From assembly GCF_001637325.1 (NCBI RefSeq), contig NZ_LRXL01000045.1, positions 62,001 to 126,000 of the forward strand: a DNA stretch of 64,000 nt. Direction: 5' to 3'. The DNA comes from Cochleicola gelatinilyticus. GTDB taxonomy: Bacteria > Bacteroidota > Bacteroidia > Flavobacteriales > Flavobacteriaceae. The position numbers were made by a program, and so were the translations under genes. Positions 1 through 64,000 of this stretch are shown here, piece after piece. The first letter of the stretch is position 1, and each line of letters starts with the position of its first letter. The notes under the pieces are model-generated. The model was given only the letters and a program-made list of their open reading frames with translations. It ran no database searches and was not told the origin of the DNA.

Positions 1-41
1 TACTCCCATAGTTTTCATTTAATTTATTTTTATTCAGAACA

Positions 42-350
42 TTAATATGTCTGCATTTTTTCTTTCTTTTTTTGTAACTGCGTTTTTAATTCGCTCACTG
101 TTTTTGCAATAGCGGCTTCAAAAGAACCATTGGCAGTTTCAGCAAATAAAGTTGCTCCCGGTACATTAGCACGAATTTCACAAATTTTTCCAAGGTCTTC
201 CCCTTTCATGTTTTGTTTTTTGAAATAGACATCCACGCCTACGATAAAGTCGTATTTTCCTTCTAACTTATTTAATTTCTCTGTTACCATTGCTTCAAGT
301 CGGGTACTTGCAGCTACGTCTTTGTATTCAAAATTGATATTCATATGCAT
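42..350 (-). CDS. raiA: Ribosome hibernation promoting factor, short HPF/RaiA type
   Basis: This 102-residue protein looks like the short form of the HPF/YfiA (RaiA) family, which binds the 30S subunit and stabilises inactive ribosomes in stationary phase or stress. The N-terminal beta strand, the helix with TRLEAMVTEKLNKLE (about residues 16-30), the central VDVYFKK strand and the second helix AAIAKTVSELKTQLQK (about 79-94) give the expected beta-alpha-beta-beta-beta-alpha layout. The basic C-terminal end is typical, and the extra dimerisation domain of long HPF is absent. Two in-frame ATGs lie two codons apart at the start; MNINFEYKD is the more usual family start. It is separated from the next minus-strand gene by 75 bases, so it may be in the same transcript as the TerC-like gene. 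Confidence 0.88.
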   Translation of the reverse strand: MHMNINFEYKDVAASTRLEAMVTEKLNKLEGKYDFIVGVDVYFKKQNMKGEDLGKICEIRANVPGATLFAETANGSFEAAIAKTVSELKTQLQKKKEKMQTY

Positions 351-425
351 TGTTTTTAAGTTCGTTCTTAAAGGTACAATGCCCTGTTAGGCTTAACAAG
401 GATTTTAATAATTATTTGTGAAATA

Positions 426-1379
426 TCAAGGAGTTGTGTTGGTTTCTTCGGAAGGAATTACAATCGAAGCTATTATTCCGCTAGCAAGTGCTAGTATAAT
501 GATCCCGAGCGATATCCACTCTGGAATTTCAACGTGATGAGCCAATATCATTTTTACCCCAACAAATGCAAGAATAACTACTAAGCTATAATTAATGTAT
601 CGAAATTTCTGAAGCATTCTCGAAATAAGAAAATACATAGAACGTAATCCGAGTATCGCTAATATATTAGAGCTAAATACTATAAATGGATCTGCGGTGA
701 TGGCTAAAATTGCTGGAATGCTATCTAACGCAAAAAGTATGTCTGTAAGTTCGATAACCATGAGCGCAATAAAAAGGGGCGTGGCTGCTCGAATTCCCAT
801 TCTCCGAATAAAGAAACGATCGCCATCCATTACTGGAGTTACAGGGAAAATCTTTTTTAAAATTTTGTACGCGGCCGATTTTTTAGGATTAAATTTTTCA
901 CCAGACGAGGTAGCCATCTTAAAAGCTGTAAAAAGAAGAAACGCGCCAAATACATAAATAACCCAATCGAATTTGGTAATTAAAGTAACTCCAAAAAGAA
1001 TCATTAAAGCTCTAAAAACAATGGCTCCTAAAATTCCCCAAAATAACACCCGATGCTGAAACTTCTCAGGTATAGCAAACGACGAGAAAATTACTGCGAT
1101 TACAAACACATTGTCGATACTTAATGAAAGTTCGATAAGATATCCTGTAATATATTTCAAGACAGCATTTTCTGGAGTGAGTCCAGTAGGGTTTTCAATT
1201 AGTTCGCTAGAAAATAGCCAGTATATTACTCCAGAAAAACTTAATGCTATGGTTACCCAAACAGATGTCCAGATAGAAGCTTCCTTTGTTTTTATAACAT
1301 GTGCTTTCTTATTAAAAACACCTAAGTCTAAGGCAAGAAAAATGATAATTATAGTAATAAAACCTCCCCAGACAATCAT
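426..1379 (-). CDS. TerC/Alx family integral membrane protein
   Basis: A 317-residue polytopic inner-membrane protein of the TerC family (Alx-like subgroup), linked in other bacteria to tellurite resistance, pH response and manganese export. Many hydrophobic segments are visible. The two family signatures with acidic membrane residues are present: ELSLSIDNVFVIAVIF at about residues 82-97 and ELTDILFALDSIPAILAI at about 211-228. The length matches the family (about 310-330). The C-terminus is polar. It sits alone on the minus strand with a nitroreductase divergently placed 142 bases away. Substrate cannot be read from sequence; Mn2+ efflux is an inference from family work. Confidence 0.88.
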   Translation of the reverse strand: MIVWGGFITIIIIFLALDLGVFNKKAHVIKTKEASIWTSVWVTIALSFSGVIYWLFSSELIENPTGLTPENAVLKYITGYLIELSLSIDNVFVIAVIFSSFAIPEKFQHRVLFWGILGAIVFRALMILFGVTLITKFDWVIYVFGAFLLFTAFKMATSSGEKFNPKKSAAYKILKKIFPVTPVMDGDRFFIRRMGIRAATPLFIALMVIELTDILFALDSIPAILAITADPFIVFSSNILAILGLRSMYFLISRMLQKFRYINYSLVVILAFVGVKMILAHHVEIPEWISLGIIILALASGIIASIVIPSEETNTTP

Positions 1380-1521
1380 AATTTTTTTTTCAAAAATAAG
1401 CGTTATTATAAATAACTAAAAATAGGAAACGTCTTAATATTCTTCAAAAAGCGTTAAATGTTTTTTAAATTCTTTTAAACAGATCACAAAGGCTGTAACT
1501 TACTACAAAAACAATATAACT

Positions 1522-2103
1522 ATGAAAACTACACCCAATGATTTTCCAATTTCAGAAACCATAAAAAATAGGTGGAGTCCTCGCGTTTTTGCAGCAAAAG
1601 AAATGACAAAAGATGAAGTTCAAATTTTACTAGAGGCAGGGAGATGGGCGCCAAGTTCTAATAATTTACAACCATGGCGTATTATTTGGGGAATTAAAGG
1701 AAGTGATACTTACGATCGTATTTTTAATTGTCTGGCCGATTTTAATAAGCAATGGGCTGGAAATGCTCAGGTGCTTTGGGCATGCGCTTTTAAAAAAACG
1801 ATGAAAGATGGTGAAAAGGAAAACTTTCATGCGCTCCACGACTTAGGACTGTTTATGGGAAATGTTTCTAATCAGGCTCAAGAAATGGGGATTGCCTTAC
1901 ACCAAATGGCTGGAATCGATTTTAAAAAAGCAGGTAAGGAATTCAATTTTACAGAGGAGTACCATGTGGCTACGGCGGTTGCTTTTGGATATTACGGAGG
2001 TGATGCATCTTCTTTACCAAAAGATCTTCAAGATCCTGAAACAAAAACCATGCGCGAGCGAATAAAACAAGATGATTTTGCCTTCAACGGAAATTTTAAA
2101 TAA
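1522..2103 (+). CDS. Nitroreductase family FMN-dependent oxidoreductase
   Basis: A 193-residue cytoplasmic nitroreductase-fold flavoprotein. The N-terminal RWSPRVFAAKEMTKDEV and LLEAGRWAPSSNNLQPWRI (about residues 15-55) form the usual FMN phosphate-binding region, and the C-terminal half has the family's GNVSNQAQEMGIALHQMAG helix and AVAFGYYGGD strand. Such enzymes reduce nitro compounds, quinones or other electrophiles with NAD(P)H and work as dimers. Length is normal. The ATG at 1522 is preceded by an A-rich leader. It is followed after 24 bases by a small hydrophilic gene in the same direction, so the two are probably cotranscribed. Physiological substrate is unknown. Confidence 0.88.
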   Translation: MKTTPNDFPISETIKNRWSPRVFAAKEMTKDEVQILLEAGRWAPSSNNLQPWRIIWGIKGSDTYDRIFNCLADFNKQWAGNAQVLWACAFKKTMKDGEKENFHALHDLGLFMGNVSNQAQEMGIALHQMAGIDFKKAGKEFNFTEEYHVATAVAFGYYGGDASSLPKDLQDPETKTMRERIKQDDFAFNGNFK

Positions 2104-2127
2104 AAACTAATTAAAAAAGAAAAAGCT

Positions 2128-2379
2128 ATGAGTGATTCAAATAAAAATAAAGACCACGCTGATTTTCAAGATAACTACAGAAGATCTTCAAATTTTGGAA
2201 AAACAGATTCTGAAGACCCCTTAAAGGTTGCAGGAGATGGAGAAGTAAAACTATCTAAAGAGGGAAATACAATGAGTGAAAGTGATAAGAAAAAGATCGC
2301 TGATGCAATGGATTCTATGCAGCAACGAATGGAAATCACTCCCGGTGGAGATCAATCTGACAGAGCGGAAGAAGAGTAA
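2128..2379 (+). CDS. Small hydrophilic protein of unknown function
   Basis: An 83-residue, highly charged protein with no hydrophobic core, rich in Asp, Glu, Lys and Ser. The N-terminal half (DFQDNYRRSSNFGKTDSEDP) looks disordered; residues 51-70 (SESDKKKIADAMDSMQQRME) could be one amphipathic helix. No family is recognised. It follows the nitroreductase gene by 24 bases and begins with ATG after a purine-rich stretch (AAAAAAGAAAAAGCT), so it is likely translated from the same message. Composition is like general stress or desiccation-type small proteins, but that is only a resemblance. Confidence 0.6.
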   Translation: MSDSNKNKDHADFQDNYRRSSNFGKTDSEDPLKVAGDGEVKLSKEGNTMSESDKKKIADAMDSMQQRMEITPGGDQSDRAEEE

Positions 2380-2427
2380 CTCGGATAACCCTTTTTTTCT
2401 AAAAATAAACCACCTAAATTAAGTATG

Positions 2428-2503
2428 CACCCCTTTCAATGTATGTTGAATGGGGTGTAGTTTGTAAAGCACCTACGTCCTAACAATTAAATCGTCTTAG
2501 GTG
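2428..2503 (+). terminator. Two successive hairpins after the nitroreductase pair
   Basis: CACCCC-T-TTCAA at 2428-2439 pairs with TTGAA-T-GGGGTG at 2446-2457, giving an 11-bp stem with one T-T mismatch, followed by a weak T run. A second stem pairs CACCTA (2470-2475) with TAGGTG (2498-2503). They fill the gap between the small gene ending at 2379 and the next gene at 2585. The first is a plausible transcription terminator; the second may be a separate structured RNA or part of the leader of the next gene. Confidence 0.45.
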
Positions 2504-2584
2504 TTGATTATGAGTGATGAAACAATATTAAATCATTAAAAGTCAATTTTTTATCGTAAATTAATTTTAAATTTAGACACAAAA

Positions 2585-2809
2585 ATGCTAACAATACACC
2601 AAGACCAAATACCTGATCTGGAATTTAAAGAAGCAATTAAAAAACCCATTCCTATTAAGTGTATCCAGATCAATGAACCTTTTGAAGTGGAAACAATGGA
2701 AGGGACTATGAGAGGAAAAAAAGGCGATTGGTTAATGGTTGGTATTGATGGTGAAATGTATGCCTGTGATGCTGCTATTTTTAAAAAGACTTACGAGCTC
2801 TGTGAATAG
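2585..2809 (+). CDS. PGDYG-like small protein
   Basis: A 74-residue cytoplasmic protein. Residues 27-74 carry the pattern EPFEVETMEGTMRGKKGDW-L-GIDGEMYACDAAIFKKTYE, which resembles the PGDYG family: a KKGD-like turn, a conserved DGE-Y-CD segment and an F-KTYE end. These proteins are small and widespread, sometimes in phages, and have no established function. The gene stands 205 bases after the previous gene and 65 bases before the TIR gene, all on the plus strand. The assignment rests on pattern recognition only. Confidence 0.6.
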   Translation: MLTIHQDQIPDLEFKEAIKKPIPIKCIQINEPFEVETMEGTMRGKKGDWLMVGIDGEMYACDAAIFKKTYELCE

Positions 2810-2874
2810 CCGGAACACAACTCCCCAAAACTTATGTAAACATGGAGGAATAGTGAACCAAAACAGAATCTATA

Positions 2875-3549
2875 ATGGCAACCGAGAATACCATATTCTT
2901 TAGTTATTCGAGAGAGAATTCGGAATTTGTATTACAACTGGCTCAAGACCTTCGGAAAGCGGGGGCGACCATTTGGCTAGATCAACTTGATATTACACCA
3001 GGTTCCCGATGGGACAGCTCTATTGAAAAAGCACTCAATAGCTCTGGGCGTCTACTGGTAGTACTTTCCTGTGAATCGGTGGTTTCTCACAACGTTCTCG
3101 ATGAAGTAAGCTATGCGTTGGAAGAGAATAAGGTCGTAGTACCTGTATTATTAGAACGATGTGATATTCCTTTTCGATTAAGGCGTTTGCAATACGCTGA
3201 TTTTACTGGGGATTATATGAAAGGCATTAAAACGCTAACAAGTGCGTTGCATTTAGACTCTCAAACTGCCTCCAAACTTGAAAAAGTAGCACAGCATACA
3301 CATCCCAATATATCTCCTCAAAAATCTAACCCGATAAAGCCTGAAGTTGTAAACGAACCGATATCCTCAAGTTTTCAGCAAACAACGGGTACTCCTCAAC
3401 ACACTGTTTATCCGAAGTTGCCACCTAAAAAAGATTATACCCTTTGGTATGTTCTCGGGGCTTTGTTTCTCGTTTTTATGGTAGCGATCTTCTTTTTCTT
3501 TATTCTAGGAGCTATGATAGAAGATCCAGTGTATTATGATGATTATTAA
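2875..3549 (+). CDS. TIR domain protein with C-terminal membrane anchor
   Basis: A 224-residue protein with a TIR domain at about residues 5-120 and one strong membrane helix at about 190-214, followed by an acidic tail. TIR signatures visible are the start IFFSYSRENSEFV, the LDQLDITPGSRWDSSIEKAL segment (BB-loop region), LLVVLSCESVVSHNVLDEVSYAL, where the Glu in LDEVSYAL is the candidate catalytic residue, and VVVPVLLERCDIPFRLRRLQYADF. A proline-rich linker (about 140-185) connects TIR and helix. Bacterial TIR domains often cleave NAD+ and act in phage defence, but membrane-anchored TIR proteins also occur outside defence loci. No recognised partner gene of a known defence system is adjacent, so the role is open. 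Confidence 0.88.
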   Translation: MATENTIFFSYSRENSEFVLQLAQDLRKAGATIWLDQLDITPGSRWDSSIEKALNSSGRLLVVLSCESVVSHNVLDEVSYALEENKVVVPVLLERCDIPFRLRRLQYADFTGDYMKGIKTLTSALHLDSQTASKLEKVAQHTHPNISPQKSNPIKPEVVNEPISSSFQQTTGTPQHTVYPKLPPKKDYTLWYVLGALFLVFMVAIFFFFILGAMIEDPVYYDDY

Positions 3550-3626
3550 CTAACGATAGAATATTGTAAAAAAAAAATACGATAAGTGATTATTTAGGGT
3601 ACTTAATAAATCCAGACGTTATTGGA

Positions 3627-3941
3627 TTGCACCGTGCCGAGGCACGATCTACTATATTAAAAAACAGTAATGAGGGGTATCTCTATTACGGTCGTGTAAA
3701 CGGAACGAAAGTAGCAAGCTCGGGAGTTTTTGATGTGATTTGCTGTGGCGATACCGACGTAGCTGCAGATCGAATTCCTAAAACGGGAGATATTTTAATG
3801 AGCACCGATACACGCTTTAGGTATAAGGATGTAAATACCAACTATAAAACAGGGAAACAGATGCGAAAGGGAAATCGAGCGATGGTAACCGATGTGCACC
3901 GACCTTCAGATAATTCTATCGTTGTTAAGGTGCGTTACTAG
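3627..3941 (+). CDS. Conserved-looking hypothetical protein, uncertain 5' end
   Basis: The readable part is 104 residues from a TTG codon, rich in beta-type segments (GYLYYGRVNGTKVA, GVFDVICCGDTD, GDILMSTDTRFRYKD, NSIVVKVRY), suggesting a small all-beta, SH3-like fold; no family is recognised. The frame stays open upstream to 3570 and reads on sensibly (SDYLGYLINPDVIGLHRAEARS), but no ATG or GTG exists there. The open stretch begins just after a run of ten A residues (3568-3577), a classic spot for a frameshift or sequencing error. The gene follows the TIR gene by about 80 bases on the same strand and may be cotranscribed. Confidence 0.55.
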   Translation: MHRAEARSTILKNSNEGYLYYGRVNGTKVASSGVFDVICCGDTDVAADRIPKTGDILMSTDTRFRYKDVNTNYKTGKQMRKGNRAMVTDVHRPSDNSIVVKVRY

Positions 3942-3986
3942 GGATACTTCGGAATGAATTTTGATAGGTTTGATGTAAAAAATAAG

Positions 3987-4481
3987 ATGAAATTAATAGG
4001 ATATATTATTGTTTGTGCCTTGCTATACAGTTGCGGTACGACTGAAACTTCTCCCGAAGCGATTGCGGCTCAAAACAAAAGACTAAGTCAAATAGAATCG
4101 CAACTCAAGGAGAACGGACTGGAGATTGAATTTGATTGGGCGCGACCCACAAGTGGAAGTCAAGTTAATTTAATTTCTAATCCAAACGGTTTAGAAATTA
4201 AAGGTGATACCATCATTGCATATCTGCCTTATTTTGGTGTACGTCAAATCGCTGATTACAATGGTGAGGGAGGAATAAAATTTACTTCGGTTGCAGAGAA
4301 TAAGGTAATAGCAAATAATGAAGATAAGGGGGCGTTAGCTATACAATTTAATGTTTCTGATACTAGAGAACAATTTCAATTTAATCTTACAATTTTTGGA
4401 AATGGAAAATGCTTATTGAATGTAAATAGTTCAGAACGAGATTTTATTCAGTATCAAGGAAGGGTTTTGAATAAAAAATAA
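3987..4481 (+). CDS. Small lipoprotein of unknown function
   Basis: A 164-residue lipoprotein counted from the ATG at 3987. This start was preferred to the upstream ATG at 3954 because it gives a clean type II signal peptide, MKLIGYIIVCALLYSC, with Cys 16 as the lipidation site. The next part is helical and polar (EAIAAQNKRLSQIESQLKENG), followed by a beta-rich domain with VNLISNPNGLEIKGDTIIAYLPYFG and QFQFNLTIFGNGKCLLNV. The C-terminal domain resembles the DUF4251 type of Bacteroidota lipoproteins (GDTIIAYLPYFG is the telling segment), but this is a memory-based match. It lies 45 bases after the preceding gene. Confidence 0.7.
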   Translation: MKLIGYIIVCALLYSCGTTETSPEAIAAQNKRLSQIESQLKENGLEIEFDWARPTSGSQVNLISNPNGLEIKGDTIIAYLPYFGVRQIADYNGEGGIKFTSVAENKVIANNEDKGALAIQFNVSDTREQFQFNLTIFGNGKCLLNVNSSERDFIQYQGRVLNKK

Positions 4482-4489
4482 ATTAGGTT

Positions 4490-4514
4490 TTTGGTATTTC
4501 TGATACTAAAAATA
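4490..4514. terminator. Bidirectional terminator-like hairpin
   Basis: TTTTTGGTAT and ATACTAAAAA form a 10-bp stem (one G-U pair) with a five-base loop, just after the lipoprotein stop codon at 4481. The U/A-rich ends would serve the plus-strand gene and possibly the convergent minus-strand exporter gene ending at 4602. Confidence 0.5.
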
Positions 4515-4601
4515 ATAAGGTGTTTTTTTGAAAATTTTTAATGAATAGAGAATAGATATATAAAAAGGATAGTCGTGGAGTGTCTAATATCTACTTAAAA
4601 A

Positions 4602-5813
4602 TCAAGCTTCTGCATTTACTTTTTCTGGACGATTTACCCACCAAAGAATCCCGATAGAAATTAAACTGCATACTGAAAACCCAATAAATAACGGCAAGGT
4701 ACTATCGATAACAAACCTTCCGATAAAGGTACTAATGGGTACTGCCATGAGTGTACTTATTAATCCTGTGATTGCTGCGGCAATTCCCGCAATGTGTCCT
4801 AGAGGCTCCATAGCAAGCGCCCTTAGATTTCCGAAGAGAAATCCGATACAGAAAAACTGAAGCGAAAAAAATGCTAGTAAGATAGCAATAGGAGGGTGGG
4901 TGTTTAAAGAGAATAATAGTACGTACAATATCGAGACAGCAAAAAATCCATAAATAGACGTTGAGACCATCCGTTTCATGCCAAAGCGTACTACAAAACT
5001 TGCATTTAAAAAGATGGCCAAACCAATTGCGATTGCTAACCCTGCGAATATGTATGGAAATTCGTTTTCGAGATCGTAAATATTTTCAAAAATTTGTTGT
5101 GAAGTACTTAAATATACTAAGAAAGAACCCACAATAAAACCAGAGATCAAGGTATATCCCATAGTTTGTTTATGTCGAAGTGTTTCAGAAAAACCACGCA
5201 TAATACGATCTGTAGAAAACGGGATTCGTTTTTCGGGAAGAAGGGTTTCACGTTGTCGCCACCAAAACCAAAGAGCCACTACAAGACTAATAACAATCTG
5301 TACATAAAAGATTCCTTGCCAGTTATATACATCCAATACAAATTTACCCATCGCTGGTGCAACTATAGGAATTAGCAGGAATACTACAGTAACAAAAGAC
5401 ATGATGCGTGCCATATAATCACCACTAAATAAATCGCGAATTATTGCAATACAAACCGTTCTAGGAGCCGAGAGTCCGACACCTTGTAAGATTCTACCAA
5501 TCACCATCCATAAAAGACTTTCAGAATAGATGCATATAAAACTAGCTCCAATAAATAAGGCAAACCCCATATAAACGGAGGGTTTACGACCAATGGCATC
5601 ACTTAAAGGTCCAAAAACTAAAGGTCCGACGCCAAGACCTAAAAAAATCATGGTAATAAGCAATTGATTGTCAGCTGGAGTATCGGTATGTATGGCAATT
5701 CCGATTACATCTAGTGCGGGTAATAAAGCATCAATAGACAGCGCGGTAACAGACATTAAGGCTGCCATGAGCGCGATAAATTCGGTATGTGATGTAGCGT
5801 TATTTGTTTTCAA
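4602..5813 (-). CDS. Bcr/CflA-type MFS drug exporter
   Basis: A 403-residue major facilitator superfamily antiporter with 12 predicted membrane helices. The Bcr/CflA subgroup is indicated by the first-helix motif ALSIDALLPAL, the loop 2-3 motif GPLSDAIGRKPSVY (MFS motif A, about residues 65-78) and the helix 4 segment RILQGVGLSAPRTV-IAIIRDLF (about 107-129). Family members export bicyclomycin, chloramphenicol, sulphonamides or cysteine by proton antiport. Length is normal. It is a single gene: about 1 kb of non-coding DNA lies upstream. Substrate cannot be named. Confidence 0.9.
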   Translation of the reverse strand: MKTNNATSHTEFIALMAALMSVTALSIDALLPALDVIGIAIHTDTPADNQLLITMIFLGLGVGPLVFGPLSDAIGRKPSVYMGFALFIGASFICIYSESLLWMVIGRILQGVGLSAPRTVCIAIIRDLFSGDYMARIMSFVTVVFLLIPIVAPAMGKFVLDVYNWQGIFYVQIVISLVVALWFWWRQRETLLPEKRIPFSTDRIMRGFSETLRHKQTMGYTLISGFIVGSFLVYLSTSQQIFENIYDLENEFPYIFAGLAIAIGLAIFLNASFVVRFGMKRMVSTSIYGFFAVSILYVLLFSLNTHPPIAILLAFFSLQFFCIGFLFGNLRALAMEPLGHIAGIAAAITGLISTLMAVPISTFIGRFVIDSTLPLFIGFSVCSLISIGILWWVNRPEKVNAEA

Positions 5814-6211
5814 GCTGCGAAATTAGAGATTAATTTCGATTCAGTTAGTAGATTTTTGTTCTAATAAAAAAATGCTACTATAACTTGAATTGATAGTTTT
5901 TGGGGAATTCTTACAACCCGATCTCTTAATAATCGTGGAAATAGGATAATTAAATAAGTAGGATAATTTAAAGAGTGGACTTTATTTGTGCAGAAATGAA
6001 GTAGGATCGTATTCTAATAAATTCTATTCAACATAATATAAATTATAGTACAAATGTTCATTATGTTGTTTAAGCCATTGTTTCAATTTGATAGCTATAA
6101 TGTAGTATTATGTAAAATATCCCAGGAGCATTCGTTTACATAAGAATAATTAGAACTTGGGTCATTAAACTTATAAGCGGTTTGCTTCGCAGCGTTTATT
6201 TAAAACATTTG
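5814..6211. other. Non-coding stretch upstream of the exporter, with two palindromic elements
   Basis: No credible gene is seen. It holds the promoter region of the exporter (A/T-rich, next to 5814) and two members of the palindromic element family listed separately (6031-6113 and the degraded 6136-6233). Base composition is very AT-rich and the stop-codon density is high on both strands. Confidence 0.6.
6031..6113 (+). repeat. Palindromic attC-like element, copy 1 (short form)
   Basis: ACATAATA (6031-6038) pairs perfectly with TATTATGT (6106-6113), and ATTATAG (6042-6048) pairs with CTATAAT (6095-6101). The two stems are separated by 3 nt on the left and 4 nt on the right. In the longer copy at 11009-11164 the outer stem is ACATAACG/CGTTATGT, so two base pairs changed on both sides together. 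This two-box, spacer, two-box arrangement is like an integron attC site, although the core GTTATGT does not fit GTTRRRY. Confidence 0.6.
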
Positions 6212-6233
6212 TATCTATAATTAGCCGTTATGT
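6136..6233 (+). repeat. Palindromic attC-like element, copy 2 (degraded left arm)
   Basis: The right side, CTATAAT-TAGC-CGTTATGT (6215-6233), is nearly the same as in the copy at 11144-11162. The left side retains TTTACATAA (6135-6143) but has lost the inner box. It marks the left edge of the long repeat that continues to about 6790. Confidence 0.5.
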
Positions 6234-6790
6234 AAAATAGCCGCTACCAAGCGCTCGATTGTTTTATAAAATCAAATTGCTCTAGCAATTTATTTTACAC
6301 ACAATTATCCAACGCTTGCCAACGCCAAAATAAAAGCTAACCTTTTTGCTCTTATTAAAAATCGCGTATTTGATTAAATGTACGTCATAAAAAATTTTAG
6401 ACGATTCTCGTAAGCTTGCCACAAGAGCATAAATTTTATGAAATCGAGTTTTTACGAGATTCACGAACTCCTTTAAAGTTTTTGCAAATAATTAAATAAG
6501 TGAGTAAAAATAAAATTCTATGCACTTGTTTTAATTAGAACTTCAATTAATCTTTTTTTTTATATTTCACTATCTTTTGTCTTGAAACAAAAGAAACAAA
6601 AATTCAAGGCTGCATATAATTTTGGAAACAATTACGGCTCATTCGCTATATTTTAGGAAACATTAGAACTGCTTAACATTGCTTTGAAATCCTTTGTATA
6701 ATTGAAACTCTTAAAAAACTGTATTACTAAACCCCTAAAATATGCACGCTCATTTCTCCTATTGTTTTGACCAAAATTTTATGAGGCCAA
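6212..6790 (+). repeat. Long dispersed repeat, copy R1
   Basis: This stretch matches 11143-11657 over nearly all its length, for example ATAGCCGCTACCAAG near 6238, TCGTAAGCTTGCCACAAGAG near 6409, CTTTTGTCTTGAAACAAAAG near 6573 and CACGCTCATTTCTCC near 6746. About 80 bases near 6433-6520 are specific to this copy. The right part (from about 6639) also matches 16231-16380. It lies directly downstream of the minus-strand fusion gene ending at 6838. No convincing conserved open frame runs through the copies, so it is treated as non-coding. Confidence 0.85.
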
Positions 6791-6837
6791 GGTAAAATCG
6801 AGATTCTATTTTACATAATGTTTTTAAATAACCTATA

Positions 6838-9348
6838 TTAGTTTTCCTTTTTTGCTTTCATCTCTTCAGAATGAAGTCTTTTAGCCTCATTAAAACTGTT
6901 CACAAAGTCTTTAGTATTAGTAGATAATTCAGATAATAATTCATAATACAGTTTGTCTCCATTATCACCATTGGTTAAAATCACTACACCTTGTTTTAAA
7001 TCTGGAAATAGTTGCATTATGGTACGTACTCCTGGATCTCTTCCGTCATGATACATCATTTTTTGCCCTGATTTAAGTTTAACCGACATCCAACCATTGC
7101 CATATTTAACAAGGTCTCTAAATAACGATGAATTTTGTTCCGTCATTTCGGCATATAGTGTGTTTGAGATTCCGGCACCTTCTAAAATGTGAACCCCAAA
7201 TTTTAAATAATCGTTTGCTGTTGCTAAAATATTTCCGGCTCCACTTGCATTATAGTATTTATAGGTCTCGAGCATTTTGCCTTCTGCATTATAATTTTCA
7301 GCATAATTATTTGGGTTCATTGTACCATTCCACCAAAACCTTATGTTTTTCATGTCTTGTTTATTAAATAATACCTTTTGAACAATATCTTCCATTGGTG
7401 TTTTGAATTTTGCTTCTAAACTCCGCATCACATAATCAAAACCTTCTCCTGAATACTCTACTTTTTCTCCTGGCTCAAACAAGAATTGAAGTTTTCCTGA
7501 CTCCGTTTGAAATCTCCAGTTTGGGAAACCAGTTTGCATATTTAAAACAAGTCGTGTTGTTATTTTTTTCGTTCTAGGATCATCCTTAATATCTGGATCC
7601 ATCCAATAATTATATAAAGGTTCATCTAAATCCCATAAGCCCAAATCTACCAACTTATAGATCGTTGTAGCCAAAATTGGTTTTGTTATGGATGCCACCT
7701 TAAAAACAGTATTGTTAGTTGCTTTTTCACCATTACTTTGTACACCAAAGGTTTTTGAATAGGTAATTTTATTATCATTAATAAGGCCAACACTTACTGT
7801 AGGCACATTGTAAGTTACCATCCAACCTTTAATTTTTTCTTCTAAAGCAGCATTAATTTCAAAACTGTTATAATCTACATGTTGATGATCGTAGCTTATC
7901 ACGCGAGTTAACTTCCAACCATCATCTGTATTGTTCCAAAGTTGAACAATTTTAGCCATGTCCATTAAAAACTCCGTACCATCTTTTCTAGTTTCATAAA
8001 ATTTATGATCTGCAATTTGCATGACGCCATAATTGATTAGAGGAAATATTTCTAGTGATTCCTTTATCAATTCACGACGCTGAAAGTTCTTTTCTCCAGC
8101 ATTTTGCTTTTTCCAATTGCGCTTAAAACCGTTAATGAAACTTTCCGAAGTTATATTGGTTAAACCTCCTTTATCGTGATAAAATTCAAAATCAGGTGAC
8201 AATGCTTTTTGTAAATAGGCATCATCTTGTGTGTTAAAAGCCGCATTAAATAGTAAGCTATCTTGCTTAAATATAGTTTCTATTAATTGCGCTTTACTTT
8301 CTTCTTTTTGATATAACGCAAACACCTCATTAACTAAATCCTTAAAACCTTTATTTTGTGCATTAGTATTATAAGCAATAGAAACATTTAGTGTTGGAAA
8401 ATAAACAACCCAAGAACGAAAACCATCAATGCCTCCTGTATGACCAATAGCATCGGCATCATCTAAAGTATAGTTCATTAACCCAAGACCATACAAGTCT
8501 TTTGGAGGTAACATTTTTTTCAAGCTTCCGTTAGAGATAATCTTATTGCTAAAAAGTAAATTGATAAATCTATTTAAATCTGTTGGTGTAGATACAATAC
8601 CTCCAGCACCTAAAGGCATAGAGTGATGAACTGTTGAACTTAACGCCCAATTTTCTTTCTTCTCATAGGAAACCGCTTCGTTTTTTTGGGTTCCCATGAT
8701 ACCACCATAATAGGTGCTGGTCAATTTATAGGGTTTGATGATACGATCATTCAAAACTTCTGAAAACGATTTACCTTCAATATCTTCTAAAATATAAGAC
8801 AGAATCACATAACCATTGTTATTATATAACTGCTCTGCGTCTGGCTCTGACTGTACACCTAACTTCACAAACTGTGCTAGCATTTCTGTTCTGGTATGTT
8901 CGATTTCAATCCATTTTGCCATGTCTTCATTATGAACAATTTCTTTAAAACCACTTCTGTGACGCAATAAATGTTCAATGGTAATCCTTTTTGCATTTGG
9001 AAGTTTTGGAAAATACGTTGCAAGCTTGGTATCCAAACGTAACTTGCCTTCTTCTACAAGTTGCATTATCATTGTAGCTGTCATCGTTTTTGAGATACTA
9101 CCAATTCTATATCTTGTTTGTAGAATTGTTGGTGTTTTGGTAACTATATTTTGATAACCGAAAGCACGATTATACACTTCGTTTCCATGCTTAAAAATAG
9201 AGATGCTACCATGACCAAGATCATTGCGTTCAATGGTATCTAAATAGGCATCGATAGTTTTGTTTTTGTTGAATTGTGCGTTTGCCTGTAGCGAAAAAAA
9301 GGCAATAAAAAGGATAGCGATTACTCGCGAAATTGTAAATGATTTCAT
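6838..9348 (-). CDS. Secreted beta-lactamase/NTF2-like/beta-lactamase triple fusion
   Basis: An 836-residue exported protein (signal peptide 1-25 ending ANAQ) made of two serine beta-lactamase (class C/PBP4*-like) domains around an NTF2-like (DUF4440-type) domain. Domain 1 (about 30-345) has SISK at 84-87, YNN at 175-177 and HTGG at 303-306, all three active-site motifs. The middle domain is at about 355-495. Domain 2 (about 498-815) has SITK at 553-556, YSG at 632-634 (Asn of YxN replaced) and HDGR at 767-770 (third motif altered). Such proteins hydrolyse esters, D-amino acid peptides or other amides in the periplasm; true drug resistance is unproven. The gene lies 35 bases after a small membrane-protein gene, so it is in the operon driven from the divergent ECF-type promoter. 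Confidence 0.88.
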   Translation of the reverse strand: MKSFTISRVIAILFIAFFSLQANAQFNKNKTIDAYLDTIERNDLGHGSISIFKHGNEVYNRAFGYQNIVTKTPTILQTRYRIGSISKTMTATMIMQLVEEGKLRLDTKLATYFPKLPNAKRITIEHLLRHRSGFKEIVHNEDMAKWIEIEHTRTEMLAQFVKLGVQSEPDAEQLYNNNGYVILSYILEDIEGKSFSEVLNDRIIKPYKLTSTYYGGIMGTQKNEAVSYEKKENWALSSTVHHSMPLGAGGIVSTPTDLNRFINLLFSNKIISNGSLKKMLPPKDLYGLGLMNYTLDDADAIGHTGGIDGFRSWVVYFPTLNVSIAYNTNAQNKGFKDLVNEVFALYQKEESKAQLIETIFKQDSLLFNAAFNTQDDAYLQKALSPDFEFYHDKGGLTNITSESFINGFKRNWKKQNAGEKNFQRRELIKESLEIFPLINYGVMQIADHKFYETRKDGTEFLMDMAKIVQLWNNTDDGWKLTRVISYDHQHVDYNSFEINAALEEKIKGWMVTYNVPTVSVGLINDNKITYSKTFGVQSNGEKATNNTVFKVASITKPILATTIYKLVDLGLWDLDEPLYNYWMDPDIKDDPRTKKITTRLVLNMQTGFPNWRFQTESGKLQFLFEPGEKVEYSGEGFDYVMRSLEAKFKTPMEDIVQKVLFNKQDMKNIRFWWNGTMNPNNYAENYNAEGKMLETYKYYNASGAGNILATANDYLKFGVHILEGAGISNTLYAEMTEQNSSLFRDLVKYGNGWMSVKLKSGQKMMYHDGRDPGVRTIMQLFPDLKQGVVILTNGDNGDKLYYELLSELSTNTKDFVNSFNEAKRLHSEEMKAKKEN

Positions 9349-9383
9349 GTTCGTTTTTGATTAATTGATGATTTTTTGTAGTC

Positions 9384-9707
9384 TTATTTTTTTCGAAGGA
9401 TAAGATAACTACTTACTAAACCTATTCCTCCAAATAGAAATACCATTGATGTATAGGCTATTTCTTCTTCCAAAAGATTATTTTCATAAAGCAGATTTCC
9501 TATTAAGGAACCTATTGCTATACCAACTCCCAACAATCCAAATTTTAAAGCATCAGCTCTAAAGAACGGTTTTGGAAAATGTTCTGGTTGATCTGCAAAC
9601 AGTTCAAAAAGTTTCATACGTTCTCTATGTCTCGTGGTAAAAAATAAGTAAGCGATTCCTAGAATCAAACCTCCTATTATAAACATTGATACGATATCTG
9701 CATCCAT
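9384..9707 (-). CDS. DUF6249-like small membrane protein
   Basis: A 107-residue membrane protein read from the ATG at 9707. The longest frame starts at 9803 but would run through both promoters of the divergent region, so the inner start (MDADIVSMF) is preferred. It has an N-terminal helix (about 7-24), a charged segment RHRERMKLFELFADQPEHFP typical of the DUF6249 group found beside ECF sigma factors, and two more helices (about 53-70 and 84-103). It probably forms an operon with the downstream triple-fusion gene (35-base gap). A modulatory role in sigma signalling is an inference from position. Confidence 0.72.
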   Translation of the reverse strand: MDADIVSMFIIGGLILGIAYLFFTTRHRERMKLFELFADQPEHFPKPFFRADALKFGLLGVGIAIGSLIGNLLYENNLLEEEIAYTSMVFLFGGIGLVSSYLILRKK

Positions 9708-9731
9708 AAGTTGTAATTTTGTGTTCTCTTC

Positions 9732-9761
9732 GTAAGATGCAAGTAAAACGAAAGAGGTTAC
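9732..9761 (-). promoter_or_regulatory. ECF-type promoter, leftward copy
   Basis: On the minus strand the sequence reads GTAACC, 15 bases, GCATCTTAC. GTAACC is the complement of 9756-9761 and GCATCTTAC the complement of 9732-9740. The start codon at 9707 lies 25 bases further on. The same two boxes with the same 15-base spacer occur on the plus strand at 9796-9825, ahead of the sigma factor gene. Identity of both boxes and spacing points to one sigma factor reading both. Confidence 0.78.
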
Positions 9762-9795
9762 AAAAAAGGTGCTTTTATTTTTTTTTAGAAAAGCT

Positions 9796-9825
9796 GTAAC
9801 CATAAACAGAAAAGTTGCATCTTAC
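9796..9825 (+). promoter_or_regulatory. ECF-type promoter, rightward copy (autoregulatory)
   Basis: GTAACC at 9796-9801, 15 bases, GCATCTTAC at 9817-9825. It is the mirror image of the leftward copy at 9732-9761 and ends six bases before the sigma factor ATG at 9832, so the transcript would be almost leaderless. GTAAC-type -35 boxes are common among ECF sigma promoters. Confidence 0.78.
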
Positions 9826-9831
9826 ATAATA

Positions 9832-10395
9832 ATGACTAACCAAGATGACAGCTTTTATATCAATAAGGTGAAACAAGGCGACTTGCAGGCTTATACCTAT
9901 CTTGTTGACAAGTACAAGAATATGGCGTTTAGTATTGCCTTGAAGTTGTCAAGAAATACTGAAGATGCTGAAGATGCTGTACAGGAAAGTTTTATTAAGG
10001 CCTATCATAAAATCGATACGTTTGCATATAATTCTAAATTCTCTACGTGGCTATATAGTATTGTTTATAGAACAACAGCTTATAACTTGAGGAAGAATAC
10101 GATTAGCACGCAAGAGATTACTGATACAACGTTTCACAATCTTGAAGATGATGAAAATACTGATTTATCTGACGCTGAACAAAAACGATTTATTACAGAA
10201 GCAATAGATAAACTTCCAGAAATAGAATCAATAATTATAACATTATTCTACCTGAATGATAACACGATTGCCGAAATTGAAAGTATCACAGGACTATCAA
10301 AATCTAATATTAAAGTAAAACTTTTTAGAGCTCGTAAGGCATTAAAAATAGAACTGAAACATATTTTAAAAGATGAAATAAAATCCATTTTATAA
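9832..10395 (+). CDS. ECF-type RNA polymerase sigma factor
   Basis: A 187-residue sigma-70 family protein of the ECF class. Region 2 spans about residues 15-85, with AYTYLVDKYKNMAFSIALKLSRN, EDAVQESFIKAYHKIDTF and STWLYSIVYRTTAYNLRK; region 4 spans about 120-172, with DKLPEIESIIITLFYLNDNTIAEIESITGLSKSNIKVKLFRARKALK. The ATG at 9832 was chosen rather than 9769 because the latter lies upstream of the promoter boxes. Its stop overlaps the start of the next gene (TAATG), which implies translational coupling to a putative anti-sigma protein. Mirror-image promoters suggest it transcribes itself and the divergent membrane-protein/hydrolase operon. Confidence 0.9.
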   Translation: MTNQDDSFYINKVKQGDLQAYTYLVDKYKNMAFSIALKLSRNTEDAEDAVQESFIKAYHKIDTFAYNSKFSTWLYSIVYRTTAYNLRKNTISTQEITDTTFHNLEDDENTDLSDAEQKRFITEAIDKLPEIESIIITLFYLNDNTIAEIESITGLSKSNIKVKLFRARKALKIELKHILKDEIKSIL

Positions 10396-10865
10396 TGAAG
10401 AAAAAAATAGAAGAACAAGCCTTTTCTAATGTGTTAAAAAGAGCGACATTAAAGAAACCAAGTCCGCTTTTTACAGATCATATATTAGAGCAAATTCAAC
10501 AGGAACAAATGGAAGCAGCTTCTAGTGAGCTCATTTTTGAAAAAACAATTAAAACTGCTGAAACTGCCTATGCTCCATCTAATTTATCATATAATGTTAT
10601 ATCAAAACTGGAATCTCAAAAACAGACCTCGGTTGAATATGGTTCATTAATAAGTAAAAAAGTGAAATTTGTTTATGCGACTCTTATGAGTTTGGGCGTA
10701 TTTTATTTGTTGCTTTCTAGCACATTCTCATTAGATAAGTTACTAAATAGCTTTAGTGAATATTCAAGTAATTTTACATTGCTGTTTACAAGTTGCTTTT
10801 GCCTTATAGCTTTTGCTTTTTTAGATGTGTTTTTAAAAAATAGTAAGACTTTTAATATTTATTAA
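10395..10865 (+). CDS. Putative anti-sigma membrane protein
   Basis: A 156-residue protein whose start codon overlaps the stop of the ECF sigma gene by one base. The N-terminal 90 residues are cytoplasmic in character and helical; two membrane helices follow (about 92-112 and 127-146). It lacks the HxxxCxxC zinc motif of ZAS anti-sigma factors. The call rests on gene order, translational overlap and topology, which are typical for sigma/anti-sigma pairs; similarity to a named anti-sigma family is not seen. The gene ends just before the long repeat region begins. Confidence 0.65.
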   Translation: MKKKIEEQAFSNVLKRATLKKPSPLFTDHILEQIQQEQMEAASSELIFEKTIKTAETAYAPSNLSYNVISKLESQKQTSVEYGSLISKKVKFVYATLMSLGVFYLLLSSTFSLDKLLNSFSEYSSNFTLLFTSCFCLIAFAFLDVFLKNSKTFNIY

Positions 10866-10866
10866 T

Positions 10867-11008
10867 CCTTTTCCATTACACACACATTATGCTTCCCTCC
10901 TACGTCGTCGCATAAAAAGTGTTCCATTAACATCGTAGAAGACGCTTTTGAGAATAAATTTTTTAAAGAACCTGTAGTAACAACTTTCGCTTTTAGTCAA
11001 AGCTCAAG
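10867..11008 (+). repeat. Left flank of the dispersed repeat, copy L2
   Basis: This segment matches 15865-16048: CTCCTACGTCGTCGCATAAAA, AGAATAAATTTTTTAA and the run into TTACATAACG are shared. The other copy has about 55 extra bases after AAAAAGTGT. In one frame both copies encode INIVE(D/E)-(A/T)F-(E/Q)NKFFK, with conservative differences, so a short coding remnant is possible. Confidence 0.75.
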
Positions 11009-11164
11009 TTACATAACGCAGAACATTATAGTACATTTTATAAATAGGTTTACCCGGTGGGTGAAGCTATTTATAACACAGATGGCGCGTTGGCGAAATT
11101 ATGATGTTTCGAACTACCATTCTATTTATAAAAAAAATGATAGCTATAATTAGACGTTATGTAA
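11009..11164 (+). repeat. Palindromic attC-like element, copy 3 (best preserved)
   Basis: TTACATAACG (11009-11018) pairs perfectly with CGTTATGTAA (11155-11164); ATTATAG (11025-11031) pairs with CTATAAT (11144-11150); TTTATAAATAG (11037-11047) pairs with CTATTTATAAA (11122-11132). The left spacer between the first two boxes is 6 nt and the right one 4 nt. The centre contains GC-richer pieces (CCCGGTGGG, GGCGCGTTGGCG). The size, about 156 nt, and the two-box design are like a long attC site, but no integrase gene is in view. Confidence 0.7.
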
Positions 11165-11657
11165 AATAGCCGCTACCAAGGGCTCGATTGTTTTATAAAA
11201 TCAAATTGCTTTGGCAATTTATTTTACACACAATTATCCATCGCTCGCTAACGCCAAAATAAAAGCTAACCTTTTTACTCTTATTAAAAATCGCGTATTC
11301 GATAAAATGTACGTAATAAAAAATTTTAGACGATTCTCGTAAGCTTGCCACAAGAGCATAAAATTACTCAGCGAGATAATTTCTATGCACTTGTTAACTT
11401 TAGAAGTTCAATTAATCCTTTTTTTAATGATTCATTATCTTTTGTCTTGAAACAAAAGAAACAAAAATTCAAGGCTGCATATAATTTTGGAAACAATTAA
11501 CGGCTTATTCGCTATATTTTAGGAAACATTAGAACTTATTAAGACTGCTTTGAAATCCCTTTTATAATTGTAACTCTTAAAAAACGGTTTTGCTAAACCC
11601 CTAAAATATACACGCTCATTTCTCCTTATTGTTTTACCAAAATTTTATGAGGCCAAA
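11143..11657 (+). repeat. Long dispersed repeat, copy R2
   Basis: This copy matches 6212-6790 closely, with scattered substitutions and without about 80 bases. It lies just downstream of the minus-strand CBM9-beta-lactamase gene ending at 11692, in the same relation as copy R1 to the triple-fusion gene. Its right third also matches 16231-16380. Confidence 0.85.
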
Positions 11658-11691
11658 CTGAACTTCAAAAGTCTTAAATTAAATGGTAATT

Positions 11692-13704
11692 CTAATTTTT
11701 ACCTCTCATAAGAAAGGCTTCTAATTCTTGACTCAATTTATGACCTGTATTGCTATTAGTGAATATAACAAATCCCATTTTCTTTTCTGTAAACAAAACA
11801 AATTCGCTTTGAAAGTCCCAATTACTGCCACCGTGCATTATGGCTTTTCCGTGATGTGTATCTTCTACGAAAAACCCTAATCCCAATCCTAAATCCCAAT
11901 ATGAGTTATTTGGTGATTCAAACCCTTTTGCTTTTACAATTCTCTTGAACATAGCATCGTATTGCTCTTCAGATAGTCCTTTCCTGTTACTCAATGCCGC
12001 TACAAACTCTGAAAAAGTCTTTGCTTCTGTGAGCATACTATGAGCAACACCAGGTTCTAATGCCATATCCCAATAGGTCGGATTTCCGGCTAAATGACCT
12101 TGTACCATTTTTAATTTGTCATTCCCTTTAAAATACAAGGGTTGCATTTGTAATGGCTCGATAACTTCTTCCTGAATTAATGTAAGAATGTCTTTTCCTG
12201 TAACTTTCTCAACTACCCTATGAAGATACTGGAAGGCTTCACCAGAATAACCATACGCTGTTCCTGGTTTGAAAAGCAATTCTGTTTGTCTCCCTTTTTT
12301 CCAACCTGATGGTCCTCCCCAAGCCCAATTAGGTAATCCAGATTGATGAGACAACACCATACGAGCAGTTATTAATTTATAATCTTCAATATGTTCAATA
12401 TTTTTAAATGGTAGTAAGGTATATAAAGGCGTATCTAAATCAATAACATCTCTATCTGCTAATCTGTTAACCACAAAAGCAAAAACGGCTTTGGTTACTG
12501 ATGCTGCTTGAAAAACGTTATCATCTTCAATTTTCTTTTTAGTGAGCATACTCTGCACACCATAATTTTTATGATAAACAAGCTTACCGTTATTGATTAA
12601 ACCCAAAGAAACGCCAGGAATTAAATAATAATCCATATGGGCTTCAATAAAGGCATCCACATCGGCTTTGGAAGCATCATTGAAATTATAAAGAACACCT
12701 TTACTTTTAAATTTGTCAATTGGTGGCTCAACTATATCTAATTGTAATGCGCCTGCTTTGGTTTCCATGTTCGATTTAATAATTATGTTAACTGCATTGG
12801 TTTCTTTAATTTGTTTTTGATTAAAATACCCATCACCAGCTAAAGGGTTTGTTAGTCTTTCAGCAAATGTTACATAATAGTTACCTGAAGGTAATTTTAA
12901 ATTATAGCGATTAAGCGAATCTATACTTGCATCAACATATAATTTATTATTTATAACTGAAGTAATACGAACCTTTTTGGGCAAGGGCTGTTCTATTTCA
13001 TTTTTCCAACCTATAAAACCTTCAAGTTGTCCAAATGTGGTTTTTGGTGCTGTTAAAACCACATCACCTAATTGACCTGAATTATATTCTTTATTAAATC
13101 CATTTCCATAACCCAAATCCCAATTGATATAGGTCGTTTGATCTTGATTGGTATCCACATCACCAAACATAAAATCAACCCCTATTGATGTGTTTTCTTG
13201 AATATATTTACCTAAAAACAGACGACCTTCAAAAAAGTATTTACCTTCTTTTTTTATAATTTTATACTCAAAATCATCTAAAGTCAAAAACTGATGTATA
13301 GGGTCTTTTGCTGAAGTATGCTTTACCATTTTTAGAGCATCATTTTCAATAGAAAAAACAATCATACTTGGTGCATTAGGTATATGTGCAGCATTGATGT
13401 AAATGTCGATAAAATCTTTTTTAGAATAAACATCGTCCATTATTTCAATATTAAAATAAAGTGATTGCGCCTTAATGTTATAGCCTAAATTTATTTGGGC
13501 ATTAAAATCATTTTTGCCATCTAGAGGATTAGCAACGACTTCTTTAACTGAAAATGTCGAAATGTTTGTAGGCCAATCATTTAAATTGCCATCTATGGTA
13601 ATATTGTTTACATGAATGGCGAATGCTATTTTTCCGTTATGAGCGTATGTAGTTTGGGTTAGTGCAAGAAAGCACAACCCTAATAAAAATTTAAATAGTG
13701 TCAT
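11692..13704 (-). CDS. Secreted CBM9-like/beta-lactamase fusion
   Basis: A 670-residue exported protein. After a signal peptide (1-21) residues about 25-218 resemble a carbohydrate-binding family 9/DOMON-type domain (ITIDGNLNDWP, DDVYSKKDFIDIYINA, GVDFMFGDVD, INWDLGYGN). A short beta domain (about 222-320) links to a serine beta-lactamase domain (about 345-668) with SVTK at 402-405, YSG at 486-488 (Asn of YxN replaced) and HGG at 624-626. The protein probably binds a glycan or wall component and hydrolyses an ester or amide nearby. Its ATG overlaps the end of the upstream BlaR1-like gene by one base, so it is the last gene of a blaI-blaR1-hydrolase operon. Lactam hydrolysis is not shown by the sequence. 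Confidence 0.85.
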   Translation of the reverse strand: MTLFKFLLGLCFLALTQTTYAHNGKIAFAIHVNNITIDGNLNDWPTNISTFSVKEVVANPLDGKNDFNAQINLGYNIKAQSLYFNIEIMDDVYSKKDFIDIYINAAHIPNAPSMIVFSIENDALKMVKHTSAKDPIHQFLTLDDFEYKIIKKEGKYFFEGRLFLGKYIQENTSIGVDFMFGDVDTNQDQTTYINWDLGYGNGFNKEYNSGQLGDVVLTAPKTTFGQLEGFIGWKNEIEQPLPKKVRITSVINNKLYVDASIDSLNRYNLKLPSGNYYVTFAERLTNPLAGDGYFNQKQIKETNAVNIIIKSNMETKAGALQLDIVEPPIDKFKSKGVLYNFNDASKADVDAFIEAHMDYYLIPGVSLGLINNGKLVYHKNYGVQSMLTKKKIEDDNVFQAASVTKAVFAFVVNRLADRDVIDLDTPLYTLLPFKNIEHIEDYKLITARMVLSHQSGLPNWAWGGPSGWKKGRQTELLFKPGTAYGYSGEAFQYLHRVVEKVTGKDILTLIQEEVIEPLQMQPLYFKGNDKLKMVQGHLAGNPTYWDMALEPGVAHSMLTEAKTFSEFVAALSNRKGLSEEQYDAMFKRIVKAKGFESPNNSYWDLGLGLGFFVEDTHHGKAIMHGGSNWDFQSEFVLFTEKKMGFVIFTNSNTGHKLSQELEAFLMRGKN

Positions 13705-15416
13705 TAGTTTTTGTTTAGATAAACGTTTCCGCTTAAAATTTTGAAGTTATAATCAACGTTGGCTTTACCAATTTTTAGACTATGCTTGTTTGTTTTTTGT
13801 GAGTCAAATTCTGAAATGACTTTACCATCTTGAATCTCATAGGAAATGTTTGCATCTAAATCGTTTTGAAGAGCTAATTCTATGTGTCCGCTTGTGGTGG
13901 TAAAGGTTGAACTTTGTGTCGGGTTTTCGGCATAAGACGCTTTAATTCCTCCACTTATTGTATAAGCATTTGTTGCACCAGATACATTTTCCAAATTAAT
14001 AGAACCGCTTATATGGTTTACCATAATAGTATTAGTATTAACATCTTTCACTAAAATATCACCTCCATTTACAGTCCTTAAATTCAGGTTAATACCTTGA
14101 GGAACTTTAATGGTATAGTGCATTTGAAAGGTATAATCAAAACAAGGCTTGCCATTACAATCATTTTGAAACGATAATTCATTGTTTAGCTTATTATACT
14201 TGGCTTGAGGCGAATCTAAATACACAAATTGACCATTATTATCTTCTGTTGTTAGGATATTTATTTCGTCAATACCTCTTTGCAATTCTTTATCAGAAGT
14301 GGCTGAAATGACTTTTTCAATTTCAATTTTCACAACGTCACCATCAAAAGCTTGTATATGAATAGCACCTGTAATATTGCTAATGGATAAAACATTATTT
14401 TTTGATTTATTTGAAAATTTTAACTCTTTTGTTATGATTTCCCTATGGATTTTATTCTCTGTTGCAGTTGAAAGGGTATCTGAACCTAAAGTATTATTTG
14501 TAGGCAAATAGGTCGCATTTAAAATAGAAACCGATAATAGTAACATAGGTACTAAAACCAAGTACTTCCAGCTTGATTGCGCAGAAGATTTTTTTGAATT
14601 CATCATAGTTATTCGTTTTTGTAAGATTGATTGATTATAATTTGTTGTAAAATTTAAAGGATGTTGCGGTACAGAAACTTTGAGCAGGCTCATTTGATAA
14701 CTTTCCGGCTCTACTCCTACCATTATTAGCTCGTTATCTGTTAAAAATTCTAGATTATTAGAAATACTCTTTTTTAACGACCACATTAAAGGATTAAACC
14801 AGAAAATGATAATTCCTAGTTCTGCAATTAGCATATCTATAGAATGGTATTGATTGATATGTACTTTCTCGTGAGCAATGATTTGCTCGTAAGTATCATT
14901 ATTATACAATGTTGGGTTTATAAAAATCCATTTATAAAATGAAAAAGGCGGACTATTATCTGTAAGTTCATAAATCTTAATGGCCCCATCTTTAATGGAT
15001 TCTAACCTGCTTTTTTTATACAGTAGTAATAGAAACTGAATCAAAAATCCAATAAAAAACAAAGCAATTCCACCAAAATAAGCATACCATAAAATTTGAG
15101 AAAGTGAATATGTAGTTGTATCATTTTCAGGTATAAGACTTGTTGCTTCTGTCTCTTCCCTATTTTCTTTTGTTGGTACAGTAACTATCGAATTAGCATC
15201 GCTCTTCCAGTTAAATAATGTAACCTTATTGCTTAATTCTTTATTAATAGAAAGTTGTTGCGGAACTCTTAAAAAAGGTAATGTGGTACTTGCTATTATA
15301 ATTCCTAATAGGATTATTCTATTCAATTTGTAAAAAGTTTCTTTTCGTAATACCAGCAAGTAGAATACGTAGAGTACCGAAAGTAGTATGGTACTATGTA
15401 AAAGATAAGGTATCAT
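13704..15416 (-). CDS. BlaR1/MecR1-type M56 peptidase fused to DUF4097-like beta domain
   Basis: A 570-residue membrane protein. Four hydrophobic helices (about 3-22, 33-48, 107-133 and 290-305) surround an M56 metallopeptidase core with HEKVH at 182-186 and the following helix containing ELGIIIFWFNPLMWSLK, as in BlaR1/MecR1. Instead of the usual penicillin-binding sensor domain, the exported C-terminal part (about 335-568) is a repetitive beta structure like DUF4097 putative adhesin domains (SGSINLENVSGA, SGGIKASY, SGHIELAL). In BlaR1 systems the peptidase inactivates BlaI after signal binding. The sensor replacement means the signal is probably not a classic beta-lactam. It overlaps blaI by four bases and the hydrolase gene by one. 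Confidence 0.86.
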   Translation of the reverse strand: MIPYLLHSTILLSVLYVFYLLVLRKETFYKLNRIILLGIIIASTTLPFLRVPQQLSINKELSNKVTLFNWKSDANSIVTVPTKENREETEATSLIPENDTTTYSLSQILWYAYFGGIALFFIGFLIQFLLLLYKKSRLESIKDGAIKIYELTDNSPPFSFYKWIFINPTLYNNDTYEQIIAHEKVHINQYHSIDMLIAELGIIIFWFNPLMWSLKKSISNNLEFLTDNELIMVGVEPESYQMSLLKVSVPQHPLNFTTNYNQSILQKRITMMNSKKSSAQSSWKYLVLVPMLLLSVSILNATYLPTNNTLGSDTLSTATENKIHREIITKELKFSNKSKNNVLSISNITGAIHIQAFDGDVVKIEIEKVISATSDKELQRGIDEINILTTEDNNGQFVYLDSPQAKYNKLNNELSFQNDCNGKPCFDYTFQMHYTIKVPQGINLNLRTVNGGDILVKDVNTNTIMVNHISGSINLENVSGATNAYTISGGIKASYAENPTQSSTFTTTSGHIELALQNDLDANISYEIQDGKVISEFDSQKTNKHSLKIGKANVDYNFKILSGNVYLNKN

Positions 15417-15775
15417 TTCTTTCTGTTTTTAATTTGATTGATGATTTGTTGTAGTTCTTTTTCATCTATATTTTCTTCTTTAGCGAAAAATGAAATCATT
15501 TTTGAATATGAATTTTCAAAATATTTACCTACCACATCGCTGACAATAGTTTTTTGATATTGCTCCTTTAAAACAACAGGATAATATTGATGTGTTTTCC
15601 CAAAAGAATTATGTGCTAAAAAACCTTTTTCTTCCAATATTCTTACCATTGTAGATACAGAATTGTAATGTGGCTTGGGTTCTGGAAGTTCGTCTATAAT
15701 TTCTTTTACAAAAGCTTTTTCCAACTTCCAAAAAGCTTGCATAATTTGTTCTTCTCTTTTTGCTAATTTTTGCAT
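15413..15775 (-). CDS. blaI: BlaI/MecI family transcriptional repressor
   Basis: A 120-residue winged-helix repressor. MQKLAKREEQIMQAFWKLEKAFVKEIIDELPEPKPHYNSV is the typical Bacteroidota BlaI start, so the ATG at 15775 is preferred to a TTG seven codons upstream. The DNA-binding wing lies at about residues 35-65 (STMVRILEEKGFLAHNSFGKTHQYYPVV) and the C-terminal helices form the dimer. In the family the BlaR1 peptidase cleaves or inactivates this repressor. Its stop overlaps the BlaR1-like start by four bases. Two operator-like dyads lie 28 bases upstream. Confidence 0.92.
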   Translation of the reverse strand: MQKLAKREEQIMQAFWKLEKAFVKEIIDELPEPKPHYNSVSTMVRILEEKGFLAHNSFGKTHQYYPVVLKEQYQKTIVSDVVGKYFENSYSKMISFFAKEENIDEKELQQIINQIKNRKK

Positions 15776-15802
15776 CTCTTTAATTTTCTGAGGCAAACAT
15801 AT

Positions 15803-15838
15803 AACTAATTGATTAGTTACACAACTAATTGGTTAGTT
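15803..15838. promoter_or_regulatory. Double BlaI operator dyad
   Basis: AACTAATTGATTAGTT (15803-15818) is a perfect 7-bp inverted repeat around TG. AACTAATTGGTTAGTT (15823-15838) repeats it with one mismatch. Centres are 20 bp apart, about two helical turns. BlaI/MecI operators in other phyla are ACTA-type dyads (TACA/TGTA), and the location directly before blaI fits autorepression. Confidence 0.82.
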
Positions 15839-15864
15839 TTTGTTTAATAATAGTTAAATTATTC

Positions 15865-16200
15865 ATTTCACACATATTACGCTTCCTCCTACGTCGTCGC
15901 ATAAAAAGTGTTTATTCACAAGGGTATCATTGTTTTAGTGGAGTTCATGCATTTCGTAAACTCGATGTCATTAACATTGTAGAAGAAACTTTTCAGAATA
16001 AATTTTTTAAGAAACTGTAGATAAAATTTCGCTTTTACCTAAGCAAAGTTACATAACGCAGAACATTATAGTACACGTGACATAAAGCAATGATCCGGTG
16101 GATGATTGGTTTTGGCGGCGAGTTGGTGCGCTGGCGGTTGCGTCATCGTGATTCTTCAATCTTAATGGCATTATATGTTGTAATAGTATGTAGTATATTT
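15865..16200 (+). repeat. Dispersed repeat copy L3 with degraded palindromic element (copy 4)
   Basis: The left flank matches 10867-11008 and runs into TTACATAACGCAGAACATTA at 16049-16068, the same left arm as copy 3. The right arm is eroded: only a TTATATGT-like piece near 16171 remains. It marks the right edge of the second 5-kb module. Confidence 0.65.
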
Positions 16201-16230
16201 TAGAAGCATTTGTTTTCAGCAGTCCGCTGG

Positions 16231-16380
16231 AGCCATTCGCTATATTTTAGGAAATATTGGAACTTATTAATTTTCCTATAAAGCAGAATGTTAACTAGAG
16301 CCTTTAAGGAATTGTATTGCTCAACCCCAAAAATATACACGCTCACTCCCCTATTGTTTTGACCAAATTCTTAAGAGGTC
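16231..16380 (+). repeat. Long dispersed repeat, partial copy R3
   Basis: Only the right end of the long repeat is present: ATTCGCTATATTTTAGGAAA, ATATACACGCTCA, CCCTATTGTTTTGACCAAA and AAGAGGTCTG correspond to 6639-6789 and 11500-11655. It lies directly downstream of the minus-strand SDR gene ending at 16392, as the full copies lie downstream of the two hydrolase genes. Confidence 0.75.
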
Positions 16381-16391
16381 TGTATTTTAAA

Positions 16392-17189
16392 CTATTTAAT
16401 TATCTTTTCAGTAAAGTATAATAAACTATTGATTTTCTCTTGACTGTAAGCATCAGGATGTGCCTTGGAGAAACTGCCTTTATCGTTATCATAATAGTGC
16501 CCAGAATTATTGTTATAAATTTTAGATAACGCTAAGTCATATAAAATATCCACACCTTTTTCTGCAGGTGACCAATGTTGTCCATATGCTTCGTTTGCCA
16601 TTTTCGTATTTAATAATGACCCAGGATTTACTGCAATAGTAGTAATAGTAGGATGTTTTTCAGCAAATCTAAAAGACCACATAGTTAAGGCCAGCTTACT
16701 TTGAGCGTAGCTTTCATTAGAATTTACAGTAGCATCACCAGTTAACACATCTTTTTGAACAGTAGATTGTGCTGCCGAACTTAAATTTACAATACGCGTG
16801 TTGTTCCCTTTTTCTAATAAAGAACTTATACGTTCCGTTAAAATATAAGGTGCTACGTAGTTGACGACGATTCTATAATCTAATCCGTTTTTCGCGAAAG
16901 TATCTTTGGTTTTATATATTCCTGCATTGTTGATTAGAACATCTAATTGAGGCACTTCTTTATTTAGTTGTTCTGCGAGTTCTTTTACAGCATTTAAGTC
17001 AGAAAAATCGGCAACCAACCCTTTCACATTCATATTATTTGAAGCTTCTTTTATCTCAGAAACAACAGCATTTATCTTTGCTTCGCTTCTACCATGTACA
17101 TATACGTAATGCCCTTCTTTTGCTAGTTTTAAAGCTGTTAATTTTCCAATACCATCTGTACTTCCTGTGATTAATATATATTTATTCAT
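16392..17189 (-). CDS. Short-chain dehydrogenase/reductase
   Basis: A 265-residue classical SDR. The NAD(P)-binding TGSTDGIGKLTALKLA lies at residues 8-23, the NNAG motif (LDVLINNAGIY) at about 83-93, the catalytic Ser region VNLSSAAQS at about 133-141, and YAQSK (Tyr-x-x-x-Lys) at about 160-164, followed by NPGSLLNTKMA. This layout resembles retinol dehydrogenase-like SDRs acting on lipophilic or aldehyde substrates, but the substrate cannot be read. It is the last member of a minus-strand series from the AraC regulator down, separated by a 157-base gap containing a 9-bp inverted repeat. Cytoplasmic. Confidence 0.88.
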   Translation of the reverse strand: MNKYILITGSTDGIGKLTALKLAKEGHYVYVHGRSEAKINAVVSEIKEASNNMNVKGLVADFSDLNAVKELAEQLNKEVPQLDVLINNAGIYKTKDTFAKNGLDYRIVVNYVAPYILTERISSLLEKGNNTRIVNLSSAAQSTVQKDVLTGDATVNSNESYAQSKLALTMWSFRFAEKHPTITTIAVNPGSLLNTKMANEAYGQHWSPAEKGVDILYDLALSKIYNNNSGHYYDNDKGSFSKAHPDAYSQEKINSLLYFTEKIIK

Positions 17190-17252
17190 TTTGTTTTGCT
17201 TTTAATTATTTGCGTCACTTCGAATGAGTTTTACCATCGTAATAAATGAAAT

Positions 17253-17291
17253 TTGTGTCGATACGTTTCACTATTTACTATTCTCGACACA
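17253..17291. promoter_or_regulatory. Inverted repeat upstream of the SDR gene
   Basis: TTGTGTCGA (17253-17261) and TCGACACAA (17283-17291) are perfect 9-bp inverted repeats 21 bases apart in the gap between the oxygenase and SDR genes. They could be a pair of regulator half-sites or the stem of a weak hairpin; there is no adjoining T run on the minus strand. Confidence 0.5.
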
Positions 17292-17346
17292 ATTTTTCCT
17301 GCTTCAAAATCACACCAACAGACGTGATAATTTTACTGAAATTTAA

Positions 17347-18309
17347 TTAAAACGGCGCAATAGTATCTTTAGGACCATCTGGCAAACTCCAACGCTGACG
17401 AGCAGTACTATTTTCTACTGAAACAACTGAGGCTGTCGAATTGTTTGCACTTTTATAACTACTCGTATTACCGTGAGGTATTTGCATACGGTCTCCATAC
17501 AGCCACACAACTAAGTTATTTCGTTGTCCGCTAGTAATTGGGTGTGTTGCGTGTGGCACATTACCTCTATGAATGATTGCTTTACCGGGTTTAAAAGTAG
17601 TTTGTACCGTTTTTCCTGAAACTTTATCATAGAAATCAACTTCCGATCCTGTAAATTTTTCACCGGGCAAGTTAATATTAATATTCAAAGTAGCTGCTGA
17701 AGCATCGGTATGCGCGTGTAAATCTTTGTCTTTATCTGGATTGTATTGTATTGAGAAACCAAATGTTTGATTGTCGTATCCATACGTACCTAATAATAAA
17801 CGTGCTATCGGACGCATATACCTGTCCATTATGTCGTTGTAAAATGCTTGAAAATTAGGAGCAGCCAAATGTCCTTCTGAGCGTGGATCGAGCATCATTC
17901 CATAACGGTTTAACTGTATACCGTAAGGTGCACGTTTTGGCACTCTTGAGTTTGCAACAGCTTCTAAATAGTTGCGGAAATCTGCTAAGCGGTCTACATC
18001 AAAAAACTGTGCAGCATACACACCAGGTATAATTTCTTCCCATAAATCGGACACAGCAGTTTCTTTTTCTGGGTTTTCCCAGGCGTCTTTTATTGCTTTT
18101 CTCAATCGAGGATCTAGTAGTGTTTCATCAGGAGTTAGCAAATTGTTTTTGTTTTCAATTTCCCATTCTACCCACGCATCTTCAAGTATTTTTCGGTTAG
18201 TATTCCAAAATTGTGAGACTGAGATTTCACGATTTAGCGATGCTTCGCGTGACGGTAACGTTAGTGAACGCGCTGCTGCAAGTGCATTTGTATGTTCTAA
18301 GGTTTTCAT
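17347..18309 (-). CDS. 2-oxoglutarate/Fe(II)-dependent oxygenase
   Basis: A 320-residue protein with a C-terminal double-stranded beta-helix oxygenase domain (about 125-275). The iron ligands fit the HxD...H pattern: HTD at 200-202 and the distal His in HATHPITSGQR (253-263), whose Arg 263 would bind 2-oxoglutarate. The prolyl 4-hydroxylase-like segment FKPGKAIIHRGNVPHATHP supports this. The N-terminal 100 residues are helical and not assigned. No signal peptide. The target could be a small molecule or a protein side chain. A 17-bp motif shared with the crotonase promoter lies upstream at 18375-18391. Confidence 0.82.
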   Translation of the reverse strand: MKTLEHTNALAAARSLTLPSREASLNREISVSQFWNTNRKILEDAWVEWEIENKNNLLTPDETLLDPRLRKAIKDAWENPEKETAVSDLWEEIIPGVYAAQFFDVDRLADFRNYLEAVANSRVPKRAPYGIQLNRYGMMLDPRSEGHLAAPNFQAFYNDIMDRYMRPIARLLLGTYGYDNQTFGFSIQYNPDKDKDLHAHTDASAATLNININLPGEKFTGSEVDFYDKVSGKTVQTTFKPGKAIIHRGNVPHATHPITSGQRNNLVVWLYGDRMQIPHGNTSSYKSANNSTASVVSVENSTARQRWSLPDGPKDTIAPF

Positions 18310-18364
18310 AATATCTATTTTTAACTATAACAAAATTAAGCAGGAACCCCTGTTTGCCTTTGGT

Positions 18365-18391
18365 AGTAAAAATGGTGGTTTTAGTAAAAAA
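18365..18391 (-). promoter_or_regulatory. Shared operator-like motif before the oxygenase gene
   Basis: GTGGTTTTAGTAAAAAA at 18375-18391 occurs exactly again at 20432-20448, ahead of the crotonase gene. In both places a second AGTAAAAA lies 18 to 21 bases to the left (18365 and 20419), giving a direct-repeat arrangement as used by AraC-type activators. The motif lies 66 bases upstream of the oxygenase start. Confidence 0.65.
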
Positions 18392-18411
18392 AAGGTTTTC
18401 TTTTTAACAAA

Positions 18412-18437
18412 TGAAAAATGCCTCTAAAAAGAGGCAT
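18412..18437 (-). terminator. Terminator of the quinone oxidoreductase operon
   Basis: ATGCCTCT (18418-18425), a loop of four A, and AGAGGCAT (18430-18437) form a perfect 8-bp stem. On the minus strand it is followed by TTTTTCATTTGTT, a usable U-rich tail, about 50 bases after the stop at 18486. Confidence 0.75.
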
Positions 18438-18485
18438 CTAACGCTACTAATCAATTTAAGTATATTTTGTAAACCCTTATTACTT

Positions 18486-19469
18486 TTAGTTTTCAATTAC
18501 TATTTTACCAATGGCTTTTCCGCTTTGTAAATGTGCATAAGCGTCACCAACTTCTTCTAACGAAAAAGTTTTTTCATCTAGTATAGGAGTTAAATGTCCT
18601 TCGTTAGAAATTTCGGCTAAACGCTCTAAAATGTCTCCGTGTATATCTCTTTTAAAATTGTGTAACATCGGTATCAACATAAACACTACGTGTAATGATG
18701 CACCTTTAAAGTGTAGCGGAGTTAAATCTAACTCACATAATGAAACTGTAGTGGAAATGTGTCCGTTTAAGGCAATTGCTTCGATAGAATTGTTCAAGTT
18801 TGCACCACCAACGGTATCGAAAACCACATCAAAACCACCATCGGTATATTTCGCAGTATATTCGGCTACTTTTTCAGTTTTAAAATCGATAAAGGTTGCT
18901 CCAAATTTTTCAACGATAACTTTTTGACTGTCACCTGTACCTGTTGCGTAAACTTCTGCTCCAAAGTATTTAGCTAGTTGTACAGCTATGTGACCAACAC
19001 CACCAGAACCTCCGTGTACCAATACTTTTTGGCCCACTTTTACACCTGCTCTAGTTAAACCTTCTAAGGCCGTAATTGCCACCAATGGTAAGGCTGCAGT
19101 CTCGCGCATGGTTAACCCTTTTGGTTTGTGTGCTACAAGGTTGCTATCTGCTACGATATACTCAGTTAATGTTCCTGGTAAATCTGTTAATCCACCTGCA
19201 CAACCATACACTTCATCGCCTACTTTAAAACCTTCTACTTCATCGCCAACAGATTCTACAGTTCCTGAGAAATCCATTCCTAATAAGGCTGGTGTCTCAG
19301 GTGATAAAGGTAAATCGCTTCCCATTTTCTTAATCATAGTGTCTATGGTATTTACACTAGATGCAGCTATATTTACCAATACGTGATTTGCTTTTACTGC
19401 TGGTTTTTCAGTTTCAGTAGCCGTAAATGTTGCATTTTCTCCATATCTGTTTAATAACATTGCTTTCAT
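18486..19469 (-). CDS. Quinone oxidoreductase-like MDR family enzyme
   Basis: A 327-residue medium-chain dehydrogenase/reductase of the zinc-free quinone oxidoreductase type. The N-terminal GroES-like domain (about 1-115) contains AASSVNTIDTMIKKMG and ALLGMDFSGTVESVG; the Rossmann domain has VLVHGGSGGVGHIAVQLAKYFGAEVYATGTG (about 143-173), which binds NADP(H). Zinc-ligand cysteines and histidines of alcohol dehydrogenases are missing. Enzymes of this kind reduce quinones or activated double bonds. The gene lies 28 bases after the crotonase gene and is followed by a good terminator, so the two form an operon. Confidence 0.88.
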   Translation of the reverse strand: MKAMLLNRYGENATFTATETEKPAVKANHVLVNIAASSVNTIDTMIKKMGSDLPLSPETPALLGMDFSGTVESVGDEVEGFKVGDEVYGCAGGLTDLPGTLTEYIVADSNLVAHKPKGLTMRETAALPLVAITALEGLTRAGVKVGQKVLVHGGSGGVGHIAVQLAKYFGAEVYATGTGDSQKVIVEKFGATFIDFKTEKVAEYTAKYTDGGFDVVFDTVGGANLNNSIEAIALNGHISTTVSLCELDLTPLHFKGASLHVVFMLIPMLHNFKRDIHGDILERLAEISNEGHLTPILDEKTFSLEEVGDAYAHLQSGKAIGKIVIEN

Positions 19470-19497
19470 ATCTAATCTTCTTTTTTATTTATAATTC

Positions 19498-20343
19498 TTA
19501 ATTTACTTCTTGAATATCCATTACCATTTGCTCCCAGTTCTTTTGGTTGTCATGTTCAAATTGAGCCCCATTTTCATCTGCATAGGTGAATCTATTTATT
19601 GCAGGAGTTCTGCTTGTTGCTTGAAACAATTGGTATGCTTCTTCTTTTAAAGCCTCTTTAATTGGTAAGTCTATAGACGCATACACCGCACGTTTACAAG
19701 CAGCAATAGAGTCTGCCGGAAATTTAGAGATACGTTCTGCTAAAGCATCGACATAAGATCCGATCTCATCTGCATCTAAAGCCTTATTAATAGTTCCGAA
19801 TTTTTCTGCCTCATCTGCGTCCCAATCTCTGGCACTTAAAATAATTTCTAATGCCTTTCCTAATCCGGTTTGTCTTGCCATACGTGAAGCTCCTCCTCCA
19901 CATGGCAAAATCCCCATTCCTACTTCCATTTGCATAAATTTGGCTTTTCCTCTTGCGGCAAAACGCATGTCTAATGCTAATGCCATTTCGTGTCCGCCAC
20001 CTCGGGCAAAACCTTCAATTTTAGCGATGGTTGCTTGTGGTACATTGCTTAATCGTTCTAAAACAGACTGTAAGTCTAATAGCTGCATCTCATTTCTTGG
20101 CACCGCTTCAGTAGACATATCTCTAAGCAAATTGGTATCGTAATGACAGACCCAATATCCTGGATTCGAAGATTCAAAAACCACTACTTTCACACTTCTA
20201 TCGCGTTCTAATCGTAAACACAAACTGCTTAAATCTGCTAGCATTTCTTGCCCTTGCACGTTTACGGGACCAAAGTTTATAGTCACTGTTAAAATTCCTC
20301 CTTTTTGTTCTGCCGAAAATGTTTGAAAATTCTTGTAGTCCAT
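19498..20343 (-). CDS. Enoyl-CoA hydratase/isomerase (crotonase) family protein
   Basis: A 281-residue crotonase-fold protein. The oxyanion-hole region reads IAKIEGFARGGGHEMALALDMRFA (about residues 106-129), followed by FMQMEVGMGILPCGGGASRMARQTG and a GKALEIILSARDWDADEAEKFG stretch typical of the fold. The first oxyanion strand (VVVFESSNPGYWVCHYD) replaces the usual AF-AGAD motif, so classic hydratase activity is uncertain; some relatives of this subgroup have no known CoA substrate. It heads a two-gene operon with the quinone oxidoreductase. The shared motif at 20432-20448 lies about 90 bases upstream. Confidence 0.82.
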   Translation of the reverse strand: MDYKNFQTFSAEQKGGILTVTINFGPVNVQGQEMLADLSSLCLRLERDRSVKVVVFESSNPGYWVCHYDTNLLRDMSTEAVPRNEMQLLDLQSVLERLSNVPQATIAKIEGFARGGGHEMALALDMRFAARGKAKFMQMEVGMGILPCGGGASRMARQTGLGKALEIILSARDWDADEAEKFGTINKALDADEIGSYVDALAERISKFPADSIAACKRAVYASIDLPIKEALKEEAYQLFQATSRTPAINRFTYADENGAQFEHDNQKNWEQMVMDIQEVN

Positions 20344-20418
20344 ACTATTGAGTTTTAGGTTATTGTTGTTCTGTTATAATTACAGGACAAAGGTACCTAG
20401 GCACTCAAGCTTTGGATA

Positions 20419-20448
20419 AGTAAAAAACAAAGTGGTTTTAGTAAAAAA
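20419..20448 (-). promoter_or_regulatory. Shared operator-like motif before the crotonase operon
   Basis: GTGGTTTTAGTAAAAAA (20432-20448) is identical to the motif at 18375-18391, and AGTAAAAAA starts again at 20419, 21 bases from the inner AGTAAAA. It lies between the crotonase start (20343) and the end of the AraC gene (20468), a likely binding site for that regulator. Confidence 0.68.
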
Positions 20449-20467
20449 GAAGGTAAATGGTATTCTT

Positions 20468-21328
20468 TCAAGAAATACTTGCCTTATAGGCACCAATGGT
20501 CATGCCTTTATAGCTTTGAAAAGTTTTGTTAAGATGACTAGAATCTGTGAAACCTAGTTCAATTGCTATTTCAGAAAACTGCAAGTCGGTATATTTTAAT
20601 CGGGTTTCTACCAATTTTAATTTATAGTTAAGTATGTACTTTTTTAAAGGAACATCGGTATGTTTTTTAAAGTACTCACTTATGTAATTGTCTGCCATAT
20701 GAAACTCTTCTGCCAAGTTTTTTGTGGTCAACAATTCTGAATTGTAAATGTTAGCGTGAATAAAGTTGATGATCTGCTGGATTTTGGAAGATTTCACCTC
20801 TTTAATCGTATCAGCATTCATATACTGAATATTTCTAGCAATTAAATGAAGAATTACAGACAATGAATTTTGAATTATAAAAATATCATTGGATTGCTTA
20901 TTTGAATATTCTATTGCTACCATGTTAGCTAAAGAGACTAAATGCGCTTTATCTGAAGCTGTCTCAAATTGCATTTCGCGTAATTGATGGCTTTCACTAT
21001 TTAAGATTTCTTCAATTTTGCGAAACCAATCGTTGACAGGAAGGGTTGTATTCTGAGACGATGTATTTCTAAAAAAGCTCTTTAAAAATTTAATAGCTGT
21101 GACTGTTGTTGCTGTTTCAGCTTGTAGAATATAAATATCGTCAGGAATGAATACAAAAATACTATCATCTGAATAAGGCACCGTTTTACCATTAATTTTT
21201 ATGGTTCCATTGCCTTTTTCGATGTAAACAATTTCAAAAAATCGAATGGTAGTGTATTTACAAAACGTGAAAAACGTTTCGTTTTTATACTTCTGAATTA
21301 CGATATTTTCTATAATAGTTCTTGGCAC
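20468..21328 (-). CDS. AraC family transcriptional regulator
   Basis: A 286-residue regulator. The N-terminal part (about 10-110) is a cupin-type sensing domain (FFEIVYIEKGNGTIKINGKTVPYSDDSIFVFIPDDIYILQ, a typical AraC_binding pattern). The C-terminal part (about 185-284) contains the two helix-turn-helix motifs, with NLAEEFHMADNYISEYFKKHTDVPLKKYILNYKL and FSEIAIELGFTDSSHLNKTFQSYKGMTIGAYK. It lies 124 bases upstream of the crotonase operon on the same strand, and the repeated 17-bp motif before the crotonase and oxygenase genes is its probable target. The inducer is unknown. Confidence 0.9.
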   Translation of the reverse strand: MPRTIIENIVIQKYKNETFFTFCKYTTIRFFEIVYIEKGNGTIKINGKTVPYSDDSIFVFIPDDIYILQAETATTVTAIKFLKSFFRNTSSQNTTLPVNDWFRKIEEILNSESHQLREMQFETASDKAHLVSLANMVAIEYSNKQSNDIFIIQNSLSVILHLIARNIQYMNADTIKEVKSSKIQQIINFIHANIYNSELLTTKNLAEEFHMADNYISEYFKKHTDVPLKKYILNYKLKLVETRLKYTDLQFSEIAIELGFTDSSHLNKTFQSYKGMTIGAYKASIS

Positions 21329-21468
21329 AGGATAAATATATGTAAAGAAAATTTAAGCTAACAAATATGCTTCTATTACTAAGTCCATTAAGCACAATTT
21401 GATTCTTTCTTCAATCGCAACACAAAAATCAGCTACACATTCGAATGATGCTTATATTTTTGATAGAA

Positions 21469-21939
21469 CTAGTACACCGTTTTATCTTCCTTCTTTGTCC
21501 ACTCTTGAAAAGGTTTAATGGCGATTTCGGGAGCTAGTTGCTCAAAGGGAATGCTCCGTTTGTCGTATGGCAACGGAATTTCCTCATAGATAAATGCATC
21601 GTCGAATCCTATATTTGCTGCGTCTTCCTGACTGCTTCCATAATATACCTTATCGGGTCTCGCCCAGTATATAGCGCCTAGACACATGGGGCACGGCTCA
21701 CAAGAGGTGTAAATGGTACAACCGTCTAACTGAAAAGAATCTAAGTTTTTACACGCATCTCTAATTGCGGTCACTTCCGCGTGTGCTGTTGGGTCGTTGG
21801 TAGAAGTCACTTTGTTGTTTCCTTTGCCAACGATTTTTCCGTCTTTTACAATCACACATCCAAAAGGACCTCCTTCGTTGTTTTGCATTCCTTTTAACGC
21901 TGCATTTACAGCTTCAATCATAAATTTCTTAGTACTCAT
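21469..21939 (-). CDS. guaD: Guanine deaminase, CDA-fold type
   Basis: A 156-residue zinc-dependent deaminase resembling Bacillus GuaD over its whole length. The proton-shuttle motif HAE is at 53-55 and the zinc site PCPMC at 82-86. The GuaD-type segments NDPTAHAEVTAIRDACK, CLGAIYWARPDKVYYGSS and AANIGFDDAFIYEEIPLP distinguish it from tRNA adenosine deaminase TadA. It converts guanine to xanthine in purine salvage or use of guanine as nitrogen source, in the cytoplasm. It is a single gene; the next gene upstream runs in the opposite direction. Confidence 0.88.
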   Translation of the reverse strand: MSTKKFMIEAVNAALKGMQNNEGGPFGCVIVKDGKIVGKGNNKVTSTNDPTAHAEVTAIRDACKNLDSFQLDGCTIYTSCEPCPMCLGAIYWARPDKVYYGSSQEDAANIGFDDAFIYEEIPLPYDKRSIPFEQLAPEIAIKPFQEWTKKEDKTVY

Positions 21940-22177
21940 AACGCTCTTTTGTTACAAATATAAGGATGTTCCGTTTTTGAAATGGTGTACGTAACACTAT
22001 TTGTAGCTCATTTTTAAAAGTAGGTAACCAATCCTATAAATATAACGCTTACCAATATGTAATACTTCATTATTTTTTTATTCCCCTAACCTACTCACAC
22101 TAAAAGCGATGACAATTCGCTAAATATTTTGTGAATATTAAAGCACATTTTTAAGACTGTTAGCTGCTACGAACTGT

Positions 22178-22185
22178 TATATTTG
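22178..22185 (+). promoter_or_regulatory. TAnnTTTG -7 box before the DUF4494 gene
   Basis: TATATTTG at 22178-22185 fits the Bacteroidota -7 consensus and lies 22 bases before the ATG at 22208. A second TATATTTG (22812-22819) lies immediately before the next gene, too close to its start to be a normal promoter for it. Confidence 0.6.
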
Positions 22186-22207
22186 CCCTCCCAAAAAAAG
22201 AAACGAT

Positions 22208-22777
22208 ATGAGTGCAATATGGTATGAGTGCAAAGTAAAATATAGAAAATTAGATCAAACTACTGGTAAACAGAAAATAGCAACAGAGCCTTTTTTGGTA
22301 GATGCTATTTCATATACCGAAGCGGAAAGTAGAATTACGCAAGAAATGGCAGCGTATTTAGCCGATAGTGATGAAATAAAGATCACCAACATTAAAGTGG
22401 CGAATTATGCTGAAATTCATCCGTTTGAGAATTCAGACCGCTGGTTTAAATCTCGTATTTCGTTAATTGCTTTCGATGAAGAAAGCGGTAAAGAGCGCAA
22501 AGCAAATCAGTACTTATTGGTGCAAGCAAACGATGTAAAAGAAGCTTTCGAGAATACGATGGAAGTGATGAAAGATACCATGGGAGACTTTACCATTCCT
22601 GCTATTTCTGAATCTCCTATAATGGATGTTTTCCCTTATTTTTCGGGCGATGAAGATGATCTGGAACGCTTGGAGGAATTTAGCCGTTTAAAAGATTCGG
22701 TACCTGTTACTACAGGAATGGACGAGAAGCTTGAAATGGCAGACGCACTTTCTGAAGCGACCGAACCTTCAGTTTAA
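22208..22777 (+). CDS. DUF4494 domain protein
   Basis: A 189-residue cytoplasmic protein of the Bacteroidota-specific DUF4494 family. The recognisable segments are WYECKVKYRKLDQTTGKQK at the N-terminus, EPFLVDAISYTEAESRITQEM (about 28-48), DRWFKSRISLIAFDEESGKERK (about 77-98) and the VQANDVKEAFENTMEVMKDTMGDFTIPAISESPIMDVFPY region (about 107-146). The function is unknown. The first 150 residues are family-like and the acidic tail is variable. It is the first of three closely placed plus-strand genes (DUF4494, lone RecA domain, thiE). Confidence 0.85.
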   Translation: MSAIWYECKVKYRKLDQTTGKQKIATEPFLVDAISYTEAESRITQEMAAYLADSDEIKITNIKVANYAEIHPFENSDRWFKSRISLIAFDEESGKERKANQYLLVQANDVKEAFENTMEVMKDTMGDFTIPAISESPIMDVFPYFSGDEDDLERLEEFSRLKDSVPVTTGMDEKLEMADALSEATEPSV

Positions 22778-22822
22778 GACGTCACCTTCCATATATTAAG
22801 ATGTCAGGTCGTATATTTGCAT

Positions 22823-23434
22823 ATGCCATTTAAAAAATTACACCCCGAAATACTAGAGACGCTCGAACAGCAGAACATTGAAACCCCTACTGCGTTTCAG
22901 AAAAAAAGCATTCCTGTAATAAAAAGTGGTGCCAATGTGTATTGTATCGCTCCCAAAGGAAGTGGAAAAACAACAACACTAATTGTAACAACGCTTCAGA
23001 AATTAAAATGTGAAGCTGTAGGAAACGCACCAAGAGCGATTGTATTGGTCGAACATAAAGAACGCGCTATGGAGATGTACGATGCGTTCTTAAAATTCAC
23101 AAAATACAACTCATTACGTGTGTATGTAGGATATGAAGAACTGCATGTAGATGTTCAAAAATCGGAGATATTTGAAGGAATCGACATTCTTATTACCACC
23201 CCAAAATCGATGAATAAATTGTTTTTATTAAATGGTGTAAATACCGCTAAGTTAAAGATCTTTAGTATCGATGATGCAGAATTCCTTATTCAGAAATCGG
23301 CTTATGCGGCTTTAATGTCGATTACACAGAGTGTTCAGAAAAGTCAGTACGTGCTTTATGCAGAGAAGATGCACCCAAAATTAATGCGGTTCGAATCGTA
23401 TTTTATGGAATACGCTAAAACCATTTCGGTGTAG
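22823..23434 (+). CDS. DEAD-box-like protein with only the first RecA domain
   Basis: A 203-residue protein that matches only the N-terminal RecA-like domain of DEAD-box RNA helicases. Visible are the Q motif region TPTAFQKKSIPVI (about 21-33), a Walker A box APKGSGKTT (43-51), a motif Ib-like ITTPKSM and, in place of DEAD, the sequence DDAE near residue 151. The SAT motif and the whole second RecA domain are missing, and the frame ends with a normal stop, with no downstream helicase remnant. ATP-dependent unwinding is therefore unlikely; it may be a regulator or a paralogue that works with another helicase. The ATG at 22823 is preferred over a TTG two codons earlier. Confidence 0.78.
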   Translation: MPFKKLHPEILETLEQQNIETPTAFQKKSIPVIKSGANVYCIAPKGSGKTTTLIVTTLQKLKCEAVGNAPRAIVLVEHKERAMEMYDAFLKFTKYNSLRVYVGYEELHVDVQKSEIFEGIDILITTPKSMNKLFLLNGVNTAKLKIFSIDDAEFLIQKSAYAALMSITQSVQKSQYVLYAEKMHPKLMRFESYFMEYAKTISV

Positions 23435-23469
23435 TTTCAGAAGTGCCAAAATCATTTAAACAAAGTACC

Positions 23470-24111
23470 ATGATACCTAAACTACACTACATTTCTCAGG
23501 GAACTTCTATTAAGGATCATCTCGATGCTATTCAGAAGGCATGTACGTCGGGAGCAGAATTGGTGCAATTGCGATTAAAAAATGTTTCAGAAAAGAAATT
23601 TTTAAAAGCCGCACACACCGCCAGGGAGATCACAGCGCATTTTCAGACCCGATTACTCATTAACGATTCGTATAAAATAGCGAAAGCAGTTAAGGCAGAT
23701 GGTGTTCATTTAGGAATTAGTGACCCCTGCCCTACTACTGCAAGACCCGAATTGTATTCTTGGCAGATTATTGGTGGAACAGCCCATACCTTACAAGACT
23801 GCGAAACCTTACTGAAAAAGGATGTGGATTATATTAGCTTGGGGCCTTTTCGAGCAACCACTACTAAAGAGGATGTTCCATCAACGGTATTAGGTCTTTC
23901 CGGTTATACTGCTATTATGGATGTATTACAAACGGAAACTCCCGTATTAGGTGTAGGTGGAATTACTACGGAAGATGTTACTGCCATTTTAGCAACAGGG
24001 ATCTCTGGAGTCGCCGTTTCTGAAGCTATTTCAAAAAATTTTAATTCAATACGCACCTTTAATGAATTATTAAATGCTTCTGTAACTGCAGAACAACGGC
24101 ATACGTTTTAA
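23470..24111 (+). CDS. thiE: Thiamine phosphate synthase
   Basis: A 213-residue TIM-barrel enzyme that couples hydroxymethylpyrimidine pyrophosphate with thiazole phosphate in thiamine synthesis. Typical segments are AELVQLRLKN (about 28-37), LLINDSYKIAKAVKADGVHLG (about 66-86), IIGGTAHT, YISLGPFRATTTKE (about 127-140) and PVLGVGGI (about 165-172). The usual QLR-K and LGPx-T motifs are present, with Phe-Arg in place of a Val-Phe pair. The ATG at 23470 (MIPKLHYISQG) is the family-like start rather than a GTG nine codons upstream. It follows the lone RecA gene by 35 bases. Some Bacteroidota have several ThiE copies; whether this is the main one is unknown. Confidence 0.85.
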   Translation: MIPKLHYISQGTSIKDHLDAIQKACTSGAELVQLRLKNVSEKKFLKAAHTAREITAHFQTRLLINDSYKIAKAVKADGVHLGISDPCPTTARPELYSWQIIGGTAHTLQDCETLLKKDVDYISLGPFRATTTKEDVPSTVLGLSGYTAIMDVLQTETPVLGVGGITTEDVTAILATGISGVAVSEAISKNFNSIRTFNELLNASVTAEQRHTF

Positions 24112-24368
24112 GTAGTTTTTTAAAAGGTTCTGCGCTGCAAAATTACTAACTGCATTTTATGTTGGTAATAATGCCGTATTCTTATATCGTCGAGACAAGA
24201 TTTTAAAACTCACAACTCTTAATAATGATATCACTAGTAATATAGCTATACATAAGTTGTTGTAAAATATTCGATAGGTTACCACTACATACCTACATAG
24301 TAATATTGCATTCTTTATCCCTGCTTTTATAGAGTAAAGTGTTGTTAATAAACCTTTGTTAAAAAAAG
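24112..24368. other. Non-coding gap before the TetR operon
   Basis: About 260 very AT-rich bases without a credible gene. A 74-codon open frame on the minus strand would start inside the operator and shows no family features. It ends at the TetR operator at 24369. Confidence 0.6.
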
Positions 24369-24397
24369 AATGAACGTTCATTTTTTGTGTATCTTTG
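24369..24397 (+). promoter_or_regulatory. TetR-type operator and promoter
   Basis: AATGAACGTTCATT (24369-24382) is a perfect 14-bp palindrome of the kind bound by TetR family repressors (TGAACGTTCA core). TATCTTTG at 24390-24397 fits the -7 box. The palindrome occupies the -20 to -35 region, so bound repressor would block polymerase. The ATG of the regulator is at 24415. Confidence 0.85.
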
Positions 24398-24414
24398 TAT
24401 CAGATTTAAAGATT

Positions 24415-24999
24415 ATGGCGAAGCTTCAAAAAAGTATCGATAAACGAAATGCTCTTATTAAGGCCACTATAGAATTGGTGAATAATAATGGTTTTCACGC
24501 TACGCCAATGAGCAAGATCGCTAAAATGGCTAATGTATCACCTGCAACCATCTATTTGTACTTTGAAAATAAACAGGATCTGGTAAACAAGACATATATC
24601 GAAGTTAAAGAAAGATATACGAGGTTTGCTTTTGCAACCTATACCGAAGATATGAATGTCGAAAAAGGTTTTGAAGTGATCTGGAAGCGCATTGCCGAAT
24701 TTAAATTAAACGAATGTGAAGATGCGATGTTCTTAGCGCAATGTGATAATACCCCAGTGATCGATGAAGAGAGCAGACAGGAAGGAATAAAGCATCTACA
24801 GCCCCTACTCGACCTTTGGGCACGAGGAAAGAAAGAGGGGCTTATAAAACCCATATCAGATTATATTCTGTATGCCTATGCAATTAATCCGCTTTCGTTC
24901 TTAATGATTGTTCAAAAAAGAGGTTCGTTTCAACTGGATCAAACACACATAGAAGAAGCTTATCAATCTGCATGGAGCAGTATAAAAGTTTGTCATTAA
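24415..24999 (+). CDS. TetR family transcriptional repressor
   Basis: A 194-residue repressor. The N-terminal helix-turn-helix (about 10-55) reads IKATIELVNNNGFHATPMSKIAKMANVSPATIYLYFENKQDLVNKTY, fully typical of TetR proteins. The ligand domain (about 60-190) includes two cysteines near the middle (NECEDAMFLAQCDN) and one near the C-terminus, which could sense electrophiles or oxidants. The ATG at 24415 is chosen because the longer frame begins within the operator. It is the first gene of an operon with a nitroreductase and an exported DJ-1-like protein (gaps of 28 and 24 bases), a composition reminiscent of electrophile-response operons. The inducer is not known. Confidence 0.9.
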   Translation: MAKLQKSIDKRNALIKATIELVNNNGFHATPMSKIAKMANVSPATIYLYFENKQDLVNKTYIEVKERYTRFAFATYTEDMNVEKGFEVIWKRIAEFKLNECEDAMFLAQCDNTPVIDEESRQEGIKHLQPLLDLWARGKKEGLIKPISDYILYAYAINPLSFLMIVQKRGSFQLDQTHIEEAYQSAWSSIKVCH

Positions 25000-25027
25000 A
25001 TTAAAACTGAATACTTAAATAAATTAA

Positions 25028-25669
25028 ATGTATAGTATGGAATTACTGGATAAATTAAATTGGAGATACGCCGCTAAAGCCATGAATGGCGAGAAGGTAT
25101 CGGAAGACAAAATCGAGCGTATTTTAGAAGCTGCGCGATTGGCTCCCACTTCAAGTGGATTACAACCTTTCGAGATCATAGTTATTAAAAATCAAGAAGT
25201 TAAAGAGAAAATAAAACCAGTTGCTTGGAACCAATCTGTGATTACAGACTCTTCTCACCTCCTTGTTTTCGCAGCTTGGGATACTTACACAGCAGAAAGA
25301 ATTAATTATATGTTCGATCTCACTAACGAGATTCGTGGTTTTAAAAATGAAGGTTGGGAAAATTACCGACAGATGCTTCTAAATTCCTATCCACAGAAAG
25401 ATGCAGAAGAGAATTTTAATCATGCCGCAAAGCAAGCCTATATTGCATTTTCACAAGCGATAACTGCAGCCGCTTTCGAAGGTGTAGATGCTACTCCCTT
25501 AGAAGGATTCGACCCTACTGCCGTAGATGAAATTTTAGGATTACGTGAAAAAGGATTGCGAAGTGCCGTATTGCTTCCTTTAGGATATAGAAAAGAAGAT
25601 GAAGATTGGTTGGTAAACTTAGTGAAAGTTAGAAAACCTATGCAAGATCTTGTAACGGTTATTGAATAA
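25028..25669 (+). CDS. NAD(P)H-dependent nitroreductase, NfsB-like
   Basis: A 213-residue FMN flavoprotein of the oxygen-insensitive NfsB/FRase group. Family segments are LLDKLNWRYAAKAMNG at the N-terminus, ILEAARLAPTSSGLQPFEIIVI (about 32-53), NHAAKQAYIAFSQAITAAAFEGVDATPLEGFDP (about 136-168) and AVLLPLGYRKEDEDWLVNLVKVRKP at the end. It reduces nitroaromatics, quinones or other activated compounds. An ATG three codons downstream (25037, MELLDKLNW) could be the true start. It sits between the TetR gene and the DJ-1-like gene and is most likely controlled by that repressor. Confidence 0.9.
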   Translation: MYSMELLDKLNWRYAAKAMNGEKVSEDKIERILEAARLAPTSSGLQPFEIIVIKNQEVKEKIKPVAWNQSVITDSSHLLVFAAWDTYTAERINYMFDLTNEIRGFKNEGWENYRQMLLNSYPQKDAEENFNHAAKQAYIAFSQAITAAAFEGVDATPLEGFDPTAVDEILGLREKGLRSAVLLPLGYRKEDEDWLVNLVKVRKPMQDLVTVIE

Positions 25670-25693
25670 TAGAGAATACTATATTAATTAACT

Positions 25694-26503
25694 ATGAACT
25701 TCATTAAAATAGTGGCACTAACTTTTACCATTGTATTAGGTATAAGTTGTAAAGACACTACAAACAAAGTATCTTCTGAAAAAGTTTCAGAAGAAATAAA
25801 TAAATCAAAAATAGAAAAAGAAATGAACGTACTATTTGTATTAACATCTCATGATAAGTTAGGAGATACAGGAAAAAAAACAGGATTTTGGGTAGAAGAA
25901 TTTGCTAATCCATATTATACTTTACTCGATAAAGGTGCCAACATTACAATAGCAACTCCAAAAGGAGGAGCAGCACCCATCGATCCAAGTAGTGATGCGC
26001 CAGATGCTGCTACTGAAGCAACAGAGCGTTTTGATAAAGACGATAAAGCTCAAAAATTAATTGCCAATACAGAGAAATTATCAACAATTAATGCTGACGA
26101 TTTCGATGCTGTATTTTACCCTGGAGGTCACGGTCCGTTATGGGATTTGGCGACCGACGCTACTTCGATTGCACTCATAGAAAAATTTAATAGTCAAGAG
26201 AAGCCAATTGCTTTTGTGTGTCATGCTCCTGCAGCATTAAAGAATGTAAAATCGGCAGACGGAAATCCTTTGGTACAAGGGAAAAAAGTAACTGGTTTTA
26301 CGAATACTGAAGAAGATGCGGTGCAACTAACTAATGTAGTCCCTTTTTTAGTTGAAGACATGCTGACAAAGAACGGTGGAATTTATTCTAAAAAAGATGA
26401 TTGGGCTGCGTATGCGATTCAAGATGGAAATTTAATTACTGGACAAAACCCTGCATCATCAGAGTTAGTTGCCGAAAAGCTAATTGAAAGTTTAAACAAC
26501 TAA
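25694..26503 (+). CDS. DJ-1/PfpI family protein, predicted lipoprotein
   Basis: A 269-residue protein of the DJ-1/PfpI class-I amidotransferase-like fold, closest in appearance to the Hsp31/HchA-like group. The nucleophile elbow reads AFVCHAPA with Cys 176 and His 177; the conserved Glu lies in GFWVEEF (about 64-70), and the oxyanion strand is FYPGGHGPLWDL (141-152). Members act as glyoxalases, deglycases or chaperones. Unusually it begins with a lipoprotein signal (MNFIKIVALTFTIVLGISC), so it should sit in the periplasm or outer membrane rather than the cytoplasm. It is the last gene of the TetR operon and is followed by a strong terminator. Confidence 0.85.
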   Translation: MNFIKIVALTFTIVLGISCKDTTNKVSSEKVSEEINKSKIEKEMNVLFVLTSHDKLGDTGKKTGFWVEEFANPYYTLLDKGANITIATPKGGAAPIDPSSDAPDAATEATERFDKDDKAQKLIANTEKLSTINADDFDAVFYPGGHGPLWDLATDATSIALIEKFNSQEKPIAFVCHAPAALKNVKSADGNPLVQGKKVTGFTNTEEDAVQLTNVVPFLVEDMLTKNGGIYSKKDDWAAYAIQDGNLITGQNPASSELVAEKLIESLNN

Positions 26504-26511
26504 TCTTATTC

Positions 26512-26561
26512 CTTTAATACAAAAAAGGTTGTCTATAAAGGCAACCTTTTTTGTATTAAAG
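26512..26561. terminator. Strong bidirectional terminator
   Basis: CTTTAATACAAAAAAGGTTG (26512-26531) and its exact complement (26542-26561) form a 20-bp stem with a 10-base loop. It lies between the convergent DJ-1-like gene and the helicase gene ending at 26587, with a U run available for either direction. Confidence 0.9.
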
Positions 26562-26586
26562 ATATTTGATCTTACAAAAGGATACT

Positions 26587-27897
26587 TTATAAAAGGCTTA
26601 CGCGTACCTTTTTCTTTTTTAATCGAGTATTGTTTGTGAGCTTGATAATGCTTTCTACTTTACTTTTTGGAACCGCAACAAACGCACAATCTTGTTTTAA
26701 TTCGATTACGCCAAGTTCATTGCGTTCTAAATTTCCTTGTTTAAAAAACAGTCCGGCGAGATCCCCTTTCGATATTTTATCTTTTCTACCTCCAGAAACA
26801 AACAAGGTCGCCCATTTAGATTGAATAGTAGTTTGTTTATCCTGAAGTGTGATTACTTCGGAAGTAGTAATAAAATCGGGGGTAGTTTCTTCTTCCCACT
26901 GCAATACATAGGCAGTTCCTTTGGCATTCATTCGAGCCGTTCTACCATTGCGATGGGTAAATTCTTCAGCTTTAAGTGGTAACTGATAATGAATGATGAA
27001 ATTTAGTTCTGGAATATCTAAACCACGTGCTGCAAGATCTGTTGCAATAAGAACTTGATGCGTTCCGTTTCTAAATTTAATAAGCGCTCGTTCCCTATCG
27101 ATCTGTTCTAATCCTCCGTAAAAACAACCGTGAGGAATTTCATTTTCAGTTAAATTGGTACTTACAAAATCGATGGTGTTTTTAAAATTACAGAAGATAA
27201 TTCCCGGTTCGTTGCCTATATGCTTCAGTAGTGCTACAAGTGTTTTTAATTTATCTTTTTCCGAAGCAATTACTTTTTTAATGGCTAAGTGATTAGTTTG
27301 AGATCCTAGATAATCGATCACTAATGGATTTTGTAACTGTACAAATTCAGGGATCTCCAGTCCTTGTGTGGCAGAGGTTAAAACGCGTTTTTCAATATTG
27401 GGAAGGTGTGCTATAATTTCACGCATTTCAGTTTCAAAACCAACTTCCAGCGATTTATCAAATTCATCGAGAACAATAGTTTTTAGGGAGGCAACTGAAA
27501 ACATTTCACGTCGTAAGTGATCGGATACCCGACCTGGAGTTCCAATGATGATTGCGGGCGTATGTGCCAATTCAATTTTATCTTTTGAAAAGGGTCTGCC
27601 GCCATACACTGCATTGGCTTTAAAGCCAGTACCCATTTCACGAATAACTTGCTCTATTTGGATTGCTAGCTCCCGTGATGGTACTAGGATTAACAATTGT
27701 ACTCGCTCGTTATCATTATCGAGTAACTGAAGCAAGGGAACTAAAAACGCTACTGTTTTTCCTGTTCCTGTGGGAGATAGAAGTATGGTATTTGGGGTAG
27801 AAGAAATCGCTAGTAATGCTTCCTCCTGCATTTCATTTAAACGTTCGATTCCTAATTTGGCAAGAATCTCCTTTTGTGATTTTAATGAATTTCCCAT
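26587..27897 (-). CDS. DEAD-box RNA helicase with DbpA-type RNA-binding domain
   Basis: A 436-residue helicase. Motifs in order: Q motif (LNEMQEEAL), Walker A SPTGTGKT (about 41-48), GTPGR, motif II DEFD (the box is DEFD rather than DEAD), SAT (about 175), RGLDIPE and HRNGRTAR (motif VI). The C-terminal 75 residues (GRKDKISKGDLAGLFFKQGNLERNELG through CAFVAVP) match the DbpA RNA-binding domain, which in DbpA targets 23S rRNA hairpin 92. A role in 50S ribosome assembly is therefore likely. It follows a second helicase gene on the same strand after 10 bases, forming an operon. Confidence 0.9.
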   Translation of the reverse strand: MGNSLKSQKEILAKLGIERLNEMQEEALLAISSTPNTILLSPTGTGKTVAFLVPLLQLLDNDNERVQLLILVPSRELAIQIEQVIREMGTGFKANAVYGGRPFSKDKIELAHTPAIIIGTPGRVSDHLRREMFSVASLKTIVLDEFDKSLEVGFETEMREIIAHLPNIEKRVLTSATQGLEIPEFVQLQNPLVIDYLGSQTNHLAIKKVIASEKDKLKTLVALLKHIGNEPGIIFCNFKNTIDFVSTNLTENEIPHGCFYGGLEQIDRERALIKFRNGTHQVLIATDLAARGLDIPELNFIIHYQLPLKAEEFTHRNGRTARMNAKGTAYVLQWEEETTPDFITTSEVITLQDKQTTIQSKWATLFVSGGRKDKISKGDLAGLFFKQGNLERNELGVIELKQDCAFVAVPKSKVESIIKLTNNTRLKKKKVRVSLL

Positions 27898-27907
27898 ACT
27901 GAAAATA

Positions 27908-29257
27908 CTATTTGTTAGACTTCTTTTTCTTCTTTTTTGAAACTACGACTGTATGCTGAGCGTCGGCCGCCTGATGTAATTGGTCTGCGATTAACTTATC
28001 TATAAGTTCTTCTTTGGTTAAATGGTGAAAGATTGTTTTAATGGTGGTTTTAAAATCTTCAGAAATTACTTTATTGGGTTTGGTTTTAAAGACTTTGCGT
28101 GCCCAAAGAATTGTATTATTTTCTTCGATTGCTGCTTCATCTGCCTTTTTCATTTCAGAAATAACAATTCCTAATTCCTCTTCAAGATCTGGAATATCTG
28201 TCACTTCTTCCTCTTGTATTACACTTAATGAAAGCCCCTTTGCTCCTGCTCTTGCAGTTCGTCCACTTCGGTGAACATACGCATCGTACGTGTCGGGTAA
28301 ATGGTATTGAACCACATAGGTAATCTCTTTTACATCGATTCCTCTAGCGGCAAGATCTGTGGCAACCAATATATTAATATGGCTTTCCCGAAACTGTTCC
28401 ATAATTCGATCTCTAATCCCCTGCGACAAACTTCCGTGTAGTGCTCCAGAAGAAAATTTATTGATTGCTAATTTTTTTGCTAATTTATTAACGGCTGCTT
28501 TTGTTTTACAGAATATAATTCCTCGCTCGCCCTGTCGTGTATTTAGAAAATGCATTAATACATCAAGCTTTTCGATTGGTTTTACTACAACGTATTTATG
28601 GTCGATGCCTTGATGTCCTAAGGTTTCCATATCGGCTTCAAGGTGCACTACTTGTTTCGACATGTAATTTTGAACGAGTTGTTTTACTGCACCTGATAGC
28701 GTTGCTGTAAACAAAAACGTTCTTCTCTTCTTCGGAAGACCTTTAGTGATTGTATCTAATCCATCTTTTAAAGCGGTTACCATTTCGTCAGCCTCATCGA
28801 GTACAAGATATGAGGTGTTAGTGATAGAAACAGCTTTTCGTTGAATTAGATCTATAAGACGACCTGGAGTGGCAACTATAATATGTGTAGGTTGTTGAAG
28901 CCGTTCTATTTGAGGTTTTATAGGAATACCACCACAAATAGATGCTATAGAAATTTCTGGTATATGGGACGCAAAATCATTTAAATTTGTGAAGATTTGT
29001 TGCCCAAGTTCTCTGGTAGGTACTAAAATTACTACTTGAATGTCTGAGTTTTTAACATCAACTAATTGAAGCAATGGTAATCCAAAAGCAGCTGTTTTAC
29101 CAGTTCCTGTTTTAGCTAAGGCTACTACATCTTCTTTTTGTTTTAAAAGTACCGGAATAACTTTTTGTTGGATTTCGGTAGGATTCTTTATTGCCAAATT
29201 GTGTAATGCAGTTACGAATTTCTTGTCTATTCCTAACTCTAAAAATGTAGTTCCCAT
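27908..29257 (-). CDS. DEAD-box RNA helicase
   Basis: A 449-residue RNA helicase of the RhlE/CsdA-like type. Motifs: TEIQQKVIPVLL (Q motif), AKTGTGKTAA (Walker A, about 44-53), PTRELGQQ, TPGRLIDL, DEAD (LVLDEADEM, about 150-160), SAT replaced in form by FTATLS, RGIDVKE and HRSGRTAR. The C-terminal tail is short and ends in a lysine-rich stretch (KKKKKKSNK) suited to RNA binding; no DbpA domain is present. It unwinds structured RNA in ribosome assembly, mRNA decay or cold growth. The following helicase gene starts 10 bases after its stop. Confidence 0.9.
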   Translation of the reverse strand: MGTTFLELGIDKKFVTALHNLAIKNPTEIQQKVIPVLLKQKEDVVALAKTGTGKTAAFGLPLLQLVDVKNSDIQVVILVPTRELGQQIFTNLNDFASHIPEISIASICGGIPIKPQIERLQQPTHIIVATPGRLIDLIQRKAVSITNTSYLVLDEADEMVTALKDGLDTITKGLPKKRRTFLFTATLSGAVKQLVQNYMSKQVVHLEADMETLGHQGIDHKYVVVKPIEKLDVLMHFLNTRQGERGIIFCKTKAAVNKLAKKLAINKFSSGALHGSLSQGIRDRIMEQFRESHINILVATDLAARGIDVKEITYVVQYHLPDTYDAYVHRSGRTARAGAKGLSLSVIQEEEVTDIPDLEEELGIVISEMKKADEAAIEENNTILWARKVFKTKPNKVISEDFKTTIKTIFHHLTKEELIDKLIADQLHQAADAQHTVVVSKKKKKKSNK

Positions 29258-29302
29258 ACGTGTGTAAATTTATGTACTAAAAATTATAATCTTTTTTGAA
29301 AA

Positions 29303-29752
29303 CTATGCCTCCTGTAGAGTTCGTTTTGATTTTCGGTACGTATATTTTGGATAAATACTTCGTTTTGCAAAGCGGTTTAAATTTCCAGCGTTGATCATTT
29401 TTTGAAAAACGGGCTTTGTAACTCCGAAATATTCGTAAGTGCTACCATCGGTAAATGTGATTTCAAGCAGAAGTCCTTTATGTTGATAATCTGCAATGGC
29501 CGAATTTGTAATAGTTTCTGTATACTCTGGAAGGTTTTTTTCTTTGGTTTCTGGAGCTATACTTACTAAAAAATGATAGCCATCTATAATCTTTCTACTT
29601 TGTAATTCTGCTTCTTGTTGCAATGCATCGCCATCTTGAAATTTATCTGGATGCCATTGTTTTACTAAATCACGATAGCTTTTTTTTAGAAGTTTGAGAT
29701 CTACTTCTTTTTCTACTCCAAATAATTTCTTGTACTCGTTGATACGCTTCAT
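29303..29752 (-). CDS. J domain and KTSC domain protein
   Basis: A 149-residue two-domain protein. Residues about 5-60 form a J domain with the HPD motif at 34-36 (KQWHPDKFQD), which would stimulate DnaK. Residues about 85-142 form a KTSC domain (ADYQHKGLLLEITFTDGSTYEYFGVTKPVFQKMINAGNLNRFAK), a small domain frequent in Bacteroidota and thought to bind nucleic acid or act in RNA metabolism. The combination suggests it recruits Hsp70 to an RNA-related substrate. It lies upstream of two helicase genes on the same strand (45-base gap), so it may be part of their transcript. Confidence 0.87.
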   Translation of the reverse strand: MKRINEYKKLFGVEKEVDLKLLKKSYRDLVKQWHPDKFQDGDALQQEAELQSRKIIDGYHFLVSIAPETKEKNLPEYTETITNSAIADYQHKGLLLEITFTDGSTYEYFGVTKPVFQKMINAGNLNRFAKRSIYPKYTYRKSKRTLQEA

Positions 29753-29820
29753 ACTGAGGGGGTTTAATTTGGCGCGAAACTACTTCTTTTAAATGGAATT
29801 TCTTTTAAATATTCGCGTAA

Positions 29821-29852
29821 TAAAAAAAGCCTACCGTTTCGGGTAGGCTTTA
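29821..29852 (-). terminator. Terminator of the cold-shock gene
   Basis: AAAGCCTACC and GGTAGGCTTT flank a six-base loop (GTTTCG), giving a 10-bp stem with a T run on the minus strand (complement of the leading A run at 29821-29827). It lies about 25 bases after the csp stop codon. Confidence 0.88.
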
Positions 29853-29873
29853 ATAGAAAATATAAGAATATAT

Positions 29874-30065
29874 TTAGTTCACTTTTACGTTTACTGCGTT
29901 TAATCCTTTGTTACCTTCCTGAAGGTCAAATGTTACTTCATCGCCTTCTCTAATCTCATCGACTAATCCAGAAATGTGTACAAAGTGGTCTTTTTCAACT
30001 CCTTCTTCAGTGATGAATCCAAAACCTTTAGTGTCGTTGAAAAATTTTACTGTTCCTTTACTCAT
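29874..30065 (-). CDS. Cold-shock domain protein, CspA family
   Basis: A 63-residue single cold-shock domain. RNP-1 is KGFGFIT (13-19) and RNP-2 is DHFVHIS (26-32, Asp-His-Phe replacing Val-Phe-Val). These proteins bind single-stranded RNA and act as RNA chaperones or antiterminators, and work together with DEAD-box helicases at low temperature. The gene has its own terminator and is upstream of the J/KTSC and helicase genes on the same strand. About 195 bases separate it from the divergent regulator gene. Confidence 0.93.
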   Translation of the reverse strand: MSKGTVKFFNDTKGFGFITEEGVEKDHFVHISGLVDEIREGDEVTFDLQEGNKGLNAVNVKVN

Positions 30066-30259
30066 TGTAATGTAATTTAATTTATTAATACTTGTTACTT
30101 GGCAAAGATGGTGCCATTAAATTAGATTACAGCGAATTATCTCATTTATTATTAAAAAATGTGATTATTTGTTTTTTTGCGTTTCAGATAGAAGGGAAAA
30201 TTACTTTGTATAATTACCCGAATACGTATCTTTATTTTTTTAATTATTCGATACACAAG

Positions 30260-30829
30260 GTGGAACAAATTAAAGCGTATTTAGATCAAATGGCTTCCAT
30301 ATCTGAAGTAGATTGGAATTTCTTTATGTCTAAATTACAACGACGGGTTATTCCGAAGAAGGATGTATTTTTAAAATTAGATGAGATTGAAAACACTATC
30401 TCATTTATTGAATCTGGTGTGGTACGTTTGTTTATTCCGAAGGAAGACCCCGATAAAGAAATAACTTTTGGTTTTAGTTTTAAAAATCAATTCATTAGTG
30501 CCTACGATTCTTTTTTAACTCAAGAACCCTCTGCATATCAATTACAAGCTCTCACCGAAACCACGCTTTTAAGTATCACTTATGAAGATCTTCAAGCGGT
30601 ATATAAAAAAACTCAAATAGGTAATTTAATAGGTAGACTTACTGCAGAGCGGTTATTTCTATTAAAATCGAAACGAGAACAAAACCTTTTAAACCTTAGT
30701 GCAGAACAACGGTATGTAAAATTATTTAAAGAACGTCCCGAACTTTTAAAAGTAATTCCTTTAAAATATATTAGTTCCTATATTGGCGTAACTGCACAGG
30801 CATTAAGTAGAATTAGAAAACGGCTATAA
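30260..30829 (+). CDS. Crp/Fnr family transcriptional regulator
   Basis: A 189-residue regulator with a cyclic nucleotide-binding fold (about 25-115: LQRRVIPKKDVFLKLDEIENTISFIESGVVRLFIP) and a compact C-terminal winged helix (about 140-188: LLNLSAEQRYVKLFKERPELLKVIPLKYISSYIGVTAQALSRIRKRL). The frame is open far upstream, but the family start is at the GTG at 30260 (MEQIKAYLDQMASISEVDWNFF), which is chosen. Bacteroidota proteins of this type often control genes for membrane or stress adaptation and rarely bind cAMP. It lies 69 bases before the fatty acid desaturase gene, which is a plausible target or neighbour in a transcript. Confidence 0.85.
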   Translation: MEQIKAYLDQMASISEVDWNFFMSKLQRRVIPKKDVFLKLDEIENTISFIESGVVRLFIPKEDPDKEITFGFSFKNQFISAYDSFLTQEPSAYQLQALTETTLLSITYEDLQAVYKKTQIGNLIGRLTAERLFLLKSKREQNLLNLSAEQRYVKLFKERPELLKVIPLKYISSYIGVTAQALSRIRKRL

Positions 30830-30855
30830 CGATTTTTTTTCTTGATTTAGGTTCA

Positions 30856-30886
30856 TTGTTTCACTCGAAACCACCCTATATCTTTG
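30856..30886 (+). promoter_or_regulatory. Promoter of the desaturase gene
   Basis: TTG at 30856-30858, 20 bases, then TATCTTTG at 30879-30886, matching the TTTG/TAnnTTTG consensus of the Bacteroidota housekeeping sigma factor. The ATG at 30899 follows after 12 bases, so the desaturase gene has its own promoter. Confidence 0.8.
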
Positions 30887-30898
30887 TAAAAAAAAGCT

Positions 30899-31639
30899 AT
30901 GGCAGTTGTAATTTTTGTGTTAGTACTTTGGTACGGAGGTTTGTTCTTTCAATCTTTTTTTTTACATCGGTATGCAGCGCATCAAGTTTTTACCATGTCC
31001 AAGACCATGGAACGTATTACCTTCGTTTTAACGTGGATTTTTCAAGGCTCTAGTTATCTAAGCGCCTATGGGTATGGAATCATGCACCGTATGCACCATG
31101 CTTTTACAGATACAGAAGACGACCCACACTCCCCTTCTCATGATCCCAATTTATTTGCCATGATGTGGAAAACAAAAACCATTTATCAGGATATTAATCA
31201 ACAACGCATTGCTATCGATGCACGTTTTACGAAAAATGTTCCCCAATGGTCGAGTTTCGATACGTTTGCAAGTTCTCGTTTTTCTCGAATAGTATGGGGA
31301 AGTCTTTATATTTTATTCTTTGTATGTTTTGCGACCACTTGGTGGCAATGGCTACTTTTACCCGTTACCCTATTTATGGCTCCCATACATGGTGTCATTA
31401 TAAATTGGTTTGGACATATTTATGGATATGTAAACTATAATGTTAAAAACACTAGTAAAAACCTCTTTCGCTTCGATTTTCTAATGATGGGCGAAGGGTA
31501 TCATAACAATCATCATAAATACGCTAGCAGAGCTAATTTTGGAGTAAAATGGTATGAAGTAGATCTTACTTATGTAATTATCAAAATACTAGACGCATTT
31601 GGGCTTATTAAATTGAAGCCTGTTAGAATTCGAAAATAA
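30899..31639 (+). CDS. Membrane fatty acid desaturase (acyl-CoA desaturase type)
   Basis: A 246-residue membrane di-iron enzyme. The three histidine clusters are HRYAAH (23-28), HRMHH (63-67) and HNNHH (202-206), with an additional HGVIINWFGH segment near 164-173. Four hydrophobic segments flank the clusters, and the active site faces the cytoplasm. It would place a double bond in acyl chains, raising membrane fluidity. Length is shorter than for delta-9 desaturases of eukaryotes (about 330) but usual for bacterial forms. Its promoter is clear, and the neighbours (Crp-type regulator, csp, helicases) fit a cold-adaptation theme. Confidence 0.88.
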   Translation: MAVVIFVLVLWYGGLFFQSFFLHRYAAHQVFTMSKTMERITFVLTWIFQGSSYLSAYGYGIMHRMHHAFTDTEDDPHSPSHDPNLFAMMWKTKTIYQDINQQRIAIDARFTKNVPQWSSFDTFASSRFSRIVWGSLYILFFVCFATTWWQWLLLPVTLFMAPIHGVIINWFGHIYGYVNYNVKNTSKNLFRFDFLMMGEGYHNNHHKYASRANFGVKWYEVDLTYVIIKILDAFGLIKLKPVRIRK

Positions 31640-31668
31640 TGTTGTCTTGAAAGAACTAACTTCGGGAT

Positions 31669-33720
31669 CTACCAAATTTTAATTCGTTCTTCTTTTGGCT
31701 TATAATTTTTTTGTCCTTCTGTAACTTGAAAAGCATCATAAAAAGGGGTGAAATTCATTAGAGGACCATTAACGCGCCATATTGGTGGAGAGTGTGAATC
31801 TGTAGTGACATAATTTCGCAAAAATTCTTCACGCATTTTAACTCGCCAAATTCTTGCGATCGACAAAAAGAATCGTTGATCTGGAGTATACCCTCCTATC
31901 TTAGTGCTATCTTTTCCTTGATCTGTCATTTTAAATGCATCGTATGCGATGGCGATACCACCATTGTCAGCGGTATTCTCACCTACCGTTAAAGCTCCTT
32001 TTAAATACACGCTATCTAATACAGTAAACTGACTATATTGATTTATAATTTGTTTTGTTTTTGCTTCGAACATTTTATAGTCAGTTTCGGTCCACCAGTT
32101 TGACACATTTCCATTTTTATCATACTGTGCACCTTGGTCATCGAAAGCATGAGTAAATTCATGACCTATTACCATTCCAATACCCCCATAATTAACTGCA
32201 TCATCGGCGTATAAATCAAAGTAAGGGGCTTGAAGAATCCCTGCAGGAAAAACTATCTCGTTTAAAGATGGATTATAATAGGCAGTAACGGTAGATGGTG
32301 TGGTATGCCACTCGTTTCTATTTGGGGGTTGGTTTAATTGGGATAATTCGTATTGATATTCATCCTTTCGCAAAGCAACGACATTTTCAAAAAACTTATC
32401 CCGATCTATTTCAACATTATACGTACGCCATACATCTGGATATCCAATTTTCTTGTTAATGGCATATAATTTATCTATAGCTTTAACCTTAGTACTATCA
32501 CTCATCCAATCTAAGTTACTAATTCGTTGTTCGAGTGTTTTCTGAAAATTTGTAACCAATGCCAACGCTCTGTCCTTCGCATCTTCGTTAAAATAACGTT
32601 TTACATACAATTGTCCTAACGCAAAACCCAACTGCCTATCTACTTTACGTGTCATTAGTTTCGCTCGATCTTGTTGTTCAGATTGACCAGAAAGAATTTT
32701 TTCATATTCAAAAGCTGCTTCTTGAAATGAGGAACTTAAAATCGCATCATGAGATCTTATAGAATGAGCCTTTAAGTAAAGTTTCCAATCTTCTAAAGGT
32801 GTTGTGTTAAGCATAGAATTTAACGTTTTATAATATACAGGTTGTCGTATATCAATAGAATCTACATCAGCACCCATTTTATCTAATAGTGTGTGCCAAT
32901 CTATATTCGGTTGTGTTGTATGTAAATCTTGTATTGAAAATTTGTTGTAATTCTCTTTTACAATACGACGTTCTATTCTCGTTTTGTGCGATTTTGCAAG
33001 TGCAGATTCTATTGCATATACTGTATTTGCCTTCTTTAATGTATTTTCTTCTCCGATTAATTCAAATACATTACTTAAATACTGCTTATATGCCTCTTGA
33101 ATTTCTTTAACTGAGGTACCTTCACTAAAATAATAATCACGATCTGGTAGCCCTAATCCCGCTTGAGAAAAGTGTAATATATTAATGGAACTATTTTCTT
33201 GGTCGGGAGATATCCTAGGAGCAAATATGGAATAATCTCCAGAAGTGATTTGCTTAGCAACAAAATTTAACATTGTAGCAGTATTGTCTATTGCTTCTAT
33301 CTGTTGTAAAATAGGCATTAAAGGAGCTTTTCCTCGCTCATTAATCTTTAATGTATCCATTCCAGAAGCGTAAAAATCTCCGACTTGCTGTTCTATACTG
33401 CCTTCTTGATGACTACCTGCTGAAACATCATTGAGAATATTTTGTAATAGTTGCTGCTGAGGAATATTCAAGAAGCGGTATGCACCTACTCCCACTTGAT
33501 CGTCTGCGATTGGGGTATTCTCAAACCAAATTTTATTTACGTGATTGAAAAAATCATCTCCAGGACTTATAGAATCTGTAATTCCATCAAAAACCACTTG
33601 ATGAGCTATAGGGTTAGATTCAACTTCGGATTTATGTTGTTCGTTGCAACCTAAAATAAAGGAACAGATAACAATTATGTAGGATAAATTTCTCATATTC
33701 ATAGTTTTATAGTTTCTCAA
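31669..33720 (-). CDS. M13 family metallopeptidase (neprilysin/PepO-like), lipoprotein
   Basis: A 683-residue zinc endopeptidase. The zinc site HEFTH is at 520-524 in GMVIGHEFTHAFDDQGAQYD, the third ligand Glu 581 lies in GENTADNGG, and NA-YNPS-NEI (about 479-489, here TAYYNPSLNEI) is the substrate-binding segment. The N-terminus is a lipoprotein signal (NLSYIIVICSFILGC, Cys 25), so it is anchored on the periplasmic face or outer membrane. It degrades peptides in the periplasm. ATGs at 33702 and 33696 are equally possible starts. It is a single gene, convergent with the desaturase gene. Confidence 0.92.
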   Translation of the reverse strand: MRNYKTMNMRNLSYIIVICSFILGCNEQHKSEVESNPIAHQVVFDGITDSISPGDDFFNHVNKIWFENTPIADDQVGVGAYRFLNIPQQQLLQNILNDVSAGSHQEGSIEQQVGDFYASGMDTLKINERGKAPLMPILQQIEAIDNTATMLNFVAKQITSGDYSIFAPRISPDQENSSINILHFSQAGLGLPDRDYYFSEGTSVKEIQEAYKQYLSNVFELIGEENTLKKANTVYAIESALAKSHKTRIERRIVKENYNKFSIQDLHTTQPNIDWHTLLDKMGADVDSIDIRQPVYYKTLNSMLNTTPLEDWKLYLKAHSIRSHDAILSSSFQEAAFEYEKILSGQSEQQDRAKLMTRKVDRQLGFALGQLYVKRYFNEDAKDRALALVTNFQKTLEQRISNLDWMSDSTKVKAIDKLYAINKKIGYPDVWRTYNVEIDRDKFFENVVALRKDEYQYELSQLNQPPNRNEWHTTPSTVTAYYNPSLNEIVFPAGILQAPYFDLYADDAVNYGGIGMVIGHEFTHAFDDQGAQYDKNGNVSNWWTETDYKMFEAKTKQIINQYSQFTVLDSVYLKGALTVGENTADNGGIAIAYDAFKMTDQGKDSTKIGGYTPDQRFFLSIARIWRVKMREEFLRNYVTTDSHSPPIWRVNGPLMNFTPFYDAFQVTEGQKNYKPKEERIKIW

Positions 33721-33938
33721 ATATAGTCATTATATACTTTTAGAAGTTTCAATTACAATTTTTCAAATTAGAACGTTCCCTCCGCCACTTTTACATAGTT
33801 AACATTCATTTTAAAGTTTCAGAGAGAGTTAAAACAAACCTACATTTACATTTAAACGATGTTATTTGCTTTTAAACGAATTTAATCGTATTATTGAACC
33901 TTAAAAGCATATTACCCCCGAACTAAAAAATAGTTATT

Positions 33939-34391
33939 ATGTCTACTACAACGAACTTAACAGTACTTTTTATCATTTTATTTTTAGGATCGAGCATTAC
34001 TTATGCTCAAAAAAAAGATGATGCTCAATACATTATTAATGGAGATGTTACCATAAAAAAATACCATGATCGAGAAGAGCTTGAAAAATTGCAAAAAGGA
34101 CAGTTACTTGATTTATATAACCGGCGCATCGAGATTATAATAAAAATTCTTCCTAACATCGCATTTGCAACGCATCCAAATGTAACTATGACTTCTTTGG
34201 GGATTCCAAATACAAAGGATAATCGGAGAGCTTTAAAAGATAACCTTGAAGCCACAGACATCTATTTTGATAATACCATCGAGTTTCAAAAAATTGTTCT
34301 TCCCTATTCCGATAAAACAAATTTAATTTCTGCCATACTTTTTTACGAAGAAACCTTAAAAGGGCTACATACGTACAATGATTTCAATTAA
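33939..34391 (+). CDS. Secreted protein of unknown function
   Basis: A 150-residue protein with a signal peptide (LTVLFIILFLGSSITYAQ, cleavage after about residue 23) and a mature part that is mostly helical and charged (KKYHDREELEKLQKGQLLDLYNRRIEIIIKILPNIAF). No family is recognised. It lies upstream of the adhesin locus on the same strand and could be periplasmic. A Pro-Asn-Thr-Lys-Asp-rich region near residue 92 may be a loop. The 217 bases upstream are AT-rich and hold its promoter. Confidence 0.68.
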   Translation: MSTTTNLTVLFIILFLGSSITYAQKKDDAQYIINGDVTIKKYHDREELEKLQKGQLLDLYNRRIEIIIKILPNIAFATHPNVTMTSLGIPNTKDNRRALKDNLEATDIYFDNTIEFQKIVLPYSDKTNLISAILFYEETLKGLHTYNDFN

Positions 34392-34515
34392 TGGTTTAGC
34401 TATTTACTAGCCAAGTCATCACAAATAATGTATTTAATCGCATAAATTTGCACGTTGTCGATTTTATGATTACTTTTATTCATAATTAAAGTATAAATTT
34501 AACAAAACTATCCCC

Positions 34516-35826
34516 ATGTTTATTAAAAGACCCCTTATCCTACTCACTTTTCTATTTTTATCGGGATCCATTTATTCTCAACAAGAAAAGGGCATTTTTG
34601 GTGTTGATAATTGGCTAAGTCTTTGGACTGAATTTAATTCCGGTGACATTAATTACAATAAACCAACACAAATTCTTTCTGGAACAATTAATAAAAACAC
34701 CACCTTACTTAAGAAAGAAACCTACCTCTTACTCGGAAATGTCTTTGTTACCGATAGCACCCAATTAATTATAGAACCCGGCACAGTAATTCTTGGAGAT
34801 TATAAATCAAAAGGAGCATTAATCATCACTAGCGGTTCAAAAATAATTGCTGAAGGAACACAAACAGATCCTATTGTCTTTTCTTCAAACAAAAGTGTAA
34901 AGAAACCTGGTGATTGGGGTGGAATTTTTATTTTAGGAGATGCTCCTACTAATAAGACGGGCACTATCTGGGACTTAGATTATGGATTAAAACCTTCCGA
35001 AACACTTCAATATGGAGGCTGTGATACCGAGAGTAATTCTGGAATTTTAAAATATGTACGTATAGAGTATGCTGGAAAAAGAACTAAAAAATATGGATAT
35101 TTTAATGGACTCACTTTAGCCGGAGTAGGAAGTGAAACTATTCTAGAAAATATTATGATTAGCTATTGTGAAGGTAGTTCGTACTATGTTATGGGTGGCA
35201 ATGCGATACTATCTCAAACGGTATCTTTTCGCTCTAAAAGAAATGATTTCGTGTTTCATAATGGAGCTCAATCTTACCTTACCAATTCTTTAGCAATTAA
35301 ATCTCCCTATTATACCGCCTCAGGAGGAGCTAGTAGCTTATACCTAGCTTCTACTAACAAAGATGATGATGTCGATCCTACAAAAAAACATACACATCTT
35401 GAAGCAAAAAATATAACCCTACTTACAATTAGCGATGACTTAGATGCAGCTATCGAAGTGGGATTAGTAAGCGAAGCGATGCACGTTAAAAAAGGGGCAA
35501 CTTTCTCTATTAAAAAAAGTGTTTTTTCAGGTTTTAACCCTGCTGTTGTAATGAATAATAAAATCATGATCAATAATACAAACTTGAACAACATGGAATT
35601 TAGCAACATGTATTTTAATAATTGTAGAGGAAATATTTTTACTGAAGGTCAGCCAAATAATGAAGATCTTGAAAATTGGTACGGAAATCGAAGCTTTCAG
35701 AATGTTTATTCGCATGGGTCTGATAATGAAACCTTTATTTCTGTTGAAAATTTAAACGATCCCGATTTTAGATTACGAATAAATAAAATTATAGCAAGCA
35801 ATCTTCCTGACGAAGATGAAGAATAA
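34516..35826 (+). CDS. Secreted beta-helix-like surface protein
   Basis: A 436-residue exported protein (signal peptide 1-21, ending SIYSQ). The sequence pattern, with short repeated strands such as TQLIIEPGTVILGDYKSKGALIITSGSKIIAEGTQTDPIVFSS and GDWGGIFILGDAPT, is typical of a right-handed parallel beta-helix, as in T9SS substrates with IEPG and GDWGGI signatures. The acidic C-terminus lacks a CHU_C or por-type sorting domain, so how it leaves the periplasm is unclear. It is placed just before the Ig/CHU_C protein and the SprF/SprB genes and may be part of the same surface apparatus. Confidence 0.75.
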   Translation: MFIKRPLILLTFLFLSGSIYSQQEKGIFGVDNWLSLWTEFNSGDINYNKPTQILSGTINKNTTLLKKETYLLLGNVFVTDSTQLIIEPGTVILGDYKSKGALIITSGSKIIAEGTQTDPIVFSSNKSVKKPGDWGGIFILGDAPTNKTGTIWDLDYGLKPSETLQYGGCDTESNSGILKYVRIEYAGKRTKKYGYFNGLTLAGVGSETILENIMISYCEGSSYYVMGGNAILSQTVSFRSKRNDFVFHNGAQSYLTNSLAIKSPYYTASGGASSLYLASTNKDDDVDPTKKHTHLEAKNITLLTISDDLDAAIEVGLVSEAMHVKKGATFSIKKSVFSGFNPAVVMNNKIMINNTNLNNMEFSNMYFNNCRGNIFTEGQPNNEDLENWYGNRSFQNVYSHGSDNETFISVENLNDPDFRLRINKIIASNLPDEDEE

Positions 35827-35924
35827 GAATCCCTCAAAAAACTAACAAAAACTCAAACTCACATGCATCATCCCCAAGTAACGATGCTTAGAAATTATCG
35901 TGGTAAACCATTAAAGCAAACCAA

Positions 35925-37391
35925 ATGGCCAAAACTACCTTTCTTACTTTTATCTCTTCGCTCTGTTGTTTTTTAGGTGTATTTCATCTTCAAATCACAC
36001 ATGCACAGATTGTTATTGGTAAGCCTGTATTAGAATTCACACAAGCATGTGCGAACGATACTTTTAATTCGTTTACAACAAGCTTTGTTTTTAGTCCAGA
36101 ATCGGGTGTTGAAACTTCGAATCAGTTTCTCATTGAACTTTCTGATGCCACTGGAAGTTTTAATACTGCGACAACTGTATTTACCTCAAATCCTGGAGCA
36201 ATCACCGCTTCTCCTGCCAATGTATCATTCTCCCTACCCATGTTTACTGCTGGTGAGGAATATAAGATTAGAATTAAAAGCACTCACCCAGAAGCTGTAA
36301 GTGCATCATCCAATAGCTTTGCGGCATATTATAAGATTCAGGATAGTCCTTTTACTATTAACGATCTTACTGCTACCGCCGTTTTTTGTCCTGGAGGCAG
36401 TTACCTATTGTCAATAGATAATCCTGGTACTGGAGATAATGATTCTCCATTACAATATCCTTCCTTGACATTTAACTGGATGAAAGAGACAGGTCCTACT
36501 ACTTCTGTAATTATAGGTCAAGGTCCTACCTTAGCTGTTTCAGAAGCAGGAGTATATTTTGCTGAAACTAATTATGGAAGCTGTACTTCAGATTCTTTTT
36601 CAAATCGAGTAACAGTTTCAGAAGCTACTTCCGAAGAAAGCGCCGATGCTACAATCGTATCTTCTCTTGGTAATCCTTTTTGTTCTCAAGAGGGACCGAC
36701 AACATTGCAAACTATTACCGGGAACAGTTATACTTGGTTTAAAAATGGGACGATCATCCCTGGAGCGACATCGCAAACGTACGAAACCGAATCATCAGGT
36801 TTATACGAAGTTATCGTCTCTTTTGGCAGTTGTGAAGCTTCTGGAAGTATCGACTTGAATACTGGTGATTTTACCGCAGAAATAAATGTGCCCGAAACAA
36901 ATTTGCTGGAATCTGGAGAGACAATCGATGTTTTAGTTACTACCAATGCGATAGCTCCAGAGTTTAAATGGTTTTTAAATGAAGAAGAAATTTCAGGTGC
37001 TCTTGAGAACTCATTCACTGTGACAGAATTTGGATTATACCGCATAGAAATTACACAAACCGACGGTTGCGTTTTTACCAAAGAGCTCTCTTTTCAAGTA
37101 GATGAGTTTACAGACCCGTTTCCTAATGTTGATAAAATTCCCAATATAATCAGCCCCAATGGAGATGGAATTAATGACACCTGGATTATTCCTATTGAGT
37201 ATACCAGCGGTACTAATAGCAATGTCACTATTCTAAAACGAAATGGTGAAGATGTGTTTAGCACAAACGATTATGTGAACAACTGGCCCGAAGATCCACT
37301 TCCCTTTTCAGATGTAAATCAGGTGTTTTATTACATAATTACTCCACCCGATAAAGATCCCATTAAAGGTTCGATAACCGTATTAAAATGA
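35925..37391 (+). CDS. Ig-like T9SS type B sorted surface protein
   Basis: A 488-residue exported protein with a signal peptide (1-28, ending THAQ), several immunoglobulin/PKD-like beta domains (for example VSEAGVYFAETNYGSCTS and TITGNSYTWFKNGTIIPGATSQTY) and a C-terminal gliding motility-associated (CHU_C) domain. The latter is recognised by PNIISPNGDGINDTWIIP (about residues 405-422), and is the type B signal for export through T9SS. It starts the tight group that continues with the SprF-SPOR fusion (23-base gap). It is likely exposed on the cell surface or in a filament with the giant adhesin. Confidence 0.88.
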   Translation: MAKTTFLTFISSLCCFLGVFHLQITHAQIVIGKPVLEFTQACANDTFNSFTTSFVFSPESGVETSNQFLIELSDATGSFNTATTVFTSNPGAITASPANVSFSLPMFTAGEEYKIRIKSTHPEAVSASSNSFAAYYKIQDSPFTINDLTATAVFCPGGSYLLSIDNPGTGDNDSPLQYPSLTFNWMKETGPTTSVIIGQGPTLAVSEAGVYFAETNYGSCTSDSFSNRVTVSEATSEESADATIVSSLGNPFCSQEGPTTLQTITGNSYTWFKNGTIIPGATSQTYETESSGLYEVIVSFGSCEASGSIDLNTGDFTAEINVPETNLLESGETIDVLVTTNAIAPEFKWFLNEEEISGALENSFTVTEFGLYRIEITQTDGCVFTKELSFQVDEFTDPFPNVDKIPNIISPNGDGINDTWIIPIEYTSGTNSNVTILKRNGEDVFSTNDYVNNWPEDPLPFSDVNQVFYYIITPPDKDPIKGSITVLK

Positions 37392-37414
37392 TATAAATAT
37401 TTTAGCAAACCACC

Positions 37415-39574
37415 GTGAAAACAGTTTTTATCCCCATACTAATTTTCTTCTGTACGTTACAGATGATCTATTCTCAGTCTGAGAATGGTGTGGTTGCGCT
37501 AGATATTCCCGTACGAAATTCTTTAATGTTTAATCGGTTTATAGCCAACCCTACTTTTAGCTTTGTGCGTGAACCAAATATGTATATTGCTCTTACCAAT
37601 AAAAGAGAATTGTTAGAACTAGAAGATGCTCCCCAAACATTTCTCGGTACGTATTCGGGAAGATTTGGAGAAAATGTTGGAGCAGGAATTGGGCTCTTTC
37701 AACAAAATTACGGGGTATTTACCACCTTCGGAGGATTATTAAATGTAGCATACAACATTCGTTTACAAGAAGATAGCAACCTTACTTTTGGTATAAATGC
37801 CGGCGCTTATAACAGTGGTTTGAATAATGGAAAGGTCGTTACAAATTTCGATGATCCGGCTTTAGAAAACATTCCATCAAATTTTTCACTTACTGCGAGT
37901 CCGTCGTTTAATTATGGTACTGGATTCATGGACTTCGGAATCACGTTACACAATATTGTCACCTATAATTTTCAAACGTCAGGAATTATCAAAGAGAATC
38001 CAGAACAAGGTATTCAGGGACACCTTATGTATACGGGCTACTTAGGTGGGTACGGATTTTTTGGTGAAAGTAAATTTACAGCCTTAGGAAAAACTGAGTT
38101 TCAGAAAGACAATACTATTCTTTCGGGAACCATTCTTCTTACCGTACCAAAAGGTATTTGGGCGCAAGCAAGTTACAATACGATCTATGGAGCTTCGGGA
38201 GGTTTAGGAATAAACATTACTCCCCAAATTGCGATAGAATATCAATACGAAAAAGCATTTATGGGACTTTCAGATCTTGGCGCATCGCATGAGATCACCC
38301 TCGCCTACCGATTTAAAAACAACAATTATTACGATTACAGTAGAGATGAAGAATTAGCGGGACTGTTTACATCTGGCAGCAAACGCAAGAAAAAGAAAAG
38401 CAGTAAAAAAGCGGTTGCAACTACTCCGGAAACAACCATAACACAACCTGAAGAGGAATCTATACCAGAAGATCTTTTTACAGATACCAGAGAAAAAGAA
38501 AGAATAGCAGCCAAAGAAAAGGCACGCCAAGAAGCGGAAGCACAAGCGAGAATTGCTTCGGAAGAAAAAGCACGCCAAGAAGCGGAAGCACAAGCGAGAA
38601 TTGCTTCGGAAGAAAAAGCACGTCAAGAAGCAGAAACACAAGCGAGAATTGTTTCGGAAGAAAAAGAAGTGAAAGAAACAACTTCAGAAATTATAAATCC
38701 AACCGATGCAATAGGACAACAATTAAACACACTAACCAACCAAACTGAAACTGAAGCGGTGGCTCAAACCAAACTTCTCGCTCAATTAGAGTCGGCGGTC
38801 GCAAGCAAACAACAAACCTTATCGGATCTTAAAGAAGAAAACGATTTGGGAGAGCAAGGAATTTTTGTAGCGCCAAAACCGTTTAAAAGTATTACAGGAG
38901 AAAATGAAGCGATTGAAAATTTAAAAATTAATCTAGATACGGTTATTCTACGACAAGCTAGAAAAATTGCACAATTGGAAGCATTACTTATAGATAGAAG
39001 AAAAACGTTTAAGAATAAGGATGACGCTACGAATTTACACTTTCAAACTACGTTGGCTACGTTAAAATCTGAACAGAACAAAGCTATTAAGACACGTGAA
39101 GCTTTAGTCTCATCGCTAACGCAAATCGCTGTTGCTACTGCATTTGAAAGAAAAAGAAGAATAAAACGTGCTTCATATACTAATGAAGAGGCTAGATATT
39201 CACAAGATAGAGCACGATTGGCTGCTATTAAACAAAATACGCCAAAACAACAAACTCCACTTGCAATTGAAGATCTAGATTTTGGTGAAGAGCGAAATAC
39301 GAACATTCAAATCCTTAAAAATGTTTCTAATACCGAGAGTGGTTATTATTTAGTGGTTGCTGTTCATAACGACTCTGGTAAAAGAGACGATTTCCTTACG
39401 AAAGTTGTGGCTTCCGGAAAACAGAACATCGATTTCTTCTATGATGTAAATACAAGTAAGTATTATATATACACACAGAAATTCGATTCGATTCAGGAAG
39501 CGAATGCAGCATTAAATTTAAAAGGAAACAATATATACGAAGAAAAAATGTCATTACTTAAAATTGAAAATTAA
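37415..39574 (+). CDS. PorP/SprF outer-membrane protein with coiled coil and SPOR-like end
   Basis: A 719-residue protein starting with GTG (signal peptide MKTVFIPILIFFCTLQMIYSQ). Residues about 25-305 are a PorP/SprF beta-barrel domain (NSLMFNRFIANPTFSFV, ITPQIAIEYQYEKAFMG). A lysine-rich linker is followed by three near-perfect 15-residue repeats of EKARQEAEAQARIAS type (about 368-415), a long helical region (to about 600) and a C-terminal SPOR-like segment (about 625-719: SGYYLVVAVHNDSGKRDDFLTKV). The fusion suggests attachment of the T9SS partner barrel to peptidoglycan through the C-terminal part. SprF proteins help secretion and anchoring of SprB-type adhesins, the gene of which follows directly (83 bases to the chosen start). 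Confidence 0.85.
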   Translation: MKTVFIPILIFFCTLQMIYSQSENGVVALDIPVRNSLMFNRFIANPTFSFVREPNMYIALTNKRELLELEDAPQTFLGTYSGRFGENVGAGIGLFQQNYGVFTTFGGLLNVAYNIRLQEDSNLTFGINAGAYNSGLNNGKVVTNFDDPALENIPSNFSLTASPSFNYGTGFMDFGITLHNIVTYNFQTSGIIKENPEQGIQGHLMYTGYLGGYGFFGESKFTALGKTEFQKDNTILSGTILLTVPKGIWAQASYNTIYGASGGLGINITPQIAIEYQYEKAFMGLSDLGASHEITLAYRFKNNNYYDYSRDEELAGLFTSGSKRKKKKSSKKAVATTPETTITQPEEESIPEDLFTDTREKERIAAKEKARQEAEAQARIASEEKARQEAEAQARIASEEKARQEAETQARIVSEEKEVKETTSEIINPTDAIGQQLNTLTNQTETEAVAQTKLLAQLESAVASKQQTLSDLKEENDLGEQGIFVAPKPFKSITGENEAIENLKINLDTVILRQARKIAQLEALLIDRRKTFKNKDDATNLHFQTTLATLKSEQNKAIKTREALVSSLTQIAVATAFERKRRIKRASYTNEEARYSQDRARLAAIKQNTPKQQTPLAIEDLDFGEERNTNIQILKNVSNTESGYYLVVAVHNDSGKRDDFLTKVVASGKQNIDFFYDVNTSKYYIYTQKFDSIQEANAALNLKGNNIYEEKMSLLKIEN

Positions 39575-39657
39575 ATGTAAAAACGAGTAACAACAGATCC
39601 CCCTATGCTGTTAAAAAGATTCTTACGACGGTGAGAATCAAAAAAATGATAGTTACT

Positions 39658-42600
39658 ATGAACAAACCTACTATTCTAAGAATATCCCTAATTCTTACTG
39701 TCCTATTTTTGGGCTTACAAACATATGCCCAAAATTATGTCCCCTTTACTCCACGATTTAATCAAGACCTTAAAGGTGATATTGTTTTAATTGGAAACAA
39801 TATTCTGGGTCCCGATAACGGTCCTTTTAATGATAACGGAGTGTATAATCACAACGTTGATATGCAGTATATCGACATCGATGGGGATGCTACAACATTT
39901 AGCTCTTCAAGTGCAGATCTGGAAATTCCTAATCCGAACTGCTATAACATTATTTATGCAGGATTGTATTGGGGTGCTGTGACTAGTGGAGATCAACCCA
40001 TAACTAGTGTAAAATTTAAAGGTCCAACAGGAGGATATAATGACATTACAGGAACATTAATTTTTGATGCTGGAGATATCTCGGTAGATGGAGGAAATAG
40101 TTTCCCATATGCTTGTTTTGCTGATGTAACGTCTATAGTTACAGGGTTTGGAAATGATCTAGGAACTTATACTGTAGCGAATGTTTCGAGTGCATTAGGG
40201 GAAACTGGGTCTTTCGATCCTTATAATGGTACAGGATATTCTTCGGGCTGGTCACTATTTGTTGTGTATGAAGACCCTACCCTACCAGGAAAATCGATTA
40301 CAAGTTTCGATGGTTTTAGCTCCATAAGTGTTTCAGGAAATAATCCCAGTCTCAACATACCAGTTTCTGGTTTTAGAACTGTGCCAGCACCCGCTCCGGT
40401 TCGGGCAAATTTTGCTTTTGCTACGTTAGAAGGTGATAAACCGATTACAGGAGATCGACTAAAATTAAATGGTACCAACTTAACAACATTAGATCGCACA
40501 TCGAATAACTTTTTTAATAGTTCGGTAACGCAGCTGGATGCCACACCAGTGAACAATAGAAATCCAAACAGCACCAATACCTTAGGTTTCGATACGGGAG
40601 TTATTGCAGTACCAAATCCAGGAAATACCGTTATCGAAAACGACGCTACTTCGGCTATCGTACGATTAGAAACCAGTGGCGATACGTATTTTCAATACTT
40701 TTTTGCATTTGCTGTTGAAATTATAGAGCCTGATATTGTACTTACAAAAATTGTTGAAGACGAATTTGGCAATGATATTGGAAACCAAGTTGTAGATCTG
40801 GGACAGGAATTAAATTATGTAATTGGATTTCAGAATGTAGGAAATGACAACGCAACAAATTTTACAATTAGAGACATACTTCCTATTAACATTATTTTCG
40901 AATACCCAACTGGATTAACATTACCACCGGGTGTAACAGTAGCGAGTTACGATCCAGCTACCCGAGAGATTATTTTTGATATTGAGAATTACTTGGTGGA
41001 AGAAAACGATCCCGTTTATGAAATTCGAATACAAGCTCAAGTAGTAGATTCCTGTCAGCATTTAGTAGATGCTTGTTCTAATATAATAAACAATCAAGCA
41101 TTTGCCACGTATGAAGGAACATTAAATCCGAATTTTGTAATTACCGATGATCCTAGTTACAGTGAGAATACTGGATGTCTTATTAGTCCTCAAGCTACTA
41201 ATTTCTTAGCGGACCTAAATGACTGTATTTTTATACAGAACGAAACACTTTGCGGAAATAGCACCGAATTAACTGCTGCAAATGGTTATGATTCTTATTC
41301 TTGGTCTACAAGTCCTACGGGAACTCCGGTTATAGGAACCACTCAAACTATTACAGTAACCGAAACTGGCACTTATTATTCTTTTAATACAGCGGCGGCA
41401 CCGTGCCAGTCTATTGTTCAGCAATATGAAGTTACATTATATGGTGGGAATATTACCAATCCTGTGATCCCTTATGCTGACGAAGTAGTTACTTGTCCGA
41501 ACGACGGAAAGCTACTTCCAAACATCTTTTTATGCGGTGAGGATGATTTTAGAGAGATCGCTACTGAAATTGATGGAGCGACTTCAATAATTTGGGAAAA
41601 ACTTGACGAGTCTAGTTGTCCACCTGTGGATGATACAGATTGTGCAAATGAAAATAATGCCTGTACTTGGAATGAGGTTGGCATGGGAGCTGATTACACG
41701 GTAAATACTTCGGGACAATATCGACTCACCATTAATTATAATGGAGGATGTTTTAATCAGTTTTATTTTAATGTTTACCAGAATTTATTAGATCCAACGG
41801 TTACTGCCACCGATATTATCTGTACAACCCCAGGATCTATTACTGTAGGGAATGTACCCAGCGGATATGAATACAGTATCGATGGGAGTAATTACCAAGC
41901 AAGTCCTGTATTTACAGTACCAACCCCTGGTTTTTATACAGTTTATATACGTCAAATTGGTGTGCCTGAAGGAGCTTGTATTTTTACAGTTCCTGAAGTG
42001 TTGGTAAGAGAACGTGATTTTACAGTATCGACTATTATAAACCAACCTTTATGTAACGGTGACAAAGGGAATATATACTTGGCTGCAAATGATGCCGATC
42101 CACAATATTTCTTTTCATTATTTCAAGGAGGAACACTTGTAAATAGTGTGGGACCTATTGTAGAAAACAACTATGCTTTTGAAAACTTGAATCCTGGTAC
42201 GTATACGGCAATGGTTGAAACAGAAGACGGGTGTATGTATTCTGAAGAAATCACGATAACCGAACCTCCTTTATTAACGGCTACAGCAGCGATCACGATT
42301 CCATTAACTTGTACAGATGGAGAGATTACTGTATATCCTGAAGGGGGAACAGCCCCATATTTCTATTTTGTGAATAATGATACCGATTTTCAAACCAATC
42401 CAGAAATCATAGTTTCTACACCTGGAGAATACAACATCACAGTGGTCGATTCAAATAATTGTAGTGCAGAGACTACCATTACTATTGAAGCTACCCCAGC
42501 TCCAGATTTCACAGTTACAACCACCGATATTTTATGTGCGGATTCTGGCGATACGGGTACTATTACAATCAATGTTACCAATCCGAATGGAAACAGCCTT

Positions 42601-45600
42601 CAATATAGTCTTGGAGGGTTAGTTTATACGTCTTCCAATGTTTTTACTGGTCTTAATGCAGGAACCTATACTGTATTTGTACAATATACCAATGGGCCTT
42701 CCATTTGTATATCCGATCCGCAATCTGTTACCATTACCGCAGCTTCAGCAATCTCAGGTGAAGCAGAATTAACCGCTCCCTATACATGTACTTCAACAGG
42801 AACAATTACGGTTACAAATGTTACTGGGGGTACGGCGCCCTATTTATACAGTATTGACGGAATTACTTTTCAGACAAGTCCAGTATTTTCAGATCTAACT
42901 CCAGGAACTTATACTGTTATCATTCAAGATGCGAATGAATGCACTTTTGCGGCTAATGAGATCACCATTCCAACATTAGATCCACCCACCGATCTTATGT
43001 TCAGTGCAACGCCTGTTACTTGTCCTACGAATACAGCTTCAGTAATTATAACAGGAACTACAGGTGGTATTGCTCCCTTGGAATATCAGATTATTGCACC
43101 AGCATCTGCTGCAACACCGTATCAAACTTCAACTACATTTTCAGATTTAGCTCCCGATATTTATACATTTCAAGTTAGAGATGCAAATGAGTGTGTGTAT
43201 AGTGAATCTTACGCTATAGATCCTATTCCTGCAATAAATATCGTTAGTGAAACTACAAGTGATGTTAGTTGTTTTGGAGCGTCTGACGGTACTGCACAAT
43301 TTATTATTTCAGGAACCAGCACTTTTGAATATACCATCAACGGTGGTGCACCTAATACTGGCACCTCTCCTATTACACTGACCGGATTAAATGCAGGGGA
43401 TTATACCATAGTTGTCACAGATACAAATACCAATTGTGAGGCCACTGCAACGGCTACCATTTCTGGTCCGCAAGCCCCATTAACTGTTTCGGTTGACACA
43501 ACCCCGATTACGTGTATTGATAGTGGTAGTGCGACAATTAATGCTTCTGGGGGCTGGGGAGGATTTACGTATACGCTTTTACTACCGGATGCTACATCAC
43601 TACCGATTCAAAACACCCCTATTTTTAATAACCTATCACAAGATGGAACGTATACCATAAGTGTAGAAGATGCCAATGGATGTATTGTTATTGAAACGTT
43701 TGTCTTAACAATTCCAAATCCACCAGTAGCAACTGTAAGTGTAACTTCAGATGTATGTTATGATGCTGATACAGGTGCAATTATTATAATAGAGGTACTT
43801 TCTGGAGAGGCCCCTTTTGAATTCAGTATAAATGGAGGCCCTTTTCAGCAGGACAATACATTCTCGAATTTAGTTCCCGGAACGTATACCATTACAGTTA
43901 GGGATGCTTTTGGTTGTGAAACCATTTTACCAGCAGAAATTATTGCTCCTCAATTACTAGTGAATGCAGTTTTAACGAAAGATTTAGATTGTACGAGTAC
44001 GCCCGATGCTGAAATTACAGGCACAATTTCTGGAGGAAGTGCTCCTTTCATGTATGCTGTATCTTTTAATGGAGGTGCATTTACTCCCTTAGGGTCAACC
44101 GGTTCGCCTTTTACCTATGTGACATCAAACCCAGGTACATATCAATTTCAAGTTACCGACGACAGTGGCTGTGAAACCACTTCACAGATTCTTACTGTGA
44201 ATCCAATTTCATTACCCAATATTGCTGTTGTGGTTCAAACTGAGCCTATTTTGTGTAACGGAGATGAAAATGGTGCCATTGATATCACCATCGATCCTAC
44301 ACAAGGAACTCCACCATTTCTAATAAACGTTACGAATACAACCACGGGAACAGACTATGGAACGCAAACTTCAGGGTTGCCTGCTGGGGACTATACCATC
44401 ACGGTTACTGATGCAAAAGAATGTGCTGCAACCGAAACTATTACTATTGATCAGCCAGATCCAATCGTAGTGGATTATGACTCGATCGATATTACATGTG
44501 GACCAGGAGGAGTATCACAAGGATCTATAATTATTAATAGCGTATTTGGAGGTGTAGCACCTTATAACTATTTCGTGACAGGGTCTAATGGATATTCAAA
44601 TTCTGAATTAAATGCAACTGGCTCAACCTCGGTAAGTTTCGATGTGGTTGATTTTGGTTTGTATGAAATAAACGTAGTAGATGCCAACGGATGTTCTGTG
44701 TTGATTGAAGATGTCTTGGTTGCATCTCCTCCTTCAGATCTAGATATCTCAATTGATACAACAGTAGATTGTTCTACGGGAGGACAGGCTGTTGTAAGCG
44801 TAAGTTCTACATTGGGAAGTACGGGGCCGTTCTGGTTTAGTATTTATCAAGGTCCTATTTCGGTATATCCAGACCCACCTGGATCATGGATTCCTGAAAA
44901 TCCTGCAGGAAGTCAATCTACCACGTTCGACAATTTAACTCCAGGAGTGACTTATACATTCATTGTATACGATGAATCTACAAATTGCACCTATTATGAA
45001 CCAGCCACAACACCGATTCCAACAAACTCTACGTTGACCTTAGATGCAGTGAGTTCAGATAATATTACCTGCACCGGAAGTGCCGATGGCGATGTTTCTT
45101 TTACTGTAAATAGTGTATATGGAACTCCAGTAGATGTAACGTATGAAATATTCGATTCGTTAACCTTGCTAAGTTCAGGAATTTCAGGAACAGGAACAGT
45201 GCCTGCCGGAGGTTCGCTAGCAGTAACAGATTTAGGACCCCTTCCCTTTGGAACCTATTATGTATTAATTGAAGAAACTGCAGGACCTAATACAGGTTGT
45301 GGAGTAGTGACTGCGCCTTTTAGTATTACCGAATCTGCTATTTTATTAAGTTTAACAGCTTCAGTAGACCAGAATGCAAATTGTAATGCGAATTCAGGAG
45401 TGGTAAGTGCAATTGCTCAAAATGGAACGCCTCCTTATCTTTATCAGATTACGACCACGCCAGCTGCGCCCGTTGCGACAGACCCTTCATGGAATTCAGC
45501 AAGTACCTTTAATGTGGATGCGGGCGATTACTATGTGCATGCTCTAGATGCCTATGGTTGTATAGTTTCAAGTCCGGTACAGATCGTTCCTATGGATGCT

Positions 45601-48600
45601 TCTCCCGAAATAGCAGCAGCCGTTACTAATGAGTGCTCTGCTTCCGAAGGAACCTTTGAAATCGATGTAACATTAATAACCGCAGGTACTGCCCCATATA
45701 GCATTCGTATCAACGGTGGAAGTTTTCAAACACAAACCCTTCCATTTACAATTACTGGATTATCATCAGGTTCTCATACTATAGAAGTAAATGATAGCAA
45801 TGGGTGTGGAAATACCGTTACTGTCGATATTGTTCCACCTTTAGGGGTAACACCCGCCATAACAGCATTACCCAGCTGTACCGACGACGATGGAGCGATT
45901 ACCATAACAGCAACAGGTGGAAGTGGAATGTACGATTATACTATTATGCCGAATGCACCTTCAATCGTGCTTACCGGTACTGTATTTTCTGGAGTACCTT
46001 CAGGAACGTATACCGTAACTGTGACCGATACTGTGACCCTGTGTACCGAAGATGTTTCAGTAACATTAGACAATGCAACGCCTGTGGTTTTTACCACTTC
46101 AGTAACAGATGTTATGTGTAATGGTGCGAGTGACGGTACTATTACTGTTGAACTACCAGCAAGTAACGACAACCCAATATATACGTACGAAATTACAGCA
46201 CCTATTATAGTTCCTGCGCAAAACAGTCCGATATTTACAGGACTTCTCGCCGGAACTTATACCGTTCAGGTTACCTCGGGGAGAGGATGTATTGCCACCG
46301 AGGATGTAGTTATTACTGAACCACAACTTCTGGAGGTTACGGGTACTGCTACCGATTTTTCATGTAATGCAGATAATACCACGTCAACAGCAGTTCTTAC
46401 ACTGACTGAAACAGGGGGCACGGCTCCATACACCTATAGTATAAATGGCGCTAATTATTTCAACACCAATATTTTTGAAGTTGTAGATACCGGCGGAACT
46501 CAAAACATTACAATATATGTAACCGATGCAAATGGATGTATAGCAACAAATACCCTCGTCATCGAACCACTACCTACGATTACTGCAGCAGCCGTTACTA
46601 TCGCTACTCCGATCGATTGTAATGAAACAGGATCTGTTAGTATTAATGTTACTGGAGGTTCAGGGAATTTCACCTATCAAATGCTACCCGATGGTGCCCC
46701 CCAAGTTTCTAATACGTTTAATATTCCGGGACCTGGCACGTATTATTTTCAAGTGAATGATGTAGATACCGATTGCTACTTTCTCACAATTCCTTTTGAA
46801 GTGTTGCCATTCGATACGATCGATGCAAGTCTACTTGCTTCGGAAGCAAACGAATGTTATGGAGAAACTAATGGCGAATTAGCGTTAACCATAAACGGAT
46901 ATACAGGAGCTTACAGTTATCAGTTACTCGATGGTTCAGGAAGCCCTGTAGGAGGTCCTGTTGTTGGAAATACAGCTACCAACCCAGAAATTATTACAGG
47001 ACTACCCTCTGGAAATTATTCAGTAGCTATTACTGAAACCGAAACTCCATTTTGTTCCACAACGACCAATGTGGTTACTATTGGGACACCTCCTACTCCA
47101 CTAGCTTTAGACATTTCTGAAACTTCGAACGTTACATGCACCAATAGTGAAGGAACTATAACAGCCATTGCAAGTGGTGGTACTTTTCCATACGAATTTG
47201 AACTAACAGGAACGGCAACGGTTCCATATTCATCAGCAAATACATTTTCTGATTTAAGCGCTGGTACGTATACTGTAAACGTAAGAGATGCAAATGGTTG
47301 TATAGAAACTGCTACAATCACCTTGGTAGCGCCAACCCCTATCGACGCAGATTTTGTAGCTAATACTACAATGCTTTCTTGTTTTGGGGATCAAAATGCT
47401 ACCTTAACGGTTCTTAATATAAGTGGTGGCCAAGGGAGTAATTATGTCTATACCCTAAATACCATTACTCCTACGCCAGCAACTTCGGGACCTCAAACCT
47501 CTAATGTATTCGAAAACCTAGGTGCAGGTGTTTATTCCGTAACGATTACCGATGGGTACGAATGTGAGTTTACATCGTTACCGGTAACTATTATGCAACC
47601 TGATCCTATCCTTTCAAGTTTAGTGACAGCAACGACCCAAACCTGTGAAACCGATGCAACCCTTACTTTAAATGCAACGGGAGGAACTGGTGATTACGAA
47701 TACAGTACTAATGAAAACTTTAACCCAGTACTAGGATCGTTTACAACATCGGTTACATTTCCTGTGTCTCCTGGTACATACATGTATTATGTAAGAGATG
47801 CGAATGGATGTATCGCGAGTGTATCTAATGATATTACGATCGATTCGTTACCAGAACTAGAAATTAATCTTACCTCTACCAACCCAGAAATTAACTGTGT
47901 GGGAGATACAACAGGAAGTATTGAAGCTACTGCTACAGGTGGTCTTGGGAATTATGTGTATACGCTTCAGGATACCGATGGCAATACGATACCCGCAGAT
48001 CAAAATACGCCTGGAATATTCACAGGTCTTCCTGCAGGAGACTACGTAGTATATGTGGAAAGCGGAGATTGTAATGCCGTTTCAGAAGAGATCACCATTA
48101 CTGAACCCGAAACTGCCTTAGCGGTAACCTTTGAAGTTACCAACGTTCTTTGTTTCGGAGAAGATAGTGGGCGATTAGAAATTTTTGCTTCAGGTGGTAC
48201 GGGTATTATTAAGTATGCTATTTCTCCACAATTGGATCAGTTTTTCGACACCAATATTTTCGAAAACCTAGAACCGGGCATGTACGATGTGATCGTTCAA
48301 GATGAAGCGGGATGTTTTATAACATTCGACTTTGAAATAACAGAGCCATTACCAGTAATTATAACCATAGTTCCAGATTCTATAATACCCGAAATATGTG
48401 AAGGAGATGCCATGGGATCGTTCAGTATAGAGATCGAAGGTGGAACACTTCCTTACAGCATTAGTTTAGACGATTATGACGGAACTTATACCACAGGAGG
48501 TCCCAATCAGACATTGTTCGATTTTACCGAATTAGGTGGTGGTGACCATGTAGTATATGTTCGGGACAGCAATGGATGTGAGTCTGAATGGAACATTTCT

Positions 48601-49332
48601 TTTCCAGATGCTGCCATCATAGATCCAAGTGTTGAGGTGCTGTATGAATGTGAGAATAATGCCACCGGAAATATAGTAACCGTGCTAGTAGATGACAGTA
48701 ATACAGATCTTTCGCAGCTTCAATATTCATTAAATGAAGGACCTTTTCAAAACAGTAATGTATTTACAAACCTTCCTCCAGGTACCGATTATTATATAAC
48801 TGTAAGACATGCTAATGGGTGTGAACAAATTACAGACTTTTTCGACATCGGTGATTTTGAACCTCTATCCCTCTATTTGGCCGAAGGCGAATTGAATGAA
48901 ATCGTTGCAACTGCCAGCGGAGGTACTGGAGAGTATCAATACACACTAAATGATGTAGACTATGGTAGCACAAATACATTTATAATTGAAGCCTCAGGAG
49001 ATTATACGGTAACAGTTACAGATAGCAGCGGCTGTACCGCAACGGCCACGATAACAATGGAATTTATTGAAATCTGCATTCCTAATTATTTCACTCCAAA
49101 TAATGATGGTGTGACCGACACGTGGGCTCCGGGATGTGTAGATTACTATCCGAACTTAACATTTTCTATCTATGATAGATATGGCCGAGAAGTTGCCAAA
49201 TTACGTGTCGGCCAGAGTTGGGATGGAACCTATCACAATACCGAACTTCCAACAGGAGATTACTGGTATGTTGTAAAACCCGGAGATGGAAACGACCGTG
49301 AATTTGTAGGGCATTTTACCTTATACCGATAA
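39658..49332 (+). CDS. Giant SprB-like gliding adhesin, T9SS type B
   Basis: A protein of about 3,224 residues. The signal peptide is MNKPTILRISLILTVLFLGLQTYAQ; ATGs 12 bases upstream and a GTG at 39631 are less likely starts. The N-terminal 500 residues contain a DUF11-like part (VLTKIVEDEFGNDIGNQVVDLGQEL) and a beta-rich head. The rest is a long chain of SprB-type repeats of about 80 residues, each with a T-PG-YT--V-D-NGC pattern, and ends in a CHU_C domain (IPNYFTPNNDGVTDTWAPG). SprB repeats form long surface filaments moved along the cell for gliding or adhesion. It is shorter than Flavobacterium johnsoniae SprB (about 6,500). It is followed directly by a PorP/SprF gene, the standard arrangement. 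Confidence 0.93.
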   Translation: MNKPTILRISLILTVLFLGLQTYAQNYVPFTPRFNQDLKGDIVLIGNNILGPDNGPFNDNGVYNHNVDMQYIDIDGDATTFSSSSADLEIPNPNCYNIIYAGLYWGAVTSGDQPITSVKFKGPTGGYNDITGTLIFDAGDISVDGGNSFPYACFADVTSIVTGFGNDLGTYTVANVSSALGETGSFDPYNGTGYSSGWSLFVVYEDPTLPGKSITSFDGFSSISVSGNNPSLNIPVSGFRTVPAPAPVRANFAFATLEGDKPITGDRLKLNGTNLTTLDRTSNNFFNSSVTQLDATPVNNRNPNSTNTLGFDTGVIAVPNPGNTVIENDATSAIVRLETSGDTYFQYFFAFAVEIIEPDIVLTKIVEDEFGNDIGNQVVDLGQELNYVIGFQNVGNDNATNFTIRDILPINIIFEYPTGLTLPPGVTVASYDPATREIIFDIENYLVEENDPVYEIRIQAQVVDSCQHLVDACSNIINNQAFATYEGTLNPNFVITDDPSYSENTGCLISPQATNFLADLNDCIFIQNETLCGNSTELTAANGYDSYSWSTSPTGTPVIGTTQTITVTETGTYYSFNTAAAPCQSIVQQYEVTLYGGNITNPVIPYADEVVTCPNDGKLLPNIFLCGEDDFREIATEIDGATSIIWEKLDESSCPPVDDTDCANENNACTWNEVGMGADYTVNTSGQYRLTINYNGGCFNQFYFNVYQNLLDPTVTATDIICTTPGSITVGNVPSGYEYSIDGSNYQASPVFTVPTPGFYTVYIRQIGVPEGACIFTVPEVLVRERDFTVSTIINQPLCNGDKGNIYLAANDADPQYFFSLFQGGTLVNSVGPIVENNYAFENLNPGTYTAMVETEDGCMYSEEITITEPPLLTATAAITIPLTCTDGEITVYPEGGTAPYFYFVNNDTDFQTNPEIIVSTPGEYNITVVDSNNCSAETTITIEATPAPDFTVTTTDILCADSGDTGTITINVTNPNGNSLQYSLGGLVYTSSNVFTGLNAGTYTVFVQYTNGPSICISDPQSVTITAASAISGEAELTAPYTCTSTGTITVTNVTGGTAPYLYSIDGITFQTSPVFSDLTPGTYTVIIQDANECTFAANEITIPTLDPPTDLMFSATPVTCPTNTASVIITGTTGGIAPLEYQIIAPASAATPYQTSTTFSDLAPDIYTFQVRDANECVYSESYAIDPIPAINIVSETTSDVSCFGASDGTAQFIISGTSTFEYTINGGAPNTGTSPITLTGLNAGDYTIVVTDTNTNCEATATATISGPQAPLTVSVDTTPITCIDSGSATINASGGWGGFTYTLLLPDATSLPIQNTPIFNNLSQDGTYTISVEDANGCIVIETFVLTIPNPPVATVSVTSDVCYDADTGAIIIIEVLSGEAPFEFSINGGPFQQDNTFSNLVPGTYTITVRDAFGCETILPAEIIAPQLLVNAVLTKDLDCTSTPDAEITGTISGGSAPFMYAVSFNGGAFTPLGSTGSPFTYVTSNPGTYQFQVTDDSGCETTSQILTVNPISLPNIAVVVQTEPILCNGDENGAIDITIDPTQGTPPFLINVTNTTTGTDYGTQTSGLPAGDYTITVTDAKECAATETITIDQPDPIVVDYDSIDITCGPGGVSQGSIIINSVFGGVAPYNYFVTGSNGYSNSELNATGSTSVSFDVVDFGLYEINVVDANGCSVLIEDVLVASPPSDLDISIDTTVDCSTGGQAVVSVSSTLGSTGPFWFSIYQGPISVYPDPPGSWIPENPAGSQSTTFDNLTPGVTYTFIVYDESTNCTYYEPATTPIPTNSTLTLDAVSSDNITCTGSADGDVSFTVNSVYGTPVDVTYEIFDSLTLLSSGISGTGTVPAGGSLAVTDLGPLPFGTYYVLIEETAGPNTGCGVVTAPFSITESAILLSLTASVDQNANCNANSGVVSAIAQNGTPPYLYQITTTPAAPVATDPSWNSASTFNVDAGDYYVHALDAYGCIVSSPVQIVPMDASPEIAAAVTNECSASEGTFEIDVTLITAGTAPYSIRINGGSFQTQTLPFTITGLSSGSHTIEVNDSNGCGNTVTVDIVPPLGVTPAITALPSCTDDDGAITITATGGSGMYDYTIMPNAPSIVLTGTVFSGVPSGTYTVTVTDTVTLCTEDVSVTLDNATPVVFTTSVTDVMCNGASDGTITVELPASNDNPIYTYEITAPIIVPAQNSPIFTGLLAGTYTVQVTSGRGCIATEDVVITEPQLLEVTGTATDFSCNADNTTSTAVLTLTETGGTAPYTYSINGANYFNTNIFEVVDTGGTQNITIYVTDANGCIATNTLVIEPLPTITAAAVTIATPIDCNETGSVSINVTGGSGNFTYQMLPDGAPQVSNTFNIPGPGTYYFQVNDVDTDCYFLTIPFEVLPFDTIDASLLASEANECYGETNGELALTINGYTGAYSYQLLDGSGSPVGGPVVGNTATNPEIITGLPSGNYSVAITETETPFCSTTTNVVTIGTPPTPLALDISETSNVTCTNSEGTITAIASGGTFPYEFELTGTATVPYSSANTFSDLSAGTYTVNVRDANGCIETATITLVAPTPIDADFVANTTMLSCFGDQNATLTVLNISGGQGSNYVYTLNTITPTPATSGPQTSNVFENLGAGVYSVTITDGYECEFTSLPVTIMQPDPILSSLVTATTQTCETDATLTLNATGGTGDYEYSTNENFNPVLGSFTTSVTFPVSPGTYMYYVRDANGCIASVSNDITIDSLPELEINLTSTNPEINCVGDTTGSIEATATGGLGNYVYTLQDTDGNTIPADQNTPGIFTGLPAGDYVVYVESGDCNAVSEEITITEPETALAVTFEVTNVLCFGEDSGRLEIFASGGTGIIKYAISPQLDQFFDTNIFENLEPGMYDVIVQDEAGCFITFDFEITEPLPVIITIVPDSIIPEICEGDAMGSFSIEIEGGTLPYSISLDDYDGTYTTGGPNQTLFDFTELGGGDHVVYVRDSNGCESEWNISFPDAAIIDPSVEVLYECENNATGNIVTVLVDDSNTDLSQLQYSLNEGPFQNSNVFTNLPPGTDYYITVRHANGCEQITDFFDIGDFEPLSLYLAEGELNEIVATASGGTGEYQYTLNDVDYGSTNTFIIEASGDYTVTVTDSSGCTATATITMEFIEICIPNYFTPNNDGVTDTWAPGCVDYYPNLTFSIYDRYGREVAKLRVGQSWDGTYHNTELPTGDYWYVVKPGDGNDREFVGHFTLYR

Positions 49333-49375
49333 CAAACTAATAATTCACTTATATGTGATATAAAATATATCCCCC

Positions 49376-50362
49376 ATGAAAACTATCCTAAAATACCTAC
49401 TTATTTTAACCCTTACCCAAAGCTATGGACAAGAATTTAATTTGCCCGTTTTTACTCAATATCTAGCAGATAATGATTTTGTAGTATCCCCTACCTTCGC
49501 AGGAATTGGAGATAATTTTAGAATCAGGGCCAACGGACTCATGCAATGGGTGGGAATCAAAAATGCACCACAAAATCAAGCAGTATATGCAGACATTCGA
49601 ATGGCAAATCGTTCGGGTGCTGGTATCTCTGCTTACAATGATCGCAATGGAAATACACGGCAGCAAGGAATAAAACTTTCCTACGCCCATCACCTTATCC
49701 TTGATTATAAAAGCAAGCAGTATTTATCTCTTGGATTGTCATTTAACGTAAATAGCTTTAGAATTGCCATTGAAGATTTTAACACCACCTACGACATTCC
49801 CATAGTCGATCCAAGCATTACCGATGACCGCGCCGTAGTTAATAAAAATTTCGATGTAGGTGCTTTGTATCGAATTAATAGTTATTGGCTAAGCTTAAAT
49901 GCGAACAATCTTTTAGAAAAAGAAGCGAATGTTTTTGAGGGAACCGAACCCACTAGCCTGCTGAACTTACAGCTCTATTCTGGATATACCTTTAAAGGAA
50001 ATAACTATTCAGAAATAGAGCCCTCCGTATTCTTACAACACTTTGTTAGCGATGGCCGATCAAGTACCGACATTAATGTAAAATATCGAAAATTTAACGG
50101 ATACAACGATTTCTACTGGATTGGAGGTTCGTATCGTTTTTTAAACGATCAAGTCATGGTTCCTTTAAATGTTGGACCAATGGTCGGATTCAAAAAATCC
50201 ATATTTTACTTTTCATACGCCTATCAAATAACAATAAATGATTTAACAGGATTCAACTCTGGTACACATGCCGTTACCATTGGTTTTGACCTTTTACAAG
50301 AACTAAGCGATTGCCCATGTACCGAAGGAAAATACAAACAAGGAAATAAATTATATCAATAA
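49376..50362 (+). CDS. PorP/SprF family type IX secretion membrane protein
   Basis: A 328-residue outer-membrane beta-barrel protein (signal peptide to about residue 18, TQSYGQ). Typical family segments are FNLPVFTQYLADNDFVVSPTFAGIGDNFRIR at the start and a run of amphipathic strands with repeated Y-F-NG patterns. Such proteins attach to, and help translocate, T9SS type B substrates, and the gene immediately follows the SprB-like adhesin (43-base gap). The C-terminus carries an unusual CPC-EGKY end with two cysteines. It is probably the last gene of the adhesin locus. Confidence 0.92.
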   Translation: MKTILKYLLILTLTQSYGQEFNLPVFTQYLADNDFVVSPTFAGIGDNFRIRANGLMQWVGIKNAPQNQAVYADIRMANRSGAGISAYNDRNGNTRQQGIKLSYAHHLILDYKSKQYLSLGLSFNVNSFRIAIEDFNTTYDIPIVDPSITDDRAVVNKNFDVGALYRINSYWLSLNANNLLEKEANVFEGTEPTSLLNLQLYSGYTFKGNNYSEIEPSVFLQHFVSDGRSSTDINVKYRKFNGYNDFYWIGGSYRFLNDQVMVPLNVGPMVGFKKSIFYFSYAYQITINDLTGFNSGTHAVTIGFDLLQELSDCPCTEGKYKQGNKLYQ

Positions 50363-50823
50363 TCAATTGTAATAGTATTAGGAGCCGGGAACCTGCTATT
50401 CGCTGTATCTTTTCTTTATAGTCTCCTTTAACTAGAAGCGACATATTTAGAAGTAAATCCCTCATTTTTTCATATCCTACATAAAAGAAAAGGATGCCGC
50501 TGCTATCAGGGCTAATGATTAAACTATTTTTATTAAGACCTATTAATAAGAATATTACAAATAATTATATAAACTATCTGTTTATGTATAATTAATGAGG
50601 ATTTTCTGTTTTTGAATATACTTTTTAAACTTTTATCAAATAATTCAATCTACCCACTATAAACTTTATGAATTAATTTAAATGGCACTTTCATACTTTC
50701 CTAAATAAATGAAATACCTTTATAATAGAATTCTATAAAATGCATTAAAAGATAGAACATTGCGTTGCTGCTAAAAGCAGCATAATAATTTAAGGAAAAC
50801 AAAAAGTATACATACAAAGTAAT
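50363..50823. other. Non-coding gap with a dispersed-type hairpin
   Basis: No gene is supported. Between about 50379 and 50515 lies a hairpin-rich element: ATCTTTTCTTTAT (50407-50419) pairs with ATAAAAGAAAAGGAT (50480-50494) inside the frame GGGAACCTGCTATTCGCTG and CCGCTGCTATCAGGGCTAA. A second small palindrome, TTGCTGCT-AAA-AGCAGCA, is at 50765-50782, before the ZIP gene. Confidence 0.6.
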
Positions 50824-51522
50824 ATGATGACTTTAATCGTAGTGGTGGTAGTTTCGGGAGCGCTTATTCTTGGAGCGCTCTGGGGAATTTACGGTAAATT
50901 ATCTAATAGAACTGAAGGCTTTTTAGTCGCCCTGGCTGGTGGAGCGCTAATGGTTTCAGCTATATTAGAACTTTTAGAACCCGCAACACATGATGCTCCC
51001 TTATCGTGGGCATTATTACTAGTTTTAATAGGAGCAATTGTATTTGTAGGTTTAGATTATCTAGTAAAACAACGTTGGGGAGGTGATAGTGGTGGCGGAC
51101 TCTTAGCTGCCATCACACTAGATGGAATACCTGAAAATCTCGCTTTAGGAGTAGCGCTTATTGGTGCAGATCCTTTATCGGTAGCAGCATTATCAGGTTC
51201 TATATTTTTATCTAATTTACCCGAAGCCGCAGGAGGGGCAAAAGAAATGTCTAAAAACGACCATTCTAAAGGTAAGATTCTTTGGCTATGGGTTGCTACC
51301 GCCCTGCTTCTATCTGCTGCAGCTATTGCAGGACATTATTTTCTAGATGGCGCAACCAAGGAATCCCTGGCGTATATTCGCTGTTTTGCTGCGGGTGCCG
51401 TACTGGCGTCACTGGCTATAGAAGTATTTCCTAAAGCGTATAAAGAAGATAATTATATATCTGGAATTGCCACCGCAATAGGTGTAATTCTAGCCTTCTA
51501 TTTAAATTCACTCGGGAAATAA
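50824..51522 (+). CDS. ZIP family metal transporter
   Basis: A 232-residue membrane protein with about eight helices. The ZIP signature in helix 4 reads TLDGIPENLALG (about 98-109), with Asp replacing the first His, and helix 5 contains SIFLSNLPEAAGGAKEM (about 127-143). The loop DHSKGK following could bind metal. These proteins move Zn2+, Fe2+ or Mn2+ into the cytoplasm. The altered signature resembles ZupT/ZIP-like proteins of unclear specificity. A strong terminator follows directly at 51522-51550. Confidence 0.82.
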   Translation: MMTLIVVVVVSGALILGALWGIYGKLSNRTEGFLVALAGGALMVSAILELLEPATHDAPLSWALLLVLIGAIVFVGLDYLVKQRWGGDSGGGLLAAITLDGIPENLALGVALIGADPLSVAALSGSIFLSNLPEAAGGAKEMSKNDHSKGKILWLWVATALLLSAAAIAGHYFLDGATKESLAYIRCFAAGAVLASLAIEVFPKAYKEDNYISGIATAIGVILAFYLNSLGK

Positions 51523-51550
51523 AAAATCCGCAAAAGTTTTGCGGATTTTT
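51522..51550. terminator. Bidirectional terminator between the ZIP and dehydrogenase genes
   Basis: AAAAATCCGCAAAA (51522-51535) and TTTTGCGGATTTTT (51537-51550) are complementary around one G, so the practical stem is about 10 bp with a short AT loop. Both flanks supply U runs, and the genes on either side converge (51522 and 51580). Confidence 0.88.
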
Positions 51551-51579
51551 CTAAACAATAAATGGTGTTGTTATAAATA

Positions 51580-52854
51580 TTATTTTTTCGACACTTTCCA
51601 GATTATTCCGGCATCGTCATCATTAACTAGTAATGATCCATCTGTTGCCACTGTAACACCAACTGGTCTTCCGTAAACTTCACTATCAGCTTCATTAGCA
51701 ATAAATCCGGTTAGAAAATCTTTTGGTGGCTGTGGTTTTCCATCTTGAAATGGAATAAACACCACTTTATATCCAGAAAATTCAGCTCGATTCCATGAGC
51801 CATGTTGCCCAATAAAAGCCCCATTTTTATACGAAGCAGGAAATTGGTCTCCCGTATAAAAGGTTAATCCTAATGATGCAGTATGATTTCCTAACGGAAC
51901 GTCGGGAATAATTGCTTTATCTACCATTTCTTGGTGAGGCTCATCTTTCCAACGTGGATCTTTTATAGCTCCGTAATAACTATATGGCCATCCATACCAA
52001 CCTCCTTTTTTCACACTCGTGGCGTAGTCTGGAACTAAGTCATTTCCTAATTCATCTCGTTCGTTTACAGCGGTCCACAATTCTCCTGTTACGGGGTTCC
52101 AGTCCATACCCACTGGATTTCTTAATCCACTAGCATAAATGATTTCTTCACTACCATCTGTATTCACTTCTAAAATATTGGCTCGCCTCACTTCTTTTTC
52201 CATTCCTTGATCTCCGTAATTACTCGCAGAACCTACCGAAATGTATATTTTATCTTTGGCTTTATTGGTAATAATATTTCGAGTCCAATGATTGTTATAA
52301 CCACTGGCAGAGAGTTCAACGATTTTTTCTCCTTCCGAAGTGATCTTAGTCTGTCCCTCTGTGTAGGGATAGCGATAAAGTCCGTCGGTATTAGCTACAT
52401 AAAAATTAGTGCCCAAAACTAACATTCCGAAGGGTTGATTTAGATCTTCTAAAAATACATAGCTTTCATCGATACTGCCATCTTTGTCGGTATCACGCAA
52501 GAGTGTAATTCTGTCAGCACTGTTTTTTGTATTTGCTTCTGAAACAAAATAATCACCATTGGGTGCAACATAGGTCCAGCGAGGGTGTTCTAAACTATCG
52601 GCAAAGCGCGTAACTTTAAAACCTTCTGGAGCAATGGGAGTTTTTCCTTCGGGCCAAGGGATTATTTTACTTACTTTTTGAACCGATTCTGAAGCGTAAG
52701 GCGCAGCCAATTCGAGTGTTCCCACAGCTGTTTCAACTCGATCTCCCCCTTCTGCAGCAATAATTTCCTTCTCTTCTTCCGAAACTTTAGATTTACATCC
52801 AGCCAATACGGTTAACGCGATCAACGTTAGTGAAATTAGTTTTTCTTTTTTCAT
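51580..52854 (-). CDS. PQQ-type sugar/sorbosone dehydrogenase-like lipoprotein
   Basis: A 424-residue lipoprotein (MKKEKLISLTLIALTVLAGC, Cys 20) with a six-bladed beta-propeller of the glucose/sorbosone dehydrogenase type. Segments such as GFKVTRFADSLEHPRWTYVAPNGDYFVSEA, PFGMLVLGTNFYVANTDGLYRYPY, VSVGSASNYGD, YASGLRNPVGMDWNPVTGELWTAVNERDELGNDLVPDY and GWPYSYYG match this group. It probably oxidises a sugar or aldose in the periplasm with a PQQ-like cofactor, passing electrons to the respiratory chain. The exact substrate is not known. It is a single gene. Confidence 0.88.
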   Translation of the reverse strand: MKKEKLISLTLIALTVLAGCKSKVSEEEKEIIAAEGGDRVETAVGTLELAAPYASESVQKVSKIIPWPEGKTPIAPEGFKVTRFADSLEHPRWTYVAPNGDYFVSEANTKNSADRITLLRDTDKDGSIDESYVFLEDLNQPFGMLVLGTNFYVANTDGLYRYPYTEGQTKITSEGEKIVELSASGYNNHWTRNIITNKAKDKIYISVGSASNYGDQGMEKEVRRANILEVNTDGSEEIIYASGLRNPVGMDWNPVTGELWTAVNERDELGNDLVPDYATSVKKGGWYGWPYSYYGAIKDPRWKDEPHQEMVDKAIIPDVPLGNHTASLGLTFYTGDQFPASYKNGAFIGQHGSWNRAEFSGYKVVFIPFQDGKPQPPKDFLTGFIANEADSEVYGRPVGVTVATDGSLLVNDDDAGIIWKVSKK

Positions 52855-53071
52855 ATTTTTTTAGTTAGTGATTTGTTTCAAAAAAATACGATAAATCTTT
52901 CAGAAATAATTTCTTTTCAAAAAATTTTGATCTCACTTTAGAAACTTTATGATTTCATGAAGATAAATACCTAAATGTTTGCCAAAATAATCTGACACAA
53001 AATGAGTTGGCGCATCTTTTGCTTATATTCAATCAAGTTTAAATGAAGAATTAACTTAAACAAAAATCACT

Positions 53072-53293
53072 ATGAAAAACGCAAGAAATAAAAAAACAGG
53101 AATTTTAGCATTATTAGGATTAGCAGGCGGAGCACTTGCCTATTGGAAGTATAAAAATCTTACTCCTGAAGAAAAGGCAAACATGAAAGCGAAAATTAAA
53201 AATACAGGAGATAAGCTTAAAGAAGGTGTTTCTGATGTTGAAAATTCTATTTCTGAAAAGTATGAGCAACTTAAAACTTCTGTACAAAAGTAA
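53072..53293 (+). CDS. YtxH-like small membrane protein
   Basis: A 73-residue protein with one N-terminal membrane helix (GILALLGLAGGALAYWKY, about 10-27) and a charged helical tail (NLTPEEKANMKAKIKNTGDKLKEGVSDVENSISEKYEQLKTS), the pattern of YtxH-type stress proteins. The function is unknown; in Bacillus YtxH is sigma-B controlled. It has its own strong terminator right after the stop. Confidence 0.78.
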   Translation: MKNARNKKTGILALLGLAGGALAYWKYKNLTPEEKANMKAKIKNTGDKLKEGVSDVENSISEKYEQLKTSVQK

Positions 53294-53321
53294 GTCTCTT
53301 TGTACGAAATACATATAATTG

Positions 53322-53353
53322 AAAAAGTCTTCAGAATCTCTGAAGACTTTTTT
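53322..53353 (+). terminator. Terminator after the YtxH-like gene
   Basis: AAAAAGTCTTCAGA (53322-53335) pairs with TCTGAAGACTTTTT (53339-53352) around a three-base loop, followed by further T residues. The 14-bp stem is one of the strongest in the window and separates the YtxH-like gene from the remnant behind it. Confidence 0.9.
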
Positions 53354-53410
53354 GTTTATAATTTAAAAGGAAACCCTCTATTATTTTGCTATTATATCCA
53401 TGTACTTAAG

Positions 53411-53674
53411 GTTTACGTAGATTTCGATAAAACACCCGATGGAGGTAATAATACCATACATCGAATGCGAATCGACGAACAAGGTCATGTGGGAATAGGA
53501 ACAGAAAATAGCGTCATTACTGAAAAGCTAGTAGTTGAAGGAAAAATTAAAGCAACGTCTATAAATTTTTCTGAACTTGTAGTTTTTGCATCCGATGCCG
53601 CAGCTGGGGCTGGTGGACTAACTTCTGGAGATATCTACAAAACGAATGACGGCACACTAAAAATAAAGATGTAA
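53411..53674 (+). pseudogene. 3' remnant of a secreted head-repeat protein paralogue
   Basis: The 87 codons from 53411 encode YVDFDKTPDGGNNTIHRMRI, then DEQGHVGIGTENSVITEKLV and a C-terminus GDIYKTNDGTLKIKM, closely like the last 87 residues of the two intact paralogues at 54050-55693 and 60180-61505. Nothing upstream of 53411 matches the rest of these genes, and the strong terminator at 53322-53353 lies just before it. It has no signal peptide or start codon, so it is a truncated copy left after duplication and deletion. Confidence 0.88.
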
Positions 53675-53982
53675 ATTTTGAAGATTCATCGATTTATTAG
53701 CTAATTAAGGTAATTCCGTTTGCTTCAGTAATTACTAATCTTATCTTTTTACATTGTGGGTACAATCTTTCTGCAATGAATTTTTTTTGAGCTATTAGAG
53801 CTTAATTTACTTAATACTACTAAAATAGAGTTGAATTAATATTTCCTAATAAATTCTAATGTTGTCTAATTATTCCAAAGAATATTTTTTTAACCCTCTC
53901 TAGACATTAAAATTTAGCTCATATAGTCAATTAGTAAGAAAATCAGACAAACTACTCCAAAAATCGTTTAAAAACATATTGT

Positions 53983-54028
53983 AGGAATTTTCCTTAACAA
54001 TATCATACTGAATTTTAAATTAGTTTTG
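53983..54028 (+). promoter_or_regulatory. Conserved promoter with dyad, copy A
   Basis: AGGAATTTTCCT (53983-53994, AGGAA/TTCCT arms) lies 38 bases before TAGTTTTG (54021-54028), a TAnnTTTG -7 box. The surrounding 75 bases match the region before the paralogue at 60180, with the same spacing between dyad and -7 box. It most likely drives both secreted paralogues in common. Confidence 0.82.
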
Positions 54029-54049
54029 AAATACCCAAATTTTAAACCT

Positions 54050-55693
54050 ATGAAAATTTCTACTTTAAGCATTTCACTATGTTTTGCTTTCTTTTCAATC
54101 CTTAGTACAACCGCACAAGTTGGTATTGGAACATCCAACCCCAGTTCGTCAAGCATGCTCGACATAACATCTACAAGCGGAGGTATTCTTATCCCGAGAA
54201 TGTCTGAAAATGATAAGAATAATATTTTAAATCCTAAAAAAGGACTTCTTATTTTTCAAAATGATGCCGATGAAGGATTTTGGTATTTTACCGGTACGAC
54301 ATGGGAACCTATAGCGGCCAAAGGTGGAGAATTTAAAAGCACTAATGGAATTGTTCATAATACAACAAATTTAAGGGAAGATGATTTTGCTGTTGGTACC
54401 GATAAAATGGACAATCAAACTACAGCTAATGACGACTCCAGAATTATATTCGATAAAAGTCAGAGTAGCTTGCGCGTAGGATATAGTAATACAGACAGCT
54501 GGGATACATCAAATAGAGGGAGCTATAGTATTGGAATGGGTTCTAATACTACCGCTAGTGCGAACTATGCAATTGCTATGGGACGACAAACAGTAGCGTC
54601 TGCGATGTATGCAGTATCTCTTGGAAGAAATAATATTGTATCTGGTATAAATGCTACAAGTTTTGGATATTTAAATAATGCAACAGCAGACTATGCAACC
54701 ACTTTTGGACGTGGAAATACGGCAAGTGGTCAATACAGTATTGCTGGGGTTGTTGCAAGTAGAGCTACAGGGCTGCATGCCATCTCATTAGGAAATACAA
54801 GTACTGCTTCAGGTGAAAATGCACTTGCGTTAGGGAGGCTTAATGTAGTTTCTGGTTTAAATGCTGCCGCGATCGGGTTTACAAATACAGCTACTCAAGA
54901 GGGAGCATTTGCTTTTGGTTCACAAAATAATGCCACTGCAACCAATGCAATGGCATTTGGATATGGATTAGAATCTAAATCCTATAACGAAATAGTTCTA
55001 GGACTTTATAATGAACGTTATAGTCCATCAAGCACAACAACTTCTGTTGGGACAGATAGAATTTTTACCGTTGGAAATGGATTTCGCTCAGGAGGTACTA
55101 CAACCTATAATAATGCACTAACTATATTAAAAAATGGGCATACAGGAATTGGTACTTCTACCCCAACAGAGGCATTAGAAATTCACGGAAACGATTCTTT
55201 TGGAGGCGATGCAGATTTTGATGCACACAGTTACGGAACAAATATTACATCATTCCATATTCGAAGTGCTGCAGGAACACGAGCCAACCCTAGGGCTGTA
55301 TCGAATAAATCTAACGCAAACTTTTACAATATGGAAGCGCAAGGTTATGATGGTACTGCCTATCGAAATGCGGCTGCAATCCGTATGGGTACGATGGCTA
55401 CTAACAGAACTGGGGCTAATGATATGCCAGGAAGAATCGATTTTGATACTTCTGCAGATGGTAGTAGTAGTGCAGTTACACGAATGAGAATTGACGACCA
55501 AGGACATGTTGGAATTGGAACTGGAAACGCTGTAATAAGTGAAAAATTAGTAGTTCAAGGAAGAATTAAAGCTACTTCAGTTAATTTTTCTGGACTTCCA
55601 ACCTTTGCGAATAATAGTGCGGCTCTATCGGGTGGTCTTGTTTCAGGAGATATGTACAAAACTTCAGATGGTGATGTTCGTATTGTTCTATAA
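54050..55693 (+). CDS. Secreted protein with YadA-like head repeats
   Basis: A 547-residue exported protein from the ATG at 54050 (signal peptide LSISLCFAFFSILSTTAQ). The longer TTG start at 54026 overlaps the -7 box. After VGIGTSNPSSSSMLDI, residues about 155-305 contain 14-residue head repeats of trimeric autotransporter type (SIGMGSNTTASANYAIAMG, AVSLGRNNIVSGINATSFG, ALALGRLNVVSGLNAAAIG). The last 170 residues (from GHTGIGTSTPTEALEIHG) are shared with the paralogue at 60180-61505 and with the remnant at 53411. The protein probably forms trimers on the surface, but a YadA membrane anchor is absent, so its export route differs from true trimeric autotransporters. No T9SS sorting domain is clear. 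Confidence 0.82.
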   Translation: MKISTLSISLCFAFFSILSTTAQVGIGTSNPSSSSMLDITSTSGGILIPRMSENDKNNILNPKKGLLIFQNDADEGFWYFTGTTWEPIAAKGGEFKSTNGIVHNTTNLREDDFAVGTDKMDNQTTANDDSRIIFDKSQSSLRVGYSNTDSWDTSNRGSYSIGMGSNTTASANYAIAMGRQTVASAMYAVSLGRNNIVSGINATSFGYLNNATADYATTFGRGNTASGQYSIAGVVASRATGLHAISLGNTSTASGENALALGRLNVVSGLNAAAIGFTNTATQEGAFAFGSQNNATATNAMAFGYGLESKSYNEIVLGLYNERYSPSSTTTSVGTDRIFTVGNGFRSGGTTTYNNALTILKNGHTGIGTSTPTEALEIHGNDSFGGDADFDAHSYGTNITSFHIRSAAGTRANPRAVSNKSNANFYNMEAQGYDGTAYRNAAAIRMGTMATNRTGANDMPGRIDFDTSADGSSSAVTRMRIDDQGHVGIGTGNAVISEKLVVQGRIKATSVNFSGLPTFANNSAALSGGLVSGDMYKTSDGDVRIVL

Positions 55694-56053
55694 TTATTAA
55701 AATTACATTGTAAGCGAATAAGGATATTATTTATTTATAATGTTCGCTAAAACAATTTTTTAAATACTTCTCACCTATTTCAAATTAATAATATTCAGCC
55801 AATATTGTGGGCTGTATTTTAATCTTTATTAAACTGTAATAATTCCTTCCTTTCAGGTATTTAGTGAAATTATCTTTCCAACAAATAATTAAATTATTAG
55901 TTGTTTCCTAAAAATGTTTTGAATTAAACACAGACAATCAACGTGTTATATTTTCTTATTTAGATTTATTTTAAATAGCTTGTTTATTCAGTAAATACTG
56001 AATAGTTTTGCCAAAAATACAAACCTATTTGTATTAAGTCTAAATAAAAACAA
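55694..56053. promoter_or_regulatory. Leader of the iron-uptake pair with several dyads
   Basis: No gene is supported in these 360 bases. ATTCAGTA-AA-TACTGAAT (55986-56003) is a perfect 8-bp dyad directly before TAGTTTTG (56003-56010), a -7 box. Upstream, ATTTAGAT-TTATTTTAAAT (55958-55976) resembles an iron-regulator type box, and TATTTG-TATTAAGTCTAAATA (56026-56046) lies between the -7 box and the ATG. They are candidate sites for Fur or a related regulator; the identity is not proved. Confidence 0.65.
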
Positions 56054-58477
56054 ATGAAAAATTATTTACTTTTTCTATCATTTATAGTATTCACAAATAT
56101 TCTATGTTCTCAAGAAAGCACGGTTTCAGGATTAATTACAGATAACAATCAATCCCCTCTTTTGGGTGTAAATGTTCTTATAAAAAATACTACAAAGGGA
56201 ACTCAAACCAATATCAACGGTGAATTTATAATTACAAATTTAACCGATGGAGCGTATACACTTTCAATTACATATTTAGGTTTTAAGAATAGAGAAATTT
56301 CATTTTCTGTAAAAAAAGCTCAAGAAATTACGTTACCAACTATTATTTTATATGAAGGAAATGAAATTTTAAGTGAAGTTGTGGTCGAAGGCGAACGACG
56401 AAACAAATTTTCAAGAAAAGAAACTGCATATGTATCTAAATTGCCTTTAAAAGATATTGAAAACTCCCAAGTATATAGTACAGTGACTACAGAATTACTG
56501 AAATCTCAAGTAGTTACTAGTTTCGATGATGCTTTAAAAAATGCTACAGGGGTAGAAAATTTATGGGCTTCAACGGGTCGAGGTGGAGATGGTGCTGGAT
56601 ATTTTTCGCTGCGTGGCTTTTCTGTTCAACCACAATTAGTAAACGGACTACCTGGATTAACAAATGGAACAATTAACCCCGCAAATATTGAGCGTATAGA
56701 AGTTCTTAAAGGTCCCTCTGCAACTCTATTTGGTAATGCTGTTAGTTCTTATGGTGGATTAATTAATGTAGTAACCAAAAAACCTTATGTAGGTACTGGT
56801 GGAGAAGTTTCATTTACATCGGGAACGTATGGATTAAATCAAATCATTGGTGATTTTAATACTGCCTTAAGTAAAGAAAATAACCTCTATTTTAGGGTAA
56901 ATACAGCGTATACTACAGAGCAAAGTTTTCAAGATGCGGGTTTCAGAAAATCTTTCTTTGTTGCACCATCACTTTCTTACAAAGTAAATAACAACCTCTC
57001 CTTTTCATTTTACGGAGAAATCACTCAGGCAGAACAAACAAATCCTACTTTTTTATTTTTAAATAGAAGTGCACCTACCGAAGCATCAAATTTAGAAGAG
57101 TTGGGTTATAATAATAAACTTTCTTTTACTAGTAACGATTTAACTCTTGAAAATCCTACTCAAAACTATAGAATAGAGATGGATTATAAATTGTCAGACA
57201 CATGGCAGTCACAGAGTTTAGTTTCTAAGAGTTCAACATCAACTTCGGGATATTATTCATATTTATTCGATTATGGTATTTTGGGAGGAAATACATTTTC
57301 TCGTTTTATTAATAAACAAAATGCAAATACTCAAACTACAGATATACAACAAAATTTTATTGGAGATTTTAAAATAGCATCACTTCGAAATAGAGTTGTA
57401 ATAGGTGTTGATTATTTTAACCAAACTCAAACAGATAATAGTACAGGTTATGCGTTTTATGGAAATATTACTCCCAATGGGGGTTCCAATGGTGATAATC
57501 CTTTCACTCCAGAAGTAGAAGGAGCCAGCTTCCCTCTCTCCTCTTCTGGTGTTGATGCAGTGTTAGCTTCTCAGGGAGTAAGTAATATAAAATCTAAGTT
57601 TCATATTTACAGTGTGTACGCTTCAGATGTAGTAAACTTTACAGAGAATCTTTCTGCAATGGTTGGTTTACGTTTAGATCGATTTGATAATGAAGGTAAT
57701 CTATCTAACATTGAAGATGATTACGATCAAACAACATTTTCTCCGAAATTTGGGATTTTATTTCAACCCATAAAAGATAAAGTATCGATCTTCGGAAATT
57801 ATCAAAATGGGTTTACTAACGTAGCTCCTCAATTAGTAGGAAACCCAGAAAACGGCCCCCAAACGTTGCAAATTTTTGATCCTGAACAAGCCAACCAATT
57901 TGAGTTTGGAGTTAAAACAAATGTATTTAATAACAGGTTGAATGCTACAATAAGTTATTACGACATTAAAGTTAAAGACCGAGTAATTACAGACCCATCA
58001 TCTCCATTTAACAAAATTCAAGGTGGTGAGGTAGTAAGCAAAGGATTTGAAATTGAACTAAATGCAAACCCAATAAAAGGACTAAACGTTAGAGCTGGTT
58101 TTAGTAAAAACCATAGTGAAACTACTAAGTCTGACAATACAGAAATACTAAATCGCAGACCTTTAGAAGCAGGGCCAGAAATTTCGTATAACTTCTGGGC
58201 AAATTACGAATTTCAAGAAGGAAATTTGAAAGGGTTTGGTCTAGGTTTAGGGCTTAACGGATCAAGTGAGCGGTTTGCTATAAATTATGAATCTACAGGA
58301 GAATTCATATTACCAAGTTATACAATTGCTAATGCTTCAGTTTTTTATCAAGCAAACAATTATAGATTAGGTTTAAAACTAAACAACGCATTTAACAAGG
58401 AGTATTATAAGGGTTGGACGACCATAAGTCCACAAACGCCAAGAGCTTTATTGGCAAATATTTCATATCAATTTTAA
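56054..58477 (+). CDS. TonB-dependent siderophore receptor
   Basis: An 807-residue outer-membrane receptor. After the signal peptide (1-20) comes a carboxypeptidase-regulatory-like domain (about 24-108: VSGLITDNNQSPLLGVNVLI-KNTTKGTQTNINGEF), typical for Bacteroidota receptors, then a plug (about 120-260: TSFDDALKNATGVENLW, YFSLRGFSVQPQLVNGLPG, ERIEVLKGPSATLFGNAVSSYGG) and a 22-strand barrel ending in Phe. The plug signature is that of FhuA/FecA-type siderophore receptors. No N-terminal FecA-type signalling domain and no adjacent sigma/anti-sigma pair are present. It is followed after 68 bases by a PepSY membrane protein, so the two form an iron (siderophore) uptake unit. Confidence 0.93.
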   Translation: MKNYLLFLSFIVFTNILCSQESTVSGLITDNNQSPLLGVNVLIKNTTKGTQTNINGEFIITNLTDGAYTLSITYLGFKNREISFSVKKAQEITLPTIILYEGNEILSEVVVEGERRNKFSRKETAYVSKLPLKDIENSQVYSTVTTELLKSQVVTSFDDALKNATGVENLWASTGRGGDGAGYFSLRGFSVQPQLVNGLPGLTNGTINPANIERIEVLKGPSATLFGNAVSSYGGLINVVTKKPYVGTGGEVSFTSGTYGLNQIIGDFNTALSKENNLYFRVNTAYTTEQSFQDAGFRKSFFVAPSLSYKVNNNLSFSFYGEITQAEQTNPTFLFLNRSAPTEASNLEELGYNNKLSFTSNDLTLENPTQNYRIEMDYKLSDTWQSQSLVSKSSTSTSGYYSYLFDYGILGGNTFSRFINKQNANTQTTDIQQNFIGDFKIASLRNRVVIGVDYFNQTQTDNSTGYAFYGNITPNGGSNGDNPFTPEVEGASFPLSSSGVDAVLASQGVSNIKSKFHIYSVYASDVVNFTENLSAMVGLRLDRFDNEGNLSNIEDDYDQTTFSPKFGILFQPIKDKVSIFGNYQNGFTNVAPQLVGNPENGPQTLQIFDPEQANQFEFGVKTNVFNNRLNATISYYDIKVKDRVITDPSSPFNKIQGGEVVSKGFEIELNANPIKGLNVRAGFSKNHSETTKSDNTEILNRRPLEAGPEISYNFWANYEFQEGNLKGFGLGLGLNGSSERFAINYESTGEFILPSYTIANASVFYQANNYRLGLKLNNAFNKEYYKGWTTISPQTPRALLANISYQF

Positions 58478-58545
58478 TTAGCCCAGTTGCCAATTAAAAA
58501 ACAGCAACTTTTAGTAAAGATTGCTCTTTCTATAAATTCATCCAT

Positions 58546-59667
58546 ATGACTTTCAAAAAAATTATCTTTCAATTGCACAAAATATTAGGTCTAACAACAG
58601 GTCTTGTCGTATTTATAGTGGCAATTACCGGTTGTTGCTGGGCATTTAGAGATGAAATTGAAAGTCTTTATGATGATTATAAAAAAGTTGCACCAGAAGA
58701 TAAACCTATACTCACACCAACTGAAGCTAAATACCTAGCCGAAGAGGTATTTCCTAACAATACGGTACACGGGACATTATTTAAAAAAGCAGACGATGCT
58801 GTAGAAGTTATTTTTTACGATGCAGAGCCAGAGTTTTATCAAAGCGTATTTTTAAATCCCTATTCTGGAGAGGTGATTCAAGTTGACAATCACCTAACAG
58901 GCTTTTTTGCATTTACCTTAAAAGGACATATGCGCCTATGGTTACCTAAAGAAATTGGCGAACAAGTCGTAGGGGCATCCATACTACTATTTATTCTTAT
59001 AATAATTTCAGGGTTTATTTTATGGATTCCTAAAAAGCGGAAAAATTTTAAACAACGCATTAAATTTAATTGGAAGAAAACAACACGGTGGAAACGTAAA
59101 AACTTCGATTTACATACGGTAGTTGGGTTTTATGTATGCAGTTTAGCATTAATTGTAGCTTTTACAGGATCAATGATTTCGTACAACTGGTTAAAGTTCG
59201 TTGTATACAAATCAACTGGTGGTGAAAAAGTGGCTGCTTTTGTAATACCCGAAAATGTAAGCGAACAAAATAATAGTAAAGATAAAGTTCCAATGGATCT
59301 GCTCATTATTAAGTTAATGAAAGAATCGCCAAATGCTGAAGCTTTTGAATTGCACTACCCTAGCACAAAAGACGAAAGTATTTATGTAGAAGTGTCGAAT
59401 AGCAAAGGATTGTATTACGACGCAGATTACCGATTTTTTGATCAAAATACCTTAGAAGAAATCGAAACCCCTGGTATTTATGGAAAATATAAAGACAGTA
59501 AATTAGCAGATAAAATTTTGAGGATGAATTATGACATTCATATTGGTGCTATAGGGGGAATTGCAGGAAAAATCATAGCCTTTTTAGTAAGTCTATTAAC
59601 AGCAACATTACCTGTAACAGGAGCATTACTTTGGTATGGTCGTACTTATAAAAATAAAAAAAGTTGA
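58546..59667 (+). CDS. PepSY domain membrane protein, iron-uptake reductase type
   Basis: A 373-residue inner-membrane protein of the PepSY-associated TM family (PiuB/FoxB-like). Four helices are visible (about 15-33, 140-160, 193-212, 340-362), with conserved HKILGLTTG, a GHMRLWLP segment near 125 and DLHTVVGFYVCSLALIVAFTGSMISYNWLKF around 183-213; the histidines probably bind haem. PepSY extracellular domains occupy the loops (about 35-130 and 215-335). Such proteins reduce ferric siderophores in the periplasm. It follows the TonB receptor gene and is most likely cotranscribed. Confidence 0.88.
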   Translation: MTFKKIIFQLHKILGLTTGLVVFIVAITGCCWAFRDEIESLYDDYKKVAPEDKPILTPTEAKYLAEEVFPNNTVHGTLFKKADDAVEVIFYDAEPEFYQSVFLNPYSGEVIQVDNHLTGFFAFTLKGHMRLWLPKEIGEQVVGASILLFILIIISGFILWIPKKRKNFKQRIKFNWKKTTRWKRKNFDLHTVVGFYVCSLALIVAFTGSMISYNWLKFVVYKSTGGEKVAAFVIPENVSEQNNSKDKVPMDLLIIKLMKESPNAEAFELHYPSTKDESIYVEVSNSKGLYYDADYRFFDQNTLEEIETPGIYGKYKDSKLADKILRMNYDIHIGAIGGIAGKIIAFLVSLLTATLPVTGALLWYGRTYKNKKS

Positions 59668-60111
59668 GATAATTTTAAATATTCACAAACTCATTAATAA
59701 AATTATGTCTGATAAAATAGCCATTCTTTTTTTTCTTTAGGAGCTTTACTTTTGTAACTACAATTGCAACGCTTCAGTAATACTATATCACCACTATTTA
59801 TTAATTATCTTTAAGCATTCGCTACTCAACAGCACGCATATGTGTAGGAGTCACGTGTAATTACTTCAGCTTCAATGAAAGGTTTATAGGAGGAGTTATA
59901 GAAGATTCCATAGTAAATTTTTTATAAAAGAGTTTGCCACATATGCTTATCTCTCTAAAAATTAGCTTATTTGAAGTTACAGATAAAGTATTTTTTTTTA
60001 ATAGAAGTTTACAACTCCAGAATCATTTTAGTCTACCGGTATTAACTCATATGATCCATTAAATAAATTTTTAGATAAACTGTAAAATATATTCGTTAAA
60101 AAACTTATTGT
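59668..60111. other. Non-coding gap downstream of the PepSY gene
   Basis: About 440 AT-rich bases without a credible gene on either strand. No clear terminator hairpin is seen after the PepSY stop. The next conserved feature is the promoter dyad at 60112. Confidence 0.6.
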
Positions 60112-60157
60112 AGGAATTTTCCTTAACATTATTACTTGAGATTTTGAGCTAGTTTTG
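60112..60157 (+). promoter_or_regulatory. Conserved promoter with dyad, copy B
   Basis: AGGAATTTTCCT (60112-60123) lies 38 bases before TAGTTTTG (60150-60157), as in copy A at 53983-54028, and TTGTAGGAATTTTCCTTAAC is identical in both. The ATG at 60180 follows 22 bases after the -7 box. Confidence 0.82.
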
Positions 60158-60179
60158 AACTAACCCAAATTTATACATC

Positions 60180-61505
60180 ATGAAACAAAAGTACCTACTT
60201 TGTATAGCCTCTCTATTTTTTATTTTCACGATAACCCAAGCTCAGGTTGGTATCGGCACCACAAATCCTAATGCAGCCCTCGATGTGGTAGCAGATGATA
60301 ATGGCATCTTAATTCCCCGAGTTTCTTTAACCGGAACCAACGATGAATCTACCATTGTAAGTGGAAATGTTGTTAGTATGCTTGTATATAATATAGCAAC
60401 GACAGCTGATATTCTACCAGGTTATTACTATTGGAATGGATCAAAATGGGAAAATTTAGTAACAGAAAGTAAGATTACTTATGAGAGCATTTGGCTTAAC
60501 AATCCCGAAAAAGGACGTACAGAATTACGAACTCTTAGTGATGGTGTTACCGCCAGAGGAATCGATAACAATGTTTATATCACAGACAGTAGTAATTTAC
60601 TAATCGATGCATTGGTGGGTGATGAAACTAATGGTAATTCTAGAAAAATTCAAGTACATAACGGAGATATTGCAAAATATACTTATTTAAATAATCCCGC
60701 CAGTTTCGGATTTTTAGGATTTAAATCTCGCGGAACTCAAGAAGACCAACAAGCGGTTCGTGCGGGTGATGTTATTACTTCTTTTCAAGGACTCGCTCAC
60801 AATGGAACCGAATATGTAACTGGATCTCTTTTAAGCCTTGGAGTTGATCCAAGTTACGATAATAGTAGTACGCTTGTTCCCGGAGATTTTAGATTCCGAA
60901 CTTTGGTTGATGGTGACCTAACAGAAAAAATGAGAATTACAGCGATTGGAACAGTGGGAATCGGAACGGTTACTCCTTCAGAAATGCTGGAAATTCATGG
61001 TTCTAATCTTCTTGGTGGCGATGCGGATCTAGATGTGCATTGCTATGGTAGCAACATTACAAGCTTTCATATACGTAGTGCTGCAGGGAATAAACACCAT
61101 CCTTTAGCAGTTTCAAACAAGTCCAATCCCAATTTTTACAATATGGAAGCTCAAGGGTACGATGGTTCTCGTTATATTAATGCTGCCGCAATTAAAATGG
61201 GTACCATGGCAACCAATCGTACTGGAGCTAACGATATGCCAGGACGAATCGATTTTGCCACTTCACCAGACGGAGGAGCTTCTGCCGTAGATCGAATGCG
61301 TATCGATGATCAAGGACATGTAGGAATAGGAACAGGAAATGCAACTATTACTGAAAAATTCGTGGTAAACGGAAAGATGAAAGCGACAGCAGTAAACTTT
61401 TCGGGATTGCCTACCTACGCTAATGACAGTACGGCAGGCTCTGGTGGACTGGTTTCTGGTGATATGTATAAAACTTCGGGAGGAGAATTACGCATAAAAC
61501 TGTAG
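60180..61505 (+). CDS. Secreted paralogue of the head-repeat protein, without head repeats
   Basis: A 441-residue exported protein (signal peptide 1-21, ending ITQAQ). VGIGTTNPNAALDV at the mature N-terminus and the final 180 residues (EMLEIHGSNLLGGDADLDVHC, RMRIDDQGHVGIGTGNATIT, GDMYKTSGGELRIKL) are closely like the protein at 54050-55693, but the middle is different: no YadA-type head repeats, instead a beta-rich portion (SIWLNNPEKGRTELRTLSDGV, FRFRTLVDGDLTEKMRI) like phage tail or TMF-type proteins. The same promoter precedes both genes. It lies between the iron-uptake pair and a convergent MFS gene. Confidence 0.82.
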   Translation: MKQKYLLCIASLFFIFTITQAQVGIGTTNPNAALDVVADDNGILIPRVSLTGTNDESTIVSGNVVSMLVYNIATTADILPGYYYWNGSKWENLVTESKITYESIWLNNPEKGRTELRTLSDGVTARGIDNNVYITDSSNLLIDALVGDETNGNSRKIQVHNGDIAKYTYLNNPASFGFLGFKSRGTQEDQQAVRAGDVITSFQGLAHNGTEYVTGSLLSLGVDPSYDNSSTLVPGDFRFRTLVDGDLTEKMRITAIGTVGIGTVTPSEMLEIHGSNLLGGDADLDVHCYGSNITSFHIRSAAGNKHHPLAVSNKSNPNFYNMEAQGYDGSRYINAAAIKMGTMATNRTGANDMPGRIDFATSPDGGASAVDRMRIDDQGHVGIGTGNATITEKFVVNGKMKATAVNFSGLPTYANDSTAGSGGLVSGDMYKTSGGELRIKL

Positions 61506-61537
61506 TTTATTAAGAATTATTTCTGAATAAAAATAAT

Positions 61538-62809
61538 CTATTCATTCTCTGCTTCATGAGCTTCAAGGTCCTTCTGAAGGTCTAACTTTCGTAACTTCGG
61601 AAACAACGCCCCAGTAGTAACTACCGTAGCAATTGTCATAGATCCTCCAAATACGACAGCAGTAACAGTGCCCATTAATTTAGCAGTAAGACCACTTTCG
61701 AAAGCCCCTAGCTCATTAGAAGAACCTACAAACATTGAATTTACAGAAGCTACTCGTCCACGCATCGCATCGGGTGTTCGTAACTGTAAAATAGTTTGAC
61801 GTATTATCATAGAGATTCCATCGGTAACACCACTTAGAAATAATGCTACAACCGAAAGCCAGAAAATAGTAGAAACTCCAAATACAATAATGCAAATTCC
61901 AAACCCGAAAATCGCAGCTAAAAGTTTCATTCCCGCATTTTTATTTAATGGAAAATAGGCGGACGTAAACATAATTAGTAACGCGCCTACTGCTGGTGCA
62001 GCTCGTAAAACCCCAAAACCCTGTGGTCCCACCTTCAAAATATCCTGTGCAAAAATGGGTAACAAGGCTACCGCACCTCCAAAGAGTACTGCAAACATAT
62101 CTAATGTCAAAGCACCCAAAATTACCGGCGTATTACGAACAAATTGAATTCCTTCTTTCAAACTTTTTAATACTGGTTCTCCTAAATTCGGATTTAAAAT
62201 GGGTTTCTTCGGAATTTGAAATAAGAAAAACAATGCTAATAATGAAAGTGCAAAAATAAGACACATAGACCAATGAACACCAATCAAATGAATGGCAAAT
62301 CCACCCACCGCAGGTCCTACCACAGCTCCCATTTGCCATACCGAACTACTCCATGTAGCTGCATTTGGAAATACTTTTTTTGGAACCACTAAAGAGAATA
62401 AAGAAAATATCGTAGGGCCTATAAATGAACGTACAATACCTCCAAGAAAAACCAATGCATAGACACTATATAATATTGTATTTTTTGAAAGATCTTTTAT
62501 AAATACTGGCCAGGTTATTAAAAAAAGACCAAAACTTATTACAGAAAACCCGGCAATGCATAACATTAGAAGCCCTCGCTTTTCTTTTTGATCTACGATA
62601 TGCCCAGCAAAAAGTGCCATCGAAACCGCTGGAATAACTTCCATTAAACCAATAATTCCTAGTGAAAGTGCACTTTTAGTAATACTATACACTTCCCACT
62701 CTATAACAACAAATTGCATCGACCAAGCAAATACAAGTGCAAAACGAACAATTAGAAAAATATTGAATTCTCGAAATCGAAGGGCAGCGTAGGGATCGTT
62801 CTTTTTCAT
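61538..62809 (-). CDS. MFS exporter, enterobactin exporter-like (MFS_3 type)
   Basis: A 423-residue transporter with 12 predicted membrane helices, counted from the ATG at 62809 (MKKNDPYAALRFREFNIFL is the usual group start; the longer frame lacks family features). The motif A loop reads AGHIVDQKEKRGLL (about 70-83), and the segment GVTDGISMIIRQTILQLRTPDAMRGRVASVNSMFVGSSNELGAFESGLTA (about 334-383) is characteristic of the MFS_3/EntS-like group. Such proteins export siderophores or drugs. The location after the siderophore receptor genes would fit siderophore export, but no biosynthesis genes are seen here, so this is only an inference. Confidence 0.85.
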   Translation of the reverse strand: MKKNDPYAALRFREFNIFLIVRFALVFAWSMQFVVIEWEVYSITKSALSLGIIGLMEVIPAVSMALFAGHIVDQKEKRGLLMLCIAGFSVISFGLFLITWPVFIKDLSKNTILYSVYALVFLGGIVRSFIGPTIFSLFSLVVPKKVFPNAATWSSSVWQMGAVVGPAVGGFAIHLIGVHWSMCLIFALSLLALFFLFQIPKKPILNPNLGEPVLKSLKEGIQFVRNTPVILGALTLDMFAVLFGGAVALLPIFAQDILKVGPQGFGVLRAAPAVGALLIMFTSAYFPLNKNAGMKLLAAIFGFGICIIVFGVSTIFWLSVVALFLSGVTDGISMIIRQTILQLRTPDAMRGRVASVNSMFVGSSNELGAFESGLTAKLMGTVTAVVFGGSMTIATVVTTGALFPKLRKLDLQKDLEAHEAENE

Positions 62810-62926
62810 AAAAAATTTCAAGCTTTTAAACGCAAAGGTATTGTAATGTGTTTTAATAATAGATAGAAACAGGCAATAGTACGCCAAGATAGATTTTAGT
62901 ATATTCGTTTTTTAAACAACTAACTA

Positions 62927-63532
62927 ATGAGATATAGAATCGTACTATTATTAATCGTATTCGGTGTTCAATTTCAAAGTAATGCTCAAGATAAACCTAT
63001 TACTATTGAAGCTGAAACCGTAGCAAATCGTATGCTTCTGTATGCCGTAAATCAAACACTAACCGATTACGATGCCAAGCTCGAAGTGGAAGGAACCAAT
63101 TTTAGACAAAGCAAGGGGAAACCCAGATGGATTCATGTTCCTGCCGCCTCTAAAGTCCACATGCATAACTTAATGCTTACCAAGGGAAAACAACCAAACT
63201 ATACCTATACTTTAGAGATAAATGACAGTCTTTCAAGACGTGCTTTAAAAAAACCTGCGGAGGCAATCAAAATCGATCCTAAAAAGCCCATATTAGTGTA
63301 TCGCACGAAGAATTGTACAACATGTGATGCACTTATACATTCATTAAACAATAGCAAGTATCGCTATACAATGCATGATCTTGCAGAAAAGCCAGCAATG
63401 AAAGAACAGCTGTCTTCTGCATTACCCGGTCTCGACACCATCGCTACTCCGGTTATTAGTTTGGGGGGATTGCTTTATACAGATCTAGAAACGTACGATG
63501 CTATTATCGAAAAATTAAATAAAGAAGAATAG
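62927..63532 (+). CDS. Exported glutaredoxin-like protein
   Basis: A 201-residue protein with a signal peptide (MRYRIVLLLIVFGVQFQSNAQ). The N-terminal half (about 25-110) is a mixed alpha/beta domain of unknown type. The C-terminal half (about 118-200) is a thioredoxin/glutaredoxin fold with CTTC at 130-133 and a cis-Pro in ATPVISLGG (about 173-181), the glutathione/thiol binding loop. It probably handles disulfides in the periplasm. It is divergent from the MFS gene (start at 62809) and ends before a shared terminator. Confidence 0.8.
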   Translation: MRYRIVLLLIVFGVQFQSNAQDKPITIEAETVANRMLLYAVNQTLTDYDAKLEVEGTNFRQSKGKPRWIHVPAASKVHMHNLMLTKGKQPNYTYTLEINDSLSRRALKKPAEAIKIDPKKPILVYRTKNCTTCDALIHSLNNSKYRYTMHDLAEKPAMKEQLSSALPGLDTIATPVISLGGLLYTDLETYDAIIEKLNKEE

Positions 63533-63576
63533 TTTATACGAACTAATAAACCAAAAGCTTTAAATAGTTTCTAAAT

Positions 63577-63612
63577 GAAAAAGGTGGACGTTTAAACGTC
63601 CACCTTTTTTTA
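63577..63612. terminator. Bidirectional terminator
   Basis: AAAAAGGTGGACG (63578-63590) pairs with CGTCCACCTTTTT (63597-63609) around TTTAAA, giving a 13-bp stem with U runs on both sides. It separates the convergent glutaredoxin-like and helicase genes. Confidence 0.92.
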
Positions 63613-63616
63613 TGTT

Positions 63617-64000
63617 TTATCGCCTCTTATTCTTATTACGATTGTTATAGTTTTTATCCCCTTTGGTCTTCGGTTTCTTGTATTTTTTCTTAATAATACG
63701 CTGGTAAGAACCCCCTTGATTTGTTTTTTGATTTTTCTCCTTTTTTTCATGAAAGGCAGGTCCTGCGGCTTCCTCTTCATGTTGTTTGTGCGGATTATTA
63801 GGCTCTAAGTTTTTAGGTTGTTCTTCGGGTGTGAGTCGTTTTGAAACTTCTATTTCAGAAGGCATTTCTACCTTCGGAATTTTATAGTTCATTAACGTTT
63901 CAATAGCTTCTTTTGCTTCAGTTTCGTGTTCAGAATAAAATAAAAGCGAACTTCCCTCTTCTTCAGCACGTCCCGTTCTACCAATTCGGTGCATGTAATT
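63617..64000 (-). CDS. DEAD-box RNA helicase, 3' end only (truncated by the window)
   Basis: The 128 visible codons include motif VI (YMHRIGRTGRAEEEG) and a charged C-terminal tail rich in Lys, Asn, Arg and Gly (KKYKKPKTKGDKNYNNRNKNKRR) that would bind RNA. The frame is open to the window edge: the codons before the first Met read NY, as in the family pattern Y-HRIGRTGR, so the true start lies beyond the window. This is the third full-type DEAD-box helicase gene seen here (after 26587-27897 and 27908-29257). Confidence 0.9.
   Translation of the reverse strand, partial: NYMHRIGRTGRAEEEGSSLLFYSEHETEAKEAIETLMNYKIPKVEMPSEIEVSKRLTPEEQPKNLEPNNPHKQHEEEAAGPAFHEKKEKNQKTNQGGSYQRIIKKKYKKPKTKGDKNYNNRNKNKRR

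Follow-up and report, generated by a model that had tools for sequence, protein, structure and literature searches.

dif is the single site at which a bacterial cell separates joined chromosomes, and it is needed for dimer resolution. Xer-exploiting mobile elements (IMEXs) such as CTXphi, VGJphi, TLCphi, the gonococcal island and LME-1 of Legionella lie at dif in hosts that possess the Xer genes, no recombinase is detected in them, and after their insertion dif is restored on one side while the site on the other side is altered (PMC4246890; PMC9765430). The attP site of CTXphi consists of two inverted dif-like sites with centres of 12 bp and 5-7 bp, which lie 90 bp apart, and its single strand folds into a XerC site (PMC4246890). 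Accessory genes between dif-like sites are also found in the dif/pdif modules and dif-module islands of Acinetobacter, which form linear arrays of several modules and are attributed to XerCD; their sites have 6-bp centres and alternate between the C/D and D/C orientation, and the main dif is held to be uninvolved (PMC12907356). In Bacteroidetes hosts, the microvirus proviruses of the Alpavirinae use dif-like sites without a recombinase and in some cases have, like CTXphi, a second such site (PMC3091885). In integron arrays and CALINs, finally, cassettes of the same orientation are stacked, and their 3' end is marked by an imperfect inverted repeat.

Here, a stretch of 64,000 nt from Cochleicola gelatinilyticus (the window; contig NZ_LRXL01000045.1, positions 62,001 to 126,000) was analyzed together with related loci, and accessory-gene packages of ~5 kb, often carrying anti-phage defences, were found stacked beside dif in many marine Flavobacteriaceae. 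In the features of location and sequence that were compared, these cassettes appear to be IMEX-like: they are inserted at dif, they mimic dif, and no recombinase of their own was detected while the host has Xer genes. Known IMEXs are, however, phages, islands or plasmids, whereas here many cassettes with unrelated accessory operons share their non-coding ends alone, are stacked and occur family-wide. In contrast to the Acinetobacter modules they keep one orientation, have centres of 7 and 9 nt and long conserved ends, and use the main dif as anchor. The Alpavirinae proviruses are single viral genomes with capsid and replication genes, whereas no viral genes were recognised among the most frequent Pfam families of the cassette cargo; compared with integrons and CALINs, the cassettes lack IntI, carry dif-like boxes, are multi-gene units of 5 kb and are anchored at dif instead of attI. 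No earlier description joining Flavobacteriaceae, dif, Xer and cassettes was found in the openly accessible journal papers searched. Judged from sequence, the best explanation is very probably that of IMEX-like cassettes which have no recombinase, exploit the Xer system and stack at dif.

Layout of the array in the window

The original prediction had described two consecutive modules framed by copies of one long repeat. Self-BLAST of the window located these repeats where they had been placed. The right flank matched with 94% identity over 225 bp (6212-6436 and 11141-11365) and 91% over 280 bp (6513-6790 and 11378-11656), and a third, decayed copy was found at 16234-16378 (75-76% over 147 bp). 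For the left flank, 86% over 111 bp (10925-11035 and 15969-16075) and 92% over 50 bp (10874-10923 and 15864-15912) were obtained. Spacings of 4.87-4.93 kb on the right flank and 4.99-5.04 kb on the left flank fit the predicted 4.93 and 5.02 kb. Within the whole 3.39-Mb genome both the right-flank repeat and the conserved left-flank site are confined to this array; in relatives the repeat recurs across genera with up to 90% identity and is therefore not due to chance. No Rfam RNA was found in the flanks, and a tRNA attachment site was ruled out, as the window is without any tRNA. Elsewhere in the window, a Flavo-1 RNA (Rfam RF01705) is located at 50385-50517 (-), and an ORF of 3233 aa at 39631-49332 (+) lies upstream of it.

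Read on the minus strand, each cassette consists of a TAIL of ~165 bp, the cargo and a HEAD of ~530 bp, and only these ends, ~0.5 kb in length, are conserved among cassettes. The HEAD begins just after the gene before it has ended in its stop codon, and terminates in the site S1 (TTTTACATAACGNCTAATTATAG), with a second site, S1b (TTTTACATAATACTACATTATAG), usually present ~116 bp further on. A loop of variable length (about 30-160 bp) follows, and then the TAIL, which starts with the site S2 (GTACTATAATGTTCTGCGTTATGTAACTT). S1/S1b and S2 are inverted copies of one site type, in which a central region separates the C-arm CTATAA from the D-arm TTATGTAA. All three mimic dif in having its arms, but their centres are altered: among sites with consensus arms, central regions of 6 nt were counted for dif (n=31), 7 nt for S1/S1b (n=105) and 9 nt for S2 (n=134), with other lengths in 15 cases. 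Beside the XerC arm, S2 and dif have few bases in common.

Table 1. Features of the cassette array in the window (positions in nt).
Feature	Position	Strand	Remarks
Site taken as chromosomal dif	6026-6053	-	C-arm TTGTACTATAA, 6-nt centre TTTATA, D-arm TTATGTTGAAT; single match in the genome; array end and presumed entry point
HEAD, cassette A	6086-6789	-	profile match 3.5e-149; S1 at 6215-6235, S1b at 6095-6115, then loop joined to dif
Cargo, cassette A	6838-10865	mixed	836-aa hydrolase (-), DUF6249 (-), ECF sigma (+), 156-aa protein (+)
TAIL, cassette A	10848-11048	-	profile match 7.6e-60; its minus-strand start is S2 (11009-11031), exact
Loop from S1 of cassette B to S2 of cassette A	11032-11143	-	small inverted repeat at 11038-11076
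HEAD, cassette B	11141-11655	-	profile match 1e-126; terminates in S1 (11144-11164); S1b missing
Cargo, cassette B	11692-15796	-	CBM9-PF00144 hydrolase, M56 (BlaR1-like)-DUF4097 protein, BlaI-type repressor
TAIL, cassette B	15848-16088	-	two pieces, profile matches 1.6e-34 and 2.3e-10; S2 at 16049-16071
Decayed HEAD, older third cassette	16190-16380	-	profile match 6.4e-17
Short-chain dehydrogenase gene	16392-17189	-	probable last gene of the third cassette

As part of the whole Xer-cassette explanation, the region is thus very likely to hold at least two intact cassettes and a decayed one beside the chromosomal dif (Table 1). A profile search of the window found no TAIL for the third cassette; the dehydrogenase gene probably belongs to it, because only 12 bp separate its stop codon from the decayed HEAD, an arrangement like that of cassettes A and B. 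Pfam matches were obtained for the ECF sigma factor, DUF6249, BlaI/Penicillinase_R, M56 (BlaR1-like) with DUF4097, and CBM9 with PF00144, in agreement with the gene names given before; the 156-aa product encoded after the sigma gene had no Pfam family match. The exception is the 836-aa protein of cassette A, formerly called a triple-fusion hydrolase, for which two PF00144 (beta-lactamase-fold) stretches and no third one are supported.

The end of the array is formed by a site that had previously been overlooked and that is here taken, from its sequence and setting, as the chromosomal dif. It resembles dif of E. coli, with agreement at 10 of 11 positions in the XerD arm. Of 60 relatives, 38 contain the dif core, among them members of other families of the order, and most of these have it once per genome; a control with the reversed pattern was almost empty. 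Sampling of GC skew in two relatives served to check the position of the terminus. In G014, a complete genome, the skew turns from + to - between 2.90 and 3.10 Mb, with dif at 2.9985 Mb, and in G024 a less clear, approximate change lies near the dif site. The D-arm and the right flank of dif vary with the host (TTATGTTGAAT here, TTATGTCAAA in G026 and G034).

Anchoring at dif and exchange of contents

S1 or S1b stands directly upstream of dif in 25 of the 52 dif sites examined (own count). All 96 HEAD and TAIL elements in 35 dif-bearing loci are oriented like dif and located on the side of its XerC arm, and strand use was uniform in 108 loci and mixed in none. Several arrays away from dif (L042, L101, L043, L055) terminate in an element C-arm followed by a dif-like D-arm, as expected given entry at secondary sites. 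By this placement the idea that the repeat is an intergenic sequence found at random sites, which the original prediction had named as a possible refutation, was rejected. The dif-like sites within the boundaries and the anchoring of the array on one side of dif point to Xer site-specific integration. The earlier view of the boundaries as repeats that could allow excision or exchange is incomplete: they are not just homologous repeats, as they contain inverted dif-like sites and the array is anchored at dif.

Comparison of genomes gave a similar picture of consecutive cassettes, since homologous boundaries frame wholly different contents in other genomes and the sites of congeners are differently filled. 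Synteny between the congeners G017 and G099 (84%) reaches as far as dif and extends across it, and the distance from dif to the next common segment is 1.4 kb in G017 and 42 kb, with extra HEADs and TAILs, in G099; in this comparison the newer material adjoins dif. The same cassette was found in Winogradskyella pelagia and Algibacter pectinivorans (87.5% over 4.1 kb), in an Algibacter MAG and a Lacinutrix MAG (90.4%), and in that Lacinutrix MAG and genome G020 (88.8%). In such inter-genus pairs the homology sets in at a distance of 0-16 bp from S2, whereas similarity in the 200 bp upstream is only 57%. Locus L146 carries a homologue of module B immediately after S2 (BlaI 77%, M56 54%, hydrolase 43%).

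Some pairs of HEADs share 81-94% identity over hundreds of bp, enough for recombination between them, which would suit plain segmental exchange by homologous recombination between the long repeats, with the closeness to dif being incidental. The boundary between cassettes A and B, where junction comparison revealed S1 fused to the flank that normally lies behind S1b, could likewise have arisen either by homologous recombination or by Xer exchange. Segmental exchange, however, leaves the one-sided placement at dif, the uniform orientation and the secondary dif-like half-sites unexplained, as well as the start of homology at S2 with unrelated sequence upstream, and we regard it as improbable. 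Next to Xer-dependent capture, homologous recombination between repeats may serve as a secondary shuffling route.

Two further observations concern insertion sites. At six dif sites without S1/S1b (L099, L106, L202, L203, L209, L213) another upstream loop element (..ATATCTGCAATTATGTAAAAT..) was present, which suggests further families of dif-inserted elements. In three genomes cassette ends were located just downstream of related helicase-like genes (L042 at ~7800, L119 at ~2700, and L190), forming a secondary hotspot at which the array of L042 ends in a dif-like half-site.

Distribution and cargo of the cassettes

Exact copies of the S2 26-mer were present in over 117 stretches from GTDB species genomes, almost all of them from named Flavobacteriaceae, with Algibacter, Lacinutrix, Polaribacter, Aquimarina, Tenacibaculum, Maribacter, Winogradskyella and Zobellia among the genera. 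Allowing up to 2 mismatches, S2 was detected in 41 of 199 Flavobacteriaceae genera sampled, and a phylum-wide sample of 198 genomes gave 4 matches, all in this family. Short contigs assigned to MAGs of Pleomorphochaeta and Saprospiraceae (L117, L149) also carry S2; here misbinning is likely and transfer outside the family the alternative.

From the loci fetched, 68 distinct complete cassettes, defined as TAIL to next HEAD, were obtained. Their median length is 4.9 kb (range 1.7-12.1 kb) with a median of 4 ORFs, and of the 244 larger ORFs 200 are directed at the HEAD. PADLOC matches to defence systems were counted by us in at least 16 of the 68 cassettes. They comprise type I RM (G005, L156), a short-pAgo-like system with phospholipase (L126), CBASS proteins (L052, L142, L179), Pycsar (L107), PsyrTA (G032), Gabija (L171), type II methylases (L053, L163, L166, L201), PDC-S06 (L183) and further families. 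Other cargo includes RND efflux, dehydrogenases, LytTR two-component systems and hydrolases of PF00144 that resemble those of the window. A beta-lactamase-fold protein, noted earlier in both modules, is not their defining feature, given this open-ended cargo with defence systems in many cassettes. A protein of ~135 aa starting like ..LEFLKSELKS.., possibly a shared accessory factor, is encoded close to the end of several cassettes, those with CBASS and Pycsar among them (L052, L076, L092, L107, L142, L143, L178, L179).

The median size of 4.9 kb would suit the genome of an ssDNA phage, and a long conserved non-coding region needs a function. HEAD and TAIL might accordingly be read as origin and packaging signal, and the cassettes as satellites of a dif-integrating ssDNA phage in which accessory genes replace phage genes; the attachment-site layout resembles that of CTXphi (PMC4246890), and microvirus proviruses of Bacteroidetes use dif-like sites (PMC3091885). 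Against this, viral contigs contained no exact S1 or S2, the boundary had no match in phage records or plasmids, and phage families were absent among the most frequent Pfam families listed for 211 cargo proteins. A satellite origin is thus unlikely, if less so than segmental exchange. It would not conflict with the Xer route, to which it could add the step of transfer, and helper-dependent satellites may lack phage genes.

A proposed route of capture through host Xer recombinases

Among 264 cargo ORFs, phmmer searches with XerC, XerD and a nearby integrase as queries found no recombinase resembling any of the three. As no recombination enzyme was found in the cassettes, entry most likely proceeds via the host Xer recombinases. 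The host genome (G000) encodes a XerD above the equivalog cut-off; its XerC candidate is the best match, yet stays below the NCBIfam cut-off (308.8 vs 335). In a separate case, L051, a gene for a 399-aa tyrosine recombinase (6677-7876) ends 37 bp before a TAIL, and none similar was found inside other cassettes. The dif position, the one-sided order and orientation, the exchange of contents, the S2 boundary and the lack of a XerC/D-like recombinase in the cargo are well supported by sequence; Xer dependence and a circular intermediate are inferred. Counted against this explanation are the low score of the XerC candidate, the few bases that S2 and dif share beside the XerC arm, and the conservation of the ends alone; in addition, neither the circular form nor an empty site in the same species was seen.

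A cassette would be a mobile unit composed of a TAIL with S2, cargo with its own regulators, a HEAD with inverted S1 and S1b, and a short loop. In the free circle, S1b, loop and S2 would adjoin, giving two dif-like sites in inverted arrangement as in CTXphi attP (PMC4246890). Host XerC and XerD would join the site of the circle to dif at the border between XerC arm and central region, yielding the order left chromosome, C-arm, S2, TAIL, cargo, HEAD, S1b, loop, C-arm, dif centre and D-arm, right chromosome. The observed junctions would result: host C-arm and S2 centre would meet at the left one, and the loop and C-arm of the element would meet the dif centre and D-arm of the host at the right one. 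That the D-arm and right flank vary with the host agrees with an exchange at this border. On the left S2 would remain, whose 9-nt centre does not suit ordinary Xer recombination, and an intact dif would be rebuilt on the right, so that the next cassette would enter beside dif and older ones would be pushed away. Carriage of cassettes from cell to cell is possible by transformation, conjugation or a helper phage.

The inverted-pair layout, with unequal spacers of 5 and 7 nt between boxes, is also what an integron-type array would offer if S1b-loop-S2 were an attC site moved by a present or lost integron integrase, and the ordered cassettes with ORFs mostly directed toward the site and exchangeable contents would fit such an array. 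No IntI was found in 18 genomes, however: none of the matches reached the TIGR02249 cut-off, and each consisted of two separate blocks, with no match in between near positions 180-239. In addition, the boxes match dif, the anchor is dif and not attI, and the cassettes are multi-gene units of about 5 kb. On the negative integrase search and the dif match the integron array was rejected, and of the explanations considered it is the least probable.

Provided that Xer is used, the chances are roughly even that cassettes enter as a folded single strand through a CTXphi-like hairpin. Single-strand folding of the attachment site was modestly better than that of shuffled sequences (z -1.2 to -3.0) and its arms hardly vary, so pairing of the ssDNA is putative.

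For the family as a whole, we lean towards an integron-like capture without a dedicated integrase, in which multi-gene cassettes with common non-coding ends stack at dif via XerCD and which serves as a major route for anti-phage defence and other accessory operons. If so, a widespread, mainly marine family would gain a cassette-capture platform on an essential cell-cycle site and not on an integron integrase, and there would be an explanation for how complete defence systems (Gabija, CBASS, Pycsar, PsyrTA, RM, short pAgo) might be exchanged between genera. The signatures of HEAD and TAIL make the neighbourhood of dif a searchable catalogue of accessory operons and, as many cassettes hold no recognised defence family, also a place to seek new systems. 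The question is raised how the chromosome tolerates stacked cassettes at a site needed for dimer resolution.

A 40-bp piece of the HEAD (window 11438-11477) is also part of tandem repeats of ~300-350 bp in other Flavobacteriales (L184, L185, also G063 and G038); the piece in common with the ~300-bp tandem repeats of L184 and L185, which belong to another family, was set aside as a separate intergenic repeat. The loops between S1b and S2 or dif fall into several classes (window 11038-11076; L041, L089, L119, L134, L142, L166, L167), one of which holds a hairpin whose tip, ATCCAC(T/A)GGAT, is conserved and whose stems apparently co-vary.
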